Positions 1 through 50,657 of a stretch of DNA of 50,657 nucleotides are shown piece by piece; the first letter of the stretch is position 1; each line of letters starts with the position of its first letter. A program made the position numbers and the translations under genes. This DNA comes from Bacteroidota bacterium (GTDB taxonomy: Bacteria > Bacteroidota > Bacteroidia > Bacteroidales > GCA-2748055): positions 1 through 50,657 of the forward strand of contig JAHEEC010000022.1 of assembly GCA_024640885.1 (NCBI GenBank). Reading direction: 5' to 3'. The notes below the pieces were generated by a model. The model saw nothing but the letters and a program-made list of their open reading frames with translations. It was not told the origin of the DNA and searched no databases.

Positions 1-743
1 ACGATAAAAAAATAGACAATCATGCCGGTCAGCGTGCCCAGGACCGTACCCATGGGAATGGATTTGCTGGGTTTCTTCAGATCCCCGGAAAGCCCCACGC
101 CGGCAGTCATCCCTGTAAAGGCCGGGAATATGATGGCAAACACAAGGAAGAACTGTTTCATGTCACCCTTTCCTGCAGAGGCAAGGGAAAAGCTGCTCTC
201 CTGTGCGTAAGGAGTGGTACCCAGAAAGAAAAGGACAAGGGATACAATCAATATTCCCACCACAATATAGAGGGTTTTCATGCCCACTGCCGCCCCTTTT
301 TTAAGGATCAGGATGGAAAGTCCGATCATGGCCGGAATGCTGACCACCTGCCTGGGCAGGATGAAATCGAACCGTGAAGCGATCCAGTCAAAGAAGAACT
401 GGAATGCCTCTGTAAATGCAATGATGTAAAATGCCACACTGATGGCCTGGGAAATGAAGAGGGCGAACCCGATGGTAGCCCCAATATTCATTCCGAAGGA
501 GCGGGATATGATAAAATACTCTCCGCCACCCTCCACCCGCTTGTTGGTGGCGATCTCCGAAATGGCAAGGGCAGTGGGAATGGTCACCACGTGCCCCAGC
601 AGAATGATCCCGATCACCCCCCAGAATCCGAGGGTGCCAACCGCAAATCCGAATCTCAGGAAAAGAATGGCACCCAGGATGGTGGCTATTGCTGTAAAGT
701 ATACAGGGGCGGTTCCGAAGGACTTCTTGGTGGTGTCTGCCAT
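1..743 (-). CDS. SLC12-like cation-chloride/amino acid permease (C-terminus outside window)
   Basis: Integral inner-membrane transporter of the APC superfamily. Reading leftwards from an ATG at 743, the frame stays open to the window edge, giving about 247 residues of the N-terminal half. It shows several hydrophobic segments. Two stretches closely match eukaryotic and bacterial SLC12 (Na-K-Cl cotransporter-like) proteins: an early GAILFLRFGFAVG with a later VEGGGEYFIISRSFG, and near the window edge FPAFTGMTAGVGLSGDLKKP followed by SKSIPMGT. The FPAFTG...GDLKxPSKSIP pattern is the characteristic SLC12 TM6-region motif. The substrate cannot be told from sequence; inorganic cation plus chloride, or amino acids, are possible. 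It lies 72 bp downstream of hydG on the same strand and might be co-transcribed with it. The call is firm at superfamily level, moderate for SLC12. Confidence 0.85.
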   Translation of the reverse strand, partial: MADTTKKSFGTAPVYFTAIATILGAILFLRFGFAVGTLGFWGVIGIILLGHVVTIPTALAISEIATNKRVEGGGEYFIISRSFGMNIGATIGFALFISQAISVAFYIIAFTEAFQFFFDWIASRFDFILPRQVVSIPAMIGLSILILKKGAAVGMKTLYIVVGILIVSLVLFFLGTTPYAQESSFSLASAGKGDMKQFFLVFAIIFPAFTGMTAGVGLSGDLKKPSKSIPMGTVLGTLTGMIVYFFI

Positions 744-815
744 TTCGTGTTTATAACATCACCTAAATATAAGATATTCTAAGAAACTAGCTACCGGCGT
801 TGATAATTATCTCCC

Positions 816-2240
816 TCAAAAATAGAGGTCCCTCTCCCCGCTCTTCACACGGGCCAGCCTATCTTCCAGCAAGGTTTTGGACCGGTCATTCCCAAGCCCA
901 TCCAGGGTTTTGCGGATCAACCTGTATCCTTTCTCCTTTGCTCCATTGGCAGCATAATCCTCCAGGTATTCAGCCAGGGTGATCAGGGCGTTGGGTGTAC
1001 ACAATCGCTTGATATGACCGGGTACGGAAAACTCCATAAAATGTTCTCCGGTGCGGCCGGTGCGATAACATGCCGTGCAGAAGGATGGTATATATTCATG
1101 TTCAATGAGATCGTCCATCACCACTGAGAGGGAGCGCGGATCTCCGATCTCAAATTGCTCCGCATCCAGGTCCTGCGGACCGCCCTCTCCCGAGTATGCC
1201 CTCATCTCGATTCTGGTCCCGCCGTCGATCTGGGAAACACCAAATTTAAGGATCTCATGGCGGATCAGTGCAGGTTCACGTGCTGTGAGGATCAGGCCCG
1301 TGTAGGGTACTGCAAGCCTCAGAATGGCCACCATCCGGGTGAATTCCTCATCGCTTAACTCCCAGCGACTGTCATAGGCTGCATTGGAAGCCTTTTTGAG
1401 GCGTGGGAAAGAGATGGTATGGGGCCCTACATGATAGACCGCCTCTAGATGATTCACGTGACGGATGAGTCCCAGCACTTCAAACCTCCAGTCATACAGG
1501 CCAAACAGTGCCCCGATTCCCACATCATCGATCCCGGCCTCCTGGGCCCTGTCCAGTGAGGTGAGCCTCCAGTTGTAATCCCTTTTCTTACCTGCAGAAT
1601 GATATCTGGCATATGCATCCCTGTGATAGGTCTCCTGGAAAACCTGGTATGTGCCAATACCAGCTTGCTTTACAATGCTAAAACCATCAATATCAAAGGG
1701 TGCCGCATTGATATTGACCCTCCTGATCTCCCCATTCCCCTTTTTTACACCATAAACGGTACGTACGCTTTCTGCAATAAATTCAGCCGAGTATTCGGGA
1801 TGCTCGCCAAATACAAGGATGAGCCTTTTCTGGCCCATTTCCTGTAGCATCTCCACCTCACGTACCAGTTCCTGACGGGTCAGTGTGATCCGTTTCTGCT
1901 CCCTGTTTTCAGACCTGAATCCACAGTATGTGCAGTTGTTGCTGCAAAAATTGCCGACGTAAAGTGGGGCGAACAGGACAATCCGTTTCCCGTACACCTG
2001 TTCCTTCAACCGGCGGGCACCCCTTTTGATCTCCTCCACCAGCTCTGGATCAGTGGCATTCAGGAGGATTGCGGCTTCATGCATGGAGAGCCGTTTCTTA
2101 TCCAGGGACCTGGATATGATTTCAAGTACCCGCTCCCTGGTGGGAAGAGCGCCTTCGAGGATCCTCGTGATCTCCCCCTCATCAATGAAGGGGACCATTG
2201 GTTTGTCCTCAATGGCGTATGACTGCGGATCGTAAATCAT
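816..2240 (-). CDS. hydG: [FeFe] hydrogenase H-cluster radical SAM maturase HydG
   Basis: Radical SAM tyrosine lyase. In characterised HydG, tyrosine is cleaved to p-cresol and dehydroglycine, which supplies CO and cyanide as an Fe(CO)2(CN)-cysteine synthon for the H-cluster of [FeFe] hydrogenase. The 474-residue length is normal. The SAM cluster motif CX3CX2C is C99, C103, C106 (CSNNCTYC). The C-terminal auxiliary-cluster motif CX2CX22C, which separates HydG from the thiamine enzyme ThiH, is C388, C391, C414. Both clusters are therefore intact. The ATG at 2240 is preceded by an excellent Bacteroidota promoter. Neither hydE, hydF nor a hydrogenase gene is in the window, so the gene is apparently separated from its usual partners. 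Its neighbours are an SLC12 transporter downstream and a divergent exported protein upstream. Confidence 0.95.
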   Translation of the reverse strand: MIYDPQSYAIEDKPMVPFIDEGEITRILEGALPTRERVLEIISRSLDKKRLSMHEAAILLNATDPELVEEIKRGARRLKEQVYGKRIVLFAPLYVGNFCSNNCTYCGFRSENREQKRITLTRQELVREVEMLQEMGQKRLILVFGEHPEYSAEFIAESVRTVYGVKKGNGEIRRVNINAAPFDIDGFSIVKQAGIGTYQVFQETYHRDAYARYHSAGKKRDYNWRLTSLDRAQEAGIDDVGIGALFGLYDWRFEVLGLIRHVNHLEAVYHVGPHTISFPRLKKASNAAYDSRWELSDEEFTRMVAILRLAVPYTGLILTAREPALIRHEILKFGVSQIDGGTRIEMRAYSGEGGPQDLDAEQFEIGDPRSLSVVMDDLIEHEYIPSFCTACYRTGRTGEHFMEFSVPGHIKRLCTPNALITLAEYLEDYAANGAKEKGYRLIRKTLDGLGNDRSKTLLEDRLARVKSGERDLYF

Positions 2241-2292
2241 ACCGTATAATTTATGGTTTCCAGTAACTAACGGGCAGGCCTCTCAGATGGAA

Positions 2293-2322
2293 CAAAAGTA
2301 TGTATTGTTATTTGAATAACAA
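2293..2322 (-). promoter_or_regulatory. Bacteroidota-type promoter of hydG
   Basis: Read on the minus strand, this has a -33 TTG (2320-2322) and, after exactly 19 bases, a -7 element TACTTTTG (2293-2300), a perfect match to TAnnTTTG. That is the canonical spacing for the Bacteroidota primary sigma factor. Transcription should begin near 2286, leaving a 5' leader of about 45 bases before the hydG ATG. Confidence 0.7.
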
Positions 2323-2360
2323 AATGAATCTGGGCATTAATTGCTACATTTATCCACTCC

Positions 2361-3287
2361 ATGAGACCACTGCGTTCACATATCCTGATCTCCCTGATGT
2401 GGCTGATCATTTCCCCCATCACCGCACAGGAGGCGCGGCTTTCGTACAATCTTCAACCCGGACAAAAGTATATGCTGGATATTGATATTCTGCAAAATAC
2501 AAGCTCCGATGCCATGAACTCCGACGAGATCAATCTCTACAGCCGCACGAAAATCGTGTTTCAGGTGGATTCTTCAGACCGCCAGGAACAGATTCATTTG
2601 ACAGCGAGTTACGGGGATTTGCTCCTCTCCATGCTTGCACCGGGCATGAATATTGATATTAATTCGGGTACGGGTAAAAATCCAATGCTGTCCGAAATGG
2701 TTGCCTTTCTCTCCTCAGGACGTTTCCACTTGGTGATGGAACCCACGGGGGAATTGAAAATGATGGACGGTTTCGCTCCGCTTTTCGAAGCTCTAGATGC
2801 CTATCCAGCGAAGGACACCAACGAGCACCAGGTGATCATGAGGACCCTGGAGGAAGTTTACGGAGAGGACGCATTCAGGAGCCTGTTCAGCCTGTTTGTT
2901 ACGGTATACCCGGTGATACAACCCATGACAAACTGGACCCACGACATCACCTATTATTTCAATACCAAGCCTGTCCTGATGGTGAACCGCTACAGCCTTG
3001 CAAAGATTACTGATGAGGTGCTCACCATCCAGGGAATGGGTATGCTCGACGCCACAAAACCACTCCAGGAACAGACCAGCATGGGTGAGGTAAAATCAAG
3101 CGCATCTGGGAGCCAGACCTACGATTTCCAGATGCATCGGGAAACGGGCTGGTTGAAAAAATGTGCTTCACGTCAGCGGATCCTGATCGAGACCACCATT
3201 ATAAAAAGTTCTTATCTTCCATCAGGACTGAAAATCCCCTCTTACACCGAGACCGTGTTTGATGTGAAAGGATCAAGGATCGAATAA
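2361..3287 (+). CDS. Exported protein of unknown function (DUF6263-like)
   Basis: 308 residues with an N-terminal signal peptide: basic start MRPLRSH, a hydrophobic run to about residue 20, then ITAQEA as the likely cleavage site. No lipobox cysteine is evident. The mature part has no metal or catalytic motif I recognise. It is rich in alternating beta-type segments, and the region after the signal (RLSYNLQPGQKYMLDIDI) resembles the opening of the Bacteroidota DUF6263 family, whose function is unknown. The ATG at 2361 is the first in frame. It is followed after 12 bp by another exported protein on the same strand, so the two probably form an operon of periplasmic or outer-membrane proteins. 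The DUF assignment is from memory of the family style and is tentative. Confidence 0.6.
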   Translation: MRPLRSHILISLMWLIISPITAQEARLSYNLQPGQKYMLDIDILQNTSSDAMNSDEINLYSRTKIVFQVDSSDRQEQIHLTASYGDLLLSMLAPGMNIDINSGTGKNPMLSEMVAFLSSGRFHLVMEPTGELKMMDGFAPLFEALDAYPAKDTNEHQVIMRTLEEVYGEDAFRSLFSLFVTVYPVIQPMTNWTHDITYYFNTKPVLMVNRYSLAKITDEVLTIQGMGMLDATKPLQEQTSMGEVKSSASGSQTYDFQMHRETGWLKKCASRQRILIETTIIKSSYLPSGLKIPSYTETVFDVKGSRIE

Positions 3288-3299
3288 AATCATAAACCC

Positions 3300-3749
3300 A
3301 TGAAAAAGCTCCAGACAGTGCTGCTCCTGGTTATAATTTCGCTTTCCTCCAACCTGAAGGGACAAGCCTATGAACACTCCCTCGGGGTGCGCGCCGGTTA
3401 TTCAAGTGGAATCACCTACAAGGGATTTCTCAGGCACCGCATGGCAGCCATTGAGGGAGACTTGCTCTATAACCGACATGGATTAAACCTCACGGCATTA
3501 TTTGAATATCATTTGGAACCATTCAGAGACCAGCGTTTGATGACTTACCTTGGCGGGGGGGCATTTGGAGGCAACTGGGAAGGGGAGTTCTCCCTGGGGC
3601 TGGCCGGTAGCGCCGGGATCGAGTTCATGGTTCGTGACCTACCCCTTAATTTCAGCCTGGACTGGAAGCCGATGATCAATCTATACCGCCTCTTTGAAGT
3701 CGATCTGCTGGATTTTGGGCTTTCAATTCGCTACCGCTTCAGTCTGTAG
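3300..3749 (+). CDS. Small outer-membrane beta-barrel-like protein
   Basis: 149 residues. A signal peptide (MKKLQTVLLLVIISLSSNLKGQ) is followed by short amphipathic strands rich in Gly and aromatic residues, such as LGVRAGYSSGITYKGF and LTYLGGGAFGG. It ends in LSIRYRFSL, whose aromatic C-terminal pattern (alternating, with Phe near the end) is typical of small outer-membrane barrels inserted by the BAM complex. It starts 12 bp after the preceding exported protein, suggesting co-expression. Function unknown; it may be a structural or adhesive outer-membrane protein. Barrel prediction is by pattern only. Confidence 0.65.
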   Translation: MKKLQTVLLLVIISLSSNLKGQAYEHSLGVRAGYSSGITYKGFLRHRMAAIEGDLLYNRHGLNLTALFEYHLEPFRDQRLMTYLGGGAFGGNWEGEFSLGLAGSAGIEFMVRDLPLNFSLDWKPMINLYRLFEVDLLDFGLSIRYRFSL

Positions 3750-3819
3750 TCTTTACTTTTTCAAGAAAGTACCTTATTTTTATTGGATGTTGCCAACAGG
3801 TTCCACTAATTCTTTTGAT

Positions 3820-4761
3820 ATGATACCAACCCTGAAGGATGTGAAATCAGCTGTCCAGAGAATCAAACCCTACGTGCATAATACCCCGGTTCTCACCAGT
3901 ACCACCATAGACCAGATGATGAATGCAACAGTATTCTTTAAATGTGAGAATTTCCAGCGAATGGGTGCATTCAAGATCAGGGGGGCCACCAATGCAATCC
4001 TCCAACTTTCTGAAGAGGAGCGTGCCCGGGGGGTCATTACCCATTCTTCAGGTAACTTTGCTGCAGCGTTGGCACTGGCAGCCCGGAGCCTGGTCACCAA
4101 GGCATACATCGTGATGCCTTCCAACGCCCCGGTGGTGAAGAGGGAAGCCGTGGTCGGTTATGGTGCCCAGGTGATCGAGTGTGCACCCACCCTGGAGAGC
4201 CGAGAGTCTACCATGAAGGTCTATCAGAAAAAGACTGGCGCCACCTTTGTGCATCCATCCAATGATATCAACGTGATTCTTGGAAACTCCACAGCTGTAT
4301 GGGAAATGGCAAAGGTGGTAGAAAACCTGGATGTGGTAATTGCCCCTGTGGGAGGCGGCGGGTTACTGGCAGGAACTGCCCTTGCCACCAACCACCTTAA
4401 CTATTATATTGAGACCATCGGTGCAGAACCGTTCGGAGCCGATGATGCATACCTTTCCCTTAAAACGGGTAAAATTCAACCCTGTATGAATCCCAAAACC
4501 ATTGCCGACGGATTGAAAACCCAGCTGGGGGATATCAATTTTCCCATCATACAGAAATTTGTCAGCAAAATTATCCGGGTGGAGGAATCGGAGATCATCC
4601 ATGCCATGAAATTTATCTGGGAGCGATTGAAGATCGTCATAGAACCATCAAGTGCTGTGGCAGTTGCAGCCATGTTCAGGAACAGTTCAGAATTCAAAAA
4701 AAGAAAAGTCGGTGTGATCCTTTCGGGCGGGAATGTGGACCTGGCAAACCTCCCTTTCTAA
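3820..4761 (+). CDS. PLP-dependent threonine dehydratase / serine racemase-type enzyme
   Basis: Fold-type II PLP enzyme expected to deaminate L-threonine or L-serine to 2-oxobutyrate or pyruvate, or to racemise serine. 313 residues from the ATG at 3820. The conserved lysine that binds PLP is K52 in MGAFKIRGA. The phosphate-binding glycine loop is PVGGGGLLAG, and the C-terminal serine-rich PLP ring contact is LSGGN. The substrate loop reads SSGNF where most relatives have SSGNH. There is no C-terminal ACT domain, so it is not the isoleucine-feedback-regulated IlvA but resembles catabolic TdcB or eukaryotic serine racemase, for example in IADGLKTQLG and FIWERLKIVIEPSSAVA. An upstream in-frame ATG (3787) is possible, but alignment with the family favours 3820. 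It is not obviously co-transcribed with neighbours. Confidence 0.85.
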   Translation: MIPTLKDVKSAVQRIKPYVHNTPVLTSTTIDQMMNATVFFKCENFQRMGAFKIRGATNAILQLSEEERARGVITHSSGNFAAALALAARSLVTKAYIVMPSNAPVVKREAVVGYGAQVIECAPTLESRESTMKVYQKKTGATFVHPSNDINVILGNSTAVWEMAKVVENLDVVIAPVGGGGLLAGTALATNHLNYYIETIGAEPFGADDAYLSLKTGKIQPCMNPKTIADGLKTQLGDINFPIIQKFVSKIIRVEESEIIHAMKFIWERLKIVIEPSSAVAVAAMFRNSSEFKKRKVGVILSGGNVDLANLPF

Positions 4762-4843
4762 AAAAAGCGGCCCCCCGACGCTGATAAGGAGCCTCCCGGA
4801 ACCATTAACCCTGGAATATGTTCTAAAACATAATTCAGGAAGG

Positions 4844-4978
4844 ATGTTGAATTCGAAATCACATATATTTGTAGAGATAGCATTTGCAAAAGGTAGAGTG
4901 CTTTTCTACTTACTGACTAAAACTACTGCTATCCTGGCGGGTGATGTATCATTACCTGCCTTTTTTATGCCTTTCTGA
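4844..4978 (+). CDS. Possible leader ORF abutting the sigma-factor start
   Basis: 44-codon open frame from an ATG at 4844. Its TGA (4976-4978) directly touches the ATG of the sigma gene (4979). It runs through the terminator-like hairpin at 4936-4966, so ribosomes translating it would melt the hairpin and deliver terminating ribosomes onto the sigma start. The encoded peptide is short and moderately hydrophobic, ending AFFMPF, with no recognised family. A -7-like element lies inside it (4864-4871), in which case only its distal part would be transcribed. It may be chance; treat it as a candidate leader peptide only. Confidence 0.25.
   Translation: MLNSKSHIFVEIAFAKGRVLFYLLTKTTAILAGDVSLPAFFMPF
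4864..4871 (+). promoter_or_regulatory. Candidate -7 element for the sigma/exporter operon
   Basis: TATATTTG is an exact match to the Bacteroidota -7 consensus TAnnTTTG. No TTG sits at the usual 19-20 base spacing (the nearest, 4847-4849, is only 14 bases away). If used, it would give a leader of about 100 bases containing the hairpin at 4936-4966. Confidence 0.3.
4936..4966 (+). terminator. Rho-independent terminator or attenuator just before the sigma gene
   Basis: An 11-bp stem (4936-4946 with 4950-4960, two G-U pairs) closes a 3-base loop (TAT) and is followed by six T (4961-4966). The T-run ends 12 bases before the sigma start codon. It can serve as the terminator for the PLP enzyme gene (stop at 4761, about 175 bases upstream). 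Because it occupies the ribosome-binding region of the sigma mRNA, it could instead be an attenuator. No clear antiterminator pairing was found. Confidence 0.6.
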
Positions 4979-5560
4979 ATGATGAAGATCCACACTGAAC
5001 AAGCCCTTATTGCCGGGATCAGAAATCACAATTCTGCCATCCTGGAACATGTTTACAAGACCTATTTCCCTATGATTGAAGGGCATGTCATTCACAACCA
5101 GGGAAACCAGGAACAGGCCAAGGATGTATTCCAGGAGGCCATGATCGTGTTGTATAACCGGATCAAATCGGGTGATCTTGAACTGACCTGCAAATTCGGG
5201 ACCTACCTCTATGCCATATGTAAAAACATATGGATGCAGGAGCGGAAAAAATACCTGTTGCATGCAGAGAAGTTGAGGCAACATCCGATGGAGGTGCATG
5301 ACCCGGGACCATCCGAAGATCCATTGCTTCAGCAACACCTGACACGGATTTTCAATGTGCATTTTGATACACTGAGCCCGGACTGCCAGAAAATCCTCAC
5401 CATGTTCTTTAATGACCGCTCTGTGGAAGAAATTCGCTCCGCAATGAAATACAAGGACCTTCATCATGCTGCAGACAGAAAATACAGGTGCAAAAAAAGC
5501 CTTATCAAAAGGATTGTGAACGACCCCCTATTTAAACGACTTAAAAATGAACAACGTTGA
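4979..5560 (+). CDS. ECF-type RNA polymerase sigma factor
   Basis: 193 residues, a short sigma-70 family member with region 2 and region 4 only. Region 2 contains the core-binding and -10 recognition helices around DVFQEAMIVLYNRIKSGD and FGTYLYAICKNIW. Region 4 has a helix-turn-helix around HFDTLSPDCQKILTMFF to KYRCKKSLIKRI. This is the standard ECF layout in Bacteroidota. The start at 4979 (ATGATG, with 4982 as an alternative) follows a terminator-like hairpin immediately. The next gene, a membrane anti-sigma-like protein, overlaps by 14 bp, and a C39-peptidase exporter follows. The set suggests that sigma activity, held at the membrane, controls an export system. The regulon is unknown. Confidence 0.88.
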   Translation: MMKIHTEQALIAGIRNHNSAILEHVYKTYFPMIEGHVIHNQGNQEQAKDVFQEAMIVLYNRIKSGDLELTCKFGTYLYAICKNIWMQERKKYLLHAEKLRQHPMEVHDPGPSEDPLLQQHLTRIFNVHFDTLSPDCQKILTMFFNDRSVEEIRSAMKYKDLHHAADRKYRCKKSLIKRIVNDPLFKRLKNEQR

Positions 5561-6290
5561 TCTTATTATTAAATACCTGTCAGGCGAAATGAACCGGGAT
5601 GAGGCCAGTTCCTTCAAAAAAAGGGTGGCTTCGGATCCTGCGCTGAGAGAAGAATATGAAACGGTCTCCGCTGCATACCGGTTGATCAGTGAACAGCTCC
5701 GAAGGCGGGATGAAGAGGCATTCAGGACCAGGCTCCTGGAGGTCATGGAAAAACAGGTCAAAAAGGGCTGGCTGCCATCCACCCGGAACAGGCGCTGGTT
5801 GTACTTCCTGCTTCCCATGGCAGGATGCCTGGCCATACTTGTGACGCTTTTTATGAGAAGCTGGGATTCTGACAGGATCCTGTCACGGTTTTTCGAACCC
5901 CGTACAGATCCGGTGATTATGGCTTTCAACCAGGCAACCAGGGGGGCATCAGAAGAGGCCATCGTCCTGTATCAGAGGGGGTATTATCTGGAGTCCATGG
6001 AGAAAACATCTGTATTTCTTGAGCAGGATCCCCAGAATCAGGTGGCATTCCTCTATTATCTCCTGGCCTCCATGGAGGTAGACCGGCAGCAGGAGATCCT
6101 TGAAAAGTTGCTGGCCCTTGATCTTGACCCTTCCATTCAACTTGGCCAGTCACTTGCCTGGTATACCTCTCTTGCCCTGGTGAAATCGGGTCGGACCGAA
6201 GAGGCGGTGAATCTCCTCCAGTCAATCACTGAACATTCGGGGCCCTACCAAAAAGATGCAGTAAGGTTGCAAAAGGTGTTGTTAAAATAA
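5547..6290 (+). CDS. Membrane anti-sigma-like protein with a periplasmic TPR-like domain
   Basis: 247 residues. The N-terminal 75 residues (VDLIIKYLSGEMNRDEASSF, then ASDPALREEYE) have the pattern of Bacteroidota anti-sigma N-domains that clamp an ECF factor. One transmembrane helix spans about residues 84-103 (WLYFLLPMAGCLAILVTLFM). The remaining ~140 residues are alpha-helical repeats resembling TPR: EEAIVLYQRGYYLESM, EQDPQNQVAFLYYLLASMEV, SGRTEEAVNLLQSI. By topology the TPR part would face the periplasm and could sense a partner protein. The 14-bp overlap with the sigma gene argues for coupled translation, usual for sigma/anti-sigma pairs. Role inferred from context and architecture; no zinc ligands are visible. 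Confidence 0.65.
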   Translation: MNNVDLIIKYLSGEMNRDEASSFKKRVASDPALREEYETVSAAYRLISEQLRRRDEEAFRTRLLEVMEKQVKKGWLPSTRNRRWLYFLLPMAGCLAILVTLFMRSWDSDRILSRFFEPRTDPVIMAFNQATRGASEEAIVLYQRGYYLESMEKTSVFLEQDPQNQVAFLYYLLASMEVDRQQEILEKLLALDLDPSIQLGQSLAWYTSLALVKSGRTEEAVNLLQSITEHSGPYQKDAVRLQKVLLK

Positions 6291-6322
6291 TTCTTAATTT
6301 AGGGGCATAAGTGATCTGGTCT

Positions 6323-8509
6323 ATGCCACCATTCCCTTTCTACAAACAGCTTGATGCAATGGATTGCGGTCCCACCTGTCTGAGAATGGTGGCACGCCAT
6401 TATGGAAAACACTTCACGCTCCAGACCCTCAGGGAAAAGTCCCATTTAAGCCGGGAGGGCGTTTCAATGCTGGGTATTGCCAAAGCCGCAGAGGAGATCG
6501 GGATGCAAACCATGGGGGTATCCCTCTCCTGGGAACGCCTGCGAACCGAAGCACCCCTTCCCGTCATCGTTCACTGGAAACAGAACCACTTCGTTGTGGT
6601 CCACCGGATAAGGAGGGACAAGGTGTTTGTGGCTGATCCAGGATTTGGCCATACGGTCTATTCACGAGAGGAGTTTCTCAAAGGCTGGATCAGCATGCGG
6701 GAAGACGGTGAAGCCAAAGGAAGTGTTTTGCTGCTCCAGCCCACACCTGACTTTTTGAACCAGGAAGACGAACCTGTAAAAAAAACGGGCTTCAGCTACC
6801 TCTTCCGCTACCTCGCCCCTTACAAGAGATACGTTTACCATCTGCTGCTGGGAGTGATCCTTGGCAGCATCATCCAGTTCCTGCTCCCCTTCCTTTTCCA
6901 GTCCATGGTCGACTTCGGGATCACGAACCAGGATCTTCCATTCATTTACCTGATCCTGCTGTTCCAGTTTGTGCTGATCCTTTCCCAGATGGGCATTGAC
7001 TTCATCCGAAGATGGATCCTCCTGCACCTGAGCACCAGGATCAATATTTCACTGATCTCCGATTTCCTGGTGAAACTGATGAAGCTTCCAGTCGGATTTT
7101 TTGAAACAAAGCTTACGGGGGATATCCTTCAGCGGATCGGGGATCACAGGAGAATTGAATCCTTTCTGACCACCTCCTCCCTCACCATTCTTTTTTCCAT
7201 GGTGAACCTGTTGGTTTTTGCGATTATCCTGGCCATATACAGCATCAAGATCCTGATCATTTTCCTGGCTGGTGCCCTGCTCTATTTTCTCTGGATCTTC
7301 ATATTTATGAAACGAAGGAGGTCACTGGACCATAAGTATTTCTCCAAGATGGCCGAGAATCAGAGTAAACTGATCCAGATCATCCACGGGATCAGGGAGA
7401 TCAAGCTCAACAATGCCCAGCGCCTCAACCAGTGGGAATGGAAAGATATTCAGGCAGGATTGTTCAGGGTGAATATGAAAAGCATGTCACTGAATCAATA
7501 CCAGGAAGCCGGAGGGGTCTTTATCAATGAAACCAAAAATATCCTCATCAATGTGACAGCTGCCATCGCAGTTCTGCACGGGAATTTAACCCTGGGTACC
7601 CTGCTGGCCATCAGTTATATCCTGGGGCAGTTGAACGGTCCAATCGAGCAGATGATCTCCTTTTTTCACCGGGCACAGGATGCAAAGATCAGTCTTGAGC
7701 GCCTTGGAGAGATCCACGATACAGAAGATGAGTACCAGAGGGAAACCGGGGTTACCATGCTTCCTGTCATTGACCGTGTGACCGTAAGCAATCTTGAATT
7801 CGCCTACCCGGGAGCCATCGCAAGGAACGTACTGGAAGATATCCACATGACCCTCAGGAAGGATACGGTAACCGCGATCGTTGGGGTGAGTGGCAGCGGC
7901 AAAACTACCCTTGTGAAATTGTTGCTGGGTTTTTATACCCCGGCCAAAGGTGAGATCAGGGTGGGTGACATGAATATACAGATGATGTCGCCCGATCTCT
8001 GGCGCGGGGAGTGTGGAGTTGTCATGCAGGATGGGTACATATTCTCGGATACAATTGCTAAAAACATTGCATTGGGGGAACAGGAAATTAAACCGGATCA
8101 GATGTTATATGCTGCACGGATGGCCTGTATTGATGACTTCATTGACCAGTTGCCCCTTGGATATAACACCCGGATAGGACAGGAGGGGCTGACCCTCAGC
8201 GGTGGTGAACAACAGCGCATCCTGATTGCCAGGGCCATCTATAAGAACCCTCATTTTCTCTTCCTTGATGAGGGGACCAGTGCCCTGGATGCCAACAACG
8301 AAAAAAGGATCATGGAAAACCTCCAGCTTGTGTTCAAGGGAAAGACGGTGGTCATTGTGGCCCACCGCCTGAGTACCGTCAAGAATGCCGATCAGATCGT
8401 CGTACTTGACCACGGCAGGATCGTTGAGGAGGGCAAACACAATGCCCTGATTGCAAAAAAAGGACACTATTTTAACCTGGTGCGTAACCAGCTTGAATTG
8501 GGCAACTAG
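6323..8509 (+). CDS. C39-peptidase-containing ABC exporter
   Basis: Bacteriocin-type exporter that cleaves a double-glycine leader from a peptide and pumps it across the inner membrane. 728 residues from the ATG at 6323; a GTG at 6311 is the alternative, but family proteins begin close to the FYKQLDAMDCG motif. Domain 1 (about 1-135) is peptidase C39 with catalytic C15 (MDCGPTC), H89 (NHFVVVH) and D105 (VADPGFG), all present. Domain 2 (about 160-440) is the ABC transmembrane domain. Domain 3 is the ATPase, with Walker A GVSGSGKTT near 520, signature LSGGEQQR near 626, Walker B FLFLDEGTS and H-loop VAHRLST. It lies 32 bp after the anti-sigma-like gene. No HlyD-type adaptor and no obvious precursor peptide gene lie beside it, so the cargo is encoded elsewhere or unrecognised. 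Its stop is 2 bp from that of the convergent GH97 gene. Confidence 0.92.
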   Translation: MPPFPFYKQLDAMDCGPTCLRMVARHYGKHFTLQTLREKSHLSREGVSMLGIAKAAEEIGMQTMGVSLSWERLRTEAPLPVIVHWKQNHFVVVHRIRRDKVFVADPGFGHTVYSREEFLKGWISMREDGEAKGSVLLLQPTPDFLNQEDEPVKKTGFSYLFRYLAPYKRYVYHLLLGVILGSIIQFLLPFLFQSMVDFGITNQDLPFIYLILLFQFVLILSQMGIDFIRRWILLHLSTRINISLISDFLVKLMKLPVGFFETKLTGDILQRIGDHRRIESFLTTSSLTILFSMVNLLVFAIILAIYSIKILIIFLAGALLYFLWIFIFMKRRRSLDHKYFSKMAENQSKLIQIIHGIREIKLNNAQRLNQWEWKDIQAGLFRVNMKSMSLNQYQEAGGVFINETKNILINVTAAIAVLHGNLTLGTLLAISYILGQLNGPIEQMISFFHRAQDAKISLERLGEIHDTEDEYQRETGVTMLPVIDRVTVSNLEFAYPGAIARNVLEDIHMTLRKDTVTAIVGVSGSGKTTLVKLLLGFYTPAKGEIRVGDMNIQMMSPDLWRGECGVVMQDGYIFSDTIAKNIALGEQEIKPDQMLYAARMACIDDFIDQLPLGYNTRIGQEGLTLSGGEQQRILIARAIYKNPHFLFLDEGTSALDANNEKRIMENLQLVFKGKTVVIVAHRLSTVKNADQIVVLDHGRIVEEGKHNALIAKKGHYFNLVRNQLELGN

Positions 8510-8511
8510 AC

Positions 8512-10509
8512 CTATTCAGATGCGGGGGATCCCGGTTCCAGGATCATTACAAATCCACCTCCCCGTTCCATCTTCAGGGAGACAGGATCTCCGGCGGTCA
8601 CCTCATAGGACTCCTTTTCCAGGTGGCCAGGATTCAGGTCCGAATCATCCGCATCCCGCCAAAGGGTTAGGGTATAGATCCCTTCTTCAAGAAAATTGAG
8701 GTGGAACTCCGCTTCCCTTGATTCCTCTCCCGTCATCCCCCCCACAAACCATTGGTCGCCGCTACGTCTCGCCATGAGTATATCCTCACCCGGGTAGCCA
8801 CCAATGTACCGGGTCTCACTCCAGGTGGAAGGAACCAGTTTTAAAAAATCAGAGCCGGGCTGGCCCCTGTAATTAAAGGGGGAATCGCAGATAACCATGA
8901 AGGCACTTTCATACACCACCGTCATGGCCAGCTGATGGCAACGGGTTCCCATCACATAAGGATTGGGGGAATCGCCACCCGCCACCACAAAATCCTCCTG
9001 CCGGATGTGATTGAATCCACCGGGGGTAAAGTCCATTTCACCCAGCAGACCACGGGTATAGGGAAGCACTACAGTGTGGCGGGGTGTGATCAGATCCGAC
9101 CATTTGGTATACTCGTTCCCCAGCACCCCTTCTCTTGTAATCATGTTGGGAAGGGTCCTTGAAACACCGGTGGGTTTATAGGCCCCGTGAAAATCAATTA
9201 CCAGGTGATGCCGGGCTGCCTTGCGGGCCACTTCCTGGTACCAGTTCACCATGTCCTGGTCATCACAGTCCATAAAATCCACCTTGATCCCTGCCGCTCC
9301 CCAGGATTCATAAAGTGCAAGGGCCTCATCCATCTGCCTGTCCAGATGGTCAGACAGCACCCAGAGAATGATCTTCACGTCACGCGCTTCGGCATAGGAG
9401 ATGATGCCCTTGATATCCACGGCATCGATGGGGGTCGTTATGTCGGCATCCGGATCCGGTTCTCCGTCCACAAATACATTTCCATACCAGGTCCAGTCCA
9501 CAATCATATACTCCCAGTCCATCTCATCGGCCAGATCCACAAAATATTTCATGGTGGCAGTATTCATTCCCAGTTCAAACCCAGCATCTGGCCCATAATC
9601 GCCTGACCACCATCGATCCCATGCAGATAAGCCAGGTCTGATCCAGCTCACATCTGCATATTCCGCCGGTTCGTTCAGGTTGGCGATCATGTTGGATTCA
9701 ATCAGGTCCCCGGGGTCATTTCCCACCATGATCACCCGCCAGGGTGATTCAGCCGGAGATTTACCTGCCACTTTTACCGCAGGTTCCCGTTTCAGGGAGG
9801 CAAGTGAGGATATCATTTTCCCGGGGATTGAATCATCTGCAATGAAATAGAGGCCGGCCCAATCAGTGAGGTCCGCTTCAGTGATCAGCAACCACCCGGT
9901 TTCCTGAACTTCAACCAGCAAGGGACATCCCACCAGCTCGTCTTCCCCTATCTCGCCCAGGGGCCTTTTATCGTAAGTGTGTTCCTGACTGGAGTAATAC
10001 GATCCGTGGTTGGTGGCCCAGGCCATATGATCCGCCCCCAGGTTAAATTCGGTCCGTTCGCCGGTCAGCTTAAATTCTCCAAAACCTGAGTCTTCCCTGA
10101 AGATATACCTGAAAGCGATCCCATCATTAAAGATCCGGACGACCCATTCTATGGTCCTGCCCTCCCCTTTCTTTTCACTTAAACGAATCCGGTATTCATT
10201 GTAATGATTCCTTGCCTCTCCGGTCTTTCCCCATAAAGGGTGCCAGGTTTCGTCCACCTGGCGATCCGATACCAGCTTCATTTCCAATCCCCTCCCAAAA
10301 GGATCCTGCTCCAGGAATTCAAGGTGGACGCTTGAGGGAAGCACCACCGGTTGAGAATCCTTGAACACACTGTAATTGAATGACTGTTCTCCATCAAGTC
10401 CCACCGAAACCCGGATATGACCGTCAGGTGAAACCAGGTTCGGGGAAGGATCGCTGCAACCTATAAGGAAAACCAGCAGAATCATTTGAATAGGGATGCT
10501 TCGGATCAT
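8512..10509 (-). CDS. Glycoside hydrolase family 97 lipoprotein (alpha-glucosidase/alpha-galactosidase)
   Basis: Surface or periplasmic alpha-glycosidase of the SusB family. 665 residues. The signal peptide ends in lipobox LIGC with C18. The N-terminal beta-sandwich begins SPDGHIRVSVGLDG. The central TIM barrel contains the GH97 signatures WDRWWSGDYGPDAGF, MIVDWTWYG and GIKVDFMD (aspartates D411 and D414), then NMITREGVLGNE with E460 and E466. A C-terminal beta domain begins about residue 575. GH97 contains inverting glucoamylase-like SusB enzymes and retaining alpha-galactosidases. An aspartate nucleophile in the VDFM region is a trait of the retaining branch, so alpha-galactosidase is favoured, tentatively. 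It is a single gene, divergent from yciH and not beside a SusC/D pair. Confidence 0.9.
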   Translation of the reverse strand: MIRSIPIQMILLVFLIGCSDPSPNLVSPDGHIRVSVGLDGEQSFNYSVFKDSQPVVLPSSVHLEFLEQDPFGRGLEMKLVSDRQVDETWHPLWGKTGEARNHYNEYRIRLSEKKGEGRTIEWVVRIFNDGIAFRYIFREDSGFGEFKLTGERTEFNLGADHMAWATNHGSYYSSQEHTYDKRPLGEIGEDELVGCPLLVEVQETGWLLITEADLTDWAGLYFIADDSIPGKMISSLASLKREPAVKVAGKSPAESPWRVIMVGNDPGDLIESNMIANLNEPAEYADVSWIRPGLSAWDRWWSGDYGPDAGFELGMNTATMKYFVDLADEMDWEYMIVDWTWYGNVFVDGEPDPDADITTPIDAVDIKGIISYAEARDVKIILWVLSDHLDRQMDEALALYESWGAAGIKVDFMDCDDQDMVNWYQEVARKAARHHLVIDFHGAYKPTGVSRTLPNMITREGVLGNEYTKWSDLITPRHTVVLPYTRGLLGEMDFTPGGFNHIRQEDFVVAGGDSPNPYVMGTRCHQLAMTVVYESAFMVICDSPFNYRGQPGSDFLKLVPSTWSETRYIGGYPGEDILMARRSGDQWFVGGMTGEESREAEFHLNFLEEGIYTLTLWRDADDSDLNPGHLEKESYEVTAGDPVSLKMERGGGFVMILEPGSPASE

Positions 10510-10588
10510 GTCGAAAAGGTTTTGGGATTAGCTAGGCAAAATAAGGAAATAAATTCAGATATTTAGATTCCAAAACTGTGTGAGGATC

Positions 10589-10933
10589 ATGGAGAACGAT
10601 TGGAAAAAACGGCTTGGAGTGGTCTATTCGACAGATCCCGAATTCAAGTTTGAGTCGGAAGGGTCCGAATTGCGTGAAACCCCTCCTCCCCGCCAGCAGA
10701 AGCTGTATGTCAGGCTGGATCGAAAGAACCGAAAAGGAAAGACCGTGACCCTGATTGAAGGTTTTGTGGGCAGGGATGAGGATTTGAAATCCCTTGCAAA
10801 AGAGCTGAAAAGCAAATGCGGGGTTGGAGGTTCCACAGGGGATGGAGAGATCCTGATCCAGGGTGATTTCAGGGACCGGATCATCAAAATGCTGGAGGAA
10901 AAAGAGTATCAAGTAAAACGTTCAGGTGGCTGA
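10589..10933 (+). CDS. SUI1/YciH-family translation factor homologue
   Basis: 114 residues from the ATG at 10589 (an ATG-like start at 10580 would add three residues). The C-terminal ~75 residues form a SUI1 fold related to eukaryotic initiation factor eIF1: RKGKTVTLIEGFVG, LAKELKSKCGVGGSTGDG, then ILIQGDFRDRIIKMLEEKEY. The CGVGG-x-GEIxIQGD core is diagnostic. In bacteria the family (YciH in E. coli) has been proposed to influence fidelity of initiation or translation under stress; the role in Bacteroidota is not established. The final codons overlap the GTG of the ankyrin gene by 8 bp, suggesting translational coupling, though the products have no evident link. Divergent from the GH97 gene by 79 bp. 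Confidence 0.88.
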   Translation: MENDWKKRLGVVYSTDPEFKFESEGSELRETPPPRQQKLYVRLDRKNRKGKTVTLIEGFVGRDEDLKSLAKELKSKCGVGGSTGDGEILIQGDFRDRIIKMLEEKEYQVKRSGG

Positions 10934-12365
10934 TCAGGTGAACTTCAGAAAAATATTCTGGCCAATGGTCATGATTGCCCTGCTGGGTACACCGGGCCAA
11001 CGTGCGATGGGACAGGAAACGGATCTTTTTTCTCTGAGTGACACCTCATATTTCATCCAGGGGAATGATGACTGGAACCTGGTTGAATCGGTACTCAGGA
11101 AGAACCATTCCAGTCTCCTTTATTTACTGAAGAGGGGTGCCAATCCAAATGCCAGGGCAGAAGGAGGCATGACCGCCCTCATGTTTGCCGCTGAAAGCAA
11201 CGATTCAATTTCGCTCAAGCTCCTGGTGCTGAACGGGGCCGATTTAGAATTAAGCCCGGTGGAAGAGACCACCCCCCTGATCGTGGCTGCGTTGAATCAG
11301 CAGTTCGAAGCGGCCCGCTTCCTCCTCGAGAAGGGAGCCAACCCGGACCACCTGGACGAATATGGAGGAAGCGCGCTGCTCTATGCTTCAGCCCTGAATG
11401 ATTTCAGGATCGCTGATCTGCTTCTCTTCTACGGGGCCTCGGATACCATCAGGGACCCCGATGGCAACAATGCGCTGATGACCGCAGTATTCTTCGGGAA
11501 CCTGGAAACCGCGGATGTGCTCCTGCAGAATCAACTTGTACCCGACGCCACCGATGACCAGAAGAATACTCCTTTGATGATTGCCTCGCAACAGGGAAAT
11601 AAGGAAATGGTGAAACTCCTGCTGGAGTACGGGGCAGGCCTGGAGAGGACCAATTTGAAAAACTATACCCCCCTGGCGCATGCCATCCAGTTCCGGCAGG
11701 ACAGCACGGCAAGGCTCCTGTTGGACAGCGGGGCCAACGCGGACCACCGGATCACTCCCAACCGGAACCTTTATGACCTCGCGGCCCAGCAAAACCAGAA
11801 AGAGATCCTTTCGATGCTCAAAAAGAGTGGAGCTGGTCCTGTGCCCCGGCCGGATTTTTCGGAATATAACCTGGGATGGGGCAACTCCTTTGGCAATGAT
11901 GAACACATGATGCAGGCCAGGTTTTCATGGGTGGACAGGAAATTTGGTTTTTTTGCGGAGACAGGATTTGATTTCAGGATCGGCTACCGCAAAGTACAAC
12001 TGGCCGAAAACAGCTCCCTGATATACCAGTACAGGGAGTACAGGTGGGGATGGGCCCATGGGGCGGGGAAGTATTTCAGGGTAATTCATGATAAGGGAGG
12101 GATTGATTATGGCGTATATTGCGGACTCTACGGGCTGCTTTCCTTCCCGAGTTACCGTGGGATCAGGGATAATCCACCTCCCCGTTACAGCCTCGTGCCG
12201 GCTGCAGGGGTGTACCTGAAGGGAAGAATGGCAGGGTTAAAGGCCGGGGTGGACAGGTATCACTTTGGAACCCTGGATGAAGGTCCCTGGAAGTTGAACA
12301 TTACCATCTTTATCAGATTCTCAAACCAGTACAAAGCAAGTGTTTACAAAGAGATCCAATATTAA
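10926..12365 (+). CDS. Exported ankyrin-repeat protein with a barrel-like C-terminal domain
   Basis: 479 residues from a GTG at 10926, overlapping yciH by 8 bp (a later ATG at 10965 is possible). The N-terminus is signal-peptide-like: basic NFRK, hydrophobic MVMIALLG, then AMGQETD. About eight ankyrin repeats follow between residues 50 and 300, with the usual TPL or TAL openings, GAN/GAD loops and LLLExGA helices (for example ALMFAAESNDSISLKLLVLNGAD). The last ~170 residues change character to Gly/Tyr/Arg-rich beta strands such as FGFFAETGFDFRIGYRKVQ and YGVYCGLYGLLSFPSYRG, with a strand ending in ITIFIRFS, like an outer-membrane barrel or barrel-like module. So it may display an ankyrin domain in the periplasm anchored at the outer membrane. 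The downstream small exported gene overlaps its end by 26 bp. Confidence 0.78.
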   Translation: MADQVNFRKIFWPMVMIALLGTPGQRAMGQETDLFSLSDTSYFIQGNDDWNLVESVLRKNHSSLLYLLKRGANPNARAEGGMTALMFAAESNDSISLKLLVLNGADLELSPVEETTPLIVAALNQQFEAARFLLEKGANPDHLDEYGGSALLYASALNDFRIADLLLFYGASDTIRDPDGNNALMTAVFFGNLETADVLLQNQLVPDATDDQKNTPLMIASQQGNKEMVKLLLEYGAGLERTNLKNYTPLAHAIQFRQDSTARLLLDSGANADHRITPNRNLYDLAAQQNQKEILSMLKKSGAGPVPRPDFSEYNLGWGNSFGNDEHMMQARFSWVDRKFGFFAETGFDFRIGYRKVQLAENSSLIYQYREYRWGWAHGAGKYFRVIHDKGGIDYGVYCGLYGLLSFPSYRGIRDNPPPRYSLVPAAGVYLKGRMAGLKAGVDRYHFGTLDEGPWKLNITIFIRFSNQYKASVYKEIQY

Positions 12366-12801
12366 AGTCCGTTCCGGATGGGTTCCCGCTGCCATAATCA
12401 CAAGCGTGTTGCTGGCCTGGGCAAACTTTTCCGGTTGTGAGCCGGAGGATTGGATGCCCGAGATAAGCTGTTCCGATTGCTACGGCTTTGAACCAGACAG
12501 TGCAAAACTGATCATCAGGCTGACTATTAATGGAACCTACGATTCGGTCCCCCTTGTGTTCTACAGGGGGGAATACGAGGAGGGTATTATTGACTGGGTG
12601 GATACAGCCACCACCGAAGAATTCTATCTGTATTCGGAGATCGGGGCCGAATACACCGTAAAGGCCACCTACACTTCGGGTGGCAGGACCATAGAAGCAT
12701 TTGATTCCGATAAAATGCATCTGTACGATGGGGCCGCAGAATGCGGATCTCCCTGCTACGTTGTAAAGGGCGGTATATTCGATGTAAAGCTGATCGAATA
12801 G
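12340..12801 (+). CDS. Small exported, probably lipid-anchored protein, unknown function
   Basis: 153 residues from a GTG at 12340, inside the last codons of the ankyrin gene (26-bp overlap). The N-terminus is basic (FTKRSNIKVR) with a hydrophobic stretch AAIITSVLLAWANFSGC; the cysteine after FSG could be a lipidation site, although the lipobox is weak. The mature part has the pair CSDC and later CGSPC, so four more cysteines that could form disulfides, within a beta-rich, acidic domain. I do not recognise a family. Overlap with the ankyrin gene suggests the two products act together at the cell envelope. Confidence 0.6.
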   Translation: MFTKRSNIKVRSGWVPAAIITSVLLAWANFSGCEPEDWMPEISCSDCYGFEPDSAKLIIRLTINGTYDSVPLVFYRGEYEEGIIDWVDTATTEEFYLYSEIGAEYTVKATYTSGGRTIEAFDSDKMHLYDGAAECGSPCYVVKGGIFDVKLIE

Positions 12802-12899
12802 GGTTGGCACTTGGATTATGCTGCGGAATCATGGATGGTGGAAAAAAAGATTTTTATCTTGGGGGCATAACCATATATTTTCGATATTTTAGGAGGTTA

Positions 12900-15800
12900 A
12901 TGGCACCACCCTTGGCTATGCTGAAAACAACTTACATAGCTTTTTTTCTGACCTTTCTGGTTTCCGGGAGCATGCTTGCCCAACCTAATAAGACCGGGGT
13001 TCCCATTGTGACCAACTACGATTATTCCATCACGGGAGGAAGTGAGCAAAACTATTGCATTACACAGGACCTGAGGGGAGTGGTTTACGTGGGAAACAAT
13101 GACAAGGGGGTACTTGAATATGACGGGGTTGAGTGGCGCACCATTCAGGTGCCCAATGATCCCGAGGTCAGATCAATTGTGACCGGGGAGAATGGTGTGG
13201 TCTACGTGGGGGCCGAATCTGAATTTGGGTACCTCTCCCCGGACGAGCGTGGAAATTTGCATTACATTTCTCTCTCGGACACCATTAACCAGGACAGGAA
13301 TCCTTTTTCAGGTGTCTGGAATACCTACTTCGTGAACGGAAAGGTCTATTTCTGCACCTTTGCCAGGATATATGAGTACGATCCTCTCCTGGACAGCCTT
13401 GGGTTCATTGATCTCACACCCTATGCATACTATGCATATTTCATTGACACTACCCTCTTCCTCTCTGATTACGGGGAGGGGTTGATGCAATTCAGCTTCG
13501 ACAGGTTCGTTCCGGTGAAAGGGGGCCACTTTTTCAAGGAAATGGTGATCAGCGGTATACTAAAGTATGATGAGACGAGATTGCTCATCAGCACCTATCT
13601 CAATGGCCTTTTCTTATATAACCTTGCTGCGGGCGAGGTCGAGGGTTCCTTTGTAGACCCGGGTCTGGACGAATTCTTCAAGAATGAGCAGATCCTTAAT
13701 CTTCATTCACTGGACGAGGAATTTGCGGTGGCCACAAGGCTCAAGGGGCTGGTGATCCTGGACAGGAACGGGGAGGCCAAAGAGATCATAACGAAAAAAG
13801 AAAGCCTCATTGATGAGACCATTCCCGGTATCTATTCCGATGGCCTTCATCAAAAGTCGGGACCCGTTTGGATTGCAAACTGGAGGGGGGTCAGTAAACT
13901 GGAGATTCACAATCCCTTCAGGGTTTTCAGGGAAGAATCGGGTTTTGAAGGATTCATCACAGATATCGCTGAGTTCAATGGGACCCTGTTTATTTCGACC
14001 ACCAGCGGACTCTTCTTTAAAAGATCCTCTTCAACCTCCACGGGGTTTGAACCAGTGCCAGGCATCAAGGAGGATATTCGCCAACTTCACATATTCAATC
14101 CCAGGAGGGGCGTTCAACTCCTGCTCGCCACCTCAGATTCCAAGATCTCTGTGATCGACGAGCGCATGGGTGTTACCGATCTCAAGGACCATGTGATCAA
14201 TCTCCCCGGGGACCAGGGATCTTCAACAGATTATGCAGGCGAAGAACTGGTCCTGGATCCAAAACAGCCCGATGTGATCTACACGGGTATCAATGAAATA
14301 GTGGGGTTACAATATACCAGGAGCGGCTGGAGGGAGATCGGCAGGGTGAAGAATCTGCCACAGGAGGAAAAGCTGCAAATGGAAATCGACAAGTATGGCT
14401 ACCTGTGGACCTCTACCCCGCGACGGATCATGCGCCTGGATATTTCCCTGAAGAATGCCGCAACCATAAAGTCCCTGCTCATGGAAAACGGATTACCTGC
14501 CAGTGAAAAGAACCGGGTTTTCCTGGATCCCATGACCCTGGAGGTCCTCCTGGGCACACTGGATGGGTTCTACCGCTACAACTACTTCAGGGACACTGTA
14601 TACCGGGATACGCTCTACAACAGGATACTTCCGCCAGGAAAGAACCTGATCCATGCGTTCCATGAGGACCAGGACGGGGATTATTGGATCTCTTTCGAAA
14701 ATGAGTACACGGGATGGACAGAAATTGCTGCCAGGAGGACCGGGGACTGGGTCGAGGCAATCAGGGGCAAATCCTTCCAGCGCTTGCCCAGGGTATCCAC
14801 CGATGTATTTTACGGTGACAATGCCCAGGGGGTATGGTTCGGTAAATCCAATGAACTTTACCATTTTGACAAATCCTTTTTCCGGAATGACTCCGTAGCC
14901 TTCATCTCCCTTATCAGGAACGTTACCATCAAGAATAATGAGATTCTTTTCAATGGCACCAATTTTAGGGAGAATGGCCGGGGAGGGTATTTGATCCAGA
15001 ATTACCAGGATGAGACCACCCAACCCCACATCAAATACAGGAACAATGACATCGCTTTCAGCTGGGCCGCTCCCTATTTCGAGGAGGAGGAGGAAACCAG
15101 ATTCAGTTATATGCTCGAGGGTTTTGATGAAGACTGGTCAGCCTGGAACAGGGCATCCTACAAGGACTTCACCAACCTCAGGTATGGTCCATATACCATG
15201 CATGTGAAGGCTATGAACGTATATGGGGTGGAGAGCATTCCCGCTACATATTCATTCACCATCTACAGACCATGGTATGCGACCTACGGCGCGATCCTGG
15301 GATATCTCATCCTTTCCGGATTGCTGGTTTTTCTCCTTGTCAAACTCTATACACGCCGTCTCAAGCTGGAGAATATCAGGCTGGAAGGGATCATCGAGGA
15401 GCGCACCGCCGAAATCAGGAAACAAAAGGAGGAACTCACCGACAGCATTGAATATGCCAGCAGGATCCAGCGTGCCCTTTTGCCTCCTAGGAAGCTCATG
15501 GATGAACAGGGTTTGGAACACTTCATCCTGTTCCGGCCGCGGGATATTGTGAGCGGTGATTTTTACTGGATGGGAATGAAAAATGGGAGGTTGCTGATCG
15601 TAGCTGCCGACTGCACAGGTCATGGGGTTCCGGGGGCCTTTATGAGCATGTTGGGAATGACATTCCTGGATGAGATCGTGATCAAGGCAGAAATCACCAG
15701 TACGGATGAGATCCTGGAGCAATTGCGGCAACATGTGATCACTTCCCTGAGACAATCAGGAAAAAGCATCGAGGAATCGACCAAGGATGGCATGGACCTC

Positions 15801-16271
15801 GCCATGGTATCCATTGACCTCAAATCCCGGGAGATCCAGTTTTCGGGTGCCTATAATCCCCTGTATATTGTCAGGAAACTGAAACCATCTGAAATTAAAA
15901 GACTGGAGGAGCAAGAGGAACTTGACATACCCAGGGGATCGATCCATGATGATAAAAACCTTTTGATGCAAATAAGGGCCGACCAGATGCCCATCGGTAT
16001 CTCTGAAAAAAAGAGTCCTTTTACGGCCACCACTTTCAAAGATGAAGGCTTTAGCATGTATATGTTCTCGGATGGATTCCTTGACCAGTTCGGGGGACCC
16101 CAGGGAAAGAAATTCATGTCAAAGAATTTCAAGAAGATGATACTGGAGTTGCAATCAGTGCCGATGCATGAGCAGGGCGCTGCCCTGGAAAAGGTACTGC
16201 AGGGCTGGATGGGTGAGATCAGCCAGATTGACGATATCCTGGTCATGGGATTAAGAATGAACGAACTTTGA
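12900..16271 (+). CDS. Periplasmic propeller sensor fused to cytoplasmic SpoIIE/PP2C phosphatase
   Basis: Transmembrane signal protein of 1123 residues from the ATG at 12900, which follows an unusual true Shine-Dalgarno AGGAGG at 12891-12896. Signal peptide AFFLTFLVSGSMLAQ. Residues about 30-700 are Reg_prop-type beta-propeller repeats, beginning NYDYSITGGSEQNYCITQDL and continuing with GVVYVGNNDKGVLEYDG. About 709-787 is a Y_Y_Y domain (FSYMLEGFDEDWSAW). One transmembrane helix lies near 793-820, then a coiled coil containing IIEERTAEIRKQKEEL. From about 874 a SpoIIE-type PP2C domain has all metal aspartates: SGDFYW, ADCTGHGVPGAF, FSDGF and QIDDI. Expected role: a periplasmic ligand controls dephosphorylation of a Ser/Thr phosphoprotein. 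The next gene is a second phosphatase overlapping by 4 bp. The SiaC-like protein at 20520 is a candidate substrate. Confidence 0.92.
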   Translation: MAPPLAMLKTTYIAFFLTFLVSGSMLAQPNKTGVPIVTNYDYSITGGSEQNYCITQDLRGVVYVGNNDKGVLEYDGVEWRTIQVPNDPEVRSIVTGENGVVYVGAESEFGYLSPDERGNLHYISLSDTINQDRNPFSGVWNTYFVNGKVYFCTFARIYEYDPLLDSLGFIDLTPYAYYAYFIDTTLFLSDYGEGLMQFSFDRFVPVKGGHFFKEMVISGILKYDETRLLISTYLNGLFLYNLAAGEVEGSFVDPGLDEFFKNEQILNLHSLDEEFAVATRLKGLVILDRNGEAKEIITKKESLIDETIPGIYSDGLHQKSGPVWIANWRGVSKLEIHNPFRVFREESGFEGFITDIAEFNGTLFISTTSGLFFKRSSSTSTGFEPVPGIKEDIRQLHIFNPRRGVQLLLATSDSKISVIDERMGVTDLKDHVINLPGDQGSSTDYAGEELVLDPKQPDVIYTGINEIVGLQYTRSGWREIGRVKNLPQEEKLQMEIDKYGYLWTSTPRRIMRLDISLKNAATIKSLLMENGLPASEKNRVFLDPMTLEVLLGTLDGFYRYNYFRDTVYRDTLYNRILPPGKNLIHAFHEDQDGDYWISFENEYTGWTEIAARRTGDWVEAIRGKSFQRLPRVSTDVFYGDNAQGVWFGKSNELYHFDKSFFRNDSVAFISLIRNVTIKNNEILFNGTNFRENGRGGYLIQNYQDETTQPHIKYRNNDIAFSWAAPYFEEEEETRFSYMLEGFDEDWSAWNRASYKDFTNLRYGPYTMHVKAMNVYGVESIPATYSFTIYRPWYATYGAILGYLILSGLLVFLLVKLYTRRLKLENIRLEGIIEERTAEIRKQKEELTDSIEYASRIQRALLPPRKLMDEQGLEHFILFRPRDIVSGDFYWMGMKNGRLLIVAADCTGHGVPGAFMSMLGMTFLDEIVIKAEITSTDEILEQLRQHVITSLRQSGKSIEESTKDGMDLAMVSIDLKSREIQFSGAYNPLYIVRKLKPSEIKRLEEQEELDIPRGSIHDDKNLLMQIRADQMPIGISEKKSPFTATTFKDEGFSMYMFSDGFLDQFGGPQGKKFMSKNFKKMILELQSVPMHEQGAALEKVLQGWMGEISQIDDILVMGLRMNEL

Positions 16272-17071
16272 AAAAATCAACACTTTCAAGGGAAACCCTG
16301 CTGTTTCAACGCAGGGAGCTGATGGCAAGCCTTAAATACGCCAGTTTTATTCAAAAGGCGGTATTGCCTGACCTGAAGTATATGGAGAACATTCTTCGTG
16401 ATTTTTTTGTGCTCCATAAACCCAGGGATATTGTGAGCGGTGATTTTTATTACTGTTCCAGGAAAGAAGAGTACATTGTGGCTGCTGCCGGTGACTGCAC
16501 CGGTCATGGCGTGCCCGGGGCCCTGATGAGCATCATGGGGGTATCCTTCCTGAATGAGATCCTGAGCACCAGGGGACCGGTAAAATCCAGCCGGATCTTA
16601 AACCTGTTGCGGGAAAGGGTCATGAAGGCATTGCACCAGCGGGGTCATGAACTGGAAAATAAGGATGCCATGGACATGGCACTGTGCGTTTTCAATCCCA
16701 AGACCCTGGAGCTTCAATATTCCGGGGCTAACAATCCACTCTATCACATCCGTAAAAAAGTACTCACCGAAATAAAGCCGGATAAAATGCCAGTAGGCAT
16801 CAATGCCATTGAGGAGGAGTCATTCACAAACCACAGCATGCAACTTAAAGCCGGTGATATCGTATACATATTTTCCGATGGATTCCCGGATCAGTTTGGA
16901 GGTCCGTTGAACAAGAAATTTAAATACGGCCCTTTGAAAGAGCTGCTCATCAAAATATCAGATCGGCCCATGGAGCAACAGCGCGATGAACTTGACAGGG
17001 TTATTACCGAATGGAAAGGGGATCAGCTGCAGCTGGATGATATTTTGATTTTCGGGATTAAGTTCGTTTAA
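16268..17071 (+). CDS. Soluble SpoIIE-family PP2C serine/threonine phosphatase
   Basis: 267 residues. A TTG start at 16268 overlaps the previous stop (TTGA, 4 bp), indicating coupled translation. Starting at the ATG at 16321 instead would cut the helix RRELMASLKYASFIQKAVLP, which matches the KEELTDSIEYASRIQRALLP of the upstream protein, so the longer form is preferred. No signal peptide or membrane segment. Metal-binding motifs are complete: VSGDFYY, GDCTGHGVPGAL, FSDGFPDQFGG and LQLDDILIF. It is clearly a paralogue of the C-terminal domain of the preceding sensor phosphatase (shared DQFGG, KKF and WxG motifs), presumably from tandem duplication. It would act on the same or a related phosphoprotein without the periplasmic sensor. 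An ATPase gene begins 11 bp later. Confidence 0.9.
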   Translation: MKKSTLSRETLLFQRRELMASLKYASFIQKAVLPDLKYMENILRDFFVLHKPRDIVSGDFYYCSRKEEYIVAAAGDCTGHGVPGALMSIMGVSFLNEILSTRGPVKSSRILNLLRERVMKALHQRGHELENKDAMDMALCVFNPKTLELQYSGANNPLYHIRKKVLTEIKPDKMPVGINAIEEESFTNHSMQLKAGDIVYIFSDGFPDQFGGPLNKKFKYGPLKELLIKISDRPMEQQRDELDRVITEWKGDQLQLDDILIFGIKFV

Positions 17072-17081
17072 AACGATCCAC

Positions 17082-19409
17082 ATGCAATTAGTTGCCTTCA
17101 GAATTCAGAATTTCAGATCAGTAGTGGACACTGGCTGGCATCAGCTTGCCTACGACAATATCACCAGTCTCATCGGACAGAATGAGTCGGGAAAAACCTC
17201 CATCCTGGAGGGACTCAAAACCTTTCATGACGGGAACCTCATCGAAGATATGCTCAGGAGTGACCTCTCCCTGCCGGTGGTTACCTGCCGGTTCTCATTT
17301 GATAAGGCAGAGATCGAGAACAGGGTCGATCTAAAAAGAATGGATCCGGAGATCCGCAAGGTACTGGGTAGCCTTGAACACATCTCCCTGTCCAGGGAAT
17401 GGGAAAATGAGATGGATTCTCACATGGTGATGGGTGATGAGCTTCAGGAGATATTCAATGAGACCCATGACCAGATCAGGAAAAGGGAGTTGAAGGTCAT
17501 GGAGAAGCTGGAACACATGATCCTCGAGATTTCTGCAGCCACCCAGGCGCTTGAGAAGGCCAGCGATGAAGTGGAATGGACCCGTGAAAAGGTCGAGACC
17601 GTGAAGTTGCGAATGAATGAGCTGAAACGCAACATGAGGAAATTTCCTGCCAGAAACAAGAAAGAGGAGCTCAGGAAGGAGCTTGAACAGGAGGAGGAGA
17701 TGCTGGAGAAACTCAAGGAGACCCTGGAGCAGAAAATCACGAAGCAGGAAGAGAAAAGGGATATCCTTGAAGCCATTGACGAAAAAAGAGAAGCCAGCAA
17801 AAGACTGGAAGAGACTGAGCTGAACATTGCGGGGAAGAAGGAGGAAATGGCCAATGTCCAGGAGGAACTGAAAAGGATCCTTCAGATGACCGGGATGTAC
17901 TCCACGGAAAAGGATCAGCGGGCAGCCGAGATCAAGGAGGAGATCTGCAGGACCGATCTGGAGAGGTTCAGGGAGGAGATCGCCCTTTTTCAGAAGGAAC
18001 ACGAGGCACAATTGCTGGCCCTGGAATTTGTGTTTGATGGCATTACCATAGAAAGTGCCCTGACCGCTGCCAAAAAGGAGATCGAGTCCCGCAATAAATT
18101 TTACAGTTCCAGGGAACTGGCAGAGGAAATATTCAAGATCCTACCTGATTTCGAGCTGTTTGAAGATTTTGGGTCACTCCTTCCCAACCGGATCGACCTG
18201 GAGGATATCGTGCGGGCCAACAGGCGGGCCGAAGGTTACAAGGCCGCCATCAATTTTCTGACAATTACCGGGCTGGAGTACTCCTTTTTCCAGCAGCCAT
18301 CCAGCAGGATCCTGAAACAGAAGATCGAGAACCTGAACGGTGAGCTAACCCTTAATTTCCAGGATTTCTGGAGGCAGAATGTGGGGAAAAACAACAAGAT
18401 CAAGATTAACTTTGAGCTATCCCATTACGACCATACCCATCCTGAAAAAAGCGGCAAACCATTCATCGAGTTCTGGATCAAGGATGAACAGGAGCGACTC
18501 TATCCCAAACAACGCAGCAGGGGTGTCAGATGGTTTTTGTCATTTTTTCTTGAGCTCAAGGCCACGGCCATGGACAAGAGCCAGCGAAATAAAGTGCTGC
18601 TGATCGATGAACCGGGAGTGAGCCTCCATGCAAGGGCCCAGGAAGATGTCTTAAAGGTGTTCGACGACATCAAGGGGCAAATTCAGATCATTTACACCAC
18701 ACACTCACCGCACCTGATCGATGTCAACAAGCTTTACAGGATCCTGGCCGTGCAGCGTGCCATTGAGGATGACATGAAGAGCGAGACCCTTGTATTCAGT
18801 GCCCGTTCCTTAAAATCTGCCACCGCCGATACCCTCTCCCCCATTTATTCCACCATGGGAGCCCGGCTCAACCAGCAGGAGATCATTAAATCATTCAATA
18901 ACGTCATTGTAAAGGACCTGGCTACTTTCTATTTCATGAAAGCGGTCGTTGCCCTGACCGGATTTGATAAAGAGTGCTATTTCCTGCCTGCCTCGGGGGC
19001 TGAAAGCATACCCATGATGGTTAACATCCTCCTGGGCTGGGGCCTTGACTACATCAATCTCAATTTCGGCAACTCCGAAGAGCGCGCCGTGCATGAGAAA
19101 CTGATGAAGGAACATTTTGACAACAATGTGGACCTGGCCATGCAAAAGATGATCTTTATGGATGAGTACCAGGATGCGGAGGATATGCTCTCGACCATTG
19201 ATTTTAAGAAATACGTGGTGAAGGTCCGGGAGGGCATTACGGTTAGAAATTCAGATTACCTGAAGGATAATAATTATTCGAGGGCCATACTGGCCTCCAA
19301 TTTCCTGCAGGAGGTGATCAACGGCAATGTCAACCTGGATAAACTGGACGACGAGTCCAGGGACAACCTCGCACAGTTCACGAAAAAACTGGCAGGGATG
19401 CTCAAGTAA
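17082..19409 (+). CDS. OLD/SMC-like AAA ATPase with coiled coil and degenerate Toprim-like C-terminus
   Basis: 775 residues, cytoplasmic. The ATPase head is split. Walker A GQNESGKTS (32-40, K38, T39) lies in the RecF/SMC/OLD-type opening FRIQNFRSV. Walker B LLIDEPGVSLH has D509 and E510, and the switch histidine is H541 in YTTHSPHL. Residues about 125-310 are a very charged Glu/Lys coiled coil broken by loops. The last ~160 residues have the order of an OLD Toprim domain (IVKDLATFYFMKAV, then FLPASGAESIPMMVNILLGWGLDYINL), but the EG and DxD catalytic acids are replaced, so nuclease activity is doubtful. It is 11 bp after the PP2C gene and probably in the same operon. It could be a DNA-end or stress-sensing ATPase, or part of a defence-type system; the function is not known. 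Confidence 0.8.
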   Translation: MQLVAFRIQNFRSVVDTGWHQLAYDNITSLIGQNESGKTSILEGLKTFHDGNLIEDMLRSDLSLPVVTCRFSFDKAEIENRVDLKRMDPEIRKVLGSLEHISLSREWENEMDSHMVMGDELQEIFNETHDQIRKRELKVMEKLEHMILEISAATQALEKASDEVEWTREKVETVKLRMNELKRNMRKFPARNKKEELRKELEQEEEMLEKLKETLEQKITKQEEKRDILEAIDEKREASKRLEETELNIAGKKEEMANVQEELKRILQMTGMYSTEKDQRAAEIKEEICRTDLERFREEIALFQKEHEAQLLALEFVFDGITIESALTAAKKEIESRNKFYSSRELAEEIFKILPDFELFEDFGSLLPNRIDLEDIVRANRRAEGYKAAINFLTITGLEYSFFQQPSSRILKQKIENLNGELTLNFQDFWRQNVGKNNKIKINFELSHYDHTHPEKSGKPFIEFWIKDEQERLYPKQRSRGVRWFLSFFLELKATAMDKSQRNKVLLIDEPGVSLHARAQEDVLKVFDDIKGQIQIIYTTHSPHLIDVNKLYRILAVQRAIEDDMKSETLVFSARSLKSATADTLSPIYSTMGARLNQQEIIKSFNNVIVKDLATFYFMKAVVALTGFDKECYFLPASGAESIPMMVNILLGWGLDYINLNFGNSEERAVHEKLMKEHFDNNVDLAMQKMIFMDEYQDAEDMLSTIDFKKYVVKVREGITVRNSDYLKDNNYSRAILASNFLQEVINGNVNLDKLDDESRDNLAQFTKKLAGMLK

Positions 19410-19429
19410 TTCAGGTATAAATTGAATCC

Positions 19430-20515
19430 ATGAAAAGTTCCAGGGTTATTCTCTTTTTGATCCTTTGGTTGAATGGGGTGCCGGCGCTAACAGCCCAGGA
19501 TACAATTCTGTTGTTCCATCCCACAGCATATAACCTTGAACTCTTTCAATTGCTGGCAGATGAGGGCATATTTGACCTGAACGGATACCACGTTCTCGGG
19601 GTTTACCACGAGAAGGAGAGCTATGACTATTCCCAGGCAGAGGTATATATTGCACACCACCCTGCCAGCCGTATGAGCCTCCAGGTGATCAAGGGTGCCC
19701 TTGATCCAGGAAATTTGTTCCGTGAAAATGGTTGCTCCGGTCAGTTCAAAAATCTGTTCAATGCATCCAGGGGTGCTTTGTTTATGGGGGGGCCCGATAT
19801 CCCTCCGGCGGTTTATCATGAGCCCGTTCACCTGCTCACATCTGTGACCGACCCGTACAGGCACTATTGCGAGGCATCTTACATTTTTCACCTGCTCGGA
19901 GGGTCCCAGGATCCTTCATGGTTGCCTTTCATGGAAACCAGGCAACAATACCTGGTCAGTGGCATTTGCCTGGGAATGCAAACCCTGAACGTGGCCACGG
20001 GGGGCACCCTGGTTCAGGACATCCCTACCGAAATTTACGGAACATGGATTGCCGACGAGATACTCTCCTTTCCTGCTGACCAGATGCACAGGAACTACGC
20101 TGATATGGTAAATACAGGTTGTGACACACCGACCTCCTATCACTTTCACCATATCATCCTTGAAAAAGGGGCATTTCTTTCAAAGGGCACCGGGTTCAGT
20201 CACCGGAAGGAGCCGCTGGTGCTCAGTTCCCATCACCAGGCGCTTGAAAAACTGGGCGCTGACCTGGTGGTCACTGCCACATCAATGGATGGAAAGATCA
20301 TTGAATCCATAGGCCATAATCGCTATCCCCACGTGTTTGGCGTTCAGTTTCATCCTGAAAAACCGGGGCTGTTTGATCCCACCATCGAACACCCCCAGAG
20401 CTGCAACAGCACCATCAATTTCCAGCAGGCCATTAAGCACACCGACTCCTATACGTTCCACCTTGCCTATTGGAACTTCCTGGGGGAGATCTTACAGGAA
20501 ATAAGGGGAGATTAA
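19430..20515 (+). CDS. Exported class I glutamine amidotransferase-like (peptidase C26) hydrolase
   Basis: 361 residues. Signal peptide MKSSRVILFLILWLNGVPALTAQD puts the enzyme in the periplasm, which is unusual for this fold. The catalytic triad is complete: C180 in SGICLGMQ, H308 and E310 in GVQFHPEKP. GGPDIPPAVY (120-129) and SSHHQA (266-271) are typical of gamma-glutamyl-GABA hydrolase (PuuD) and relatives of peptidase family C26. Likely reaction: hydrolysis of a gamma-glutamyl bond in a small peptide or glutamyl-amine. The segment 60-110 (YDYSQAEVYIAHHPAS) is an insertion relative to PuuD. It begins 20 bp after the ATPase gene and ends 4 bp before the convergent siaC-like gene, so it may be the last gene of the plus-strand run. 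No acceptor-synthase domain is present. Confidence 0.85.
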   Translation: MKSSRVILFLILWLNGVPALTAQDTILLFHPTAYNLELFQLLADEGIFDLNGYHVLGVYHEKESYDYSQAEVYIAHHPASRMSLQVIKGALDPGNLFRENGCSGQFKNLFNASRGALFMGGPDIPPAVYHEPVHLLTSVTDPYRHYCEASYIFHLLGGSQDPSWLPFMETRQQYLVSGICLGMQTLNVATGGTLVQDIPTEIYGTWIADEILSFPADQMHRNYADMVNTGCDTPTSYHFHHIILEKGAFLSKGTGFSHRKEPLVLSSHHQALEKLGADLVVTATSMDGKIIESIGHNRYPHVFGVQFHPEKPGLFDPTIEHPQSCNSTINFQQAIKHTDSYTFHLAYWNFLGEILQEIRGD

Positions 20516-20519
20516 AGGA

Positions 20520-20894
20520 TCATTCGATCTCTATAAAGACAATATTTAAATCGAGGATGGAGGCATAATACTCTCCCCTCTCAAGGATGTCATCATCGCC
20601 TTCCTCATACACCCACTTGATTTTCAGATCATAACCATCGTTATCGACCTCTTTAAGTTTTTTAAGCAGCCTGAGCATATATTTGGAAGTCCCGCTGTTC
20701 AGGTACTCCATTTCAATGTCGACTTCTGTATGGGCGGGCGGCGAAGAGGCATATGCGATGACCCAGTCGAGTATATCTTCATAAAATAAAGATACATCCT
20801 CGGGAATGGACCTTCCTTTGAATTTTATTTTCCCGGAAGGGTCCAGCAATACGTATGGTGTTTTCTGAGTGGGTTGAAACTCTAATTTATCCAT
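20520..20894 (-). CDS. SiaC-family (DUF1987) regulatory phosphoprotein
   Basis: 124 residues from the ATG at 20894 (a TTG at 20912 would add six residues not seen in the family). SiaC of Pseudomonas aeruginosa is phosphorylated by the kinase SiaB and dephosphorylated by the SpoIIE-type phosphatase SiaA; unphosphorylated SiaC activates the diguanylate cyclase SiaD. Visible family features are KTPYVLLDP, GRSIPEDVSLFYEDILDWV and MEYLNSGTSKYMLRLLKKL. S67 (in YLNSGTSK) lies where SiaC has its phospho-threonine, so it is the probable phosphoacceptor. Two SpoIIE phosphatase genes lie 3.5-8 kb away on the other strand and are natural partners. No SiaB-like kinase or GGDEF enzyme is in the window, so the downstream target is open. 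Confidence 0.85.
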   Translation of the reverse strand: MDKLEFQPTQKTPYVLLDPSGKIKFKGRSIPEDVSLFYEDILDWVIAYASSPPAHTEVDIEMEYLNSGTSKYMLRLLKKLKEVDNDGYDLKIKWVYEEGDDDILERGEYYASILDLNIVFIEIE

Positions 20895-20985
20895 CCTATT
20901 GCGAAAATTCAACCCAATATAGTAATTTTTTGGTGCACGGACCGCGAACCCAGGCTCATTTTATTATGCCAGGAGCGCTTCAGGA

Positions 20986-22005
20986 TCAGAAATACATCCT
21001 TGCCAGAGGGGCTATATCCTCTGCTGCAAATTCGCCCTTTAGAAATTTAAAATATCCGGTGATGGCAATCATTGCGGCATTGTCCGTGGAGTAGGTGACA
21101 GGGGGTATGAATACCCTCCATCCACGGGTGTCAGCAGCCTCCCGGATCGCTTTTCGCAATGCTGAATTGGCCGATACGCCCCCGGCCAGGGCAACGTCCC
21201 TGATCCCGCTCTTTTTTGCCGCCTTAACCAGTTTGTTCATGAGGATCTCGATGATGGTCCGTTGGAGCGAGGCTGCAAGGTCTGCCCTGTTTTTTTCAAT
21301 GAAAGCCTCATCATTTTTTATCTGGTCCCTCAGGAAGTAAAGAAATGAGGTCTTCAAACCGCTGAAGGAATAATCAAAACCTTCCAGGCGGGGCTTGCTG
21401 AACGAAAATTTATACATATTCCCCTCCCCTGCCAGCCTGTCCAGGTGGGGACCACCGGGATAGGGCAATCCAAGGAGCTTTGCACACTTGTCAAATGCCT
21501 CCCCGGCAGCGTCATCAATGGTTTTACCCATGATCTCCATCCGGTGGTGGTCATGCACCACCACAAGCTGCGTATGTCCCCCCGAAACTAAAAGACAAAG
21601 AAACGGGAATCGGGGTGAGGGAGCCTCGGCTCCCCCGGAATGAATAAAATGCACAAGGATATGCGCCTGCAGGTGATTTACTTCGATCATGGGGATTCCC
21701 AGCGCAGCGGAGAACCCTTTTGCAAATGAGGTCCCCACCAGCAGCGATCCCAGCAACCCGGGTCCCCTTGTAAAGGCCACCGCGTCAATTTCAGATTTTG
21801 AAATACCTGCTTCTATCAATGCCTGATGCACAACAGGTACAATGTGTTGCTGGTGTGCACGTGAAGCCAGCTCGGGTACCACACCCCCATACTTCCGGTG
21901 CACATCCTGGCCCGCAATCACATTGGAGAGCAATACCCTGTCGCGGACCACCGCGGCCGATGTATCATCGCAGGAGGATTCTATTCCCAGAATTACTGTC
22001 CCCAT
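20986..22005 (-). CDS. tsaD: tRNA N6-adenosine threonylcarbamoyltransferase TsaD
   Basis: Transfers the threonylcarbamoyl group from TC-AMP to A37 of ANN-decoding tRNAs (t6A), working in the cytoplasm with TsaB, TsaE and TsaC/Sua5. 339 residues from the ATG at 22005, typical length. Kae1/TsaD motifs are intact: LGIESSCDDTSAAVV at the N-terminus, RAHQQHIVPVV, the metal-binding VNHLQAH (HxxxH), LVSGGHTQL, DDAAGEAFDKCAKLLG and LAGGVSANSALR. An upstream TTG (22035) is less likely because the family begins at MGTVILGIESS. It is divergent from the tamB-like gene, and the two -7 elements sit only 21 bases apart facing each other. Essential in most bacteria. Confidence 0.95.
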   Translation of the reverse strand: MGTVILGIESSCDDTSAAVVRDRVLLSNVIAGQDVHRKYGGVVPELASRAHQQHIVPVVHQALIEAGISKSEIDAVAFTRGPGLLGSLLVGTSFAKGFSAALGIPMIEVNHLQAHILVHFIHSGGAEAPSPRFPFLCLLVSGGHTQLVVVHDHHRMEIMGKTIDDAAGEAFDKCAKLLGLPYPGGPHLDRLAGEGNMYKFSFSKPRLEGFDYSFSGLKTSFLYFLRDQIKNDEAFIEKNRADLAASLQRTIIEILMNKLVKAAKKSGIRDVALAGGVSANSALRKAIREAADTRGWRVFIPPVTYSTDNAAMIAITGYFKFLKGEFAAEDIAPLARMYF

Positions 22006-22017
22006 GACTACTTTTAT

Positions 22018-22025
22018 TATTTTTG
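22018..22025 (+). promoter_or_regulatory. -7 element for the tamB-like gene
   Basis: TATTTTTG matches TAnnTTTG exactly on the plus strand. The -33 region has no clear TTG (TTA at 21993-21995, 22 bases away). Transcription would start about 22032, leaving no ATG, GTG or TTG in the tamB frame before the membrane anchor. Confidence 0.45.
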
Positions 22026-22046
22026 TTACATTCAACCAGGAAAGGA

Positions 22047-22054
22047 CAAAAGTA
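22047..22054 (-). promoter_or_regulatory. -7 element for tsaD
   Basis: Minus-strand TACTTTTG matches TAnnTTTG exactly and is identical to the hydG -7 element. Predicted start near 22041, about 35 bases before the tsaD ATG. No TTG at the ideal -33 distance. It interlocks with the facing tamB element at 22018-22025. Confidence 0.45.
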
Positions 22055-25000
22055 TTAAAAAGATTGCAAAAATAGGACTTGTAGTGGTGCTTGTGCTCGT
22101 GGCAATACCAGCACTCTCCTTGCTGTTTTTGCAGAACAGGCAGGTGCAGACCGTGGTAAGTAAATATGTGGCTGAACGCCTGTCGGAAGAGCTGCAGGCT
22201 TATATCACCCTCTCCTCAGTCAACTTCTCCTTTTTTAAAAGGATCCAGGTACGGGACCTCTATATAGAGGACCAGCATGGGGATACCCTCATTTACTCCG
22301 AACTTACCCGCATCAGGATCAAACAGTTGGGATCGGACCGGAAGGGCATTGAGATCAAGAAAGTCACCCTCGAGAACACCCGCGTGAATTTTGTAGTTGA
22401 CAGCAGTGGGGTGATCAACCTGGATTTTCTCATTGAAAGGCTTGAAAAACCACATGTTCCTCCTGAAAAAAAATCCAGGTTGCACATTTCCGAGATAGAA
22501 CTGGTCGACGGCAGGTTTTCCCTCACCTTTATGGTGAGATCACCCGAGAAGCCGGGTGTGAACTTTACCGATCTTCACTTCACGGGCTTGCAGATCATGG
22601 TCGCCGACCTGGTTAATTTCCAGGATACTGTCCAAATGGATATCGTTTCGTTGGAAGGTAGCGAAAAATCCGGGTTTGACCTCCGGCAGCTGACCAGCCA
22701 CCTCTCGACTGGAAAATCACACCTTAACTTCAGTAACCTGCAGATTGTCACACTTGAATCTGATCTTCATATACCGGTACTCAGTTTTACCTTTGAGAAC
22801 TGGGGCATGTTCCAGACTTTCTCAAAGGATGTGGAGTTGTTGTTCCAATCGGAACAATCGGCATTGGAAATTTCCGACCTCGCCTATTTTATACCCGGAA
22901 CTGAAGGTCTCGTGGACCGCATCGACATTAACGGCCATGTGCACGGGAAGTTCAGTGATCTGAGGGGAGAGGATCTTTTTGTAACCTTCGATCAAAGAAG
23001 CTCGCTGGCGTTTGATTTTCTTATGATCGGAATGCCAGATTACTCGAGCACCTTTCTTGATTTTCACTTCAGGGAGCTAAATACATCCATAAATGCCCTT
23101 CACAGGATGGCTGGCATGGTGAAGGATTCCGCCAGCACAGCCCCCTTTCCATGGAGCAACCTGGGCAGGTTGGATTTCACGGGTCAATTCACAGGTTACC
23201 CCGATGATTTTGTGGCCACAGGTCTTCTCAAAACTGACATGGGACGGATGATCATGGACCTGTCGTTCAAACCTGACAGCATCCTGGGAGTGGATTTTAA
23301 CGGACGGCTAAGGACCAGTAATTTCAGGCTCGGGGAATTCCTTGCCCAGGAGGATAAACTGGAACAACTGGACATGGATGTGATGACCAGCGGGAGTCTC
23401 TACCAGGGAAATATCCAGGCAAACCTGAAAGGGAACATCGATACGATTGAGATTTTGCAATATGCCTACAGCAATATCAACCTGGATGGGGTATTCACAA
23501 ACAATAGATTTGAAGGGGGATTCAGCATCGTTGATCCCAATATTAAAATGGATTTCCTGGGTAGAATGGATTTTTCAGGAGAGGTTCCTTCATACAATTT
23601 TACGGCTGATGTGGCCCGGGCACGTCCCTATTTTCTTCACCTGGTCCCCCAGGATCCCAATTCATTCGCATCTTTTCTCATTGAAACCGATTTCTCGGGT
23701 AAGACCGTGGACGAAATGAACGGGGAGATTAAACTGGTGAACAGTCTGTTTGTAAGGAAAGATGCACAGCTTCAGTTGTACGATCTGAGCATCTCTGCCA
23801 GAAACACGGCCGACACCTCTCTTTTCCTGGTTCGTTCAGATATGTTTGATGCAAGGATCGAAGGTCAATATGAGCTCTCGCACCTTCCCGCCTCATTTAT
23901 GAATCTGGCCGATCGGTTCATGAATGTAAAAAAGGACCAGCAACCTCAACCTGATACCGGGACAAGGTTTTTTTACGAGGTTGAGTTTAAAAGGATGAAT
24001 CCACTGCTGGACTTTTTCCTGCCTGAACTGCAAATTGGTGATGAAAGCCAGCTGCACGGCACCTATGATCCGTCCGCTGATCTATTCTCCTCAAACGGGT
24101 TCTTTCCAATGCTCCAGGTGAGCCAGAACAACTGGACCAATGTGGATCTTTTCTCAGAAATAAGGGATGATGAGTTCCGCCTCGATATTCAATCAGACAG
24201 CATGACATTTGGAGAAAATTATTCGCTGGTGGAGCAGCAATTTGTATTCCGGGCCGCCAATGACACGGCCCGCCTGGATGTGGTCTGGGATAACAGGATA
24301 AAACCCAGCTACAGTGGAGAGATAAAACTGCTGGGAACATTTCAGCCTGACTCGGTGGAGGTAAGGGGCATCAAGATCGATGTGGAACCAACTGCGATCC
24401 TGGTCCAGGATGACCTTTGGGAAATCAATGGTTCAAGTGTCCTCGTGAAGAAAGGGTACATCGCCGTCGACAGCCTTGAGATCAAAAGTGAGGACAAATA
24501 CCTGGCTGCCCACGGGATCATCTCCGCTGGCGATGACCAGGATTTCAAGCTTGAAGTGAATAATCTGAATCTGGATGGATTGTCTGGATTTACAGAATTC
24601 GAAATGGATCTTGAAGGAAGCATTACGGGGAAAATTAATTTCAAGAAACTGGAAGGAAATCCCTACATTTTCTCTGATTTGACGGTGGATACACTCTATT
24701 TCAACAACCAGCTGCTCGGGCACACTAATCTGAATGCGGCTTGGACCGATTCCAGCAAGACTATTCATATGAATCTGTTGTCAGAAATCGGAGGTGAAAG
24801 ATCAGTGGAGGTTGACGGAACCTTTACCCCGGGAAGCAGTCTCCTGGATTTTAACATTCAACTCAAAGAATTCCAGCTTCAGTCACTCAATCCCTATACG
24901 TCGGCCGTGGCCAGTGACCTGGAGGGTACAGGGAATGTGAACATGACCCTTGACGGGACCTTTCGCAACCCTGAATTGAACGGCACCATTGAATTAAAAA

Positions 25001-26499
25001 ACGGAGCGGCCACCATACCCTATATAAACACGAGGTACACGGTGAGCGACCGCGTAAGAGTCTTTAACAATAACCTCTACCTGGAAAATGTAATTGCCTC
25101 CGATGAATTTGGAAACCTGGCACGGATCAATGGCGCCATCTCCAACACCTATCTCAAAGATTTCTATTTTAACCTGAACATCAATGCCAATAACCTGCTG
25201 GCTCTCAACACAACCTCAGCGGACAACGAGGATTTTTACGGAACCGCATTCGGTACGGGTAATGTAACGATCAGCGGAAGGCCGGATGATATTAAACTTG
25301 GGATCAACGCCATTGTCCAGCGCAATACGGCCATCTATCTCCCCCTTTACAATGCAAGCGAGGTCCAGATAAGTGATTTCATCACCTTTGTTCAGGAGCT
25401 GGATAATGAGGAAGAGAGGAATTCATTGCCACAGAGACAATTCAGCGGGCTGGAAATGGACATGGAAGTGGAGGTCACACCGGATGCGGTGGTCCAGCTG
25501 ATCTTTGATCCCAAGGTGGGTGACATCATTGAAACAAGCGGTCGCGGAACCCTTCGCATCATGCTGGACCAGGCAGGAAACTTCAGCATTTTCGGAGATA
25601 TGGAGCTAATCAAAGGGGATTACCTGTTTACACTACAAAATGTGATCAATAAACGGTTCCAGATTGAACCGGGCGGAAGCATCAGTTTTAATGGTTCACC
25701 CACCGATGCCACCCTGGATCTGAACGCTGTCTATACGACCAGGACCGCACCCTATAATCTCTATCCGGGAGGCAGCAGTGAAGCACCGGAACAACTTAAA
25801 AACAGGATTCCGGTGGACTGCCTTCTGTTCCTGAAGGGCGAACTGCTCTCCCCCACCATTTCAACGGGGATCAAGATGCCCACCGCTGATGCCCGGACGC
25901 GTGACCTGCTGGAAGCTAGTACCAGTACCGAAGAAGAACTCATGAGGCAGTTCCTGGCACTCCTGGTGATCAATAACTTCTACAGCATTTCAGGATATGG
26001 TGTGCAGGATGTGGGAACCATGAACAGCTCCATCGCCGGGGTAACAGCCAGTGAATTGCTCTCCAACCAGCTCAGCAACTGGCTTTCCCAGATCAGCGAT
26101 GATTTTGACATTGGTGTAAATTACCGTCCCGGTGACCAGATCAGCAGTGATGAAGTGGAAGTGGCCCTTTCCACACAATTGTTGAACGACCGCATTATTA
26201 TCAGTGGCAATGTGGATGTGGGCGGCCAGGATATGAATCCATCCCAGAGTTCCAATAATCCATATATCGTTGGAGATTTCGATGTGGAATTCAAAGTCAC
26301 CGATAATGTAAGTGTCATCGCATTTAACCGGGCAAGGGATGAATTGCTATTTGAAACAGCGCCTTATAAACAGGGAGTCGGTGTATCATACAGGGAAGAA
26401 TTTGATACCATGCGGCAGCTTTTGCTCCGCTACCGGGAAGGAATTTCCAACCGAAAAAAGAAAAAGATTAATCCGGATTCTCTTGAACCGGAAAATTAA
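22054..26499 (+). CDS. tamB: TamB-like translocation/assembly or lipid-transport protein (DUF490)
   Basis: Giant inner-membrane-anchored periplasmic protein, about 1481 residues if it starts at the ATT at 22054. Order: a short basic start (KKIAKIG), one membrane anchor (LVVVLVLVAIPALSLLFL), an AsmA-like N-terminal region (LSEELQAYITLSSVNFSFF), a very long beta-taco region of repeated beta strands, and the C-terminal TamB/DUF490 domain over about the last 400 residues (SGRGTLRIMLDQAGNFSIFG, GDYLFTLQNVINKRF). Family members bridge the inner and outer membranes and take part in outer-membrane protein assembly or phospholipid movement. The start is a problem: the only standard in-frame start upstream is a GTG at 21898, lying antisense within tsaD. 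Pairing with divergent tsaD looks like a conserved Bacteroidota arrangement. Family confident, start uncertain. Confidence 0.88.
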   Translation: MKKIAKIGLVVVLVLVAIPALSLLFLQNRQVQTVVSKYVAERLSEELQAYITLSSVNFSFFKRIQVRDLYIEDQHGDTLIYSELTRIRIKQLGSDRKGIEIKKVTLENTRVNFVVDSSGVINLDFLIERLEKPHVPPEKKSRLHISEIELVDGRFSLTFMVRSPEKPGVNFTDLHFTGLQIMVADLVNFQDTVQMDIVSLEGSEKSGFDLRQLTSHLSTGKSHLNFSNLQIVTLESDLHIPVLSFTFENWGMFQTFSKDVELLFQSEQSALEISDLAYFIPGTEGLVDRIDINGHVHGKFSDLRGEDLFVTFDQRSSLAFDFLMIGMPDYSSTFLDFHFRELNTSINALHRMAGMVKDSASTAPFPWSNLGRLDFTGQFTGYPDDFVATGLLKTDMGRMIMDLSFKPDSILGVDFNGRLRTSNFRLGEFLAQEDKLEQLDMDVMTSGSLYQGNIQANLKGNIDTIEILQYAYSNINLDGVFTNNRFEGGFSIVDPNIKMDFLGRMDFSGEVPSYNFTADVARARPYFLHLVPQDPNSFASFLIETDFSGKTVDEMNGEIKLVNSLFVRKDAQLQLYDLSISARNTADTSLFLVRSDMFDARIEGQYELSHLPASFMNLADRFMNVKKDQQPQPDTGTRFFYEVEFKRMNPLLDFFLPELQIGDESQLHGTYDPSADLFSSNGFFPMLQVSQNNWTNVDLFSEIRDDEFRLDIQSDSMTFGENYSLVEQQFVFRAANDTARLDVVWDNRIKPSYSGEIKLLGTFQPDSVEVRGIKIDVEPTAILVQDDLWEINGSSVLVKKGYIAVDSLEIKSEDKYLAAHGIISAGDDQDFKLEVNNLNLDGLSGFTEFEMDLEGSITGKINFKKLEGNPYIFSDLTVDTLYFNNQLLGHTNLNAAWTDSSKTIHMNLLSEIGGERSVEVDGTFTPGSSLLDFNIQLKEFQLQSLNPYTSAVASDLEGTGNVNMTLDGTFRNPELNGTIELKNGAATIPYINTRYTVSDRVRVFNNNLYLENVIASDEFGNLARINGAISNTYLKDFYFNLNINANNLLALNTTSADNEDFYGTAFGTGNVTISGRPDDIKLGINAIVQRNTAIYLPLYNASEVQISDFITFVQELDNEEERNSLPQRQFSGLEMDMEVEVTPDAVVQLIFDPKVGDIIETSGRGTLRIMLDQAGNFSIFGDMELIKGDYLFTLQNVINKRFQIEPGGSISFNGSPTDATLDLNAVYTTRTAPYNLYPGGSSEAPEQLKNRIPVDCLLFLKGELLSPTISTGIKMPTADARTRDLLEASTSTEEELMRQFLALLVINNFYSISGYGVQDVGTMNSSIAGVTASELLSNQLSNWLSQISDDFDIGVNYRPGDQISSDEVEVALSTQLLNDRIIISGNVDVGGQDMNPSQSSNNPYIVGDFDVEFKVTDNVSVIAFNRARDELLFETAPYKQGVGVSYREEFDTMRQLLLRYREGISNRKKKKINPDSLEPEN

Positions 26500-26507
26500 A
26501 AGTTTCC

Positions 26508-26515
26508 TATCTTTG
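26508..26515 (+). promoter_or_regulatory. -7 element for nhaD
   Basis: TATCTTTG, an exact TAnnTTTG match, 9 bases after the tamB stop. A TTG at 26483-26485 lies 22 bases upstream, slightly longer than ideal. Predicted start near 26522, giving a leader of about 26 bases before the nhaD ATG. This suggests nhaD is transcribed separately from tamB. Confidence 0.55.
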
Positions 26516-26547
26516 CCGCTTTAATTTCCAAACCAAATCTCAAGAAT

Positions 26548-27975
26548 ATGTTTATTATAATGGTTGTTGTGTTTGTTCTGGGATACATTGCCATTGCCCT
26601 GGAACACCCCCTGCGTGTTGATAAAGCCATTCCGGCATTGATGATCGGTACGTTGTTGTGGGTTTTGTACATATTTGGCGCGTATGACATTTTCACAGCC
26701 GGCCTGAGCGATGCATGGAATGCCCACATCCATGGGGGATCAGGTGAACATGGTGATGGGCAGGGAATTGCAGCCATGCGTCACTTCATCGTGGAATCTG
26801 AAATCATCCACCACCTGGGGGAGATCTCTGAAATTCTCTTCTTTCTCCTGGGTGCAATGACCATTGTGGAGATCACCGATCAGCATGACGGATTCAAGGT
26901 GATCACCGACCGCATCAAGACCACCAACAAGGTAAAACTGCTGTGGATCCTTAGCTTCCTCACGTTCTTCATGTCCGCCGCCCTGGATAACCTAACCACC
27001 ACCATTGTGATGGTGGCGCTTCTGCGGAAACTGGTATCCGATAAGTCCACAAGGTGGTTCTTTGCCAGCATGGTGGTACTTGCAGCCAATGCAGGCGGTG
27101 CCTGGTCCCCCATCGGCGACGTCACCACCATCATGCTTTGGATCGGAGGTCAGGTTACCACACTCAACATCATTCTGAAAGTATTCCTGCCTAGCGTGGT
27201 AACCATGGTCATACCACTGATCCTGCTGAGTTTTACGCAGAAAGGGCACGTGACAAGACCGGTGGTGAAAGATAAAAAGGAGGCCCTGACCAATTCATTT
27301 GAGCAAAAACTGATGCTCGTGCTGGGGGTTTCTGGGCTGTTGTTTGTTCCGGTCTTTAAGACCGTCACACATCTCCCTCCCTACATGGGAATGTTGCTTT
27401 CACTCTCCATCATTTGGCTGGTCACAGAGCTTATTCACCTGAAGAAACCACATGAGATCAAGAAGCAGCTGAGCGTGATGACAATCGTGAAAAAAGTGGA
27501 AATGCCCACCATATTCTTTTTTCTCGGCATTCTCTCTGCAGTGGCTGCTCTCCAGAGTGCAGGTCAGCTTACGGTACTTGCAGGATGGCTGGATGAGCAC
27601 CTGAAAAGCATGTACCTCATCGATATGGCGATTGGGATCCTCTCCGCTGTGGTCGACAACGTGCCCCTTGTAGCCGGTGCCATGGGTATGTATCCCATCC
27701 AGGATGCGGCAAGCATGGCTGCCATTACTGATCCTGCAGCCCTGGAATATGCCCATTACTTCATGCAGGATGGCCTCTTCTGGGAATTCCTGGCATACTG
27801 TGCAGGGACCGGTGGAAGCATCCTGATCATTGGCTCGGCAGCAGGTGTGGCAGCCATGGGAATGGAAAAGATCGATTTTATCTGGTACATGAAGAGGATT
27901 TCTTTGCTGGCGCTTGTTGGCTATCTTGCCGGTGCCGGCGTTTATTACCTTCAGGCACAAATTCTGCACCAGTAG
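26548..27975 (+). CDS. nhaD: Na+/H+ antiporter NhaD
   Basis: Inner-membrane antiporter of the ion transporter superfamily that expels Na+ (or Li+) in exchange for protons, typical of marine and alkaliphilic bacteria. 475 residues with about a dozen hydrophobic segments and a residue-66-region loop rich in His/Gly (HIHGGSGEHGDG). Family signatures are ILFFLLGAMTIVEITDQHDGF, SAALDNLTTTIVMVALLRKL, LAANAGGAWSPIGDVTTIMLW and, in the second half, SAVVDNVPLVAGAMGMY followed by GTGGSILIIGSAAG. The two D-N-L/V motifs in inverted halves are the expected ion-binding helices. It has its own promoter and is followed by a strong terminator, so it is probably monocistronic. Confidence 0.95.
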   Translation: MFIIMVVVFVLGYIAIALEHPLRVDKAIPALMIGTLLWVLYIFGAYDIFTAGLSDAWNAHIHGGSGEHGDGQGIAAMRHFIVESEIIHHLGEISEILFFLLGAMTIVEITDQHDGFKVITDRIKTTNKVKLLWILSFLTFFMSAALDNLTTTIVMVALLRKLVSDKSTRWFFASMVVLAANAGGAWSPIGDVTTIMLWIGGQVTTLNIILKVFLPSVVTMVIPLILLSFTQKGHVTRPVVKDKKEALTNSFEQKLMLVLGVSGLLFVPVFKTVTHLPPYMGMLLSLSIIWLVTELIHLKKPHEIKKQLSVMTIVKKVEMPTIFFFLGILSAVAALQSAGQLTVLAGWLDEHLKSMYLIDMAIGILSAVVDNVPLVAGAMGMYPIQDAASMAAITDPAALEYAHYFMQDGLFWEFLAYCAGTGGSILIIGSAAGVAAMGMEKIDFIWYMKRISLLALVGYLAGAGVYYLQAQILHQ

Positions 27976-28006
27976 ATGGAGTGTTGATAAAAGAGACGAA
28001 ACTTTG

Positions 28007-28048
28007 ATAACGGGGTATACTACACCAGAGTATATCCCGTTATTTTTT
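28007..28048 (+). terminator. Strong Rho-independent terminator after nhaD
   Basis: A 15-bp stem (28007-28021 with 28029-28043, one G-U pair) and a 7-base loop ACACCAG, followed by T's through 28048. It sits 31 bases after the nhaD stop and 25 bases before the exbB ATG, separating the two transcription units. Confidence 0.9.
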
Positions 28049-28073
28049 ATATATTCGACGCAAACTTTAGCCC

Positions 28074-28757
28074 ATGAAAAGCTTGATTTTACTTCAGGTT
28101 ACCAATTTGGATACCAGCAACATACAGGGAACGTCCACCGAATCTTTCATTGACCTGGCCCTGAAGGGCGGCTGGGTAATGATCCCCATTGTATTGCTTA
28201 GTCTGATTGCCGTATACATCTTTTTTGAACGTTGGTTTGCCATCAAAAAAGCCGCCAAAGTGGACCAGAATTTCATGAACCGCATCAAGGACTATATCAT
28301 TGACGGCAAAGTGGATTCGGCCCGGGCCCTCTGCCAGTCATCTGAAAATCCTGTGGCCCGGATGATAGAAAAGGGGATCAGCAGGATCGGGCGTCCCCTG
28401 AATGATGTGAATGCCGCCATTGAGAATGTGGGCCGCCTCGAGGTATACAAGCTTGAAAAGGGCCTGCCCAGCCTGGCTACGGTGGCCGGTGGTGCACCGA
28501 TGATCGGTTTCCTGGGGACGGTGATCGGGATGGTACAGGCCTTTCACCAGATGTCCACAGCAGGTAATAACATCAACGTGGGGCAACTCTCTGCAGGGAT
28601 ATACACAGCCCTGATCACCACGGTGGCCGGCCTTATCGTAGGGATCATCGCCTACTTCGCCTACAACACCCTGGTTGCAAGGGTGGACAAGGTGATCAAC
28701 AATATGGAAGCAGGAACTTCTGAATTCATTGACCTGCTTAACGAACCTGCAAAATAG
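28074..28757 (+). CDS. exbB: ExbB/TolQ-family proton channel subunit
   Basis: Inner-membrane component of the energy-transducing complex that uses the proton gradient to drive TonB-dependent outer-membrane transport. 227 residues. The N-terminus is a periplasmic or amphipathic leader of about 25 residues, then TM1 (GGWVMIPIVLLSLIAVYIFF), a cytoplasmic loop (VDSARALCQSSENPVARMIEKG), TM2 (LATVAGGAPMIGFLGTVIGMV) and TM3 (GIYTALITTVAGLIVGIIAYFAY), the classical three-helix pattern with the GFLGTVIGM signature. First gene of exbB-exbD-exbD-tonB, starting directly after the nhaD terminator. It probably powers SusC-type receptors such as the one at 44087-47170. Confidence 0.93.
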   Translation: MKSLILLQVTNLDTSNIQGTSTESFIDLALKGGWVMIPIVLLSLIAVYIFFERWFAIKKAAKVDQNFMNRIKDYIIDGKVDSARALCQSSENPVARMIEKGISRIGRPLNDVNAAIENVGRLEVYKLEKGLPSLATVAGGAPMIGFLGTVIGMVQAFHQMSTAGNNINVGQLSAGIYTALITTVAGLIVGIIAYFAYNTLVARVDKVINNMEAGTSEFIDLLNEPAK

Positions 28758-28763
28758 GAACCC

Positions 28764-29156
28764 ATGGCCCTTAAACCAAGAAACAGGGTGCTTGATAATT
28801 TTGCCATGTCGGGGATGACAGATATCGTTTTTCTCCTGCTGATCTTTTTTATGCTTACCTCCACACTCATTGCACCCAATGCCCTGAAAATGCTGCTTCC
28901 CAGCCGGGGTCAGGTGACCGTGCAGTCGGAATCCAATATTCCCACGGTAACCATTCACAGCAGCAGCCGCATTACTGTAGATGGCAGAACTGTAAGCCTC
29001 GGGGAACTTGGTACGGTACTTGATGCAAGGTTACAGGGGATTGCCGAACCCACCATCAGGGTGATCACCTCCCCTTCCGTTACGGTGGGAGATGCCGTGA
29101 AGATCATGAATGTCGCTGCAGAAAGGGATTATACCGTGGTGCTAAAACAGTTATAA
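28764..29156 (+). CDS. exbD: ExbD/TolR-family protein, first copy
   Basis: 130 residues, one N-terminal transmembrane helix (TDIVFLLLIFFMLTSTLI) with the conserved aspartate (MTDIVF) that carries the proton pathway, and a small periplasmic domain with the ExbD/TolR fold (VTIHSSSRITVDGRTVSLGE). Six bp after exbB; its stop overlaps the start of the second copy by one base (TAATG), so translation is coupled. Together with exbB and the second copy it should make the stator complex. Confidence 0.92.
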   Translation: MALKPRNRVLDNFAMSGMTDIVFLLLIFFMLTSTLIAPNALKMLLPSRGQVTVQSESNIPTVTIHSSSRITVDGRTVSLGELGTVLDARLQGIAEPTIRVITSPSVTVGDAVKIMNVAAERDYTVVLKQL

Positions 29157-29554
29157 TGGCCATTGAGTCAAGACATAAGATCAATAAGAACTTTGCCATG
29201 TCAGGAATGACGGATATTGTATTCCTGCTCCTGATCTTCTTTATGATTGCCTCCACATTGATCTCCCCTACAGCCAGAAATGTGTCACTTCCCGAAAGCA
29301 ACAACCAGACCCAGGCAAACCCTGTCCTTGTGGTCTCCATCGATCAGCAGAAGATCATCTATGTGGATGATCAGGCCTACAGCCTGGCAGAGCTGGAAGG
29401 TGTCCTCAGGAAGAAACTGGAAGGGTATGGTGAAGCGCCCACAGTTCGGCTAAATGCCGACAGGGACCTGAATATGGAGGAGGTTTTTGCATTCCTGGAC
29501 ATCGCCAGGCGCAACAGGTATAAGGTGATCCTGGGTACCAAACCGTCCGCATAA
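29156..29554 (+). CDS. exbD: ExbD/TolR-family protein, second copy
   Basis: 132 residues, a close paralogue of the preceding gene: same cytoplasmic start with NFAMSGMTDIVFLLLIFFM, the conserved transmembrane aspartate, and a periplasmic domain (VVSIDQQKIIYVDDQAYSLAE). The near-identity at the membrane segment and divergence in the periplasmic part fit a duplication giving a heteromeric ExbD pair, common in Bacteroidota. The start overlaps the stop of the first copy; tonB follows after 13 bp. Confidence 0.92.
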   Translation: MAIESRHKINKNFAMSGMTDIVFLLLIFFMIASTLISPTARNVSLPESNNQTQANPVLVVSIDQQKIIYVDDQAYSLAELEGVLRKKLEGYGEAPTVRLNADRDLNMEEVFAFLDIARRNRYKVILGTKPSA

Positions 29555-29567
29555 TTGAATCAATACC

Positions 29568-30497
29568 ATGAAGCTTAACAGAAGAGGCCTCATAGCGACC
29601 ATAGTCTACCACACCCTGGTGCTTCTGCTCCTTGTGTTTGCAGGGCTTACCTTTCCCGATCCCCCACCCGGGGAGGAGGGGATCCTGGTCAATTTTGGAA
29701 CGGATGAGACCGGATTTGGTGCCTTTGAACCTCCCGGAGATGACCAGCAGGCCGGAGAACCGGAACCACCGCAGCAGGAAGTGGAGAGGGAGATTGAGCA
29801 AGTGGCTGAACCCGTTGAAAAAATTGTTGAGAAAGCGGCACCCCCCGATCCCAAACCTGTGGATCAGACCCAGGATGTGGAACAAACCAGGGTAAAGGAG
29901 CAGCCCAAGCCCACCCCCGAAGAGCTCAAACGCCAGAGGGAGCAGGAACTGGAACGCCAGCGCCTGGCTGAACAGGAGAGGGTACGCAAGGAGCAGGAGC
30001 GCATTGAAAGGGAAAAGAGGGAGGAACAGGAGCGCATCGAAAGGGAACGCCAGCAGCAGGCAGAAAGGCTCAACAACCTGGGCAGGAACGCATTCGGCCG
30101 CCAGGGTGTGGGAGAAACAGAAGGATCGGAAGGCATCACCGATGGGTCCGGTAACCAGGGGGTCTCCAACGGAACTGCAGATGCCGACAGGTATGATACA
30201 GGGGGCGGTCTGGGAGATGGCATCTCCTTTGGCGGATTGGGCTCCGGAAGGGAAGCCCGGAACATCCCCAAACCCGATGTGTCAGGTTGTGAAGTGACCA
30301 GCCGGATCGAAGTGACCGTGGATATCCAGGTGAACCGGGATGGCAAGGTCGTAGGAGCAAGTGTGAGAAATGCCAGTTTTTCGGATAATTGCATCTGGAC
30401 CATGGTGGTTGAAGCGGCGAAAAAAAGCCAGTTCTCGCTGGACCAGAATGCCAGCTACAGCCAGTCAGGCTGGATCAAGTACATCATAGTGCCTTAA
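29568..30497 (+). CDS. tonB: TonB-like energy transducer
   Basis: 309 residues. A short cytoplasmic start and one transmembrane helix (GLIATIVYHTLVLLLLVFAGL). Residues about 35-110 are rich in Pro and Glu (FEPPGDD, PEPPQQE). Residues about 110-165 are a long charged helix (many EQERIERE-type heptads), then a Gly/Asp-rich linker (GSEGITDGSGNQG) and a C-terminal TonB/TolA-like domain from about 240 (IEVTVDIQVNRDGKVVGASV, NCIWTMVVEAAKKSQF). The helical spacer is more TolA-like than proline-rod TonB, so a TolA role is possible, but the ExbB-ExbD-ExbD context favours TonB. Its last 14 bases overlap the convergent TauE/SafE gene. Confidence 0.85.
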   Translation: MKLNRRGLIATIVYHTLVLLLLVFAGLTFPDPPPGEEGILVNFGTDETGFGAFEPPGDDQQAGEPEPPQQEVEREIEQVAEPVEKIVEKAAPPDPKPVDQTQDVEQTRVKEQPKPTPEELKRQREQELERQRLAEQERVRKEQERIEREKREEQERIERERQQQAERLNNLGRNAFGRQGVGETEGSEGITDGSGNQGVSNGTADADRYDTGGGLGDGISFGGLGSGREARNIPKPDVSGCEVTSRIEVTVDIQVNRDGKVVGASVRNASFSDNCIWTMVVEAAKKSQFSLDQNASYSQSGWIKYIIVP

Positions 30498-31245
30498 TTG
30501 CATCCACGATCAGTTTGGCGGAAGCTACCAGGATGGCCGCCAGCACAAAATACCTAATAAAAACCGCCCCCCCTTTCATTGCTATTTTCGTGCCGATCCA
30601 TGCCCCGGTCATGTTGCCGGCTGCAAGGACGAGTCCCATCCAAATCTGCACATCCCCGTGAATGAAAAAGATCACAAGGGCCACCGGTGTATATAGCAGG
30701 ATCACCAATAGCTTCAATGCATTGGCTTTGACCAGTTCAAACCCGCTTCCCAGCACAAGGCTTGTAAGCAGAAAGAACCCCACCCCTGCCTGGATGAATC
30801 CTCCGTAGACTCCCACAAGGAAAAATATGATGACCTGCAGCCAGTAAGGGATCGGAGGATGTGTTTCGTGGCTGTTGATCCAACGGCTGGGCTTGAGCAG
30901 GATAAGAAAGAAGACAAGGATCATGACCCCCGCGATGGCCAGTTTCATAACCTCATCATTGAGGTTCACTGCAACAAAAGCACCCGCGACAGCTCCGAGG
31001 ACCGCCGGAATTCCCACTTTGAAACCCGATGGAAAATCCATCACCTTCTCCCGGTGAAAAGAACCTACCCCAACTACATTCTGAAGAAAAATACCGATCC
31101 GGTTTGTCCCGTTGGCCATGTTGGGCGGAAGCCCAAGGGCCATAAGGACAGGCAGTGTAATCATGGAACCACCTGCGGCAAGGGTATTGATGATCCCGGC
31201 CAGAATTCCTACGGCCACCACAATGATGTAAGTGTACCACTCCAT
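30484..31245 (-). CDS. TauE/SafE-family membrane permease
   Basis: 253 residues from the ATG at 31245 (a TTG at 31263 would overlap glyA). Eight hydrophobic segments, with the family's repeated motif near each half's start: GILAGIINTLAAGGSMITLPVL and, later, VGVYGGFIQAGVGFFLLTSL. Family members export or import sulfite, sulfoacetate or other organosulfur and C2-C3 anions; the substrate here is unknown. It lies 10 bp downstream of glyA, so they are probably co-transcribed. Its stop overlaps that of tonB by 14 bp on the opposite strand. Confidence 0.87.
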   Translation of the reverse strand: MEWYTYIIVVAVGILAGIINTLAAGGSMITLPVLMALGLPPNMANGTNRIGIFLQNVVGVGSFHREKVMDFPSGFKVGIPAVLGAVAGAFVAVNLNDEVMKLAIAGVMILVFFLILLKPSRWINSHETHPPIPYWLQVIIFFLVGVYGGFIQAGVGFFLLTSLVLGSGFELVKANALKLLVILLYTPVALVIFFIHGDVQIWMGLVLAAGNMTGAWIGTKIAMKGGAVFIRYFVLAAILVASAKLIVDAIKAL

Positions 31246-31255
31246 CAGCGCAGTC

Positions 31256-32533
31256 CTAGGCAAACATGGGGAAATCCGCCATCATTTCATTTACTTCCTT
31301 TCGTACCTGATCGATGGTGGGGCGATCATCAATATGCATGATGACCCTGTCAATCAGCTCCACCATGACCGGTATCAGCTCCTCTTTGACGCCCCTTGTG
31401 GTGATGGCGGGTGTTCCAACCCTGATCCCACTGGTCTGAAAGGGAGAACGGGTATCGAAAGGGACCATGTTCTTGTTGACGGTAATATCTGCCTCCACCA
31501 GGATATGCTCTACCTGTTTTCCGGTGATATCCGCTGTTTTGCCCCTGAGATCAATGAGCATGGAGTGGTTATCGGTTCCATCCGAAACCACCTTGTAGCC
31601 GAGCTTCATAAAAGCCTCTGCCATGGCATTTGCATTCTTTTTGACCTGCTTCTGGTACTCCCTGAATTCTGCGGTCAGGGCCTCTCCGAAGGATACAGCT
31701 TTTGCAGCAATGATATGTTCCAGGGGACCTCCCTGAATTCCGGGGAATACGGCCGAGTTGATCAGGGAAGACATCATTCTCACCTCTCCCTTCTTCGTGG
31801 TTCTTCCCCAGGGATTCTCAAAGTCCTTTCCGATGAGGATGATCCCTCCCCTGGGGCCCCTCAGGGTCTTGTGGGTGGTGGAGGTCACGATATGTGCATG
31901 CTTTAGAGGGTTGTCAAGCAAACCGGCTGCAATGAGTCCGGCTGGGTGGGCCATATCCACCATCAGGATGGCATTGACCTTATCGGCAATGGCCCTCATC
32001 CGCCTGTAGTCCCACTCCCTCGAATAGGCCGATGCACCACCAACGATCAGTTTTGGTTTTTCCTTAAGGGCCACCTGTTCCATGGCATCATAATCCACAC
32101 GTCCGGTCTTCTCATCCAGTCCATAAGAGATGGCCCTGTAGAGGATCCCTGAGCTGTTTACAGGGGATCCGTGTGAAAGGTGGCCCCCGTGGGACAGATC
32201 CAATCCCAGGAAGGTATCGCCGGGCTCGAGCACGGTGAGAAATACCGCCATGTTGGCCTGTGCCCCGGAATGGGGTTGCACATTGGCGTATTCAGCCCCG
32301 TAGAGGCGGCACAACCTGTCAATGGCCAATTGTTCCACTTCGTCAATGTACTCACAGCCACCGTAATACCGGTGACCCGGGTATCCTTCTGCATATTTAT
32401 TGGTCAGGCAGGAGCCCATGGCCTCCATCACCTGGTTGCTCACAAAATTCTCGGATGCAATCAATTCGATTCCCCGCTTCTGCCGGTCGTGTTCATGATT
32501 TATAAAGGTAAATATATCTAGATCCCTCTTCAT
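31256..32533 (-). CDS. glyA: Serine hydroxymethyltransferase
   Basis: Cytoplasmic PLP enzyme that interconverts serine and glycine while charging tetrahydrofolate with a one-carbon unit. 425 residues, normal length. The PLP lysine is K222 in [13 protein letters not shown]. Other signatures are [11 protein letters not shown] near the N-terminus, [32 protein letters not shown] and [14 protein letters not shown]. The ATG at 32533 lies 26 bases from an exact -7 element (32559-32566). Followed closely by a TauE/SafE permease. Confidence 0.97.
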
Positions 32534-32558
32534 TGCTGATTGTTTTAATGAAACTATC

Positions 32559-32566
32559 CAAATTTA
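32559..32566 (-). promoter_or_regulatory. -7 element for glyA
   Basis: Minus-strand TAAATTTG is an exact TAnnTTTG match and places the predicted start about 17-20 bases before the glyA ATG. No TTG is found at -33. Confidence 0.45.
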
Positions 32567-32625
32567 ATGTTTTGAAACTGTAATAAAGGAAAAGTTGAAT
32601 CGTCTTTTATAAAAAGTTTACATTT

Positions 32626-35001
32626 ATGACGCTCCGCAATCTCAAACAGACCCTTCGTCTGTTGTTCAAAGAGAAAAGAATCACCTTCATAAACATCACC
32701 GGCCTTTCCATCAGTCTTGCCTGCGCGCTCTTTATGCTGCTTTGGGTGGAACATGAGCTGAGTTATGACCGTTTTCACAAGGATTACAGGCAACTCTTCA
32801 GGGTGGAGGAGGATCAGTACTATTCGGGCAAGGAACCTTACCATGTGAATGTAACCCCATACATCTCCGGCCCGGTCTGGAAAGATGAGGTCCCGGAGAT
32901 CATTGAGCAATGCAGGGCGGCCTATTCGGGCGGTCAACTGTTCTCCTACGGGGAGAATAAATTTTTTGAGGATGGCCTCGTGGTGGTGGATTCCACCTTC
33001 TTCGAAATGTTCACCTTTGAGTTCAAATATGGCAACAGGGAGAACGTCCTGAGGGAACCCAATTCCATGGTCATTACGGATGAAGTAGCCGAGAAGTATT
33101 TCGGCAAGGATAATCCTGTGGGTCTTTCAATGCAGCTGAACCATGAGGAACAGATCACCATTTCAGCGGTGGTGAAGAAACCGCCCCGGAATACGATCCT
33201 GGGATTTAAAATATTGCTTCCCTGGAGCTACATCGAATCGAAGCAGTGGTACAACGAAAACTGGGGCAGCAACTCCATCCTGACCTTTGTCAAGCTGCAG
33301 GAAGGAAGTGTCGATACAGTTGTAAACCGAAAGATCACGGAGGTTACCAACATTTATAAAGAGGATAACACCATCGATTATTCGGTGGCCCCCCTGGCAG
33401 GGATCCACCTCCACTCCTATTTTGGATTTGGGCACTCACCGGGGGCCATCCTTTATGTCTATATATTTTCCGCCATAGCCCTTTTTGTATTGCTGATCGC
33501 CTGCATCAATTTTATGAACCTCTCCACAGCCCGCTCCTCCATCCGTGCCAAGGAGATCGGGCTGCGAAAGGTGAACGGTGCCTCCAGGGAACAACTGGTG
33601 CGGCAACACCTGTTCGAGTCCTTCATACAGACCTTTATCTCGGTGGTGGTGGCATTTCTGCTGGTGCTGTTGTTGCTGAACAAGTTCAATCAGATTTCGG
33701 GTAAAGACATTGCTCCTGCCGGACTCCTCTCGCTTCATTATCTGGGTGGGATTGCAGCAATACTCCTGGTCACCACCCTGGTGGCTGGAAGCTATCCTGC
33801 ATTCTACCTGTCGGCCTTGAAACCTTTGCAGGCCATCAGGGAACAATCCGATAAGAGAACCGGGAACGGGCTCCTGCGGAAGATCCTGGTGGTCTTCCAG
33901 TTTACCCTGGCTGTGCTCCTGATCACGGGAGCCATGGTCACCTCCAGGCAACTTGCCTACATGCAGAATGCAGACCTGGGGTTTGACAAGAACAACCTGG
34001 TTCACATTGCTCTCAAAGGGAACCTGAACCAGGATTACGAGATGCTGAGACAGGAATTCATGCGGGATCCAGGCGTGCTTTATACCACGGCATCCATGGA
34101 TCCTCCATACCGTATCGGAAGCAATTCAAGCGGGATCGACTGGGAAGGAAAGGATCCACAGCAGGATGTGCTGGTTTCTTTTACCGGCGTACATTACGAT
34201 TTTATCCGGACCATGGGCATTGACCTGCAATCGGGTCGTGATTTCTCCTCCCAATTCCCGGCTGATATGTACCAGGATACGGTGGCAAATTTCATGATCA
34301 ACAAAACCCTTGCGGACCTCATTGGGAAGGATGAGATTGTGGGCATGGAACTCACATTCATGGGGATCAGGGGACAGATCATCGGGGTGATGGAGGACTA
34401 CCACTTCAAACACCTGGGGGATGAAATCGAGCCCATGGCCCTGGCCCCTATGCCTCCCGAAAACCTTTCACACATGATTGTAAGGATCGCTCCGGATAAT
34501 CCTCAGCAAACACTCAGGTTCATGGAGGAAAAATGGAATGAACTGCTTCCCCAGTTTCCGCTGGAATACACCTTCGTGGCTTCAGTAATTGAGGATATGT
34601 ATGGAAATGAAGAGAGAATGGCCAACCTGTTGAAGATTTTCACCCTTGTGGCTATCATCATTGCCTCCCTGGGATTGTTCGCGCTGGCTTCCTTCACAGC
34701 GGAGCGGCGCATCAAAGAGATCGGGATCCGGAAAACCATGGGAGCCATGGATCGGCAGATCGCCCTGATGATGATCCGGGATTTCTCACTCTACATCATC
34801 CTCTCCCTGCTTATTGCTTTGCCCGTTGTCTGGTTCATTGCGCGACAATGGCTCAATGAGTTCTCGTTCCGCATGACCCTCAAGGCCGACATCTTTATTT
34901 ACACTGCATTGATGACAGCCATGGTGGCTGTCCTGACGGTATTGTACCATGCGGTTCGCACCTCCAGGACCAATCCAGTGGCAGCTTTGAGGTATGAATA
35001 A
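32626..35001 (+). CDS. MacB/FtsX-type ABC transporter permease
   Basis: 791 residues, inner membrane. TM1 near residue 20-40 (ITFINITGLSISLACALFMLLW), a MacB-like periplasmic domain (HELSYDRFHKDYRQLFRVEE), an FtsX bundle of three helices near 280-390 (LLIACINFMNLSTARSSIRAKEIGLRKVNG), a second TM1 copy and periplasmic domain (VVFQFTLAVLLITGAMVTSR), and a final FtsX bundle (SLGLFALASFTAERRIKEIGIRKTMG). This duplicated form is very common in Bacteroidota. No ATPase or adaptor gene is adjacent, so it must use an ATPase encoded elsewhere. It may take part in mechanotransmission-type export or antimicrobial-peptide response. Its stop is 3 bp from that of convergent glpF. Confidence 0.9.
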   Translation: MTLRNLKQTLRLLFKEKRITFINITGLSISLACALFMLLWVEHELSYDRFHKDYRQLFRVEEDQYYSGKEPYHVNVTPYISGPVWKDEVPEIIEQCRAAYSGGQLFSYGENKFFEDGLVVVDSTFFEMFTFEFKYGNRENVLREPNSMVITDEVAEKYFGKDNPVGLSMQLNHEEQITISAVVKKPPRNTILGFKILLPWSYIESKQWYNENWGSNSILTFVKLQEGSVDTVVNRKITEVTNIYKEDNTIDYSVAPLAGIHLHSYFGFGHSPGAILYVYIFSAIALFVLLIACINFMNLSTARSSIRAKEIGLRKVNGASREQLVRQHLFESFIQTFISVVVAFLLVLLLLNKFNQISGKDIAPAGLLSLHYLGGIAAILLVTTLVAGSYPAFYLSALKPLQAIREQSDKRTGNGLLRKILVVFQFTLAVLLITGAMVTSRQLAYMQNADLGFDKNNLVHIALKGNLNQDYEMLRQEFMRDPGVLYTTASMDPPYRIGSNSSGIDWEGKDPQQDVLVSFTGVHYDFIRTMGIDLQSGRDFSSQFPADMYQDTVANFMINKTLADLIGKDEIVGMELTFMGIRGQIIGVMEDYHFKHLGDEIEPMALAPMPPENLSHMIVRIAPDNPQQTLRFMEEKWNELLPQFPLEYTFVASVIEDMYGNEERMANLLKIFTLVAIIIASLGLFALASFTAERRIKEIGIRKTMGAMDRQIALMMIRDFSLYIILSLLIALPVVWFIARQWLNEFSFRMTLKADIFIYTALMTAMVAVLTVLYHAVRTSRTNPVAALRYE

Positions 35002-35004
35002 ACA

Positions 35005-35754
35005 TCACCCTATCACGAGGTTATGAATCAAAAAAAAGGCCGCCGCCAATGCTGCTCCCGAAATTGGCCCGAGGATGGGCACCCAGGCGTACCTCCAGTC
35101 GCTGCTTCCCTTGTGATCCATGGGTAACAGGGTATGCATGATCCTTGGACCCAGGTCACGCGCCGGATTAATGGCATACCCGGTGGTTCCCCCGAGGGAG
35201 AGGCCGATGGCCGTAACCAGCAATGCCACCGGGAGTGCTCCCAGGGTACCCAGCCCAATATTGGCCTCCACATCACCTCCCAGTGAAAGTGAAGGCTCTG
35301 CAATATAGAGGATGACAAAAATCAGGACAAATGTGCCGATCAATTCACTGATAAAATTATTGGTGGTTTTTCGGATGGCTGGTCCCGTGGAGAAACATCC
35401 CAGCTGGGCGCCCGGATCCTCTGTACGGTTGAAATGATGGCGGTAAAAGAGCCAGACAGTAAAAGCACCGGCAGCAGCACCCGCCATCTGGGCCAGAATG
35501 TAGGGAACCACCTGGCTCCATGAAAAGAGCCCGGCCAAAGCCAGCCCCAGGGTCACTGCAGGATTGATATGGGCTCCGGAAACCGGTCCGGCCACAGCTA
35601 CCGCCACGAAGACCCCCAGTCCCCACCCCAGCGATATCACGATCCATCCGCCATTGTGTCCCTTGGTGTCTTTCAGCACCACGTTGGCAACCACGCCGTT
35701 CCCAAGCAATATGAGGAGAAAGGTCCCAATAAATTCTGCAAAAATCTCATTCAT
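35005..35754 (-). CDS. glpF: Glycerol facilitator (MIP family)
   Basis: Passive inner-membrane channel for glycerol. 249 residues, six helices plus two half-helices with NPA motifs: N64-P65-A66 in SGAHINPAVTL and N196-P197-A198 in GYAINPARDLGPR. The aspartate after the second NPAR (D200) marks the glycerol-type rather than water-only subfamily. Third gene of glpD-glpK-glpF, 20 bp after glpK. Context makes the glycerol role very likely. Confidence 0.94.
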   Translation of the reverse strand: MNEIFAEFIGTFLLILLGNGVVANVVLKDTKGHNGGWIVISLGWGLGVFVAVAVAGPVSGAHINPAVTLGLALAGLFSWSQVVPYILAQMAGAAAGAFTVWLFYRHHFNRTEDPGAQLGCFSTGPAIRKTTNNFISELIGTFVLIFVILYIAEPSLSLGGDVEANIGLGTLGALPVALLVTAIGLSLGGTTGYAINPARDLGPRIMHTLLPMDHKGSSDWRYAWVPILGPISGAALAAAFFLIHNLVIG

Positions 35755-35774
35755 CTTTGAATTGGTTTTTAGAG

Positions 35775-37271
35775 TTAGTGTTCCCAGTTTTTAGCCCTTG
35801 AAACGGCCCTGTGCCAGTTATCTTTTAGCTTCTTCAGTTTCGAATCTGTAATATCCCTGGTAAACCTCCTGTTTACCTTCCACTGGGCCCCGATCTCTTC
35901 AGTACCCTTCCAGAAATCCACTGCCAGTCCCGCCAGGTAGGCCGCTCCAAGTGCTGTGGTTTCGATGGTCTCCGGACGGATCACGGGGATCCCCAAAAGG
36001 TCTGCCTGGAATTGCATCAGCAGGTTGTTCACCACGGCCCCTCCGTCCACCTTCAACTCATTGATATGGATCCCTGCATCCTCCTCCATGGCATGAATTA
36101 CATCAAACACCTGGAAGGCAATGCTCTCCAGGGCTGCCCGGGCGATATGTCCCCCGGTGACACCCCGGGTCAAACCGGCGATCATCCCCCGGGCGTATGG
36201 ATCCCAGTGGGGAGCCCCCAGGCCGGTGAAAGCCGGCACAAAATATACCCCTCCGTTATCCTCCACCGATTCTGCCAGCACCTCCACTTCCGCCGATTGT
36301 TTGATCAAACCCAGTCCGTCCCGCAGCCACTGGATCACAGCTCCACCAATGAATATACTGCCTTCCAGGGCATATGTGGTTTTTCCTTTGACCTGCCAGG
36401 CAATGGTGGTGAGCAGGTTATTTCCGGAAAGCACCGGTTGATCACCCGTATTGCAAAGGATAAAACAACCGGTCCCATAAGTACATTTGACAGATCCGGG
36501 ATCCATGCACATCTGCCCGAAGGTGGCCGCCTGCTGATCACCGGCGATCCCTGCAATGGGCACTGGTACGGACAGGATCCCCTCTGAAGTCATACCATAT
36601 ACCTCTGAAGAGGATTTCACCTGGGGTAGTGCGTTTCCGGGGATATGAAAAAGGTCAAGCAACTCAGGGTCCCAGGCGAGTGTATTTATATTGAAGAGCA
36701 TGGTACGGCTGGCATTGGTCACATCGGTCACATGGACCTTTCCTTTGGTCAGGTTCCAGATCAACCACGAATCGATGGTCCCCACTGCCAGATCCCCGCG
36801 CCGTGCCCTCTTTTCAACCTCCGGTACATGCTCCAGCATCCATTGCCATTTGCTGGCAGAAAAATAGGCATCAATGACCAGTCCTGTCTTTTCCCTGATC
36901 ATCAGCTCATGACCTGCAGCCTTTAATTCATCGCAAATTCCGGCGGTTCTGCGGTCCTGCCACACGATGGCATTGCACAGCGGTTCGCCGGTCTGCCTGT
37001 CCCAGGCCACTGCTGTCTCCCTCTGATTGGTGATCCCAATGGCCGCCAGGTCGCGGGCCCCGATGGATGCATTTTCCAGGGCTTCATCAATGACCTGCAA
37101 CTGTGAGGACCAGATCTCCACGGGATCATGCTCCACCCAACCGGGTCCTGGGAAGATCTGCCTGAATTCTTTCTGGGCCATTCCCGCAATGGATCCGGAA
37201 TGGGTGAAGACAATGGCCCTGGAACTGGTGGTGCCCTGGTCGATGGAGAGAATGAACTTTTTTTGTGCCAT
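35775..37271 (-). CDS. glpK: Glycerol kinase
   Basis: ATP-dependent phosphorylation of glycerol to sn-glycerol 3-phosphate, in the cytoplasm. 498 residues, normal length. FGGY-family motifs: the N-terminal phosphate loop [65 protein letters not shown] and [20 protein letters not shown]. It lies 46 bp downstream of glpD and 20 bp upstream of glpF. Confidence 0.96.
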
Positions 37272-37317
37272 GGAACGAACGGTTAGTGTTTATTGGTAAT
37301 TTTTTTCTGGTAAAGGT

Positions 37318-38880
37318 TCATGAGAGGATGCATTGACGGGCCAGTGATGTAAAATCCTTCACCTGTTTTAATTCCCAGTTTTTATTATATCCAAGCTCTT
37401 CAGCCATGATCTCGGCTACCCTGGGGGCTATCAGGATGGTTTCCCTCGCATCCAGCTGGATGGCCCTGGTACGCCGGGCCAGGCAGTCTTCCACCGTGCG
37501 GGCCATCTCCTCCCTTACCCCCCATACGATCTGGGCTTTTTGTATATGAAGTTTTTCGCTTATCACCTCACCCATTCCCGGATCCTTTTCAATCATCCTT
37601 CCAATTAATTCTAAATCAGAACCATACCAATAATTGGGTCCGGTTGTGTCCGCAGGATCCGTGTGCCCATGGATTTTCAGGTTCCGGGTCACTGATTTTC
37701 GTTTTACTAGCCCTGACCGGTCAACTGCCAGGTCGATGACATCTTCGCCCATTTTCCGATAGGTGGTCCACTTGCCTCCTGTAAGTGTGATCAGCCCGCC
37801 ATCCGAGACCAGAAGCTTATGTCCCCTGGAGATCTCCTTGGTTTTCTTGCCCTCCCCGGCAGGCGCTGCGAGGGGCCTCAGGCCTGTAAAAACGCTCAGT
37901 ACATCCTTTCGTTCGGGTGCAAACTTCATATATCTTCGTGCAGTCTCCAGGATATAGTCCACTTCCACATCTTCGGCAAGGGGTTCCAGTTCGGGAACCT
38001 GTTTCTCCACATCGGTGGTACCCACCACAACACGGTTATGCCAGGGAACTGCAAACAACACCCTCCCATCACGGGTTTTCGGAATCATCAGGGCTTCTGT
38101 TCCCCTTAGAAAGAGGGGATCCAACACCAGGTGGATGCCCTGGCTGGGGATTACCACATTCCTTGCATCGGGGTTTTCCATCTTCAATACCTCATCCACA
38201 AACACTCCGGTGGCATTGATCACCGTTTTGGAGTGAATCTCATAGACCCGGCCCTTCTCCATCTCCTTGGCTTCGACTCCCGTGATCCTGCCGTTTTCCA
38301 AGACGAGGTTTGTCACTTTCATATAGTTCAATGCAGTACCCCCCTTCTCATGGAGGGTCTGGCACAGATTAATGGCCAGCCTGGCATCATCGAACTGGCA
38401 GTCGAAATACCTTACACCTCCCCTGAGATTGTCGGTCTTGATTTCAGGCAATGAGGCTGTGGTTTTCTTTAATGAAAGTGGCACAGACCGGCCGATGCCC
38501 AACCTTCCTGCCATCAGGTCATAGATGGTAAGGCCGATGGTATAGAAGGGGATGCACCACCATTGATAACACGGAATGACGAAGGACTGTTCCTTCACCA
38601 GATGCGGAGCATTGGATTTCAAACGCCCCCTTTCGCGCAGTGCTTCAAGCACCAGGGAGATATTTCCCTGGGCCAGGTACCTGACTCCGCCGTGCACAAG
38701 CTTTGTACTTCTGCTGGAGGTGCCCTTCGCAAAATCATGCTGCTCCAGGAGCAAAGTCTTATACCCCCTGGTGGCCGCATCCAGGGCAGCACCCAATCCG
38801 GATGCACCTCCCCCGATCACAACCACATCCCATAAAATATTACCCTCCTCCAGTATTCCAATGGCTGCTGATCGATCCAT
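37318..38880 (-). CDS. glpD: Aerobic-type glycerol-3-phosphate dehydrogenase
   Basis: FAD enzyme at the cytoplasmic membrane that oxidises glycerol 3-phosphate to dihydroxyacetone phosphate and passes electrons to quinone. 520 residues. The dinucleotide-binding motif is DVVVIGGGASGLGAALDAA (about 19-37), followed by GTSSRSTKLVHGGVRYL, which is diagnostic of GlpD. The C-terminal helical domain contains GVREEMARTVEDCLARRTRA. It starts 20 bp after the stop of the GH2 gene with no terminator between them, so it may be read from the GH2 promoter as well as its own. Confidence 0.95.
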   Translation of the reverse strand: MDRSAAIGILEEGNILWDVVVIGGGASGLGAALDAATRGYKTLLLEQHDFAKGTSSRSTKLVHGGVRYLAQGNISLVLEALRERGRLKSNAPHLVKEQSFVIPCYQWWCIPFYTIGLTIYDLMAGRLGIGRSVPLSLKKTTASLPEIKTDNLRGGVRYFDCQFDDARLAINLCQTLHEKGGTALNYMKVTNLVLENGRITGVEAKEMEKGRVYEIHSKTVINATGVFVDEVLKMENPDARNVVIPSQGIHLVLDPLFLRGTEALMIPKTRDGRVLFAVPWHNRVVVGTTDVEKQVPELEPLAEDVEVDYILETARRYMKFAPERKDVLSVFTGLRPLAAPAGEGKKTKEISRGHKLLVSDGGLITLTGGKWTTYRKMGEDVIDLAVDRSGLVKRKSVTRNLKIHGHTDPADTTGPNYWYGSDLELIGRMIEKDPGMGEVISEKLHIQKAQIVWGVREEMARTVEDCLARRTRAIQLDARETILIAPRVAEIMAEELGYNKNWELKQVKDFTSLARQCILS

Positions 38881-38900
38881 CTTTATCTTTTTAAGGGCAA

Positions 38901-42215
<3,315 letters not shown>

Positions 42216-42236
42216 AAATTATTCATAAATCCGGGA

Positions 42237-44075
42237 TCAGTAGCCCGGATTCTGTATCAGAAGCGGATTTTTGTTTATTTCATCTCTCATGATGGGAAAG
42301 AAATAGGCCTTATCCAACCAGGCGCGGGCATCGCCGCCCAGCTCCTTTTCAGCAAAGATGGGATCACCCCAGGTGGATCCATCCGGCTGCCGGTAATTGG
42401 TGGCCGTCTGGTCGGTTTCGTACCTCACATCCACCGCATGGGTCTGATGATATGCATCGGGCCCGATCACCCAGCGTCTCACATCCCAGAATCTCTGGTC
42501 CTCATAGGCCATCTCAATTCTGCGCTCATGCCGGTAGGCGTCTCGCAATGCATCCCCGGTTGCGGAAATATCTGGTTGCCCGGCACGATTGCGGATCATA
42601 TTGATGTAGGTGAGCGCTTCCGCATCCTCTCCCAGCTCAATGCAGGCCTCAGCATAATTGAGGAGCGTCTCGGCATACCGGAAATGGCGGAACGGCACAT
42701 CCTGCTTTACATATTGCGGATCTATGGAAGGATCCACAAACTTCTTCACATAATAACCGGATTTTCCTCCGTTCCAGTCCTCAATGGGGCCGCTGCGGGT
42801 ATCCACACCCGGCACAATTACCACTCCGCTTGTGTTATACACATGACCCACCTGGATCTTGTTCCACGGATCAATCTCCTGCACATCAGAGGGGCGCATC
42901 CTCCAGCCGGAACCCTCATAGAGAATTGTGGCATAGAACCTGGCTTCCCGGTCGGTATAGGGTGAGGCCTTATGGGCAGGATTGTTCCAGTCGAAACTGG
43001 ACCCGTCTATCATCTCATAGTCATCCACCAATTCACCCAGGGGAACGTTGTTACCCCAGTTGTGGTAGCCGTTAGGACCACAGTAGAGGGCCGGGTTATA
43101 ACCGTCCCAGTCTTCATCGGTCTTGGGCGTGAAATATTGCAGAAGGATGTCCTCATCCTCATACCCGTAGGAGATGAAATAATCGATAAAGGTCTGGGCG
43201 ATGTCATCACCCGGGGCAGGATCTGGTGCAACCAGGTCATAAACCCCAAGATCCATCACAGCCCTGGCTGCATTTTTGGCTGCGTCCCACCTGGAGTTCT
43301 GGCTGCCACTAGTATACCCGAGCAGTTCCGGATTGCTGAACCCGGGAGCATAGGAGGACATATTGTGATGCAGGTCACTGGCTGCATAGAGCAGCGTCCT
43401 GGCCTTCAGGTGCAGGGCCGCACCTTCGGTGGCCCGGCCTGCATTATCCCCTTCCTGGGCCTCTGGCAGCAATGCTGCAGCTGCGTTGAGGTCCTCCACT
43501 ATAAAGTTGATTGTCTCCTCGTAGGTATTCCTGGCTACCTCGAACTCATCACTCAATCCATAAGGTTCAGTAATAATGGGAACTCCACCATAGAGCGCTG
43601 CCAGGTAGTGATAGGTATAGGCACGGAGGAAATGGACCTCCCCGGTCATCAAATCGATTTTATCCTGATCCATGCCAAAGTCCACACCTGCCGTTTTCTG
43701 AAAAAAGATATTGCAGGCCCTCACATTGCTGTAAAGCGGTGCCCAGCGGTAATGAAGGGTATGAGGTGTGGCCCAGTCAACTTCCCACCCCATGAGTCCG
43801 TCGGATGTGATCAGGCTTTTGTTGAAGTTGGTCACATCCCAGTCGGGGGTAAAGTGGGACTCATCCACATAGTCTGAAAGCCTCTCGATGGAAAAGGGGA
43901 AACCCAGGGCGTTCCTGTATATGTTATTTACGAAGGTTTCGATCAGCGCAGGATCATTCCAGACCGCTGCATCTGAATAGTCTGATAGGGGATCAAGCTG
44001 CAGATAATCTTTCTGGCAGGAATTGGTCAGACCAACTATCAGAATAAGTATGAAAATTTTAAGTATCTGTTTCAT
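42237..44075 (-). CDS. SusD/RagB-family outer-membrane glycan-binding lipoprotein
   Basis: Surface lipoprotein that caps its SusC partner and captures glycans. 612 residues. Signal peptide MKQILKIFILILIVGLTNSC with C20 for lipidation, followed by QKDYLQLDP. Family features are SDAAVWNDPALIETFVNNIY, EVHFLRAYTYHYLAALYGGVP, RYAETLLNYAEACIELGE, the TPR-like helices, and near the C-terminus AYRHERRIEMAYEDQRFWDVRRW, with the final LIQNPGY. Starts 11 bp after susC. Confidence 0.96.
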   Translation of the reverse strand: MKQILKIFILILIVGLTNSCQKDYLQLDPLSDYSDAAVWNDPALIETFVNNIYRNALGFPFSIERLSDYVDESHFTPDWDVTNFNKSLITSDGLMGWEVDWATPHTLHYRWAPLYSNVRACNIFFQKTAGVDFGMDQDKIDLMTGEVHFLRAYTYHYLAALYGGVPIITEPYGLSDEFEVARNTYEETINFIVEDLNAAAALLPEAQEGDNAGRATEGAALHLKARTLLYAASDLHHNMSSYAPGFSNPELLGYTSGSQNSRWDAAKNAARAVMDLGVYDLVAPDPAPGDDIAQTFIDYFISYGYEDEDILLQYFTPKTDEDWDGYNPALYCGPNGYHNWGNNVPLGELVDDYEMIDGSSFDWNNPAHKASPYTDREARFYATILYEGSGWRMRPSDVQEIDPWNKIQVGHVYNTSGVVIVPGVDTRSGPIEDWNGGKSGYYVKKFVDPSIDPQYVKQDVPFRHFRYAETLLNYAEACIELGEDAEALTYINMIRNRAGQPDISATGDALRDAYRHERRIEMAYEDQRFWDVRRWVIGPDAYHQTHAVDVRYETDQTATNYRQPDGSTWGDPIFAEKELGGDARAWLDKAYFFPIMRDEINKNPLLIQNPGY

Positions 44076-44086
44076 AGCCTGAATGT

Positions 44087-47000
44087 TTAAAAGGTTAGAG
44101 TCAGTCCAAGGTTAATAATCCGCTGCAAGGGATAGGCGGTTCCCGAGGTAAGCTCCGGATCGATCAGTTTCTCCTTCGAGATGGTGAACAGATTCAATCC
44201 GTTTGCATAGACGCGGAAGGCGGCTATGCCGATGGCATTCACGGCCTTGCTTGGAAGGTTGTATCCGATCTCGATGTTCTTGAGCCTGACATAGTCGGTA
44301 TTGTGGAGCCAGAATGTGTTGCCCTGGCTTCTCCAGTACTCATTGTCTCGGTTCCATGACCTTGGATATTCCGAACTCGGATTGGAAGGGGTCCACCTGT
44401 TGACGGCGTAATCGTTATAGTAGTTGCCTATCTCTCCTGATTCCGGATTGATATAAGCCACAGCCCCCGAAGTTCCCTGGAAAAGGATGGAAATATCCAG
44501 ATCGCCTACGTAAAGACTGGCAGACAATCCTCCTGTAAAGAAGGGCAGACCGCTTTTGTCCTGCCTGACCCGGTCCAGTCCGTCAATGAGGCCATCATCA
44601 TTCACATCTTTGAAGATTACGTCGCCTGGCTGTGCACCAGCCCAGTGCGGATAGGCATCCACATCAGCCTGCGTTTCAAATACACCGATGGATTCATAAT
44701 AAAGCTCGGCCCCCATGGGTTGACCGGTGGATTGCTGGTACTCAGGAATACCCGGTGTTTCATCCCAGAAGAGGATCTCGTTATGGGCGTAGCTGCCATT
44801 CAGGGCAAGGTCATAACGGACCCGTCCTGATGTGGATCCCCTGAATCCCAGGACAAACTCAAATCCCTGGTTCGCCACCTCACCTATATTTTCAGGAGGC
44901 AGGGAGAGACCAGCACTGGATGGTACAGAAGCATTGCGTCTCCAGAGGATGTTGGTCCTCAGGTTGTGGAAGTAATCTGCCTCCAGGGTCATCCTGTTAT
45001 CGAGAAATGCTGTATTGAAACCAATGTTAAACTGGTTGGCCACCTCCCAGGTCACCTCGGGATTAGGAATCGCCTGCTCATAAAGCAGCTTGTTATCAAC
45101 GCTCTGTCCGAACACATAACTTCTGTTGTTGACAAATCCATACAGGGTCAGGAACTTGTACTCCTGCAATGAACCATCATAATAGATCCTGTCGTTTCCA
45201 GTCTGGCCCCAGGATCCCCGGATCTTGAAATCGTCAAAGAAGCTGATGTTATCACTCCAGAAACTTTCATCCACGATGCGCCATCCCAGGGAGATCCCGG
45301 GGAAGAATCCCCAGGCATCATCGAACATATAAGAGCCGTCGTAACGCATCACAAACTCCGCCAGGTATTTACCGGTGTAGTTGTAATTGATACGGCCAAA
45401 ATAGCTTTGGCGGGCCATCTGTGTGGCAGAACCATCATTGGACATATACTGGTCGGTCGCACCTGCAAACAATTGTTCAATTTCTGCTGATACATAATTC
45501 TTCCTGAATGCATTCATCCAGTTATCTAAGCCTTTCTGACCCTCTGTACCAACCATAAATTTCAGTGAACTGCCGCCGACCTGTTTATCGTAGGTTACAT
45601 AGGCATTATAGGTCGCCCAATAACCATCTCTAGCATTTTGTGTCATCTGTGGCGCATCAAGTCCCCGTTTTCCAGGAGTGGTTTGAGGATCTGAAGTAGA
45701 TCCATTCCAGGTATAGAGGTACCAGGGTGTTTCAAACATCTTACAGTAATTGATCTGTTTATCATAGGCAAAATTACCCCGCACCGACAGGCCTTCCACC
45801 CAGGGGACCTTTATATTCAGCCCGAGATTGGTCTGCAGGAAATAGTGATTGTGATCGTCATAACCCGTTGCATCAGTTGTGGTTACTGCCGGATTATGGC
45901 CGTATTCAATATCGGGACCCGGATCGCCATTGGGCCAGAAAGCTGGCATATTGGGTTTTCCCCGCATCAGCATCCTGAAACTGTCCCCCGCGCTTACCGT
46001 AGGGAAGTGCCTGTTCTCAGAACGGGCAGACACATCAAAGGAGATGTCAATGTTCTTTGTGATTTTTCCATCGATGTTGCTTCTGAAGTCCTGCTGGGAA
46101 TAGTAGGTCGCGCTGTTATAGTACACAGCATCCTGGAATTTATTTCCAAAAGAGAGAAAATATTTCAGATTGTCACTTCCTCCCCTTACGGAAACATTCT
46201 CATAGTGCTGAAGCGACCAGGGTTTGAAAACCGCATCAAACCAGTCTGTATTGGGATGCCCCCACGGATCAGATCCGTCAGCGTAAGCCTGAATATCAGC
46301 TGCACTATAGACCTGGTTCAATCCTGAGGCTGGATCGTTATAGTAAGCGATCTCATTGATCATGGTGGAATAGGTGGCAGCATCAGCCATATCAGGAATT
46401 ACGGTGGGTTGCTGTGCACCTAAATTCATATCAATGGTGATGGTGGGTTTTCCAATCTTACCACGCTTGGTGGTGATCAGGATTACACCATTGGCAGCCT
46501 GCGTTCCGTAAATGGCAGCTGAAGCATCTTTCAGTACAGTGAAACTTTCTATAACAGCCGGGTCCAGCCTTTCAAGATCCCGGTTGGGAATCCCATCAAT
46601 AACAATCAAAGGATTGTTGTCCCCCAGGGTATTTGCTCCCCTGATCCTCAGGGTGGCCCCGTCATATCCTGGTTCACCACTCCTGTTATAGGCAAACAAT
46701 CCGGGAACACGTCCCACCAGGGTATTGCTGAAGTTGGTGGATGGAGATTGCTTTAACTCATCACCCCGCACAGAAGCCACAGCACCGGTGAGAGTGGCCT
46801 TGGAGGCGGTTCCATACCCGATCACCACAATCTCGTCAAGTGCAGTGGTCCCACTGCTCAGGATCACATCGATAATTGTCTGTGCTCCCACGGTAATTTC
46901 CTGGGTCACCATTCCAACAAATGAAAACATCAGCACCGCACCGGAAGATACGGTTATGCTGTATGTTCCATCTACTGAAGTGATGGTACCATTGGATGTG

Positions 47001-47170
47001 CCCTTTTCAATGATGTTCACACCCGGCATGGGAGTGTCATCTTCAGCACTTGTTACTGTCCCGGTCACGGTAACCTGTGCATTCAGAACAATGAAACTGG
47101 TCAGAAATAAAAATAGGAGCAACAAGGTACTCCTGATCCCTCTTCCCGACAGGAGAAGATTTTTTTTCAT
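44087..47170 (-). CDS. SusC/RagA-family TonB-linked outer-membrane receptor
   Basis: TonB-dependent barrel that imports oligosaccharides captured by SusD. 1027 residues. Signal peptide to about residue 31 (FLTSFIVLNAQ), a carboxypeptidase-regulatory-like domain (about 34-105, TGTVTSAEDDTPMPGVNI), a TonB box region around LDEIVVIGYG (111-120), a plug domain (about 125-235, with VPGLFAYNRSGEPGYDGATL and GTQAANGVILITTKRG), then the 22-strand barrel ending INLGLTLTF with terminal Phe. The full length is typical. No sigma/anti-sigma, AraC-type or hybrid regulator lies nearby, so control of this locus is not visible here. Substrate unknown. Confidence 0.97.
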   Translation of the reverse strand: MKKNLLLSGRGIRSTLLLLFLFLTSFIVLNAQVTVTGTVTSAEDDTPMPGVNIIEKGTSNGTITSVDGTYSITVSSGAVLMFSFVGMVTQEITVGAQTIIDVILSSGTTALDEIVVIGYGTASKATLTGAVASVRGDELKQSPSTNFSNTLVGRVPGLFAYNRSGEPGYDGATLRIRGANTLGDNNPLIVIDGIPNRDLERLDPAVIESFTVLKDASAAIYGTQAANGVILITTKRGKIGKPTITIDMNLGAQQPTVIPDMADAATYSTMINEIAYYNDPASGLNQVYSAADIQAYADGSDPWGHPNTDWFDAVFKPWSLQHYENVSVRGGSDNLKYFLSFGNKFQDAVYYNSATYYSQQDFRSNIDGKITKNIDISFDVSARSENRHFPTVSAGDSFRMLMRGKPNMPAFWPNGDPGPDIEYGHNPAVTTTDATGYDDHNHYFLQTNLGLNIKVPWVEGLSVRGNFAYDKQINYCKMFETPWYLYTWNGSTSDPQTTPGKRGLDAPQMTQNARDGYWATYNAYVTYDKQVGGSSLKFMVGTEGQKGLDNWMNAFRKNYVSAEIEQLFAGATDQYMSNDGSATQMARQSYFGRINYNYTGKYLAEFVMRYDGSYMFDDAWGFFPGISLGWRIVDESFWSDNISFFDDFKIRGSWGQTGNDRIYYDGSLQEYKFLTLYGFVNNRSYVFGQSVDNKLLYEQAIPNPEVTWEVANQFNIGFNTAFLDNRMTLEADYFHNLRTNILWRRNASVPSSAGLSLPPENIGEVANQGFEFVLGFRGSTSGRVRYDLALNGSYAHNEILFWDETPGIPEYQQSTGQPMGAELYYESIGVFETQADVDAYPHWAGAQPGDVIFKDVNDDGLIDGLDRVRQDKSGLPFFTGGLSASLYVGDLDISILFQGTSGAVAYINPESGEIGNYYNDYAVNRWTPSNPSSEYPRSWNRDNEYWRSQGNTFWLHNTDYVRLKNIEIGYNLPSKAVNAIGIAAFRVYANGLNLFTISKEKLIDPELTSGTAYPLQRIINLGLTLTF

Positions 47171-47363
47171 AGTACAGGTTTTTAGTTTAGTTGATGTTTA
47201 GTTACTGTCCCTCAGGACCGCAATCTTCACTAATTTATAAAAAAAAGAAATATCAATAACTAAAATGAACCCGATTCTCATAGGAATATTTGGCAGGGGA
47301 ACGTTCAGTTTTTTTATTAGTTTTATACAGGAGGTCACCAAACCATTTCTACAACCCCAAATT
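47171..47363 (+). promoter_or_regulatory. Divergent intergenic region between susC and the PHP gene
   Basis: 193 bases without a gene; it must contain promoters for both directions. I saw AT-rich tracts, including eight A's at 47239-47246. Partial -7 elements are TAGTTTTA on the plus strand (47318-47325) and TAAATTAG on the minus strand (47230-47237). A small dyad GTCC/GGAC is near 47207. No element matches the full consensus spacing, and no operator could be named. Confidence 0.4.
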
Positions 47364-48485
47364 ATGAAAAAACTGCCCCATAAATTGTATGCACTCTCTG
47401 TGGCTGCGCTCTTGGTCATCAACCTGTTTTTTTCAGTTTCCCTTAAGGGCCAGGAAAACCACACCAAGATTGAATTTCCAGACATTCCCGGGTTCAGGAC
47501 CCTGAAGTGTGACTTCCACATGCATTCGGTCTTTTCCGACGGGTCGGTCTGGCCCGATATCCGCGTCCAGGAAGCCCTTCGACATGGTCTTGATGCCATT
47601 GCCATCACCGATCACCTGGAATATCAACCCAAGCAGGAGGATGTTTCCAGCAAGGATATGAACAGGAGCTATCAGCTGGCCCGGCAGGCTGCGCAGGGTG
47701 AGGATTTATTGATCATCAACGCCGCCGAGATCACCCGGAGCATGCCGCCGGGCCATGCCAATGCCCTGTTTCTGGAGGACGCCAACAAACTCAAGCAGGA
47801 AAATGTGATGGAGGCCTTCATGGAGGCAAGACGGCAGGGTGCCTTCGTGTTCTGGAACCACCCGGACTGGACCTCCCAGAAACCTGACGGAGTTGCCGAG
47901 GTGAGCGATATGCATCTTGAACTCTTTTCCCAGGGACTGATCCAGGGCATTGAGATCGTCAACGGAGGCACCTATTCGGAAGAGGCCCTGCAAATTGCCG
48001 GGGAATATAACCTCAGCTTCATTTGTAATTCGGATGTGCATGGCCTGATCGACTGGGAATACGATTTGGCCCGGGGGAAGCACCGCCCGGTCACACTGGT
48101 ATTCGCAAAGGAGAAAAGCGAAGAGGCACTCAAGGAAGGGTTGATGGAGGGCAGAACCGCACTGTGGTTTGAAAATACCCTGGTGGGTAAGGAAGAATTC
48201 CTGAACCCGCTGATCACAAGTTCGCTCACGGTGGAGCGCCAGGGACGCTCCATTGTGCAGTCCATTTTGCTAAAAAACCAGTCTGATGTGAACTATATCC
48301 TTGAGAACCAGTCTGATTATAATTTTCACAACCTGGCAGCCGTTTTCACACTGGAGGCACACGAAACCAAATTGATCCAGGTAAAAACCATCACGCCCCT
48401 TCCCTCATTCTCCCTTCAGTTTAAGGTACTGAATGCATTTACCGCACCCCGCAGCCACCCTGAAATCACCATCCTTGTCAAATAA
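47364..48485 (+). CDS. Exported PHP-domain phosphodiesterase (Sb-PDE-like)
   Basis: 373 residues from the ATG at 47364, preferred over an upstream ATG at 47265 because a standard signal peptide (MKKLPHKLYALSVAALLVIN and then LFFSVSLKGQ) follows it directly. PHP metal-binding motifs are intact: CDFHMHSVFSDG (HxH), AITDHLEY, NAAEITRS, GHANAL, FWNHPDW and CNSDVHG. The layout resembles the Bacteroidota Sb-PDE phosphodiesterase family, which cleaves phosphate di- or triesters in a multinuclear metal site, here in the periplasm. A C-terminal ~70-residue beta domain (NFHNLAAVFTLEAHETKLIQ) follows. It is divergent from susC and upstream of an MFS transporter, so it may free a small phosphorylated or glycerol-linked unit at this locus. 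Confidence 0.88.
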   Translation: MKKLPHKLYALSVAALLVINLFFSVSLKGQENHTKIEFPDIPGFRTLKCDFHMHSVFSDGSVWPDIRVQEALRHGLDAIAITDHLEYQPKQEDVSSKDMNRSYQLARQAAQGEDLLIINAAEITRSMPPGHANALFLEDANKLKQENVMEAFMEARRQGAFVFWNHPDWTSQKPDGVAEVSDMHLELFSQGLIQGIEIVNGGTYSEEALQIAGEYNLSFICNSDVHGLIDWEYDLARGKHRPVTLVFAKEKSEEALKEGLMEGRTALWFENTLVGKEEFLNPLITSSLTVERQGRSIVQSILLKNQSDVNYILENQSDYNFHNLAAVFTLEAHETKLIQVKTITPLPSFSLQFKVLNAFTAPRSHPEITILVK

Positions 48486-48559
48486 CGGGGGAATTGCATC
48501 CGGGCAAAATATGATCATTTAAGGACTCACTTTTTTCATGGTCCCTGATTCGGTTGTTT

Positions 48560-48579
48560 CCATATAGTTGCTATATTGG
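48560..48579 (+). repeat. Short inverted repeat upstream of the MFS gene
   Basis: CCATATAG (48560-48567) and CTATATTGG (48571-48579) form an imperfect palindrome around TTG, with one extra T in the right arm. It is 36-55 bases before the MFS start and contains a TATATTGG close to a -7 element. It could be an operator or chance. Confidence 0.3.
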
Positions 48580-48614
48580 AGGTTGCCAACACGAACCAGC
48601 TAACACTAATAGGA

Positions 48615-49808
48615 ATGGAACACATCAAAAAATCGCTGCTGTTTAACGCGAGTTGCACCGCCCTGGTGGTAACCGCGCTTACTTTTGCCACAAGGGCCGG
48701 TATGATTGATCCCTGGCGGGCTGAATTCGGATTGACGGCCGAACAGGTGGGATGGATAGTCGGCACCGCATTCTGGGGATTTACCCTGGCCATGATCCTG
48801 GGCGGCCCGCTTGTGGATGTCATCGGAATGAAAAGGATTATTTATGCGGCCTTCACCCTCCATGTGACCGGGATCCTGCTCACCATCTTCGCAGGAGGAT
48901 TCTGGAGCCTCTTTTTCTCCACGCTGCTCGTCGGGATCGCCAACGGTAGTGTGGAAGCAGCCACCAATCCACTTATCACAGCCATGTACCCGGATGAAAA
49001 GACCAAGAAACTGAACCAGTTTCATGTCTGGTTCCCGGGGGGGATCGTCATCGGCGGACTCATGGTATTTGCACTGGGAGCTCTTGGATACGGCTGGCGG
49101 GTACAAATGGCTGCAATGCTCATTCCCACAATGCTTTATGGCCTGTTATTCCTTCGCGTCAAGTTTCCGGAGACCGAAAGGGTCACAGCCGGTTTTTCTT
49201 ACAAAGATATGCTCAAGGCCTGTGTTTCACCCCTCTTTCTATTTATGGCGGCTTGCATGCTCTTAACTGCCGCCACCGAGCTGGGCTCCAACCAGTGGAT
49301 GACTGCACTCCTTGAGAACGTGATGGAAGCCGAAGGTATTCACTCCATCCTGCTCCTGGTCTGGATATCAGGCATCATGGCCCTGGGAAGGTCGGTGGCA
49401 GGCCCCATTGTTCACAGACTCTCCCCCAGCGGCGTGTTGCTGGGATCCGCTGTATTCGCCGGAGTGGGACTGTTCCTGCTGAGTATTTCCAGTGGCTACT
49501 GGAGCTTTGGAGCTGCGGCTGTGTTCGCAGTCGGGATTACCTATTTCTGGCCCACCATGCTTGGATTTGTAAATGAGAACATTCCCAAAAGCGGGGCCCT
49601 GGGACTGGCCATCATGGGAGGTATCGGATTTCTGGGAGGGGCCATTGCCCAACCCCTTCTGGGCAAGGTATACGATATCAAGTTCGACGCTCTGGGTGAA
49701 AGCCTGGCTGCAGGTTCGGCCACCCTCAGAACGGTGATCCTCCTTACGGTGGTGCTTACAATTTCTTTTATTTTCCTTTACATCAGGCAGAGAAAAGTCA
49801 AGAGTTAG
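48615..49808 (+). CDS. Major facilitator superfamily transporter
   Basis: 397 residues from the ATG at 48615, preceded by AGGA; an upstream TTG (48576) would add 13 hydrophilic residues and is not needed. Twelve hydrophobic helices. The loop between TM2 and TM3 reads LVDVIGMKRI, a form of the MFS GxxxDxxGxR/K motif. An NPLITAMYPDEKTKKLNQFH stretch lies after TM4, a pattern common in sugar-specific (fucose-permease-like) MFS members. No solute-binding domain. Probably the inner-membrane importer for a monosaccharide or disaccharide released at this locus, lying between the PHP phosphodiesterase and a GH2 gene. Confidence 0.88.
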   Translation: MEHIKKSLLFNASCTALVVTALTFATRAGMIDPWRAEFGLTAEQVGWIVGTAFWGFTLAMILGGPLVDVIGMKRIIYAAFTLHVTGILLTIFAGGFWSLFFSTLLVGIANGSVEAATNPLITAMYPDEKTKKLNQFHVWFPGGIVIGGLMVFALGALGYGWRVQMAAMLIPTMLYGLLFLRVKFPETERVTAGFSYKDMLKACVSPLFLFMAACMLLTAATELGSNQWMTALLENVMEAEGIHSILLLVWISGIMALGRSVAGPIVHRLSPSGVLLGSAVFAGVGLFLLSISSGYWSFGAAAVFAVGITYFWPTMLGFVNENIPKSGALGLAIMGGIGFLGGAIAQPLLGKVYDIKFDALGESLAAGSATLRTVILLTVVLTISFIFLYIRQRKVKS

Positions 49809-49893
49809 AATTAAAAGGTCCGCCATGTTCGGTTACGGGCCGAACCAAGGATTTGAGATTTATCATCACCTGGCTCATCAAATAAGTTCAACC

Positions 49894-50657
49894 ATGAAAA
49901 GGATCTGTTTTTTACTTTTTGGCATCATTTTGATTACCGGATGCACTCTCCGGCCTGTTGAAAATCCCCGGAAGGTAATTTTATTGGAAAAGGATTGGAA
50001 ATTTATAAACTCCGAGGTGGAAGGCGGAGCGCATCCGGAAACCTCTTCGGAGCAATGGGAGTCCGTCACAGTTCCTCACGATTGGGCCATCTCAGGGGAG
50101 TTTGATCCATCAAACGATGCACTGGAGTTCAGGAGGAGGAATGGCAGCAACGGCGACCCGATGGTGCTGACGGGTCTCACAGGCGGATTGCCCCACGTGG
50201 GGGTAGGGTGGTACCGCAGGGAGATCCTGGTCCCCGCATCCGATGAAGGTAAAAGTGTTCATCTGGAATTTGACGGAGCCATGAGCAATGCCCGGGTCTA
50301 CCTGAATGGTGACTATCTGGGTGAGTGGCCATACGGGTATGCTTCTTTCGGATTTGACCTGACTCCTCATTTAAAGTTCGGAGTGCCCAATCTGCTTGCC
50401 GTTCGGCTGGAAAATAAACCCAATGCTTCACGCTGGTATCCCGGGGCGGGCATCTACCGCAATGTGAGGCTGGTGATCACAGGCGAGGTTCATGTAAAAC
50501 AATGGGGCAGTTACCTGACCACACCCGATATTTCAAAGGGTACCGGGACGGTCCACCTTGCAACTGCAGTTGAAAATGCTTCGGGAGAAACTTCCACGAT
50601 TAGGCTGGAAACCCAGATTCTTTCCCCGGAAGGGAAAGTGGTTGCTGAAACAGGCAC
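49894..50657 (+). CDS. GH2-family glycosidase lipoprotein, N-terminal part (runs out of window)
   Basis: 254 codons visible, open to the window end. Signal peptide with lipobox ITGC (C17), then the GH2 sugar-binding domain: KVILLEKDWKF, WESVTVPHDWAI, GGLPHVGVGWYRREI, LEFDGAMSNARVYLNG, and NKPNASRWYPGAGIYRNVRL, which leads into the Ig-like domain. The VPHDWAI and SRWYPGAGIYR motifs are typical of beta-galactosidase/beta-glucuronidase-type members; the catalytic barrel is outside the window. It is 85 bp downstream of the MFS gene on the same strand and may be co-transcribed with it. Confidence 0.9.
   Translation, partial: MKRICFLLFGIILITGCTLRPVENPRKVILLEKDWKFINSEVEGGAHPETSSEQWESVTVPHDWAISGEFDPSNDALEFRRRNGSNGDPMVLTGLTGGLPHVGVGWYRREILVPASDEGKSVHLEFDGAMSNARVYLNGDYLGEWPYGYASFGFDLTPHLKFGVPNLLAVRLENKPNASRWYPGAGIYRNVRLVITGEVHVKQWGSYLTTPDISKGTGTVHLATAVENASGETSTIRLETQILSPEGKVVAETG

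Follow-up and report, generated by a model that had tools for sequence, protein, structure and literature searches.

A conserved gene pair of a SiaA-type phosphatase and an OLD-like ATPase in Bacteroidota, and its possible link to SiaC partner switching

The stretch of DNA analysed here (the window) comprises 50,657 nucleotides of contig JAHEEC010000022.1 from a Bacteroidota bacterium (assembly GCA_024640885.1), and contains the genes listed in Table 1. An earlier note on this DNA had named five of them (sensor, soluble phosphatase, ATPase, amidotransferase and SiaC) together with their families, and all five were recovered in the ORF list and by Pfam. The spacings it gave were also confirmed, i.e., a 4-bp overlap of the sensor and soluble phosphatase ORFs, a 20-bp gap between ATPase and amidotransferase, and a SiaC gene 4 bp beyond the amidotransferase stop on the other strand; only the gap between phosphatase and ATPase had to be corrected from 11 bp to 10 bp. 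Two starts can be placed differently from the ORF list: an in-frame ATG at 12900 is equally likely for the sensor, and the ATG at 20894 is the more likely start of SiaC. A transmembrane helix in the sensor and an exported-looking N-terminus (signal peptide) in the amidotransferase were judged by eye only. Promoter-like sites were about as frequent as expected by chance, and terminator-like sites slightly more so; that the run of genes is more than a chance arrangement is shown by its conservation in relatives.

Table 1. Features of the locus, in coordinates of the window.
Feature	Position	Strand	Evidence and remarks
Membrane sensor: Reg_prop propeller, Y_Y_Y, C-terminal SpoIIE phosphatase	12741..16271	+	ORF list and Pfam
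Soluble SiaA-type SpoIIE/PP2C phosphatase	16268..17071	+	Pfam SpoIIE 75.9 bits; first gene of the pair
OLD/GajA-architecture ABC-type ATPase (AAA_15/AAA_21)	17082..19409	+	Pfam, alignment, fold; second gene of the pair
Degenerate Toprim site inside the ATPase	18912..19073	+	77-sequence alignment
Peptidase_C26/class-I GATase-like protein (amidotransferase)	19430..20515	+	Pfam 88 bits
SiaC family phosphoprotein	20520..20912	-	Pfam SiaC 105 bits; phmmer matches 6k4f/6kko
TsaD (t6A synthesis)	20986..22035	-	Pfam 316.7 bits; directly upstream of SiaC, same strand
TamB-like protein	21898..26499	+	Pfam TamB 202 bits; runs divergently from TsaD and forms the conserved border of the SiaC-TsaD block

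Conservation centres on two genes of this run, those for the soluble SpoIIE/PP2C phosphatase and for the ATPase. The phosphatase lies directly upstream of the ATPase in 78 of 80 named loci, with a median gap of 14 bp, and in the remaining two the contigs begin inside the ATPase; the tie between these genes that had been proposed from the window is borne out, and extends well outside the genus. The pair is probably co-transcribed. It is small and looks soluble. Within the window's genus the ATPase was found in all 18 genomes searched (completeness 58-99%), and its position is constant in those whose context can be seen. In a class-wide survey it was detected at 1e-30 in 3 of 395 genomes, including the window's own and one partial match, and the pair is therefore not general in the class. 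Loci were counted as outside the window's clade by an ATPase identity of at most 46% together with the ATPase tree. There, the genes around the pair differ from one lineage to the next but stay the same inside each; most have ordinary chromosomal functions (rRNA methyltransferases, SSB, pyruvate kinase, ABC proteins), and a Phage_integrase-family tyrosine recombinase recurs at 7 loci. None of 72,556 plasmid and 50,697 phage records covers 80% of the ATPase; 86 plasmid records match part of it, none above 80%. Six viral contigs encode relatives with 26-36% identity, in whose available DNA the phosphatase model matches nothing, and a phage origin of the pair was rejected on these grounds.

The neighbours of the pair come and go. 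Among the 19 family genomes in which the upstream side is visible (G018 counted), the sensor is present in 14 and missing in 5, the amidotransferase is missing in 3 of 22 (G019, G020 and G026), and relatives of the latter occur near SiaC but away from the pair in G018, G021, G023 and G025. The sensor is an optional neighbour of the pair and the amidotransferase is not a constant member, which rules out a single unit of five genes as the earlier note had conceived it, although the phosphatase-ATPase association at its centre is strong. The comparison of neighbourhoods across Bacteroidota was likewise divided: the ATPase and phosphatase are kept together, and SiaC adjoins the pair in all 21 genomes of the window's clade where this can be seen, but at none of the 61 loci outside it, within the available DNA, some stretches of which are short.

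The ATPase carries a coiled coil at residues 119-318, and its seven key residues (Walker A, signature, Walker B and H-loop) are identical in all 77 aligned ATPases. Its whole chain matches the fold of OLD (6p74, Z 16.9, residues 2-775) and of GajA (Z 15.3), with PtuA also among the fold neighbours, and its best PADLOC match is AriA (8e-28), ahead of Old, PtuA and GajA. The Toprim metal residues, a Glu and a DxD motif, are complete in 8 of the 77 sequences, the L119 type among them, and none of the three is kept in 44. In the window's protein the catalytic Glu is replaced by K611 and the DxD reads F662-x-N664. Judged by these residues, the Toprim nuclease site appears to have decayed while the ATPase site appears intact, and an active OLD nuclease was discarded as a description of this protein. 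The architecture shared with OLD family nucleases (6p74; the available part of PMC6755086), an N-terminal ABC ATPase followed by a C-terminal Toprim-like fold, extends over the whole length, but the Glu and DxD are incomplete in the window's ATPase and in 68 of 76 relatives, and its partner is a protein phosphatase. Gabija GajA, PARIS AriA and Septu PtuA are akin to it by profile and fold and have the same two-gene layout with a partner; the differences are the SpoIIE phosphatase as partner, the Toprim site that is not intact, and a chromosomal position fixed within lineages. Among the scanned neighbours in the window there is no helicase corresponding to GajB, and AriB and PtuB are absent as well (the Pfam identities differ).

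For the soluble phosphatase, SiaA-PP2C is the closest solved structure by both sequence and fold: 6k4e is the only PDB sequence match at E 0.001 (1.9e-29) and the best Foldseek match (TM 0.92). The residues D59, D76, D204 and D258 are invariant in an alignment of 39 phosphatases. The NCBIfam SiaA equivalog model gives 161 bits for the soluble phosphatase and 180 for the sensor against a cut-off of 700, so the protein is SiaA-like and not SiaA. All Bacteroidota SpoIIE domains may be SiaA-like, in which case the likeness need not be specific. In the SpoIIE tree the 39 pair phosphatases lie on one side of a branch and 20 other SpoIIE domains on the other, and this branch is not strongly supported (SH-aLRT 93). 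No PADLOC model matches the phosphatase.

SiaC has a different genomic attachment. Of 30 SiaC loci from other genomes, 22 have TsaD in the same orientation at a distance of one or two genes, and the SiaC of the window belongs to this TsaD block, a gene block separate from the pair. A sensor also occurs near SiaC without the pair at two loci (L214 and L215), so the sensor-SiaC link does not involve the ATPase. The position of the SiaC phosphosite (Thr68) is Ser in the window and Ser or Thr in all 34 aligned SiaC proteins; the window's SiaC scores 58.5 bits with the NCBIfam SiaC equivalog, short of the cut-off of 150. The source genome has four SiaC genes, 14 SpoIIE genes (16 match rows, two genes being split in two) and two DUF6272/SiaB kinase genes on contigs other than the window's: the first (C102) has another SiaC and a HAMP-SpoIIE phosphatase as neighbours, the second (C11) no SiaC nearby. 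That no SiaB kinase is present, as the earlier note had it, is true of the cluster around the window's SiaC but not of the genome. No GGDEF/diguanylate cyclase was found among the ten proteins scanned at 8512-26499.

The link between SiaC and the pair was followed in other genomes. Both SiaC and SiaB are present in all 50 pair-bearing genomes tested, which represent 50 of the 61 loci outside the clade (L119, L127, L129, L131, L142, L148, L151, L157, L159, L163 and L165 were left out; L119, which is G040 of the order sample, has eight SiaC). TsaD linkage was assessed in these 50 genomes and G040, using from each the one to three SiaC loci that best match the SiaC of the window; G460, G033 and G035, whose contigs end on the needed side, are not counted. 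Of 50 genomes that carry the pair and lie outside the clade, 38 have a TsaD-linked SiaC at the loci inspected, as against 0 of 9 genomes lacking the pair; kinship has not been removed from this comparison. The inspected loci of the other 12 pair-bearing genomes have no TsaD-linked SiaC, and in G484 and G499 the top-matching SiaC groups with the SiaB-linked type. The TsaD-linked type is also kept in G021, G023, G024, G025 and G027, in which no full pair was found, and may be carried by G033, likewise without the pair, whose contig begins beside the gene. The SiaC tree has poor resolution and scatters its TsaD-linked rows over more than one clade (8 changes; the TsaD-linked L242 is labelled as non-linked). 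In the order sample the ATPase is absent at E < 1e-30 from all 21 SiaC-negative genomes, and SiaC without the ATPase is common (16 of the 61 genomes of the order table); the Fisher value of this table overstates the association, since a single genus supplies 18 of the 24 genomes with the ATPase, and no weight is placed on it. Taken as a link in trans, the connection of SiaC to the pair is supported, by the SiaA-type phosphatase and by these co-occurrences; the connection in cis that the window suggested was not seen beyond its clade in the available DNA.

The reading that we favor, with a probability of about one half, is that there are two units. The first would be the two-gene pair, in which the OLD-like ATPase with its decayed Toprim site is the putative regulatory partner of a sensor-less SiaA-type phosphatase: the nucleotide-bound, perhaps DNA-bound, state of the ATPase would be passed through the coiled coil to the N-terminal helix of the phosphatase and switch it. 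The second unit would be the SiaC of the TsaD block, which lacks a SiaB of its own; its phosphoserine is the most likely substrate of the soluble phosphatase, and the opposing enzyme would be one of the SiaB kinases of the genome. In the window's clade both units stand together, usually with a second, membrane-bound phosphatase bearing a propeller sensor, and there SiaC could take an outside input from the sensor and an inside input from the ATPase. The pair and its conservation, the loss of the Toprim residues, the intact ATPase and phosphatase sites, the resemblance to SiaA and the presence of SiaC and SiaB are observations; we infer SiaC as the substrate, the ATPase as the regulator of the phosphatase, and the direction of every signal. 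Overall, the interpretation first drawn from the window is partly supported.

Two known systems bear on this reading. In the Bacillus stress-sigma pathway, the PP2C phosphatase RsbU is switched by a protein partner, RsbT, via its N-terminal part. The logic would be the same if the ATPase of the pair switches its phosphatase through the N-terminal part, the difference being that the partner here is an SMC/OLD-like ATPase and not a GHKL-type protein. With SiaABCD of Pseudomonas aeruginosa, as far as the available parts of its descriptions go (PMC7647112, PMC8457831), the locus shares the SiaA-type PP2C phosphatase and the Ser/Thr at the Thr68 position of SiaC, and the source genome has SiaB kinases; here, however, the phosphatase is soluble, sensor-less and paired with an ATPase, the kinase is off the locus, no cyclase is among the locus genes, and SiaC sits with TsaD.

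Rather unlikely, in our estimate, is a pair that is self-contained, with the ATPase or some other phosphoprotein as the target of the phosphatase, the adjacent SiaC being functionally meaningless in one clade. Gene order inside one clade can be inherited without meaning, and a self-contained pair would accord with the TsaD block as the home of SiaC at 22 of 30 loci elsewhere and with the 61 other loci lacking SiaC beside the pair. It accords less well with a phosphatase of the SiaA type, with SiaC and SiaB occurring in every one of the 50 pair genomes tested, and with the TsaD-linked SiaC in 38 of 50 against 0 of 9 genomes (kinship not removed). The alternative in which the phosphatases set SiaC as the input, and its free or phosphorylated form switches on the ATPase as the output, is unlikely. 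The available part of one account describes a precedent, the SiaC of Pseudomonas acting by binding its output enzyme SiaD (PMC8457831), and both the adjacency of SiaC to the pair in 21 of 21 clade genomes and the tendency of the pair and the TsaD-linked SiaC to co-occur would be expected. Against this, the ATPase is kept far more strictly with the phosphatase than with SiaC, and G021, G024, G025 and G027 retain the TsaD-linked type although no full pair was found in them; the strict pairing is explained no less well by an ATPase that regulates the phosphatase than by one that serves as the output of SiaC. An anti-phage system in the style of PARIS, Gabija or Septu, with the OLD-like ATPase sensing invasion and the phosphatase as effector, is very improbable: the AriA match, the two-gene layout and the GajA and PtuA folds would suit it, but the ATPase is in 18 of 18 genomes of the genus at a fixed position, its flanks elsewhere are lineage-fixed and mostly housekeeping (the recombinase at 7 loci aside), none of the plasmid and phage records covers 80% of it, the phosphatase has no PADLOC match, and AriB, GajB and PtuB are missing from the scanned neighbours in the window; a defence island was rejected as the main reading.

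The conservation of the pair in a number of Bacteroidota lineages suggests a signalling switch that is as yet undescribed. More tentatively, the two-unit reading could be extended to a chromosomal module: an OLD/SMC-like ATPase, nuclease-dead but perhaps still able to read the state of DNA or nucleotides, would gate a SiaA-type phosphatase that feeds a SiaC partner switch mostly in trans, through the TsaD-linked SiaC; this would be a defence-type architecture turned into a regulator of phosphorylation. Nuclease action and phage defence are what OLD-like ATPases are known for. If the reading is correct, an ATPase kept with a phosphatase and stripped of its nuclease residues would represent a new role for the OLD architecture, and the pair would give SiaC partner switching a novel kind of input; the descriptions of such switching found so far, in the parts available, concern Pseudomonas only.

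A soluble SpoIIE phosphatase and an ATPase of OLD/GajA architecture are encoded side by side in the window, and there is strong evidence that they form one functional unit. The ATPase was searched for in 60 relatives and the window's own genome (4.37 Mb in 276 contigs, the window being contig C205), and strong matches (E below 1e-30) were obtained in 24/61, among them all 18 members of the window's genus, whose assemblies are 58-99% complete. An orthologue of the soluble phosphatase directly adjoined the ATPase wherever the contig of a relative revealed that side. Named genomes were then scanned with patterns that select this ATPase subfamily, the phosphatase being detected with models built for this analysis. 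In the best 80 of 163 loci, a stand-alone SpoIIE phosphatase lay immediately 5′ of the ATPase on the same strand at 78; at L107 and L115, the remaining two, the ATPase itself is cut by the start of the contig. The gap between the two genes was 2-260 bp (median 14; within 100 bp in 71/78). Class-wide the ATPase is rare (3/395 genomes at 1e-30), and record titles name Bacteroidota, Bacteroidales or another Bacteroidota group for 78 of the best 80 of 163 loci. The pair also occurs in MAG records titled Chlorobiota (L122) and Spirochaetes (L142), by transfer or misbinning. A diverged copy, its ATPase 37% identical and cut by the contig end, is found in genome G018 (L083 11352-13383), whose genus mate G023 gave only a short ATPase fragment match.

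Features of the gene run and of the apparent kinase-substrate fusions
Feature	Location	Strand	Remark
Sensor phosphatase	window 12741-16271	+	membrane Reg_prop/Y_Y_Y/SpoIIE
Soluble phosphatase	window 16268-17071	+	SpoIIE/PP2C
ATPase	window 17082-19409	+	OLD/GajA architecture
Amidotransferase	window 19430-20515	+	Peptidase_C26/GATase
SiaC	window 20520-20912	-	
TsaD	window 20986-22035	-	same strand as SiaC, preceding it
Apparent SiaB/SiaC fusion	G042:C210 about 2211-3575		524 codons
Apparent SiaB/SiaC fusion	G036:C193 about 22836-24203		529 codons

The ATPase has kept its head and, in most cases, lost some or all metal residues of its nuclease site. In 77/77 ATPases, Walker A, the signature, Walker B and the H-loop carry the same seven key residues. 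The predicted model (mean pLDDT 83.8, pTM 0.68) shows an ABC head, a coiled coil spanning 119-318 and, at the C-terminus, strands and helices in the Toprim order. SMC heads (Z up to 17.9) and PtuA (17.1) scored highest against it, both covering the head, while OLD 6p74 (Z 16.9, 364 aligned, rmsd 7.4) and GajA (Z 15.3) spanned residues 2 to 775. The Toprim Glu and DxD are named as essential in an excerpt of PMC6755086; the window ATPase carries K611 at the Glu position and F662/N664 at the DxD. All three residues are kept in 8 of the 77, two in 3, one in 22 and none in 44. On a tree built without the Toprim metal columns the kept-site label needs three changes; the ATPase was therefore retained through an early or repeated loss of these residues. 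Judged from its residues, the Toprim domain of the window ATPase very probably cuts no longer. The full metal site is retained at L116, L118, L119, L123, L126, L128, L131 and L142; at L118, L119, L123 and L131 an opposite-strand gene of one cluster faces the ATPase, its scanned member being an exonuclease/GIY-YIG protein.

A mobile defence system is argued against by the ordinary flanks of the pair, its presence in every searched genome of the genus and the failure to find full-length ATPase relatives on plasmid and phage records. Outside the window's clade (the window, L098-L115 and L137, with ATPases 59-86% identical) the flanks comprise a few recurrent gene sets. Most of 20 representative neighbours scanned were ordinary chromosomal genes, including TRAM/rRNA methyltransferase, a GWxTD protein, an ABC protein, RlmN, SSB, pyruvate kinase, adenylosuccinate lyase and OmpA; one was a tyrosine recombinase of the Phage_integrase family, at 7 loci, and one gave no match.

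The earlier note had joined sensor, phosphatase, ATPase, amidotransferase and SiaC into a single possible partner-switching system. Its gene run is right to within one base, and its spacings hold except at the ATPase, where the gap is 10 bp, not 11; the neighbourhood beyond, where TamB diverges past TsaD, was absent from it. The five genes are not, however, always kept together. The sensor is present in 14/19 family genomes with that side visible (G018 lacks it) and the amidotransferase in 19/22, and G018, G021, G023 and G025 have amidotransferase relatives close to SiaC but distant from the pair; neither is a core part. SiaC lies 3′ of the pair in 21/21 window-clade genomes with that side visible, but was found anywhere in the available sequence at 0/61 loci outside the clade (ATPase 46% identical or less; that sequence is short at some). 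In four genus genomes (L069, L073, L077, L090) the sensor is missing from exactly the interval that separates the soluble phosphatase from a small ORF upstream, with the neighbours still in place where visible. Many genus genomes also keep, upstream of the run (window 10926-12801), a protein with ankyrin repeats and an ORF of 153 aa, the latter matching nothing in a Pfam scan.

SiaC is a member of the TsaD block. In 22/30 loci first examined in other genomes, its best matches stood one or two genes from a TsaD of the same orientation, with the ATPase near 0/30, and in the family members G024 and G027 (L214, L215), where no ATPase was found, a window-type sensor phosphatase lies within one gene of SiaC-TsaD-TamB, so that sensor placement there is independent of the ATPase. 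This order, SiaC after the t6A enzyme TsaD, recurs in many of the Bacteroidota genomes examined (window 20520-22035, L214-L242).

A link in trans is nevertheless suggested with moderate confidence, namely that the phosphatase acts on a SiaC-type protein. Its predicted model (pLDDT 86.8), an N-terminal helix and a PP2C fold, best matched the SiaA-PP2C 6k4e (E 6e-21, TM 0.92 by target), followed by SpoIIE 5ucg (E 3.6e-12), and 6k4e was its sole PDB sequence match (1.9e-29). The metal-site aspartates are invariant in a 39-row alignment, and a branch separates the 39 pair phosphatases from 20 other SpoIIE domains (support 93, not conclusive). The only PDB sequence matches of the window SiaC were two DUF1987/SiaC sequences, 6k4f and 6kko; the phosphosite, reported as Thr68 in an excerpt of PMC7647112, corresponds to the Ser of YLNSG and is Ser or Thr in 34/34 aligned SiaC.

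SiaC and SiaB were each present in 50/50 pair genomes tested outside the window's clade. In the order sample, the ATPase was found at 1e-30 in 0/21 SiaC-negative genomes, and 16 SiaC-positive genomes lacked it. Outside the clade, 38/51 pair genomes (50 observable) showed a TsaD-linked SiaC, versus 0/11 (9 observable) SiaC-positive, ATPase-less genomes of other families (Fisher 2e-5, kinship not removed and part of the SiaC loci inspected). In the SiaC tree, 10/11 best matches from the latter fell in one clade (support 100), which also held the SiaB-linked SiaC of the window's genome and two rows from the pair-bearing G484 and G499; the best match of the ATPase-less G033 fell outside. The pair thus tends to accompany the TsaD-linked SiaC type, with exceptions both ways.

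The genome search for a SiaB-like (DUF6272) kinase, proposed earlier, yielded candidates on C102, adjoined by its own SiaC and a HAMP-SpoIIE, and on C11 (L095 7528-8040), lying between RNase H and an FtsX/MacB-type permease, with RNase HII nearby and no SiaC neighbour. Apparent kinase-substrate fusions, single open frames in which SiaB is matched twice and SiaC once, were also seen (table), and open frames about 380 codons long that match SiaB twice are common.

SiaABCD is mentioned in an excerpt of PMC9239204 as a case where PP2C and c-di-GMP signalling merge; titles and abstract openings of the open-access papers found gave no description of a SpoIIE phosphatase/OLD-like ATPase pair. Support is greatest for the pair as a unit, followed by the Toprim no longer cutting, the phosphatase acting on a SiaC-type protein and, last, gating: the strict pairing, and a phosphatase without a sensor of its own, suggest that the ATPase may gate the phosphatase.
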